IMG/VR virus record: IMGVR_UViG_3300044998_000877
Coordinates: 1-20,963 of that record
DNA: 20,963 nt
Reading direction: 5' to 3' (one strand)
Source of the DNA: a virus
This document shows, one piece after another, positions 1 through 20,963 of this stretch (the stretch's first letter is position 1; each line of letters starts with the position of its first letter). A model generated the notes under the pieces. It made no database searches, had not been told where the DNA came from, and worked only from the letters and a program-made list of their open reading frames with translations. A program made the position numbers and the translations under genes.

Positions 1-86
1 GCGACTTTCGGGCGGTGCGGCTTCACTGCGTGGCACACGCAGAACGCCGCCGAACCCCGCGCGGCGTCGGGGAACCCGGAAACGAA
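1..86. other. Left flank without a recognisable gene
   Basis: No convincing coding frame, RNA gene or repeat is seen in this GC-rich stretch. It lies beyond the terminator-like hairpin that follows the tRNA/tmRNA-like 3' end. If that end marks an integration junction, this is host flank. Confidence 0.4.
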
Positions 87-114
87 AACGCCCAACCGAT
101 GAGGGTTGGGCGTT
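87..114 (-). terminator. Rho-independent terminator-like hairpin
   Basis: AACGCCCAACC (87-97) pairs perfectly with GGTTGGGCGTT (104-114) around a 6-nt loop, giving an 11-bp stem. On the minus strand the stem is followed by TTTCGTTTCC, a T-rich run. On the plus strand it is followed by GAAAAG, so termination of leftward transcription fits better. It sits just 3' of the CCA-ended tRNA/tmRNA-like sequence on the same strand, as expected for the native terminator of such a gene. Confidence 0.65.
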
Positions 115-120
115 GAAAAG

Positions 121-164
121 TGGTGGCGGAACACGGAACTGAACCCGCGTCCGCTTTCCGAACC
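121..164 (-). ncRNA. tRNA/tmRNA 3'-end-like fragment, possible attachment site
   Basis: Read on the minus strand, this segment contains CGGACGCGGGTTC, then a TTCC and a terminal CCGCCACCA. It resembles the T-arm and acceptor end of tmRNA (ssrA), whose 3' end in many proteobacteria carries the same CGGACGCGGGTTC core and ends in CCACCA. The T-arm is degenerate, because GCGGG and CCGTG form only two good pairs, and no 5' portion is visible to the right. It is therefore not a functional RNA gene as seen. A 3' fragment followed by a terminator is what integration into a tRNA/tmRNA gene leaves at the distal junction. Assignment to tmRNA rather than a tRNA is tentative. Confidence 0.35.
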
Positions 165-213
165 AGATAGCAACGCCTTGGCCTTGAGGGTGTGGATTCG
201 ACGATTTGTCCAC

Positions 214-223
214 TTCGATTACT
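214..223 (+). promoter_or_regulatory. Left arm of 10-bp inverted repeat (candidate operator)
   Basis: TTCGATTACT here is the exact reverse complement of AGTAATCGAA at 287-296. The arm ends on the first base of the putative -35 hexamer, so a protein bound here could block RNA polymerase. A related copy, TTTGATTA (7 of 8 matches to TTCGATTA), lies at 260-267. The likely ligand is the WYL regulator encoded immediately downstream, since BrxR/CapW-type proteins are known to repress their own operons through inverted repeats in the promoter. Confidence 0.5.
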
Positions 224-251
224 TGCTCAGGTGAAAGCGATGGCGCATAAT
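223..251 (+). promoter_or_regulatory. Sigma70-type promoter of the defence operon
   Basis: TTGCTC (223-228) and CATAAT (246-251) are separated by 17 nt, the optimal spacing for a housekeeping promoter. TAATAT at 248-253 is an alternative -10 with 19-nt spacing. It lies about 100 nt upstream of the first gene and is flanked by inverted-repeat arms. No second clear promoter was seen inside the operon, but internal promoters cannot be excluded by eye. Confidence 0.5.
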
Positions 252-286
252 ATCATCGTTTTGATTAGATTGATCGCCTAGCAATG

Positions 287-296
287 AGTAATCGAA
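287..296 (+). promoter_or_regulatory. Right arm of 10-bp inverted repeat (candidate operator)
   Basis: AGTAATCGAA is the perfect inverted partner of 214-223. The two arms bracket the promoter, with 63 nt between them. Such spacing would suit two regulator dimers, or one dimer of dimers looping the promoter, rather than a single compact palindrome. Confidence 0.45.
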
Positions 297-332
297 CCGC
301 CGTTTACGGTCTTATGGCCATCAGATGTGGAT

Positions 333-338
333 GAGGAG
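333..338 (+). promoter_or_regulatory. Ribosome binding site deciding the start of the WYL gene
   Basis: GAGGAG lies 9 nt before ATG 348. An in-frame GTG at 327 would place this motif inside the coding region and has no Shine-Dalgarno of its own, so 348 is the preferred start. Confidence 0.6.
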
Positions 339-347
339 CGCCTGACC

Positions 348-1250
348 ATGCACCCCCAACGTGTCGAGAGTTTGAGCCATGCCCAGCGCGAGCGCTTGGC
401 GTACATCGACTTTCGCCTGTACTTCATGGGTGAAATCGGCCGTCCAGACTTGGCGAGCCGCTTTGGGGTGGCTCCAGCCGGGGCAACGCGCGACTTGGCG
501 CTGTACCGGGAAATCGCACCGCAGAACATTGAGTTCGACGGCAGCAACAAGATCTACCGTATCGGCAAGACGTTCTCCCCGATCTTCGAGCACGCGACGC
601 AGCGTGTCTTGTCGGCGCTTGCTCTTGGGTTTGGCGATGGAGTGAACGTCGAGTCGCAACCGCTGCTGCCCTGCGAGTCGCCCACCGCCCTCAGCAACCC
701 CAGGATGAATGTGTTGGCCCCGATTTGCCGAGCCATCCACGCCAAGCGCCCCATCGCCATCCGTTACCACTCGATGAGCAGCGGAGAGTCCGAGCGGATC
801 ATTGTGCCCTTTGCGCTGGTTGACACCGGCCTGCGCTGGCACGTTCGTGCTTTCGACCGCAAGAGCGGCGAGTTCCGGGACTTCGTCATCACCCGTATCG
901 AAGCGCCGACGCTACTCGACGAGGAACCCAAAGCCAACGAGCGCCCGGATAACGACATCCAGTGGACGCGCATCGTCGAGCTGGATCTGGTGCCGCATCC
1001 GCGCCTCGCCCGCCCCGAGATCATCCAGATGGACTACGGGATGACCGATGGCTCGATCCGGATGCGCGTTCGCGCGGCGGTGGCGGGCTACATGTTGCTA
1101 CGCTGGAGCGTGGACTGCTCGCCTGACCACCATCTCAAGGAAGAACAGTACCGCCTATGGCTCAGCGATCCGCTGGCCTTGTATGGCGTCGAAAACGCAA
1201 AGCTCGCGCCCGGCTACCGCCCACCGGCGACAAGCACAACACGGAAATAG
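348..1250 (+). CDS. WYL-domain transcriptional regulator (BrxR/CapW-like)
   Basis: Likely the DNA-binding regulator of the downstream defence operon. The 300-aa product has an N-terminal winged helix (about residues 10-60, with a helix-turn-helix around ELASRFGV-like sequence and ATRDLALYRE). A WYL ligand-sensing domain follows at about 120-200, with IAIRYHSMSSGE, then LRWHVRAFDRKSG and RDFVITRI as its characteristic strands. A C-terminal dimerisation-type extension follows. The length and three-part layout match BrxR (BREX) and CapW (CBASS) repressors, which are known to sit upstream of phage-defence operons. It is the first gene of the cluster and ends 8 nt before hsdM. An inverted repeat flanks its promoter, which suggests autorepression. 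Another WYL subfamily is possible, and the ligand is unknown. Confidence 0.85.
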   Translation: MHPQRVESLSHAQRERLAYIDFRLYFMGEIGRPDLASRFGVAPAGATRDLALYREIAPQNIEFDGSNKIYRIGKTFSPIFEHATQRVLSALALGFGDGVNVESQPLLPCESPTALSNPRMNVLAPICRAIHAKRPIAIRYHSMSSGESERIIVPFALVDTGLRWHVRAFDRKSGEFRDFVITRIEAPTLLDEEPKANERPDNDIQWTRIVELDLVPHPRLARPEIIQMDYGMTDGSIRMRVRAAVAGYMLLRWSVDCSPDHHLKEEQYRLWLSDPLALYGVENAKLAPGYRPPATSTTRK

Positions 1251-1258
1251 GATCACAA

Positions 1259-3742
1259 ATGGCCATCAAAAAATCTGACCTCTACTCATCGCTCTGGGCA
1301 TCTTGCGATGAACTGCGCGGCGGCATGGATGCCAGCCAATACAAGGACTACGTCCTGTTCATGCTGTTCATCAAGTACGTCTCCGACAAGTATGGTGACT
1401 ACGATGGTTTCGAACCGCCGGTCATTATCCCCAAGGGAGCGAGCTTCAAGGACATGGTCGCCCTCAAGGGCAAGAGCGATATCGGCGACAAGATCAACAC
1501 ACAGGTCATTCAGCCTCTGATCGACGCCAACACCCGCCTTGCACGCAGCGACTTTCCTGATTTCAATGACCCGAACAAGCTTGGTGAGGGTCAGGCGATG
1601 GTGGATCGCCTCAGCAACCTGATCGGCATCTTCCAAAAGCCCGAGTTGGATTTCTCGAAGAACCGAGCCGAGAACGACGACATCTTGGGTGACGCCTACG
1701 AATACCTGATGCGGCACTTTGCCTCGCAGAGTGGCAAGAGCAAAGGCCAGTTCTACACGCCATCCGAGGTCAGTCGCATCATGGCCAAGGTCATAGGCAT
1801 TTCCCCCGCCAATGCAGTGGCCTCGACCACCGCGTATGACCCCACCTGCGGTTCTGGCTCCTTGCTGCTCAAGGTGGCCGCCGAGGCTGGCAAGCACATC
1901 ACGTTGGAAGGGCAGGAAATGGACGTGACCACGGCTGGTCTTGCCCGTATGAACATGATCCTGCACGACTTTCCAACCGCCAACATCCTGCAGGGCAACA
2001 CGCTGGCCGCGCCGAAGTTCAAAGATGGCGAGTCGCTGCGTACCTATGACTACGTCGTCGCCAATCCGCCGTTCTCCGACAAGACCTGGAGCACCGGCCT
2101 GACCCCTGCCAGCGACCCACATCAACGCTTTGCCTGGGGCGAACCGCCAAAAAAGCAAGGTGACTACGCTTACCTGCTGCACGTCATTCGCTCCATGAAG
2201 AGTACCGGCAAAGGCGCCTGCATTCTCCCGCACGGTGTCCTGTTCCGGGGCAATGCCGAGGCCGTCATCCGCGAGAAGCTGGTGCGGTCGGGCATTCTCA
2301 AAGGGATCATCGGCCTGCCAGGTAACCTGTTCTACGGCACGGGCATTCCCGCCTGCATCCTGGTGCTGGACAAGGAAAACGCGGCAGCACGCAAAGGCAT
2401 CTTCATGATCGATGCCTCCAAGGGCTTCATCAAAGACGGTGCCAAGAACCGCCTGCGTGAGCAGGACATTCACAAGATCGTCGATACCTTCACCAAATTG
2501 GTAGAGATACCACGCTACTCGCGCATGGTGCCGCTGACCGAGATCGCAGATCCCAAGAACGACTACAACCTCAACCTGCCACGCTACATCGACAGCACCG
2601 AACCGGAAGACATCCAAGACATCGATGGCCACCTGCGCGGCGGCATTCCAGAGCGTGATCTGGATGCGCTCGGCGACTATTGGAAGGTGATCCCCGGTGT
2701 GCGCCATGCCCTGTTCGAGTCGGCCGGGCGCGCTGGTTACGCACAGTTGAAATTGCCCATCGCCGTGGTGAAGGCCACCATCTTTGCGCATCCTGAGTTC
2801 ACTGCATTCAATCAGGCAGCTACCAAGGTCTTTGCTGATTGGAAGCAAGCCAACACCCCGAAGCTAAAAGCCTTCGCGCAAAACGGCCACCCCAAGCAAC
2901 TGATCGAGGCACTGTCCGAGGATTTGCTTGCACGGTTCAAGCCGACGCCGCTGGTCAATGCCTATGACGTGTACCAACACCTCATGGACTACTGGGCTGA
3001 GACGATGCAAGACGACTGCTACCTGATATCCGATGCAGGCTGGCACGCTGGAGCGCAGCCGCGTGAAGTGGTCAAAATCAAAGACGCGAATGGGAAACTG
3101 GTGTGGCCAAAGGAACCCTTTGACTACACCAAAGGCAAGCGTCGCTTCAAATCCGATCTGATTCCCGCGCCAATTCTGATCGCCCGTTACTTCACCGTTG
3201 AGCGCGACGCCATTGAGCTGCTTACGGCCAAGCTGGCCGATGTCGAGCAACAACTCCAGGAGATGATGGAAGAGAACAGCGGCGAAGAAGGGCTGCTGGC
3301 CGAGGTCATCGAAGGCGAAGGCGACAAGCAGAAGATCACCGCCAAGGCTGTCAAAGCCCGCCTGAAGGAGATCGGCAAAGACCCCGACTATGCCGACGAA
3401 CGCAAGGCGCTGCAGGACTACGCCGCCCTGCTCGACAAGCAAACCGATATCAAAGCTAAGCTGAAGGCGGCGCACGAAGACCTTGAGGCCAAGCTGGACG
3501 CCAAGTACCCCAAGCTGACCGAGGACGAGATCAAGCAGCTGGTGGTGGACGACAAATGGCTGGCGACCTTGGCCGATGCCGTGCAAGGTGAGCTGGACCG
3601 GGTTTCTCATACCCTCACCAGTCGCATCCGCCAGCTTGCGGAGCGCTATGCCACGCCGTTGCCGACGCTGATGAAAGAACTCGAAGCACTCTCAGCCCGG
3701 GTGGATGAGCACCTGAAAAAGATGGGGGCGGTATGGAGTTGA
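1259..3742 (+). CDS. hsdM: Type I restriction-modification DNA methyltransferase subunit HsdM
   Basis: Adenine-N6 methyltransferase subunit that modifies host DNA and, with HsdS and HsdR, forms the restriction complex. The 827-aa protein starts with the HsdM N-terminal helical domain (about 1-140). It then shows FYTP (165-168), the SAM-binding motif DPTCGSGS (194-201) and the catalytic motif NPPF (269-272). The catalytic core ends near DYNLNLPRYI (about 435-444). The C-terminal part of about 380 residues is far longer than in EcoKI or EcoR124 HsdM (about 520-530 aa). It contains charged, coiled-coil-like helices near 645-680 and 735-760, probably for contact with HsdS. ATG 1259 is preferred because AGGA lies 6 nt upstream. 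An upstream in-frame ATG at 1157 would overlap the WYL gene by 94 nt. It overlaps hsdS by 10 nt. Confidence 0.95.
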   Translation: MAIKKSDLYSSLWASCDELRGGMDASQYKDYVLFMLFIKYVSDKYGDYDGFEPPVIIPKGASFKDMVALKGKSDIGDKINTQVIQPLIDANTRLARSDFPDFNDPNKLGEGQAMVDRLSNLIGIFQKPELDFSKNRAENDDILGDAYEYLMRHFASQSGKSKGQFYTPSEVSRIMAKVIGISPANAVASTTAYDPTCGSGSLLLKVAAEAGKHITLEGQEMDVTTAGLARMNMILHDFPTANILQGNTLAAPKFKDGESLRTYDYVVANPPFSDKTWSTGLTPASDPHQRFAWGEPPKKQGDYAYLLHVIRSMKSTGKGACILPHGVLFRGNAEAVIREKLVRSGILKGIIGLPGNLFYGTGIPACILVLDKENAAARKGIFMIDASKGFIKDGAKNRLREQDIHKIVDTFTKLVEIPRYSRMVPLTEIADPKNDYNLNLPRYIDSTEPEDIQDIDGHLRGGIPERDLDALGDYWKVIPGVRHALFESAGRAGYAQLKLPIAVVKATIFAHPEFTAFNQAATKVFADWKQANTPKLKAFAQNGHPKQLIEALSEDLLARFKPTPLVNAYDVYQHLMDYWAETMQDDCYLISDAGWHAGAQPREVVKIKDANGKLVWPKEPFDYTKGKRRFKSDLIPAPILIARYFTVERDAIELLTAKLADVEQQLQEMMEENSGEEGLLAEVIEGEGDKQKITAKAVKARLKEIGKDPDYADERKALQDYAALLDKQTDIKAKLKAAHEDLEAKLDAKYPKLTEDEIKQLVVDDKWLATLADAVQGELDRVSHTLTSRIRQLAERYATPLPTLMKELEALSARVDEHLKKMGAVWS

Positions 3743-4992
3743 AGCCTAGTTACAAAATGACTGAGGTGGGGGGCATCCCGGCCGATTGGCAGCTAACGTG
3801 TCTCGGCGCTCATGGAGAAACATACGGAGGCCTGACCGGTAAAACCAAAAAGGATTTCGGCACTGGCGACGCACAGTACGTTACGTTCATGAACGTCATT
3901 TCTAATGTCGTGATTAATTATGGCGCCTTCGATCGGGTCCATATTGCTACTGCCGAGTCTCAGAATCGGGTGCGCAAGAATGATCTGTTATTCAACGGGT
4001 CGTCTGAAACACCAGAGGAAGTCGCATTTTGTGCAGTTAATCTTGGAGATTTTCCAGATCTCTACTTGAACAGCTTTTGCTTCGGTTATCGGCTGCGTGA
4101 TCGGATCACAATCGACCCGCTGTTTCTTGCATACTTATTCAGGAGTAAAACAGGTCGTGCGCTCGTAAAGGCTCTTGCCCAAGGTTCTACCCGATACAAC
4201 ATCTCCAAGCGCGCACTTCTGGGCGCGCCGCTGGCATTACCTCCCGCCCCCGAACAACGCGCCATCGCGCAAGCACTGAGTGACGTCGATGCATTGCTCG
4301 CCACCCTTGACCAAGTAATTGCCAAGAAGCGTGATCTGAAGCAGGCGGCTATGCAGCAATTGCTTACGGGTGAAACTCGTCTGCCAGGGTTCAGTGGAAA
4401 TTGGGAGGTGAAGCAACTGGGGGATATTGGCCAGTTCTTGAAGGGGCGCGGTGTCAAGAAAGACGAAGCCCAGAGCGGGACGCTCCCCTGCATCCGTTAT
4501 GGCGAGATTTATACGCATCACAACGACTACATCAAGTCTTTTAACTCCTGGATTTCCCCGAAGGTAGCGGCAACGGCGACGAGATTGAAGCAAGGCGATT
4601 TGCTGTTTGCTGGTTCAGGCGAGACCAAGGAGGAAATTGGCAAATGTGTCGCCTTTATTGACGACTGCGAGGCGTACGCGGGTGGGGACACTGTGATTCT
4701 TCGAGCCACTGGCATCAACCCGATGTTCATGGGCTATTACTGCAACACTGCACCAATTGCTACTCAAAAAGCAAGCAAAGGACAGGGTGATGCCGTTGTT
4801 CATATTAGTGCTGCCGCATTATCCAGCATAGCTCTAGCGCTACCATCGCTTACTGAGCAAAACGCCATCGCCGACGTCCTTTCAGATATGGACGCTGAAC
4901 TATCCGCCCTGGAAGCCCGCCGGGACAAAACCCGCAACCTCAAGCAAGCCATGATGCAGGAGTTGCTCACCGGAAAGACGAGGCTGGTATGA
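3733..4992 (+). CDS. hsdS: Type I restriction-modification specificity subunit HsdS
   Basis: DNA-recognition subunit that directs both methylation and cleavage. The 419-aa protein has the classical pseudo-twofold layout. Target recognition domain 1 covers about 15-160, and a conserved helical spacer about 165-218 contains KKRDLKQAAMQQLLTGETRL. Target recognition domain 2 covers about 220-370, and a second spacer about 375-419 contains the parallel NLKQAMMQELLTGKTRL. The two spacers are clear internal repeats. It recognises a bipartite target that cannot be read from sequence. The start overlaps the end of hsdM and the stop overlaps the CD-NTase gene by ATGA. The first recognition domain is AT-richer than hsdM (28 of 60 GC at 3901-3960), consistent with domain swapping. 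No second hsdS or recombinase is nearby. Confidence 0.94.
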   Translation: MELKPSYKMTEVGGIPADWQLTCLGAHGETYGGLTGKTKKDFGTGDAQYVTFMNVISNVVINYGAFDRVHIATAESQNRVRKNDLLFNGSSETPEEVAFCAVNLGDFPDLYLNSFCFGYRLRDRITIDPLFLAYLFRSKTGRALVKALAQGSTRYNISKRALLGAPLALPPAPEQRAIAQALSDVDALLATLDQVIAKKRDLKQAAMQQLLTGETRLPGFSGNWEVKQLGDIGQFLKGRGVKKDEAQSGTLPCIRYGEIYTHHNDYIKSFNSWISPKVAATATRLKQGDLLFAGSGETKEEIGKCVAFIDDCEAYAGGDTVILRATGINPMFMGYYCNTAPIATQKASKGQGDAVVHISAAALSSIALALPSLTEQNAIADVLSDMDAELSALEARRDKTRNLKQAMMQELLTGKTRLV

Positions 4993-6305
4993 GCGTTGCT
5001 GAGATGTTTTCCGACTTTGTCGGCAATCTGGCGATTAGTAACGCGGAGACGATCAGCACGCGCTATGGCGAGTTGACGTCGGCGCTGAACAAGCAGTTTC
5101 GAGACACCGAATCAAAAACCGCGAACACGCTTCAGGTCGGATCGTTTGGCCGGAAAACGGGCATCAATGGCATTTCCGACTTGGACATGCTGTACATCAT
5201 GCCCAAGACCAAATGGGCCGATTACAACAAAGCCGGTGGGCAACTGAGCCTGCTGCAGGATGCAAAAGAGGCGATTCTCAAGCGCTACCCGACCACGAAA
5301 GTAAGGGTAGACCGCTTGGTCGTGACGGTCACCTACACGGACTTCCACGTCGAGGTTCAACCTGTTTTTGAACAGGACGATCAAAGCTATCTGTATCCAG
5401 ACACAAAAAACGGCGGTAGCTGGAAAACCACCAAGCCGAGAGAAGAGATGGCGGCAGTGGCGGATTTGGACACGAAAAAAAACGCCAATCTAAGGCCACT
5501 GTGCAAGATGGCCCGGGCCTGGAAGAACAAGCACGGCGTCGGCATGGGCGGGCTGCTGCTGGATACGCTGGCCTACAACTTTCTTGACTCAACCACGGAT
5601 TTCGACACCAAGAGCTTCCTCTACTACGACCGGATGAGTCGGGATTTCTTCAAATACCTGTCTGAACTGCCAGATCAAACCGAGTACGCTGCGCCAGGCA
5701 GTCGCCAGCGCGTCAAAGTCAAAAAGAAATTTCAGAAAAAGGCCAAAAAAGCCCACAAGCTCTGCGTAGAAGCCATCGAGGCCGAGAACCAGAAGAACGT
5801 CAACGACAAGTGGAAGAAGGTTTATGGGCGACCATTCCCAGCATCGGCGACGGTGGCTCAAGAGGCCGTAGCAAAGAGTTTTGCACAAAGCTGGGATGAC
5901 ACCGAGGAATTTATCGAAGACAAATTTCCAGTTGATATTCGAGAATCTATGCAACTGGATTGCGAGGTCAAACAGAACGGTTTCCGTGAGTTCTTCCTCC
6001 GCGAGATGTTGGCTAGGAGGATTCCTTTGAAGACCAAAAAGAGCTTGCGCTTCGAAATTACAGGTGTTTCGGCGGCAAAGCCGTATGACATCTATTGGAA
6101 GGTCCTAAATCGCGGCGATGCGGCCCGTAAGAGGAATTGCATTAGAGGGCAAATCATCAAAGATGATGGACTGATGCAGCGGACGGAAACTACCAGTTTT
6201 CCAGGCGATCATATCGTTGAGTGTTATTGCGTGAAGGATGGTGTGGTGGTCGCCAAAAACCGGATTCACGTTCCTATTAATGGGGAGCAGAACAATGACG
6301 ACTGA
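4989..6305 (+). CDS. CD-NTase (cGAS/DncV-like nucleotidyltransferase) with AGS-C sensor domain; CBASS synthase
   Basis: Predicted to make a cyclic di- or oligonucleotide second messenger on phage infection. In the 438-aa protein the nucleotidyltransferase signature GSFGRKT begins at residue 51 and is followed by DLD (64-66). A third acidic residue is probably E122 in FHVEVQPVF. These are the metal-binding residues of SMODS-type CD-NTases. The helical middle is lysine-rich (about 235-260). The C-terminal 80 residues or so (about 353-431) match the AGS-C sensor fold, with KPYDIYWKVLNRG, CIRGQI, RTETTSFPGDHIVECY and VVAKNRIHV. No Cap2/Cap3, HORMA or TRIP13 genes are present, so it would be a minimal type I CBASS. 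ATGA overlaps hsdS, and GAGG lies upstream of the start. The nucleotide product cannot be predicted here. Confidence 0.88.
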   Translation: MSVAEMFSDFVGNLAISNAETISTRYGELTSALNKQFRDTESKTANTLQVGSFGRKTGINGISDLDMLYIMPKTKWADYNKAGGQLSLLQDAKEAILKRYPTTKVRVDRLVVTVTYTDFHVEVQPVFEQDDQSYLYPDTKNGGSWKTTKPREEMAAVADLDTKKNANLRPLCKMARAWKNKHGVGMGGLLLDTLAYNFLDSTTDFDTKSFLYYDRMSRDFFKYLSELPDQTEYAAPGSRQRVKVKKKFQKKAKKAHKLCVEAIEAENQKNVNDKWKKVYGRPFPASATVAQEAVAKSFAQSWDDTEEFIEDKFPVDIRESMQLDCEVKQNGFREFFLREMLARRIPLKTKKSLRFEITGVSAAKPYDIYWKVLNRGDAARKRNCIRGQIIKDDGLMQRTETTSFPGDHIVECYCVKDGVVVAKNRIHVPINGEQNNDD

Positions 6306-6873
6306 CCACATCAATGTACTGGAAGGCCAGTTGCGCGAGTGTTACGGGCGAGTGGTCTACTCCCACAAAACACATGAGAAATGCGCGGACATTCTGTTTG
6401 AGCGGCAAGGGCACATAAAGCTAGCCCAGATCATTATCTCCGCCATTGTGACCGGGGGAATCGTTTCAACGTTTTTTGATGCGGGAAAAGTTGGGGCAGC
6501 AATTAGTGCAGTGTTGTCCACAGGGCTCCTTGCTCTGAATGCCTATACGAAAGACTATGACCTCGGTGAAATTGCTCAAAAGCATCGCCAAGCTGGTGCA
6601 GAGCTATGGATTGTCCGAGAAAAGTACCTGTCGCTCTTAACGGATATCCGCACAGGGGATGTTTCGTTGGAGTCTATTCGAGCACGTAGGGATACGCTTC
6701 TCGACGAACTGCACGCAGTTTATGTCGGAGCTCCCAGCACGAACTTTAAGGCCTACAGCAGGGCACAAGAATCACTGAAGAAGCTTGAAGACATGACATT
6801 TTCCGATGAGGAAATTGATGCCTTCCTTCCTAAAGAATTGAAAAGGGTTTCCAAGGGGGGTGGCAATGTCTGA
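6295..6873 (+). CDS. SLATT-domain two-TM protein, predicted CBASS membrane effector
   Basis: Predicted inner-membrane effector that would perturb the membrane when it senses the nucleotide made by the adjacent CD-NTase. The 192-aa protein has a soluble N-terminal helix, two hydrophobic segments at about 41-60 and 65-83, and a long helical cytosolic C-terminal part. The latter contains [21 protein letters not shown] (about 97-117), typical of SLATT domains (SMODS- and SLOG-associating 2TM effectors), probably family 5. ATG 6295 follows GGGGAG by 7 nt and overlaps the CD-NTase gene by 11 nt. An upstream in-frame ATG at 6238 lies inside that gene. The stop overlaps hsdR by 8 nt. GC is lower than in hsdR (30 of 60 at 6241-6300 against 37 of 60 at 8401-8460). 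The ligand-binding mode of SLATT effectors is inferred from family context. Confidence 0.82.
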
Positions 6874-9800
6874 GCAAACCCGATCTGAGCGCAAGACGCA
6901 GAACCGTGTTGCCGCATTGTTTACCGATGCAAGTCGCCCTGACTGCCTAGGGTACGATCACCTCGGTGAGTGGAGTAAACGCGACAACAACCGCTGCATA
7001 GAAGCAGATTTTTTGCGCAGCAACCTCAAGAAGCGCGGGTTTTCCGATGCGCACATTGCTGCTGCGCTGCAAAAGCTCCTGACCGCCGCCGACTCCACCG
7101 GCATCACCCTGTATCAAGCCAATCTGCGCACCTACCAACTGCTGCGCTATGGCGTACCGGTACAGATAGCAGCCGGTCAGGCGCATGAGACCGTACACCT
7201 CATCGATTGGGAAACGCCTGGCAACAACGACTTTGGCCTTGCCGAAGAGGTCACCTTGCGCGGCGGATACGAACGGCGGCCCGATCTGGTCGTGTACATC
7301 AATGGCATCGCGGTCGCCGTCATTGAGTTGAAACGCAGTTCGGTGGAGGTGGCCGACGGTGTTCGTCAGCTCATCACCAACCAGGAAGAGATTTTCAACA
7401 AAGGATTTTTCAGCACGGTGCAGTTGGTGCTTGCGGGAAGCGACTCGCAGGGTTTGCGCTACGGCACTACGGGCACCCCTGAGAAGTTTTTCGTCGAGTG
7501 GAAGGATAAAAGCGCCATCCCATCAGAGCCACTTGCAGAGGGTGCGCTGCTGGACATTCCATTGACGCAGATCTTTGACAAGGTGCGCCTGCTGGATCTG
7601 ATTCGCAACTTCATCATCTTCGATGGCGGGCAAAAGAAGGTGCCTCGCGTCCATCAATACCAGGCCGTGAAAGCGGCCCAGGAGCGGGTGAAGCAGCAGG
7701 AAGGCGGTGTGATCTGGCACACCCAAGGCAGTGGCAAGAGCATTCTGATGGTGCTGCTTGCCAAGTGGCTGCTGGAATATGACCCGCACGCCCGCGTCCT
7801 GGTCATCACCGACCGTGATGAGTTGGACAAGCAGATCGTGGGTGTGATGCGTAATGCAGGCGTGATTGGCGAGGATGCGGCATCGCCGCGCATCACCTCT
7901 CGCGTGGAACTGGTTGAAAAGCTAGGGGCAGCCACGCCCCGCCTGATGTGTGCGCTGATCCACAAGTTCGATACGACCGACCTGAAGGGTGAGCCGCCGA
8001 GGGTGGTGGGCCGTGTTTACGTCTTCGTCGATGAATGTCACCGCACGCAAGGCGGCGACATGAACAAGCAGATGAAGCGATGGCTGGAAAACGCCATCTT
8101 CATCGGTTTCACCGGCACGCCGCTCTTGCGCCGCGACAAGCAGACCACCCGCGAGGTTTTCGGCACCTACATCCACACCTACAAGTTCGATGAAGCGGTG
8201 GCCGACAAGGTGGTGCTTGACCTGAAATACGAAGCGCGTGATGTGCCGCAGCGCCTGACGTCAAAGAAAGCCATCGATGCGTGGTTTGATCAGAAAACCA
8301 AGGGGCTGAACAACTTTCAGCGTTCGGTTCTGCGTAAGCGCTGGGCGACGATGGAAGAGCTGATGAGTGCTGGTGAGCGCAAGCAGCGCATCATCGCCGA
8401 CATCATCCACGACTTCGGCGTGCAGCCGCGTCTGAACAATGACCGGGGCACGGCCATTCTGGTGGCCGCCTCCATCTACGACGCCTGCCACTACTTCCGT
8501 TTGTTTCAGAACACGTCGTTTGGCAAGTACTGCGGAATCATCACCTCCTACGAGCCCAACCACAACGCGATTTCGCGCGAGCCCAAGGACAGCGACGAGC
8601 GCTACAAGTTCGACACCTACACCCAGCATGTATTGAAGAACGGCCAGACGACCAAGCAGTATGAGGATGAAACAAAACGGCGCTTTATCGAGGAGCCTGC
8701 CAATCTGAAGCTGCTCATCGTGGTGAGCAAACTGCTGACCGGGTTCGATGCGCCTTCCTGCACCTACATCTACCTCGACAACGAGCTGCGCGATCACAAC
8801 CTGTTCCAGGCTATCTGTCGCACAAACCGGCTCGACGGCGACGACAAGGACTATGGCCACATCGTCGACTACAAAGAGCTGTTCGAGAAGGTGCAGGACT
8901 CTATCGCCGTTTACACCTCGGATGAGCTGGACATCGACGAAGGTGGCGATGACGGCAACGTAGCCGTGAAAGACTGGCTGAAGGAAGGCAAGGCGCAGCT
9001 TGATGCTGCCCGGGAAGCACTGCGCTACTTGTGTGAGCCGGTGGCCATGCCCCGTGAGATGGAGCAGTACCTCCACTATTTCTGCGGTGATGCCAACGAC
9101 CCAGAAGCTTTGCTGAACACCGAGCCGCTGCGCATCTCGTTCTACAAGTCAGCAGCCGCATTCCTGCGAGCCTATGCGGCAATTGCTCAGAACCTGGAGG
9201 ACGCAGGATATTCAGCGGCAGATATTGCTGCACTCGAAAAGGAGATCGAGTTCTACAGCGACACTCGCACGGCGATCAAGAAGCATTCAGGCGAAGAGTT
9301 GGACATTAAGCCTTATGAGGCGGATATGCGCCACCTCATCAACACCTACATCCAAGCAGACCCAGCTGAAGATTTGGGAAATCTCAGCTCGCTCTCACTG
9401 ACCGAGCTGATCATCGAAACCGGCATTCACGACGCTATTGCCAAGAAGCTCAACCAGAAGGGCAAGCTGTCGAGGAATGCGATTGCTGAAGGCATCATCA
9501 ACAACGTCCGCAAGACGATCATTCGGGATCAACTGACTGATCCGAAGTTTTACGACGAGATCTCCAAACTCCTCGAAGACCTGATCAAGCAAAAGCGCGA
9601 CGACACCGCTGCCTACGAGAAATTCCTCCAGAAGGCCGAAGAGTTGGTGAAAAAGATGGCGGCCAAGAATACGGGCAGCCATCCGCATGTACTCAACGGC
9701 CACCCGGAGGCCATCGCTCTCTTCAACAATCTGGCCAGTATTCCGGCCGCAACTTTCGTTTGTCCGACTGACGACGATGGCAAGGCGACGCTTGCGCTCG

Positions 9801-9958
9801 AACTCGATCAGGCGATGCGAGAGCAGGCCCCGGCAGGCTGGAGAGGGGATGGCATCCGTGAGAAGCAGGTGCTCAATGCGCTGTTTCCCATCATGTCGCG
9901 GGATCGGGTGGCGACGCAGGCTATTTTCGAAATCATCAAGAACCGATCGGGGTACTGA
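6866..9958 (+). CDS. hsdR: Type I restriction endonuclease subunit HsdR
   Basis: ATP-dependent translocase and nuclease of the restriction complex, cutting unmodified foreign DNA. The 1030-aa protein has an N-terminal PD-(D/E)xK nuclease with D140, E154 and K156 (PDLV, then IELK). The superfamily 2 motor has Walker A TQGSGKS (286-292), a DECH box (389-392) and FTGTP soon after. Later helicase motifs include LLTGFDAP and QAICRTNR. A helical C-terminal domain of about 300 residues probably docks on HsdM. The length resembles EcoR124-type HsdR. ATG 6866 is preferred over GTG 6860, because the AAGGGGGG run at 6853-6860 provides a ribosome binding site only for the former. It overlaps the SLATT gene by 8 nt and the next gene by 1 nt. 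All key catalytic residues are present. Confidence 0.95.
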
Positions 9959-10674
9959 TGAACGAGACGATCCAACTGGGCGAGATTTCAATAGCGGTGA
10001 CGAGGAAGGACATCAAGAATGTCCACCTCACCGTTCATCCCCCTGATGGACGTGTGACTCTCGCCGCCCCAACTAACACTCGCCTAGAAGTAGCGCGTGC
10101 CTACGCGATATCCAAATTGGTATGGATTCGTGAGCAACAGAGAAAACTTGATGCCCAAGCGCGGGAAACACCACGCCAGTTCGTTGAGCGCGAGAGCCAC
10201 CACGTTTGGGGGCGGCGCTACCTAATGACGGTGGACTACCAGGATGTAAAGCCTAGTGTTGTCCTCAGCAACAAACGGATCACCCTGATTGTTCGTCCGG
10301 GCAGCAGCGCGGAAAAGCGCGCGGAGGTGATGCATGAGTGGCACAAGTCGTTGCTGCACAAGGTTGTACCGCCACTGATCCAAAAGTGGGAGCAAAAGCT
10401 CAAGGTGAGCGTTTCAGGCTATTTCCTGCAACGGATGAAAACCAAGTGGGGTAGTTGCAATCACGCAGAGGGAAACATTCGCCTCAATACGGAGCTGGTG
10501 AAAAAGCCTAAGGATTTACTGGAGTACGTCGTCGTGCATGAAATGGCTCATTTAATCGAGCCCACGCACAGTGATCGCTTCATCGCCATCCTTGAAGAGC
10601 ATTACCCCAGCTGGCGCGAGGCCCGCGCCGAGCTCAACGAATTGCCGCTGGGTGCAGAGGTTTGGAAGGAGTGA
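9958..10674 (+). CDS. YgjP-like zinc metallopeptidase domain protein (DUF45/COG1451)
   Basis: Predicted cytoplasmic zinc-dependent hydrolase of unknown substrate. The 238-aa protein matches the YgjP/DUF45 family. A beta-rich N-terminal half is followed by KTKWGSC (a conserved family motif), NTELVKKP and HEMAH (residues 194-198), with a further histidine, H204, in PTHSDRF as the probable third zinc ligand. E195 would be the catalytic base. Family members are frequently found next to hsdR in type I restriction loci, but their role there is not established; a part in turnover of HsdR or phage proteins is speculation. The start overlaps the hsdR stop as TGATG-type coupling, and the stop is 1 nt before the next ATG, so it is part of the operon. 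Confidence 0.85.
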   Translation: MNETIQLGEISIAVTRKDIKNVHLTVHPPDGRVTLAAPTNTRLEVARAYAISKLVWIREQQRKLDAQARETPRQFVERESHHVWGRRYLMTVDYQDVKPSVVLSNKRITLIVRPGSSAEKRAEVMHEWHKSLLHKVVPPLIQKWEQKLKVSVSGYFLQRMKTKWGSCNHAEGNIRLNTELVKKPKDLLEYVVVHEMAHLIEPTHSDRFIAILEEHYPSWREARAELNELPLGAEVWKE

Positions 10675-10675
10675 T

Positions 10676-11623
10676 ATGGCACTGAATCTGGCAAAGGTCG
10701 TCATCGGCTATCTGAAAGATCGGCCCGAGCAGAAATTCACTGCACGGCAGATCGCCGAGTGGGTGTTCGCTTCCTACCCGGATGAGTGTCAGGAAAAGCG
10801 TGCCAACAGCCGTGGCGACTACATAAAGTCCGACGCGGATTTGGTGCAGCAGCTCGTCGCAGAAATCAGCTCACAGCGCCCGCGCATGCAAACGAAGCAT
10901 CCAGAACTCAAAACGACTGAAGGACGGCCGCGCAAGTACTACTACTCGGAGCGCTCGGATAGCGCCGAAGTGGCGGCGGCCGAAAGCGAGAGCACGTCAA
11001 CGGCTGCGGATGCAAGTGTTTTGAAGATTGACGAGCACGCTCTGTACCCGCTGCTCTCGCAATACCTGTGGGAGGAGTTTGGCGTTTTCTCCAAGCGGAT
11101 CGACGAGAAGCGTTCGTCGAACAAGCGCGGGCCCAACGGCAACCGCTGGCTGTACCCGGACGTGGTGGGCATGGAGGACTTGGGCAAGGAGTGGCACCGC
11201 GAAGTGCGCGACTGCGTGACGCAGTATTCCGACAAGCGCACCAAGCTGTGGTCGTTCGAGGTCAAGCTGCTGATCAACCGTTCGAACGTACGCGAGTGCT
11301 TCTTTCAGGCCGTGTCGAATTCATCGTGGGCCAATTTCGGCTATCTGGTTGCGGCGGAAATCGGCGGCACCGACACGTTGAAGGAGCTACGGATGCTCTT
11401 CGCGGCACACGGCATCGGCTTCATCAAGCTGGACGTGGACAACCCTGCTGACAGCCAAGTGCTGATTCCGGCGCGTGAGCGCGATGAGATCGATTGGGAC
11501 ATGGCCAATCGGCTGGCCACGGAGAACCGGGATTTTCTTGAGTACGTGAAGCTGGTGAAACAGTTCTACCAGACCGGCGAGGCACGGCTGGCGGACTGGG
11601 ACGTTCCCGAGACGGGGGACTGA
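10676..11623 (+). CDS. HrgA/COG2958-like protein, possible nuclease-related defence accessory
   Basis: A 315-aa protein resembling the COG2958/HrgA family, which is linked to restriction loci. The N-terminal region (about 1-90) looks like a HARE/winged-helix fold, with LNLAKVVIGYLKDRPEQKF and TARQIAEWVF, and ends with GRPRKYYYS. An acidic, Ala/Ser-rich linker (about 92-115) follows. The C-terminal domain (about 120-300) has YPDVVGMEDLG and WSFEVK, with E195 and K197 in an E-x-K strand, followed by RECFFQAVSNSSWA. This is reminiscent of PD-(D/E)xK nuclease-like folds, with the aspartate of YPDVVG as the candidate first acidic residue. Activity is not proven. AAGGAG lies 4 nt before ATG 10676. 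An earlier in-frame ATG at 10571 lies within the metallopeptidase gene. It is the last gene of the operon, ending 4 nt from a convergent phage gene. Confidence 0.72.
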   Translation: MALNLAKVVIGYLKDRPEQKFTARQIAEWVFASYPDECQEKRANSRGDYIKSDADLVQQLVAEISSQRPRMQTKHPELKTTEGRPRKYYYSERSDSAEVAAAESESTSTAADASVLKIDEHALYPLLSQYLWEEFGVFSKRIDEKRSSNKRGPNGNRWLYPDVVGMEDLGKEWHREVRDCVTQYSDKRTKLWSFEVKLLINRSNVRECFFQAVSNSSWANFGYLVAAEIGGTDTLKELRMLFAAHGIGFIKLDVDNPADSQVLIPARERDEIDWDMANRLATENRDFLEYVKLVKQFYQTGEARLADWDVPETGD

Positions 11624-11627
11624 CGGG

Positions 11628-11924
11628 TTATTCCAGATGGCCGATCACGTCGAGGCGTTCATCGCCACGCTGAAACGCCCCGAACCAGCCGTCGCGCGAG
11701 TCGACGCGCGTGCGGCTCACCAGCAACGTGAACCCCTCGCAGCCGCGCCCCTTGGCGGTGGCGAAGTCGGTGGTGTCGAATTTGGCCTCGCGCACCAGCG
11801 TCGTGGCCAACGACTTCATCGCCGATTCAAAGAGGTCGAGCAGATGGTCTTGCAGGCTGGCGTCGATGTTGCGCGAGGTCACGTCATCGATGACGGCGGT
11901 TTTGAATCTGCTGCTTTTGCTCAT
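11628..11924 (-). CDS. Hypothetical phage protein downstream of lysozyme
   Basis: A 98-aa protein that I do not recognise. It begins MSKSSRFKTAVIDDVTSRN and has no signal peptide, membrane segment or known motif. A helical region (about 20-48, with HLLDLFESAMKSLATTLVRE) is followed by a strand-rich half containing GFTLLVSRTRVD and DGWFGAF. ATG 11924 is the natural start, but the preceding AGGGCG is a weak ribosome binding site. It is last in the leftward phage transcript, about 80 nt after the lysozyme stop, where auxiliary lysis or cargo genes often lie. Its TAA is 4 nt from the stop of the convergent HrgA-like gene. The codon pattern and collinearity support a real gene. Confidence 0.6.
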   Translation of the reverse strand: MSKSSRFKTAVIDDVTSRNIDASLQDHLLDLFESAMKSLATTLVREAKFDTTDFATAKGRGCEGFTLLVSRTRVDSRDGWFGAFQRGDERLDVIGHLE

Positions 11925-12003
11925 TGGTAGCGCCCTGTATTGGTGCAGGTGACATGAACGCGCTGTTCTGCGGCAAAGCCAAGCTCTTCTGCGCGGTTCG
12001 AAA

Positions 12004-12468
12004 TCACACGTTGCGAAGCAGCCAAAAGACCTCCGCCTCGCGCCGAGTGACGAGCCCGGGCAGCACTTTCCCGCCGCCATACACCCAGCGACGCAGCTCC
12101 TGGCCTGCAGCAATCCAATCCCGCTGATTGACGCGTCGTCGCAGCGTCGATGTCTGCAACCGCCCCGCGCCGAGGTTGAAGGTGAAGTCCACGATAGCCG
12201 CCAGTCGCCCCTCCGGCTCGGTGGCCAGCACCGGGCAGTAGCGCAGCGTGGCGTTCAGCGCGGTCCTGAGGTCGGTAGCCAAGTAGCTCTCCGCCTCGGC
12301 CTCCGTGATCGGAGGATGTTTCGGATCGCAGAGGTGGCCATAGCCGATGGTCCAGTAGCCGGCCGGGCAGACATAGGGATGTGCACGGCCGGGATCGGCC
12401 CTCGGCACCCGATGGAACCCCTCGAAGCGCTTGGCCAGGTCGATGGCCGCCTGCGGCACTGCGATCAC
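12004..12468 (-). CDS. Phage endolysin, GH24 lysozyme
   Basis: Muramidase that would degrade peptidoglycan at the end of the lytic cycle. The 154-aa protein shows LAKRFEGF with catalytic E16 and the WTIGYGH motif with T40. C34 sits in the position often held by aspartate, with the usual five-residue spacing to T40. The gap from E16 to C34 is 17 residues, longer than the eight typical of T4-like and P22-like enzymes. The conserved C-terminal AIVDFTFNLGAGRL and WVYGGGKVLPGLVTRRE are present. No signal peptide or SAR segment is visible, so release should depend on the holin upstream. The start is probably GTG 12468, overlapping the holin stop as GTGA; GTG 12459 is an alternative. The same strand and coupling place it in the lysis cassette. 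Confidence 0.88.
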   Translation of the reverse strand: MIAVPQAAIDLAKRFEGFHRVPRADPGRAHPYVCPAGYWTIGYGHLCDPKHPPITEAEAESYLATDLRTALNATLRYCPVLATEPEGRLAAIVDFTFNLGAGRLQTSTLRRRVNQRDWIAAGQELRRWVYGGGKVLPGLVTRREAEVFWLLRNV

Positions 12469-12941
12469 GGCCGCACCCGGTCGAACACGCGGCCGAGGAA
12501 CCAGAAGTTCAGCACCCCGGCCCACAATGCCTGATCGGCCTCGGTCCAGGCGTGCAGGATCGCCGCACCCCAATCGGCGCCGCCCGACATCGCCCCGACG
12601 AAGGCCGCTGTCTTCGCCGCGCAGTACAGCGCCATGAACCAGTAGGTGATGACGGGACGAACGCTGCTGGAGAGGGCATCGGCCCAGCGCACGCTCGAAC
12701 GCTGCCCCTGCGCCGCGACGGCCTCTCGCAAGGCATCAATGGCCCCGGTATTCCACGCGGCATCGGCACCCGCGCCGATTTCCGACATCCGCTGCGCGCC
12801 ACGCAGCTTCTCGAACTCCAGCGCCTTGTCCTGCATCGCCAGTTCGTGGCCACGCTCGCCTTTGCGGTCCAGCCACTTCAGGACCTCCGGTGCCAGACGG
12901 AAGGCCCCGCCGAGGAGGCCGCCGAGCAAGGTCTCGATCAT
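12465..12941 (-). CDS. GTA-type three-TM holin
   Basis: Predicted membrane protein that releases endolysin to the periplasm. The 158-aa protein matches the 3-TM holin family described from gene transfer agents. It has an N-terminal amphipathic/hydrophobic stretch (MIETLLGGLLGGAFRLAPEV) and a charged helical middle (about 25-85). SSVRPVITYWFMALYCAAKT is the hallmark motif, followed by hydrophobic segments around AAFVGAM and LWAGVLNFWFLGRVF. ATG 12941 overlaps the preceding stop as ATGA. A longer open frame to 13133 lies over the upstream gene and is not used. It is followed directly by lysozyme. Membrane topology was judged by eye. Confidence 0.82.
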   Translation of the reverse strand: MIETLLGGLLGGAFRLAPEVLKWLDRKGERGHELAMQDKALEFEKLRGAQRMSEIGAGADAAWNTGAIDALREAVAAQGQRSSVRWADALSSSVRPVITYWFMALYCAAKTAAFVGAMSGGADWGAAILHAWTEADQALWAGVLNFWFLGRVFDRVRP

Positions 12942-13240
12942 TGCGGGCCTCCCATCAGTTTCAACTTGATGGCAGCGCCAACGAGCAGCGCGGCCAGGAT
13001 GCCGGCGGTGATGACCTTGACGATGGTCTGCCAGGCCGTGCGCCGAGCATCGCGCCAGGCTTCCAGCAGATCGCGCAGTTCGCGAATGTCCTTCGCGGCA
13101 CTGCCGTTCTCCAGCCCGAGATGGGCAAGGCAACGCTCGGCTCCGCGTTCAGCGGCGCGGTCGAGCAGTTCGTCGAAGTCCTCGCGCCGGATGAGCAGCA
13201 TGTTTTCCACGAGGGCGGCGGGTTGGTGTTCGTCAGTCAT
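12938..13240 (-). CDS. DUF6127-like small membrane protein of the lysis region
   Basis: A 100-aa protein with LIRREDFDELLDRAAERGA, then DIRELRDLLEAWRDARRTAW, then one strong hydrophobic segment near the C-terminus (about 75-93, TAGILAALLVGAAIKL). This layout fits the DUF6127 family seen in prophages and alphaproteobacterial genomes, whose function is unknown. The position directly before the holin suggests an auxiliary lysis role, such as an antiholin or spanin-like anchor, but no lipobox or Rz signature is seen. ATG 13240 has GGAG 6 nt upstream, and the stop overlaps the holin start. It is the first gene after a hairpin and probably opens the lysis module. Confidence 0.68.
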   Translation of the reverse strand: MTDEHQPAALVENMLLIRREDFDELLDRAAERGAERCLAHLGLENGSAAKDIRELRDLLEAWRDARRTAWQTIVKVITAGILAALLVGAAIKLKLMGGPQ

Positions 13241-13260
13241 TGCAGTCTCCAAGAACGACA

Positions 13261-13281
13261 AACCCGCCTCATGGGCGGGTT
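13261..13281 (-). terminator. Hairpin between tail and lysis modules (possible terminator)
   Basis: AACCCGCC (13261-13268) and GGCGGGTT (13274-13281) form an 8-bp GC-rich stem with a 5-nt loop. On the minus strand it is followed by TGTCGTTCTT, a modest T-rich run. It lies after the stop of the DUF2793 gene and before the DUF6127 gene. It may attenuate the tail transcript before the lysis genes. Confidence 0.45.
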
Positions 13282-13304
13282 CGCGGGTTGCTGGTGGGTG
13301 AAGA

Positions 13305-13655
13305 TCAGATGGCGAGGCCTGCGCTCCAGCCGGTGGACTTGTAGGCCGAGAGCTTGGCCTCGTCCTCGATGTAGCAAAGCCAGCCGGTCTGCGGCACGTA
13401 GTACTCCCAGACGCCGCCGATGCGCACCGCGATCTGGTTGGTTTTGCCTGCCCACACGCCCGTGGCACCGGCAGGAATGAGGTAGCGGTCGCCGTTGGCG
13501 GGGCTGGCCGGGGGCGTGGTCAGGTCGCGGTCTTTCACGGACAGGCCGACCACCGCGCCGAGGCGCTTGAGATTGGCGTCCATGCCGGTGTCCCAGCCGC
13601 TTTCGCCGAGCGTCCAGCCGTAGTTGAGTCCAAGGTTCGGGTCTGTTGATGACAT
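13305..13655 (-). CDS. DUF2793 phage tail-associated protein
   Basis: A 116-aa protein matching the DUF2793 pattern found in phage and GTA tail clusters. An N-terminal GLNYGWTLGESGWDTGMDAN segment precedes TTPPASPANGDRYLIPAGAT, GVWAG, and GVWEYYVPQTGWLCYIED. The repeated short beta strands with Gly-Trp pairs suggest a small beta-rich fold, usually placed at the end of tail fibre or tail tip proteins. Here it is a separate gene. ATG 13655 has AGGAG 6 nt upstream, immediately after the stop of the preceding gene. Its exact role in the virion is unknown. Confidence 0.78.
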   Translation of the reverse strand: MSSTDPNLGLNYGWTLGESGWDTGMDANLKRLGAVVGLSVKDRDLTTPPASPANGDRYLIPAGATGVWAGKTNQIAVRIGGVWEYYVPQTGWLCYIEDEAKLSAYKSTGWSAGLAI

Positions 13656-13669
13656 GGTCTACTCCTGAG

Positions 13670-14266
13670 TTATGGGAGGTGCACTGCGGCACGAACGCGC
13701 TGCAGATCAGCATCAGCACTGCGCCGATGCGCCTGGTCTGGATGCTGACGCCATTTCCGACCGATGATGGGCAAGTGCAAAACGGGCGATTTTTTCGACA
13801 GTCGAAGAGTGAGCATCCATTCCGGGTACAACAAAAGACCATCAATAAAACCCACTTCGGTTCGAACAGCAGAGCGTCGATACATGACACAACTGTGGAC
13901 GAGATCAGCACGTTGTACGTGCATCCATCTGCTGTATGCAAGGCGACGATTCCCTAGAATTTGGCCGTCGCTGTCAATCAGCGTTTCATCGGTATATGCA
14001 AGGGATGCTTGCGGGCAGGCATCAAGGGAATCGGCCATTTGTACAAAAGCACTGGCGTCATAGATGTTGTCAGGGTCGACAAAACTGATGTACTCAGCCC
14101 CATCCTTGGCAATGCAATCAACCCAGTCGTCCCCCATCGGCGTATCTCGATTGGTGTGTATCAGCTCAAGCCGAATGTCTGGGTGCGAAAGGCTTTCAAT
14201 TGCGGCAGCCCGCCAGCCCTCTGGCTCGTCAATCGTAAGCATGTAGGCATCAATTCGCGGCTCCAT
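13670..14266 (-). CDS. Small GT2-like glycosyltransferase encoded in the tail operon
   Basis: A 198-aa protein with the features of a GT-A fold, family 2 glycosyltransferase. A short N-terminal strand-helix unit is followed by EYISFVDPDNIYD with a D64-P65-D66 metal/nucleotide-sugar motif. YTDETLIDSDGQ comes next, and a C-terminal R-x-HPDQ element (about 172-177) like the conserved tail of GT2 enzymes. At 198 aa it is shorter than typical GT2 proteins. It could modify tail proteins or host surface sugars; the substrate is unknown. ATG 14266 is joined to the previous stop as TGATG and has GGGGAGG just upstream. GC is lower than its neighbours (30 of 60 at 13861-13920 against 38 of 60 at 14701-14760), which suggests a separate origin. 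Confidence 0.68.
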   Translation of the reverse strand: MEPRIDAYMLTIDEPEGWRAAAIESLSHPDIRLELIHTNRDTPMGDDWVDCIAKDGAEYISFVDPDNIYDASAFVQMADSLDACPQASLAYTDETLIDSDGQILGNRRLAYSRWMHVQRADLVHSCVMYRRSAVRTEVGFIDGLLLYPEWMLTLRLSKKSPVLHLPIIGRKWRQHPDQAHRRSADADLQRVRAAVHLP

Positions 14267-16539
14267 CACACACCTCCCCAATACTGTCCCCAACGCAGGC
14301 CGTAGCCCGCGCGATCCATGACCCGCACCTGCGGCTGCCAGCTACTCAAACCATCGCGCTCGGCACTGATCTCCATCGTGATGCGGTCGCCCAGCGCACC
14401 GGCATCCAGCGCGGCCACTGCTGCCGTCCAGATGTAGGCGGAGCCGAGCAGTCCCGTTTCGGTGTGCGCCAGCACGCCATTGCGATTGCGGATGCGTACC
14501 GTGTAGGTCACACCCAGTTCTGGCCCGATGTCGCCCTCGTCTTGCTGCACGAGGTAGGCGGTCTGCTGCGTGCGGTCGCGATGCGCCCACGTGACGGCGA
14601 GATCACCGGCCACCACGGCAGGCTCGGTCTGGCCGTTGAGGCGGATGCGACCGGGGGAATACGGCAAGGCCTGCCGACCGGCCAGCACCACCGGCTGCCC
14701 ATTGGCGGCCAGTACAGGATCGCCCTGATCGGTCGACGTGCGAGGAATCGCGCCCACGAACACCGACTCGCCGGGTGCGCGCTCGGTACCTTCGGATGCC
14801 AGCCAGTCGCCGACGCCGATCAGCCGTGTCCCCGCCGGGTGGGCCTGTGGGGTGGTGTCGAGCACACCGCGCGCGAGATCGATGGTCGCGTTGGCAGCAT
14901 CGAAGGCCAGGACGGCAACGGCCTCTGCAATGGCCCCACTGGCATCCACCAGATAGACATAGTCGCCGACGGACAGCCTCTCCGGCTGGCTGATGGCCGT
15001 CACCGGCACACCGATGGCATCGACCTCGCTGGCAGGCAAGGCCACATCGAGCGTGAGCAGCGGCGCATAGTCCTCGCCCACGACGGCCGCAAGGTCACCG
15101 CTGGAAGCTCCGGTGGCCAGTTGCCAATTCAACTGCCCGGTGCCACCGGCGGCAGCCAGCGCACCGAGATAGGTGTCCGTATCGGTCAGGTAGGCCAGAT
15201 CTGCACGCGACAAGCGCCGGGCCAGTTCCCAATACGGCACCTCGACGGCCAGCACCAAGGCGGGTGGCAACGGTGAGAGGGTCGGCGCCTCGACCTGCGG
15301 TGGCGGGGGCGACAGCACGGTGTTGCTCATCCCGAATACATCTTCCATCGCGTCGATGCGCCACTCGGCCGCACTCAAGGTGCAGGTGTCGATGCCGGTG
15401 ACGCGCACCACCATCCGCTCGATGCCCAAGCGCGGCCAGTTCAGCAGGAATACATCGCCCGGCAGCGGCGCGCGTTCCAGTGTGTCGCGTGCCACGGTCA
15501 GGCTCATCCGGGCCAGGGGCGAACCCAAGGCACGCAGGTCACGCAAGGCCAGCCGCGCAGCCAGTGGCCCGTAGTTCACGCCCGGGTAGTCGCGGCGCTG
15601 ATTGATCACCCCGCCTTGCAACTGGATGGCGGCCAGGTTCTCGACCGTGACCGTCGCATCACCGCCGGTCTGCCAGTCCGTGTAGACCACGGTCAGCTCG
15701 TTGGGCAGCTCGCCCCATTGGGCGCGCTCGAAGCGCTCGATCCGCACGATCTCGTCGGGCCCCAACTGCGGCAGGCTGTCGATCCAGTAGTCGTCGCGCA
15801 GCAGCTTGAGCTCAAACGTGCCTTGCTCCGGGTCGGTGTAGAGGATGCCGCCGATGTGGTCGAGGACCTGACCGATGAAACTCTCGATGGGCTGCTGGCG
15901 CGTCCAGATCAGATTGAGGCCGAAGCCCTCACTCGACAAAGCCCACGCCGCATTCCAGAAACTCCAACCGATGCTGCTCTGCGGATAGCCCATACCCCAA
16001 TGCGGATCGGTGAGGCACTGCACCAGGATGTGCGCCGGGTTCATGCCGACGCTGATCTCACGGGCCTCAATCTCATCCCAGGTGCGGACTTCGGCATTCC
16101 ACTCCATCCATGGCGCATCGAACCATCCCGCCTTGAAGCGCCGCACCCGCACCGCCCACGGTTTGATGTAGGGGTTGTTGGCCGCGAACAGGATCTTGCG
16201 TGCCACCAAGGACAGCACGCCCCGAAATGCCGGAATGGAACTGCCGAGGCGACTCATCAGATAGTCGTTGCGGCCCTGACCAGCATGGCCAGAAAGCACA
16301 TCGATGGTGCCGACCACGCCGCCTTCGCGCTCGTCGCCGCCAAACAGCGTGGGCTTGTTGATCGAGAGGCTGCTCAGCCCATGCCCGCTGGACAGCGGCG
16401 CACGGTCGGCATCGCCCCATGCGGTACGGTCGCCCATCTGGATTTCCTGCACGGCATCGACCGGCCCCTGGCACAGCACCAGATGCAGTCCCATCCGGTA
16501 GCGGTAGCCGACGGTTTGCTTCTTGCTGCTGCCACCCAT
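14266..16539 (-). CDS. Tail tip / host-specificity (J-like) protein
   Basis: Central tail-tip protein, probably contacting the host receptor and forming the hub with the BR0599 protein. The 757-aa protein starts MGGSSKKQTVGYRYRMGLHL. It has the early motifs GPVDAVQEIQMGDRTAW and PYIKPWAVRVRR, a baseplate-hub-like middle (ILVQCLTDPHWGMGYP, then GGILYTDPEQGTFELKLLRDD), a proline-rich linker (SPPPPQVEAPTLSPLPP, about 420-440) and a beta-rich C-terminal half. It ends with GYGLRWGQYWGG. This layout resembles large tip proteins that follow BR0599 genes in siphoviral prophages. ATG 16539 is chosen because GGAG lies 8 nt before it and it forms TGATG with the previous stop; a TTG at 16572 is less likely. 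Confidence 0.8.
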   Translation of the reverse strand: MGGSSKKQTVGYRYRMGLHLVLCQGPVDAVQEIQMGDRTAWGDADRAPLSSGHGLSSLSINKPTLFGGDEREGGVVGTIDVLSGHAGQGRNDYLMSRLGSSIPAFRGVLSLVARKILFAANNPYIKPWAVRVRRFKAGWFDAPWMEWNAEVRTWDEIEAREISVGMNPAHILVQCLTDPHWGMGYPQSSIGWSFWNAAWALSSEGFGLNLIWTRQQPIESFIGQVLDHIGGILYTDPEQGTFELKLLRDDYWIDSLPQLGPDEIVRIERFERAQWGELPNELTVVYTDWQTGGDATVTVENLAAIQLQGGVINQRRDYPGVNYGPLAARLALRDLRALGSPLARMSLTVARDTLERAPLPGDVFLLNWPRLGIERMVVRVTGIDTCTLSAAEWRIDAMEDVFGMSNTVLSPPPPQVEAPTLSPLPPALVLAVEVPYWELARRLSRADLAYLTDTDTYLGALAAAGGTGQLNWQLATGASSGDLAAVVGEDYAPLLTLDVALPASEVDAIGVPVTAISQPERLSVGDYVYLVDASGAIAEAVAVLAFDAANATIDLARGVLDTTPQAHPAGTRLIGVGDWLASEGTERAPGESVFVGAIPRTSTDQGDPVLAANGQPVVLAGRQALPYSPGRIRLNGQTEPAVVAGDLAVTWAHRDRTQQTAYLVQQDEGDIGPELGVTYTVRIRNRNGVLAHTETGLLGSAYIWTAAVAALDAGALGDRITMEISAERDGLSSWQPQVRVMDRAGYGLRWGQYWGGV

Positions 16540-16766
16540 CAGTCTTGCTCCTGCTGGATAGATTTCTGGCAAGCGTGCGCTTGTGCGTAATCCACCACGC
16601 GCCTTGCCATTGCATCGCCGGTGGCCAGCAAGGTGGCAGCGTCACAGCCCTCCCTCAGGAAGGCGCGGAAATCCAGATCGTGACGTGCAAACCATGTGCG
16701 TGTGCCGTTCACGCACAGTCCCACGGCGCGCACGTGATCGATCGTGACGGTCACATCCGTGGTCAT
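16539..16766 (-). CDS. Small conserved phage tail-region protein
   Basis: A 75-aa protein beginning MTTDVTVTIDHVRAVGLCVN, with HDLDFRAFLREGCDAATLLA and a helical end (DAMARRVVDYAQA). No membrane segment or known motif is recognised. Its start overlaps the previous stop as ATGA, and its stop overlaps the tail-tip start, so it is translated within the tail operon. Small proteins in this slot, between a BR0599 hub and the tip protein, are common, but their function is not known to me. It could be an assembly factor. Confidence 0.7.
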   Translation of the reverse strand: MTTDVTVTIDHVRAVGLCVNGTRTWFARHDLDFRAFLREGCDAATLLATGDAMARRVVDYAQAHACQKSIQQEQD

Positions 16767-16990
16767 TTTTTGCCTCCTTTCTTCTTGATCGGTTCGGCTT
16801 CCAGATCGCCGTACCAGACGACGTTGGCACCGCGCAGCAGCACGGTGCCGAACACGACGGGAATCGGTCGGCCTTCTTCTGCGGTGGGGGCATCGACGTC
16901 AGACAGGGACGCCGGTTTGGGCTCGGGCGGTTTCGGCGCGAGCGCGACCGAGACCAACGCCGCCACCACGATGACGACGAGGTACCACAT
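16763..16990 (-). CDS. Small membrane-anchored tail-assembly protein
   Basis: A 75-aa protein with an N-terminal hydrophobic segment (residues 1-18, MWYLVVIVVAALVSVALA). A proline-rich stretch (PKPPEPKPA) follows, then EEGRPIPVVFGTVLLRGANV, VWYGDLEAEPI and a basic tail KKKGGKK. The PIPVVFGTV...NVVWYGD pattern recurs in small proteins preceding phage tip genes and also resembles the N-terminal start of tip proteins. It may help position the tip. ATG 16990 has GAGGA 7 nt upstream, 20 nt after the hub gene. Membrane insertion is inferred from hydrophobicity only. Confidence 0.72.
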   Translation of the reverse strand: MWYLVVIVVAALVSVALAPKPPEPKPASLSDVDAPTAEEGRPIPVVFGTVLLRGANVVWYGDLEAEPIKKKGGKK

Positions 16991-17010
16991 GGCAATTCCT
17001 CAGAAGGGTT

Positions 17011-17799
17011 TCAGAACACGCCGGTCGAGAACGGGTTTTTGCTTGGGATGAACGGAAATCCCCCGAAGTTTTCGAGGTTGCCGAAGCGCGAGGCGCACGT
17101 GGCCGTGCTGTGATCGCAGCCCACTGTCAGTTGCACCTCGGTGCCGACTTCGATGGCGACCGGATAGAGCAACTCGACGCCGCCACCGTAGTCATTGACG
17201 ATCATGTGGCGGGCACCTTCCGGGGTTTGCAACCAGCCACCGGCCAAGCCACCGCTGACGCTGCCGGGCACGCCGCCATCGAGATCGACGTTGCGGCCAT
17301 AGCTGTTGCTCACCAAGGCGCTCTCGGAAATCGGTGATGCGCCGCAGGCCGCCGAATACAGCACATGGGAACACTTGCGGCTGTAGAGCCGCCGCAACCC
17401 GATGCGCTTGAGACTGACTTGCGCGGACTCACAGCGAACCCGAGCCACATCGTCCGCGACTTCGACGCCCAGCACCCGGCCCATCCAGCGCGTGCCGGAG
17501 ATCCACCAGTAGTCGCCCCAAGTGTCGCGCCGTCCGATGCGCAGGGTAATCGAGGTGGTGTCGCCGGTCAGCGCGTTGGCGAGCAGGTGGCGCACCAAAT
17601 CACAGTTCGGCGGCAGTTTCAGATCCAGCGCAGCCTTCGCGGCTTCGGCCCCCAGCGCCAGTTCGTTGCGTTCGATGGACAGGCTGGTGTACAGCGTGCC
17701 GCCGAGATCGACGTCGAATTCGTGCGGCGTCAGATAGAACTGCGCGCTGTTGCTGACGAAGGCGTAGAGCTCGACCTCCATCAGCTGTTGGTTGCTCAT
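17011..17799 (-). CDS. Tail hub protein, DUF2163/BR0599 family (gpL-like)
   Basis: Structural protein of the tail tip. The 262-aa protein has an N-terminal DUF2163-like part (about 1-135, with YAFVSNSAQFYLTPHEFDVD and RWMGRVLGVEV). The C-terminal BR0599 domain has CSHVLYSAACG, RHMIVNDYGG, TVGCDHSTATC and the ending FGNLENFGGFPFIPSKNPF. Four cysteines lie as C143-x8-C152 and C228-x6-C235. As I recall, this spacing matches the iron-sulphur cysteines of lambda gpL (C173/C182 and C205/C212). ATG 17799 overlaps the upstream stop as ATGA. The frame stays open to 18228, but that part lies over the upstream gene. Related to gene-transfer-agent hub components. Confidence 0.85.
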   Translation of the reverse strand: MSNQQLMEVELYAFVSNSAQFYLTPHEFDVDLGGTLYTSLSIERNELALGAEAAKAALDLKLPPNCDLVRHLLANALTGDTTSITLRIGRRDTWGDYWWISGTRWMGRVLGVEVADDVARVRCESAQVSLKRIGLRRLYSRKCSHVLYSAACGASPISESALVSNSYGRNVDLDGGVPGSVSGGLAGGWLQTPEGARHMIVNDYGGGVELLYPVAIEVGTEVQLTVGCDHSTATCASRFGNLENFGGFPFIPSKNPFSTGVF

Positions 17800-19385
17800 A
17801 CGGCGTACTCTCCATATGTTTCTCGGTCGTTGCCGCGAGGCTCTGGCAACTGGCGCGCGGTCAGGGTGATCTCCACCAGATTCGGGCTGTGCCAGTACAG
17901 ATCGATGGCGTCGTGGTCGAGGCGGCAGCGCACGAGGCGAATGACGCGGCTGCCTGCGGGCACTTGAGTCTCGAGGCCCGAGCGCAGCACCAGCACACCA
18001 CTCTGATCCAGATGGCAGGTCGCCGTCAGGGCGTACTGCCGATAGCCGTCTGGCTGCACGATCAGGCAGGCGGCGGGGCGATGCCAAAAAACCGAGATTC
18101 GTGCGGAGATGTCTTTGCCATCCACACGCAGGAAGCCGTCCTCGGGATCGGCTTCGACGGTCACCCACAGGATCGGGGCCAAACCGTCGGGCAGCCAGAA
18201 TGCTTCCAGACGGCCTTGGGTGCGCCACAACCGCGCCCGCCAGATTTCGATTTCATCGAGTGAGCTGGCCAGATAGCGCCGCTGCAAAGTTGTCGTCGCC
18301 CACGGATCGTCCCGGCGCACCCACGGATCTGCAGGCGAGAAGTCTTGGCGGGTGATCGTTGCTTGCACGGCTGCCGTCGGATCATCACGCCAGTTGCCAT
18401 CCGGCCAGACCGGAATCTCGTCGAGCCATGGGTCATCTAGCACCTCCAGGTCGGGCAATGGCGCAGGCTGGATCTGCGCAGGTACGTTGCCGCCGACCAT
18501 GCCGGGCACCCACTGCGTGAGATCTGCCGGGTCGATGGCCTTGCCCCACACCAGGGGCATGACGGTGCTGCCCACGGCGGCGGCGCGTGCCAAGGGCTCC
18601 GTCAGCCACAGCAGATCGCTTTCCACGTCGCTGAGTTGGGCGATCTGCCAGCCATCGGCGGCGATGATCAGCACCCAGCGGCCATTGCTCTCTGTCTCCT
18701 GCCAGCCCTGCACCCCGTCGTAGCTCAGATGCACATTGGCCGAGAGTGGCCCGAACTGTCGCCCATCTGCCTCCGTCACATTGAGTGCCAGTGCGCCACG
18801 TTCGCAGGACTCGGTCAGGTGCACCGCGTACTGCGGCAGCGGCCACAGCGCCATTTGACCGAGATGATCGGCCAGCCAGTCGGCCACCAGCGCATCGGTC
18901 TGACGAGCGTTACCCACCTTGTAGGTGAGCCAGCGCCGAGGAACGCGTCGGCGTGCCTGCCGGGATTCGTTGCCACTGGCCAGCCGCGCGACGCTGGTCT
19001 GCCATTCCAGTCGTTCAACCAACGGCTCGGCCCAGTCGTGGCGGAAGGCAAACACGCCGCGTTGTGCGTCGGGCCACGGCTGGTCGCCAAAAGCATCCAT
19101 GCCGGTGGCGACGATGGCGCTCGAGGCCGTGTCGCGGCGCAGCACTTCGACCAGGAAGATCGGCGCATCAATAGGTGGCCTGGGGCCCACCAAGGATTCC
19201 GCCAGCAGGCTCGCCGTCAGATTGGGCGGCAGCGGAGCGACCACTGTTTCCGGCGTGAAGCGGGCTGCGCCCGCCCCGAAGGTGGCCCGCGAGAGCACTT
19301 CATTCTGGAAGGCGGATAGTTCGCTTCCCGGATTTGGCTTGCTGGAAATCTCAGCGATGTCTTGAACGACGACGCGTTCCGTCAT
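17796..19385 (-). CDS. Phage tail protein, possibly distal tail or fibre-attachment component
   Basis: A 529-aa protein without a domain I can name firmly. The first third contains FAFRHDWAEPLVERLEWQTS followed by RQARRRVPRRWLTY. A second stretch, DEIEIWRARLWRTQGRLEAF, has similar W-rich, arginine-rich character, suggesting two related beta-rich modules. The linker around 300-330 is Pro/Asp-rich (LPDLEVLDDPWLDEIPVW). The C-terminus has LVRCRLDHDAIDLYWHSPNL and is beta-rich. Position between the ConA-like tail protein and the BR0599 hub, with ATGA overlaps on both sides, places it in the tail tip or baseplate. It could be a distal-tail-like adaptor. Function is inferred from gene order only. 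Confidence 0.7.
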   Translation of the reverse strand: MTERVVVQDIAEISSKPNPGSELSAFQNEVLSRATFGAGAARFTPETVVAPLPPNLTASLLAESLVGPRPPIDAPIFLVEVLRRDTASSAIVATGMDAFGDQPWPDAQRGVFAFRHDWAEPLVERLEWQTSVARLASGNESRQARRRVPRRWLTYKVGNARQTDALVADWLADHLGQMALWPLPQYAVHLTESCERGALALNVTEADGRQFGPLSANVHLSYDGVQGWQETESNGRWVLIIAADGWQIAQLSDVESDLLWLTEPLARAAAVGSTVMPLVWGKAIDPADLTQWVPGMVGGNVPAQIQPAPLPDLEVLDDPWLDEIPVWPDGNWRDDPTAAVQATITRQDFSPADPWVRRDDPWATTTLQRRYLASSLDEIEIWRARLWRTQGRLEAFWLPDGLAPILWVTVEADPEDGFLRVDGKDISARISVFWHRPAACLIVQPDGYRQYALTATCHLDQSGVLVLRSGLETQVPAGSRVIRLVRCRLDHDAIDLYWHSPNLVEITLTARQLPEPRGNDRETYGEYAV

Positions 19386-20452
19386 GCCGACTCCACGCCG
19401 AACTCAGCGGCATTGAAGGCGGCCTCCGTCCACGGCACGTTGCCGTTCGGGTTGCGCTCGAACACCGTGCTCTGCCAGGCCAATTGCTCCTGCAGAATGA
19501 TGTCGGTGCTGACGGCGCTCTGCGCACCGCTGACCACGAGGCCTTTGACCTTGCCCAGACCGGCGTCGGTTTTGCGCGCCAGCATGGTCAGTTGCACGCC
19601 GTAGATGGCGGGCGTGGCCATCACCGGCAGCGGCTCGACATCGAAGGACTGGCGCAACCCCACGCTGGGCGCACTGATCGCTGTGACTTCGTCCTCGTCG
19701 CTGACGGCTTCCCATGCGGCGGTACCGACCGGGCTGGCCGTCCACTGGTTCAAACTGCCATCGGCCTGCGCCTGCAAAGCATCGACGCGCACATCACCGA
19801 GGAAGGTATTGTTGATGGTGCCGCTGGTGTCGGCGATGTAGAGGTCATCCACGTCCACCGTCACCGGGCAGGGCTGCCCCGGCACGGCCCCCACGAATGC
19901 CGTGAGCAGTGGGCCACCGCCCTGGATGGTGTTCTGCGCGGTCATCTGGATGGCCAGGATGCCGTTGATCCGCACTGACAGAATGCCGTTGCTGGTGCCT
20001 TGCGTGACCTGCAGTTCGATGTAGTGCCAGCCGCGCGCCGGGGCGCTGGCGACCGAGGTCGAGATCAACTGGTCATAGCCGCTCATTCCAGACCCTATCC
20101 AGCGGTAGAGCTTGAGCCGCCCGTCCTCGCCGATTTTGACGAGGTGCGCGACCTGCGAGTTGGCATCGCGCACGCCCAGCAGCACGGGCTCCGCGCCCGT
20201 GTTCTGGTACGGCACCACGCGAAGGGCCGCACCCACAATCAAGCTGGTCTTGGTGGCGTCGAGGTTCTTGACGTAACCGCCGCCCGGGCCTTCCGGCAAA
20301 CGCAGGGCGTAGGAGGACGGACGACGGCCATTGATGCGGGTGGCCTGCGGTGACAGATACGCCGCCTTGCCCCGAGCGAGCCACGGATCGCCAAAGCTGT
20401 CCAGGGCCTGCGGGTCGTAGTGGTCGAAGCCGTCGATGAACAGAAGTGCCAT
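19382..20452 (-). CDS. Phage tail protein with ConA/laminin-G-like fold (predicted)
   Basis: A 356-aa protein starting MALLFIDGFDHYDPQALDSF, a beginning common in phage structural proteins. It contains YALRLPEGPGGGYVKNLDAT, a run of strands, RGWHYIELQVTQGTSNGILS and VDVDDLYIADTSG. The pattern of a surface-exposed ConA-like lectin/glucanase jelly roll (about 1-215) is clear from WHYIEL and VDDLYI elements. A C-terminal part (about 220-356) looks like a different beta-rich, tail-anchoring region. It may bind surface carbohydrates. ATG 20452 has AGGGGA about 7 nt upstream. Follows tape measure and overlaps the next gene by ATGA. Confidence 0.72.
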   Translation of the reverse strand: MALLFIDGFDHYDPQALDSFGDPWLARGKAAYLSPQATRINGRRPSSYALRLPEGPGGGYVKNLDATKTSLIVGAALRVVPYQNTGAEPVLLGVRDANSQVAHLVKIGEDGRLKLYRWIGSGMSGYDQLISTSVASAPARGWHYIELQVTQGTSNGILSVRINGILAIQMTAQNTIQGGGPLLTAFVGAVPGQPCPVTVDVDDLYIADTSGTINNTFLGDVRVDALQAQADGSLNQWTASPVGTAAWEAVSDEDEVTAISAPSVGLRQSFDVEPLPVMATPAIYGVQLTMLARKTDAGLGKVKGLVVSGAQSAVSTDIILQEQLAWQSTVFERNPNGNVPWTEAAFNAAEFGVESA

Positions 20453-20470
20453 GGGACTTTCCCCTGAAAT

Positions 20471-20963
20471 TCAGCCCTGCAGCGCCGCACGGATGGCCCG
20501 TGCATTGCGCCCGATGATGTTGACGATGACTTTCTCTCCGGCAGGCGACTGCAGGTGGTCGTGGGTGACGCCCGGATCGACCGCGTTGACGATGCGCACC
20601 GCCTGATTGACCTGCGGCTGTGCCGGCGGCATCCGCACTTCGGGCACCAGACCGCCGGCCGCAAAGGCCAGCTCACCACCTTTGAAACGCGGGCCTGCTG
20701 ACAAGCCGTTGAGCGAGTCGAGGAAGGCCACACCGACCTGGCGCACGGCGGCCGCCCGCACCACGTACTCGCCTGCGGACAGGCGCGCCGGGATCGAATC
20801 CGATGTCGAGGTGCCAGGGCCAGACACCAGGCCACCGGCGGCAAACTTTTTCACCTTGCCCAACAGCGCCATCACGGCGGCGACCATGGCGGCCATCGCG
20901 GCAATGGCCAGCCCCGGGCCGACGATGGGGATCGAGGCTTGCGAAGCCGCCGCCCCGGCTCCT
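20471..20963 (-). CDS. Tail tape-measure protein, C-terminal part (cut by window edge)
   Basis: Only the last 164 codons or so are visible. The frame is open through the right edge, and the methionine at 20896 is internal. Visible are an Ala/Gly/Ile/Met-rich hydrophobic stretch (GPGLAIAAMAAMVAAVMALL) and AAGGLVSGPGTSTSDSIPAR followed by LSAGEYVVRAAAVR. This GGxVxGPGTxTSDSIPAxLSxGEYV-type ending is characteristic of tape-measure proteins, which set tail length and are ejected into the host. A second AAGGLVP repeat and a valine-rich end (EKVIVNIIGRNARAI) follow. The stop is 18 nt before the ConA-like gene. Size and N-terminus cannot be judged. Confidence 0.87.
   Translation of the reverse strand, partial: GAGAAASQASIPIVGPGLAIAAMAAMVAAVMALLGKVKKFAAGGLVSGPGTSTSDSIPARLSAGEYVVRAAAVRQVGVAFLDSLNGLSAGPRFKGGELAFAAGGLVPEVRMPPAQPQVNQAVRIVNAVDPGVTHDHLQSPAGEKVIVNIIGRNARAIRAALQG

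Follow-up and report, generated by a model that had tools for sequence, protein, structure and literature searches.

A conserved palindrome at the -10 hexamer as the probable site of a WYL repressor before a defence operon in a virus record

Introduction

A defence operon in a virus record raises the question of which repeated sequence at its promoter serves its own repressor. The first gene encodes a WYL protein, and the promoter lies between the arms of a perfect 10-bp inverted repeat. An earlier note on this DNA proposed the two arms as the binding site of the WYL protein, while remarking that a gap of 63 nt is unusual for one dimer. It also held that proteins of this class repress defence operons from inverted repeats in promoters, in agreement with the main texts of PMC9122601, PMC9122589 and PMC9122588, which describe relatives of BrxR and CapW as repressors of defence operons that act at promoter palindromes. 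According to the main text of PMC9122601, the WYL repressor family is associated with diverse systems. We ask here whether the arms are the repressor's site and, if they are not, where that site would lie. The window is the whole stretch of DNA that was analysed, a virus record of 20,963 bases.

Materials and methods

The loci compared came from viral contigs and from bacterial genomes (the best 80 of 104 in one search), together with the window; additional bacterial loci were taken from whole-genome searches confined to the groups and numbers asked for. Seventeen loci that were repeats of others, pattern matches or pEFER (L001, L088-L094, L108-L115 and L121) were excluded beforehand. A WYL match was then found in 139 sequences, 135 of which had a usable start and upstream region (L052, L056, L083 and L139 were dropped). 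Ten of the 101 loci with a WYL protein at least 70% identical duplicate another locus exactly around the start, leaving 91 distinct start regions. Arm pairing was compared in 44 loci with the window's spacing, 41 of them distinct. The operator matrix was built from 59 distinct operators of 100 loci, with the window left out. HsdM was searched for over no more than about 4 kb downstream in each locus, and over less in some. Among viral contigs, the operator pattern was found in four, each already recovered by the protein searches, and the left-arm pattern gave six matches, with L088 (from the contig that also carries L006) as the only promoter of this type.

Results

The operon and its first gene

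The operon, with the WYL gene included, spans positions 348 to 11,623 (Table 1). Within this type I restriction operon, the genes for the SMODS/AGS_C cyclase and the SLATT_4 two-transmembrane protein (4989-6870) sit between hsdS and hsdR. The cyclase matches the PADLOC Cyclase model at 2.6e-199 and reaches 114 bits against NCBIfam CBASS_cyclase_b, the cut-off of which is 200. On the 3' side of the operon, a phage lysozyme gene lies on the opposite strand, and the run of minus-strand ORFs around it looks, by eye, like phage tail genes. ARAGORN found no tRNA and no tmRNA in the whole window, and Rfam gave a single match there, under its gathering score.

Table 1. Features of the promoter region and operon, in window positions.
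Feature	Position	Strand	Remarks
Left arm TTCGATTACT	214-223	+	Shares its last base with the start of the -35
-35 hexamer TTGCTC	223-228	+	Consensus of 50 distinct promoters retains TTG
-10 hexamer CATAAT	246-251	+	17 nt after the -35
Operator ATATCATCG-TTT-TGATTAGAT, probable WYL repressor site	250-270		Overlaps the -10 by two bases
Half copy seen in the earlier note	260-267	+	Last two spacer bases and most of the right operator half
Leader ORF, 16 codons, MSNRTAVYGLMAIRCG	284-334	+	ATG 284, TGA 332-334; no SD-like tetramer before it
Right arm AGTAATCGAA	287-296	+	Falls within leader codons 2-5
Shine-Dalgarno GAGGAG of the WYL gene	333-338	+	Overlapped by the leader TGA
WYL repressor gene, BrxR/CapW-like	348-1250	+	ATG 348; in-frame GTG at 327 is a possible alternative start
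Defence operon: hsdM, hsdS, SMODS/AGS_C cyclase, SLATT_4 2TM protein, hsdR, YgjP-like, unknown protein	1259-11623	+	

The earlier note had described the first gene as encoding a BrxR/CapW-like WYL protein, and its matches agree with that description. The protein matches Pfam WYL at 9.7e-14, and its best solved relative is 7qfz (1.2e-88 over query residues 5-290), identified in the main text of PMC9122601 as BrxR of E. fergusonii; CapW and Acinetobacter BrxR are matched as well. Besides a WYL domain and kinship along the protein, it shares with the BrxR/CapW class the position of its gene, which precedes a phage-defence operon (type I restriction, cyclase, SLATT), and, judged by conservation only, a palindromic operator at the promoter.

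Promoter and operator

A generic promoter scan reported no site in the promoter region of the window, because TTGCTC and CATAAT match 3 and 5 of 12 positions and the scan wants 4 per hexamer and 9 in total. The proposed promoter is based on conservation instead: 50 distinct aligned promoters retain TTG (223-225), and GCA..AT ahead of the operator core, at a level of at least 90%. The hexamer at 223-228, which the earlier note had taken for a -35 box touched by one arm, does read TTGCTC.

Abutting the -10 is a conserved palindrome with the core TNATCA-N3-TGATNA. In the 85 of the first 87 loci with enough upstream DNA, the core TNATCANNNTGATNA is exact in 71, carries a single mismatch in 11, the window included, and two mismatches in 3; about 1% of letter-shuffled upstream regions come within one mismatch, compared with 82 of the 85 real loci. 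All 101 loci with WYL identity of at least 70% have at most one mismatch, 91 of them none, and the 91 distinct start regions divide into 82 exact cores and 9 with one mismatch. At 50-60% WYL identity this level is reached by 9 of 29 loci, and below 50% by 1 of 5; the operator is not universal across the WYL family. Scored with the operator matrix, positions 250-270 of the window reach 27.5 bits, where the lowest orthologue has 19.6 and the median is 29.8. No second operator was found in the window, the next best place scoring -1.0 bits (the reverse reading of 250-270 aside). The left half in the window ends in G, where others mostly have A, and the right half TGATTAGAT recurs in L030 and L070, where it forms one half of a perfect palindrome.

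We conclude from this conservation that 250-270 is probably the site of the WYL repressor. Its position, at or just after the -10, resembles that of R-BOX1 of pEFER and of the CapW sites as the main texts of PMC9122601 and PMC9122588 give them. The half copy that had been noticed just after the -10, matching in 7 of 8 bases, reads TTTGATTA. A gap of 63 nt is odd for one dimer, as the earlier note remarked, and the oddity would be explained if the dimer site is the 21-bp palindrome between the arms.

Leader ORF

A short ORF lies between the operator and the WYL gene in most close relatives. The distance from operator core to WYL start is 70-92 nt in 91 of the 101 close loci; in 76 of these 91 an ATG follows the core at +14 to +17, and in 63 of the 76 the ORF has exactly 16 codons. 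Where the spacer is exactly 83 nt (61 loci), the ATG stands at +16 in 56 and is missing in 5, and the stop position holds TGA in 55 and TAA in 4. With duplicates removed, 55 loci remain, 51 of which have the ATG, 48 the exact 16-codon ORF, 49 the stop TGA and 4 the stop TAA. Cluster-weighted conservation is 0.92, 0.88 and 0.92 in the three columns of the ATG, against a median of 0.66, and the 16-codon frame is kept in 20 of 26 clusters. An SD-like tetramer precedes the leader ATG in 2 of 56 loci and the WYL gene in 56 of the 61 with the 83-nt spacer. In L008 and L013 the leader stops after 13 codons, three early, and the later TGA at the Shine-Dalgarno remains.

Between start and stop, the leader codons show no synonymous excess (91 of 301 changes, 0.302 against a null of 0.288; 618 of 2,000 simulations reach the observed value). 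Selection against stops in the leader frame was not seen, with stop gains on 5 edges against a neutral-simulation mean of 5.5, and no conserved RNA structure of the leader region emerged from 32 sequences of the 44. Because synonymous changes are not in excess and stop gains are not rarer, the case for a leader reading frame comes from its start and its stop. A peptide-sensing, stalling attenuator was considered and rejected, given the lack of a synonymous excess and of a consensus structure. It may thus be translation of the leader, and not its peptide, that matters. The leader stop overlaps the Shine-Dalgarno of the WYL gene, which makes translational coupling of the two likely, and such coupling is the simplest function that we would propose for the leader.

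The inverted repeat

The inverted-repeat search bears out the exact 10-bp arms at 214-223 and 287-296, 63 nt apart. The earlier note had called such a match unlikely by chance, and for a single promoter this holds: 10 is the longest perfect inverted repeat in 201-340, and only 2 of 400 dinucleotide shuffles attain at least that length. It does not extend to a window of this size, where three perfect repeats reach 10 bp or more with arms set 3-100 nt apart, so that the look-elsewhere value is modest. One of the three is a hairpin at 87-114 that the terminator scan also reported.

The check proposed in the earlier note, conservation of the arms in orthologous promoters, was run on the 44 loci, and the arms are not kept as a pair. 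At the same offsets, 5 loci pair at 8 or more of the 10 positions where swapped partners average 3.0 such loci, a count that 633 of 5,000 partner swaps reach and that is not significant. Mean arm pairing is 3.64 against 3.71 for swapped partners, with 3,479 of 5,000 swaps reaching 3.64. Pairing is perfect in the window, L006 and L009 and stands at 9 of 10 in L043 and L038; two loci have 7 pairs and the others at most 6. The left arm occurs without the right in L017 and L025, and the right without the left in L015, L016, L020, L021 and L023. The arms were accordingly rejected as a conserved pair over these 44 loci (41 distinct), and their complementarity is, as far as the comparison goes, a feature of a small clade. 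One double difference distinguishes the perfect pairs, A/T in the window against G/C on both arms in L006 and L009; on the right arm it is synonymous in the leader (AGT vs AGC). When the arms are slid by 1-4 columns, mean pairing is 1.80-3.52, compared with 3.64 in register. Incidental pairing alone does not explain the joint arm difference in the perfect clade together with the best register at zero slide.

What, then, are the arms? The WYL protein could bind both of them, perhaps by looping, either in addition to the central half copy or in its place. The left arm holds CGATTACTT, a half-site of 4.5 bits that only 40 of 41,910 places in the window exceed; the left-arm zone of L043 scores 9.2; and BrxR can bind a single repeat, according to the main text of PMC9122601. 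The right arm, however, scores -0.9 bits, and a much stronger site lies between the arms, with operator halves at 11.3 and 12.2 bits, far above either arm; as main WYL half-sites the arms were therefore rejected. L006 and L009, for all their perfect arms, have best half-sites of -0.8 and -3.4 in the left zone and of -6.6 in both right zones. With these scores below zero, the change that preserved pairing did not preserve resemblance to the operator. Taken with the mere 5 of 44 loci that pair in at least 8 positions, this makes two-arm binding very improbable. The conserved palindrome at 250-270 and the unconserved arm pair support the idea of a WYL repressor at this promoter and not the arms as its site, the assignment made in the earlier note. 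A weightier alternative, to which we give somewhat less than even chances, is that the arms serve a different regulator, or that they have no function and are a relic or paired by chance. The presence of three perfect repeats in the window, the occurrence of either arm on its own and the non-significant count of well-paired loci are what it would lead one to expect, but three diverged loci pair perfectly, and one position is filled by either of two base pairs.

The arms could instead act in RNA. A read-through transcript would pair them and hide the leader start, so that transcription from outside could not switch on the repressor operon; only read-through RNA would hold both arms, because the operon's own transcript would start between them. 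Fold-back protection of transposase genes is a comparable guard against read-through, although the term was not found in the eight papers that one literature search returned. In the window, the mean unpaired probability around the leader ATG is 0.15 in the read-through RNA, 0.37 in its own transcript and 0.45 with a shuffled upstream (0 of 60 shuffles as low), and L006 and L009 pair perfectly through a different base pair. Promoter and leader regions of 41 cluster representatives, without the window's cluster, show an excess of pairing (perfect stretches of at least 7: 10 against 5.3 and 5.5 expected); the excess has p 0.005-0.03 over three measures and two nulls, shuffles and swaps (0 to 0.017 with the window included), and none of three control region pairs falls under 0.05 (lowest 0.065). 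Yet a Wilcoxon test of leader-start accessibility in 42 clusters gives no significant effect (p 0.21), with 6 clusters ranked at or below 0.05, the window among them, and 4 at or above 0.95. The WYL Shine-Dalgarno region is more open in the window's read-through RNA (0.55) than in its own transcript (0.38) or with a shuffled upstream (0.35), which is the wrong direction unless translation of WYL depends on the leader. Over 26 clusters with the window included, the swapped-partner test gives p 0.15 for stretches of at least 7 and 0.06 for at least 8, and the pairing sits at different places in different lineages. These tests were devised after the data had been seen, and an upstream promoter and read-through transcription are presumed. 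We regard a role of the arms in RNA as unlikely.

Discussion

Comparison of related loci brings out the operator, the promoter and the start and stop of the leader, and it shows that the two arms are not conserved together. From these we infer a self-repressing defence-operon promoter, with a WYL dimer on 250-270, a coupled 16-codon leader and arms that are not the repressor's site, and we think that this reading is probably correct. The promoter TTGCTC-17-CATAAT would drive the operon, and a WYL dimer on the 21-bp palindrome overlapping the -10 would block RNA polymerase. The transcript would start near 258 and carry the leader ORF, which has no Shine-Dalgarno of its own, and translation of leader and repressor would likely be coupled where the leader stop overlaps the repressor's Shine-Dalgarno. 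The repressor would not bind at the arms, the left of which touches the -35 while the right is leader coding sequence.

A bolder extension, which we consider quite unlikely, concerns how such an operon is switched on. If ribosomes arrive at the repressor start only by translating a leader that has no Shine-Dalgarno, phage shut-off of host translation would lower the repressor and free the defence operon; in the window's clade, read-through RNA folded by the arms over the start of the leader would be a further safeguard.

The promoter and repressor seem to keep varied company. HsdM like that of the window (92-94%) follows the WYL gene only in L008, L011, L030 and L036 of 86 loci searched over about 4 kb at most, and the remaining loci have HsdM matches at 26-35% or none. 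With HsdM of this kind in only 4 of the 86, repressor, promoter and leader seem to move as a unit between defence operons, which agrees with the association of the family with diverse systems (PMC9122601, main text). We propose the operator sequence for BrxR-like repressors of a large group, which share a promoter before very different defence genes, and this bears on how such operons stay off and turn on during infection.

Several observations concern the DNA upstream of the promoter. Window positions 69-165 resemble, on the minus strand, a tmRNA 3' end with its terminator; 85 window bases align at 72% with the ssrA region of Tahibacter. In the Tahibacter locus (L162), the operon is flanked by a tmRNA remnant of this kind on one side and, some 10 kb away, by an intact ssrA on the other, so that it seems to occupy the margin of an island at ssrA. 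An exact attachment repeat at ssrA was expected in this locus but was not found; 19 nt match the remnant at 89%. In L011, L036, L037, L041, L045, L058 and similar loci, stretches like the T-arm of tRNA or tmRNA adjoin in both orientations, by eye, about 80-200 nt before the WYL start, as if they were joined integration ends. A DNA similarity search with 166-350 against plasmids returned four records, covering only query bases 2-47, and the same search against E. coli genomes returned none. In the four plasmids (H44-H47), which are mobilizable, a 46-base stretch is 89% like window 167-212, with no gene there in an incomplete gene table; it may be an island end.

Among known systems, BrxR of pEFER is closest: it is the nearest solved relative, a defence-island repressor, and has a dimer site just after the -10 (PMC9122601, main text). 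In the pEFER record (L094 210-350) brxR is annotated from 12882, and the main text of PMC9122601 gives the start codon at 12,921. R-BOX1 consists there of two 11-bp repeats 5 bp apart, GAAACCTACTG / CAGTAGGTTGC, whereas the window has ATNTNATCA-N3-TGATNANAT; with another half-site and another spacer, 250-270 falls outside the pEFER R-BOX class (R-BOX1 sequence taken from the pEFER record). CapW of CBASS is likewise a WYL repressor with palindromes, of 19-24 bp, that overlap the -10 (PMC9122588, main text), and here too a CD-NTase-type cyclase stands in the operon; unlike the CapW systems, ours is a type I restriction operon with cyclase and SLATT_4, and its cyclase lies below the NCBIfam CBASS cut-off. 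BrxR of Acinetobacter NEB394 is a WYL repressor with a promoter pseudo-palindrome of 10-bp half-sites, and we count as a further likeness that effects of gene and protein are separable (PMC9122589, main text). Its site differs in overlapping the -35, with half-sites 5 nt apart, and its transcript starts 23 bp before the gene, according to the same text; that distance leaves no room for such a leader. RptR, as the available text of PMC12255303 describes it, is also a first-gene repressor of type I restriction operons with sites overlapping the -10, but it is a small helical protein with 6-bp TAGCTA sites and is set apart there from WYL repressors.

By word search, the main texts of PMC9122589 and PMC9122588 contain no wording for a leader, and that of PMC9122601 none for a leader or small ORF; literature searches, with subscription papers mostly outside their coverage, returned nothing on a leader ORF in front of a WYL repressor. 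By wording, then, the main texts of these three papers on WYL repressors do not mention an ORF of this kind, with its conserved start and stop. The conserved operator, together with the start and stop of this leader, adds to the BrxR/CapW type of control.

Follow-up and report, generated by a model that had tools for sequence, protein, structure and literature searches.

The virus record analyzed here (20,963 bases, hereafter the window) very probably represents an end portion of a temperate phage whose integration site is the 3' end of the host tmRNA gene and which carries a swappable cargo module that includes the small gene orf98; we put the probability of this reading at about 0.85. The phage genes of the window run leftward and end with the endolysin gene, and the cargo operon lies beyond it on the opposite strand. 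The GC content is 0.49-0.59 across HsdM to HrgA versus 0.65-0.69 in the phage genes. The features of the window are as follows.

88..113, minus strand: terminator-like hairpin directly past the tmRNA 3' remnant, resembling the terminators behind the intact tmRNA genes of relatives
121..154, minus strand: attachment-site (att) remnant, like the 3' end of tmRNA (ssrA), from the sequence and from relatives
252..268, no strand: operator-like inverted repeat ATCATCGTTTTGATTAG, degenerate in the window, between att and WYL
327..1250, plus strand: WYL-domain regulator (Pfam PF13280, E 9.7e-14; recurrent position)
1259..3742, plus strand: HsdM, type I methyltransferase (sequence match)
3733..4992, plus strand: HsdS, type I specificity subunit (sequence match)
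4989..6305, plus strand: CD-NTase (SMODS and AGS_C), putative CBASS cyclase (domain matches)
6295..6873, plus strand: SLATT_4 protein with two TM segments, putative CBASS effector (domain match)
6866..9958, plus strand: HsdR, type I restriction subunit (sequence match)
9958..10674, plus strand: YgjP/SprT-like metallopeptidase (sequence match)
10676..11623, plus strand: HrgA-like protein, final gene of the cargo operon and its phage-side bookend (39 viral and 54 genome relatives)
11624..11627, no strand: gap of 4 nt between convergent stop codons
11628..11924, minus strand: orf98, 98 aa, linked to HrgA (recurrence, dN/dS, predicted model)
11925..12003, no strand: likely true phage/cargo seam, from the orf98 start to the endolysin stop (39 lysis loci continue without orf98 and HrgA)
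12004..12573, minus strand: endolysin, phage lysis (phrog_7; the coding start may be internal)
12465..12941, minus strand: phrog_6637 protein (p6637), adjoining the endolysin (PHROG match)
12938..13222, minus strand: phrog_10540 protein (p10540) (PHROG match)
13305..20962, minus strand: tail fibre, tail, and tail-assembly genes (PHROG), the final gene being cut by the contig end

HsdM, HsdS, and HsdR, a type I restriction-modification set, all lie within one operon of the window, which the CD-NTase and the SLATT_4 effector of the putative CBASS system share; the NCBIfam cyclase model matched this CD-NTase with 114 of 200 bits, below its cut-off. The WYL domain adjoins the defence operon, as in BrxR/WYL defence regulators. 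The CBASS pair (4989-6873) is nested between HsdS and HsdR, and the same nesting was seen in an Aeromonas plasmid (L002) and a genome locus (L192); in two other plasmids (L003 and L004), the type I genes are present but no CBASS pair is annotated. A search for repeats within the window found nothing of note. Pseudomonas plasmids such as pDTG1 contain DNA 87.6% identical to part of the window tail gene (14921-16521), in two pieces over about 3.7 kb, and no phage genes are listed at these tail-like segments.

Read on the minus strand from 154 to 121, the att remnant is GCGGACGCGGGTTCAGTTCCGTGTTCCGCCACCA, followed by the terminator-like hairpin, which is probably the terminator of the host tmRNA. 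The remnant lies exactly 186 nt from the WYL start in the window and in L232, L129, L231, and L125, and 177 nt from it in L127. Neither ARAGORN nor Rfam (gathering thresholds) found a tRNA or tmRNA in the window; the remnant is only a tmRNA 3' end. In seven relatives (L174, L175, L182, L183, L192, L193, and L211), an intact tmRNA gene ending in ...GGACGNGGGTTC...CCACCA is located beyond the phage side; therefore, as judged from these sequences, the attachment site is the 3' end of tmRNA. Furthermore, a single 58-kb viral contig (L125) has, in order, the fibre gene, p10540, p6637, the lysis genes, the cargo, WYL, att, a tyrosine integrase, and a primase, and the integrase adjoins att also in L127. 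The proposal of the initial annotation that the defence operon sits between the lysis genes and an attachment site agrees with this order and with the remnant at 121-154. The window itself has no integrase and is cut at 20,963 before that end, so that its own second att is not visible; its assignment to a tmRNA-integrating phage is by homology, and in principle the leftmost 120 nt might represent an attP arm. A locus that speaks against the reading is Ramlibacter L191, where an intact prophage-like block has the tmRNA 45 kb away and has no WYL. A search of the available stretches of Ramlibacter L191 and Cardiobacterium L173 gave no distal copy of att.

It had also been suggested that the operon travels with the prophage. 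This is largely supported, by the continuity of L125, and needs a qualification, since plasmids without phage genes carry the operon core as well. An attachment site near 11,625, which would have spoken against such carriage, was looked for, and none was found. The same data bear on the possibility that two separate elements, a defence island and an abutting prophage, stand in tandem at the tmRNA gene. Such an arrangement would fit with tmRNA being a repeated landing site, with the duplication of tmRNA or att sequence in L174 and L232, and with the existence of phage-free cargo at tmRNA (L174), but it fits poorly with the lack of an att copy near 11,625, with the single att on the far side of the cargo, and with the recurrence of the same order and of a 3-9 nt join in dozens of contigs and hosts. 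Because L125 is continuous through the integrase and att is single, independent elements in tandem are largely excluded, and we regard this explanation as very improbable.

Two further observations concern integration sites. In the Methylophilaceae locus L232, the roughly 70 nt that follow the att remnant at 16175 are nearly identical to those after the intact tmRNA, a hint that elements integrated serially at a single site. In Duganella sp. 1411 (L217:1003-1078), the block from WYL through the cargo to HrgA starts beside a tRNA-Phe gene, and the cargo may thus use other integration sites as well.

At the other end of the cargo operon, the initial annotation had described convergent stop codons 4 nt apart with no terminator between them, and both statements hold: TGA at 11621-11623 on the plus strand is followed by CGGG at 11624-11627 and by TTA at 11628-11630, the TAA of the minus strand, and a hairpin scan of 11,600-11,650 was empty. 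The nearest terminator-like hairpins are at 11279-11298 and 11894-11913, in a scan that found 7 per 5 kb where 4.1 are expected by chance. Among 70 related loci carrying both orf98 and HrgA, the stop-to-stop gap is 3-9 nt in 63 (exactly 4 nt in 34 and 6 nt in 16); the remaining seven comprise six negative values from cut-off or disrupted copies and one gap of 135 nt. Alignment of 18 joins revealed variation of the coding type, and no hairpin with a T-run was conserved in them. Chance adjacency of HrgA and orf98 was rejected because the gap is conserved across loci.

The gene on the phage side of this join, orf98, is over-extended in the list of open reading frames (11628-12113) relative to the conserved 98-aa gene, which is present in 39 viral contigs. 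Its dN/dS values against relatives are 0.09-0.18 (nine computable comparisons), indicating purifying selection, and because of these values orf98 is, as far as sequence comparison tells, a real gene. No match to orf98 was found in PHROG, Pfam, or NCBIfam. The predicted model of orf98 has a pLDDT of 87 and had no match in PDB below E 0.1 and none among viral models below E 0.03; profile searches of PDB with orf98 and with HrgA gave nothing significant for either, and neither protein had a match in 50,697 phage records.

The initial annotation took orf98 as the last gene of the lysis module and thereby placed the seam between phage and defence genes at 11,625. We found this assignment improbable. 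Among 46 lysis loci of the phage family of the window with at least 1.3 kb beyond the endolysin, orf98 and HrgA were both present in seven, both absent in 39, and never found singly, so that every orf98-positive locus of the family has HrgA; several of the 39 loci without them have other genes, including restriction and helicase genes as read from translations, that are convergent and close to the lysis gene. Furthermore, orf98 is preceded on the lysis side by different neighbouring gene clusters (c5, c8, c20, and c35), and it was present in all 39 viral HrgA loci with enough sequence. It shares the strand of the endolysin, however, and a few contigs (L100 and L113) have orf98 and other cargo without HrgA. 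The pairwise divergence of orf98 points both ways: its correlation with that of HrgA (r 0.60-0.66) is above those with p10540 (0.32) and p6637 (0.19), but not clearly above that with the endolysin (0.55, almost equal to the lower value for HrgA). The simplest reading of these comparisons is that orf98 arrived with the cargo. Since orf98 then belongs with HrgA, the seam would move to the 79-nt gap upstream of orf98 (11,925-12,003), and the tight join would be inside the cargo module and not at its edge.

The HrgA-like protein has relatives in 39 viral contigs and 54 genome loci, mostly of Beta- and Gammaproteobacteria, and is 42-45% identical over 96-97% to plasmid proteins annotated as HrgA. 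No Pfam match was found. In the alignment, P161-D162, E195, K197, and Q211 are invariant, which suggests a nuclease activity or a PD-(D/E)XK fold; the AlphaFold model is of poor quality in the part containing these residues and unfit for structure search. HrgA also occurs away from phage genes, beside host genes in Xanthomonas L181 and Advenella L185 and on plasmids. In many loci, a 258-aa CD-NTase with SMODS only (c15; for example, L133:9213-9989) lies directly before HrgA, which suggests that pairing of CD-NTase and HrgA is frequent.

The WYL end and the HrgA/orf98 end are conserved, and the genes between them are exchanged. By Pfam, the genes between WYL and HrgA (or before HrgA at contig ends) encode type I restriction, GmrSD, McrBC, a DNA methylase of the type III kind, patatin with CD-NTase, SMODS with SLATT, a caspase-domain protein, and HerA with a kinase. 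Judging from these domain matches, the cargo is swapped among type I, III, and IV restriction, CBASS, and caspase-type genes. On the phage side, there are at least four sets without shared tail clusters, as defined by protein clustering only. At this place, the defence genes of related phages thus vary while the genes flanking them are conserved, which is the arrangement that defines a hotspot, and the gene content indicates that unrelated phages carry interchangeable sets of predicted anti-virus genes at one spot between the lysis genes and att. The gene order of the window operon is that of Methylophilaceae L192 and, minus HrgA, that of the Aeromonas plasmid pAV1812-2. Because the operon core occurs on plasmids without phage genes, it is not confined to this phage.

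Repression of defence operons from inverted repeats is known for WYL proteins such as BrxR (PMC9122601). An inverted repeat of the type ATCATCA-TGATGAT, located 44-75 nt before the WYL match, is conserved in 25 of the 28 upstream regions examined, some of which are overlapping records.

The related loci range from those with long runs of phage genes (L170, L171, L172 of Thauera sp. 2A1, L176, and L205) to one with none. In L192, the series WYL-HsdM-HsdS-CD-NTase-SLATT-HsdR-YgjP-HrgA is followed by orf98, the endolysin, a cut-off p6637, the tmRNA, and then host genes. L175 and L211 have only damaged phage remnants beside the cargo, and in L174 the cargo is at tmRNA with no phage gene. The occurrence of the operon in place without phage genes had been named as a finding that would count against its travel with the prophage; it was found in L174, with remnants kept in L175 and L211. 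Because L192 keeps the operon together with orf98, the endolysin, and a cut-off phage gene at tmRNA, we read L174, L175, and L211 as probable decayed prophages; for L174 alone, decay and independent arrival cannot be separated. Parvibium lacunae L174 has two tmRNA-like copies (11164-11498 and 13903-14265), one of them low-scoring (66.7 bits), and between them are two minus-strand genes, one AbiEii-like by translation.

Along this series, all 15 genome loci that have at least 1.3 kb of matching phage genes contain full-length orf98, compared with 2 of the 22 that have no such genes, while HrgA persists; the Fisher value of 1.5e-8 ignores relatedness, and the loci are related. In the plasmid collection, there was no match to orf98, though 28 records have HrgA relatives. 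These counts suggest that orf98 is kept only where a phage is present. One tentative explanation, which would add to the main one, is that orf98 serves self-protection, as an inhibitor expressed by the phage that silences HrgA or the operon at induction. The counts just given and the purifying selection on orf98 would agree with this, and a precedent exists in Ith, which inhibits the prophage defence Tha (PMC11087260). However, orf98 has no fold match, some phage-free HrgA loci may never have had it, and autoimmunity was not prevented when ith was placed in the late packaging region (PMC11087260); we therefore consider the self-protection role rather unlikely. Equally doubtful is the wider view of an exchangeable defence cassette that is common to unrelated temperate phages, has standard ends, and contains orf98 as a safety catch: orf98, on the phage late strand, would switch off HrgA or the operon so that the phage grows in an armed cell, and decay would lose the catch and keep the defence.

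As for the phage-borne module itself, the sequence shows a self-contained cargo operon that starts at WYL, 186 nt inside att, and ends at the HrgA-like gene; orf98 would be part of the module and not of the lysis genes. For the working of the module, we propose the following. By analogy with its relatives, the WYL protein may act as a repressor of the operon at the inverted repeat, which overlaps the promoter. In the lysogen, the operon would be expressed and would block competing phages through type I restriction and CBASS. Recombination between the homologous bookends would allow phages to exchange the middle, and the tail-to-tail join would put both transcript ends in 4 nt and keep the cargo apart from the late operon. 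After decay of the phage, the host would retain the cargo beside tmRNA.

The tmRNA att, WYL, HrgA/orf98, and the endolysin provide anchors for a simple way to extract predicted defence systems from phages. Such phages appear to be absent from deposited phage genomes, as neither HrgA nor orf98 was in the 50,697 records. The gradation from intact phage to phage-poor island illustrates how prophage cargo can give rise to a defence island of the chromosome. Should orf98 indeed restrain HrgA, this would explain how prophages of this group survive the weapons that they carry.

Defence hotspots in phages have been described before (PMC9122126), as has the role of tmRNA as a landing site that has defence genes in its vicinity (PMC10250203). 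A late-end, tmRNA-adjacent site framed by WYL, HrgA, and orf98 was not described in the literature searched; the coverage was partial, and this is not proof of novelty. In the P2/P4 hotspots, anti-phage systems are likewise exchanged at a fixed place between conserved phage anchor genes. However, those hotspots are about 1-5 kb and adjoin cos, whereas the present site lies between the lysis genes and att at tmRNA, is framed by WYL and HrgA/orf98, and holds about 11 kb of cargo in the window; these cargo ends are found together with several sets of tail genes that are unrelated to each other. The Acidithiobacillus phage AcaML1 matches about 1.1 kb of the lysis genes with 81% identity at the DNA level and has Dcm and McrBC beyond its lysozyme, but its cargo is on the same strand as the lysis gene, its tail is annotated as the contractile type, and no WYL, HrgA, or orf98 is annotated there. 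As with BrxR/CapW (PMC9122601), a WYL protein heads varied defence operons with an inverted repeat upstream; the difference is that here the putative regulator has a fixed place, next to the att of a phage, and the repeat is of the specific ATCATCA-TGATGAT type. Tha/Ith (PMC11087260) offers a model of how a phage gene can shield its phage against a defence system carried by that phage; ith forms an antisense non-contiguous operon with the cI operon, whereas orf98, whose protective role is putative, is convergent to HrgA at the late end. Finally, cDHS2 of P. aeruginosa (PMC10250203) also has defence genes beside ssrA, and a small percentage of the sites contain prophages. That hotspot is chromosomal and consists of mixed mobile elements, whereas the cargo described here lies inside a phage, with a visible decay to phage-poor islands.
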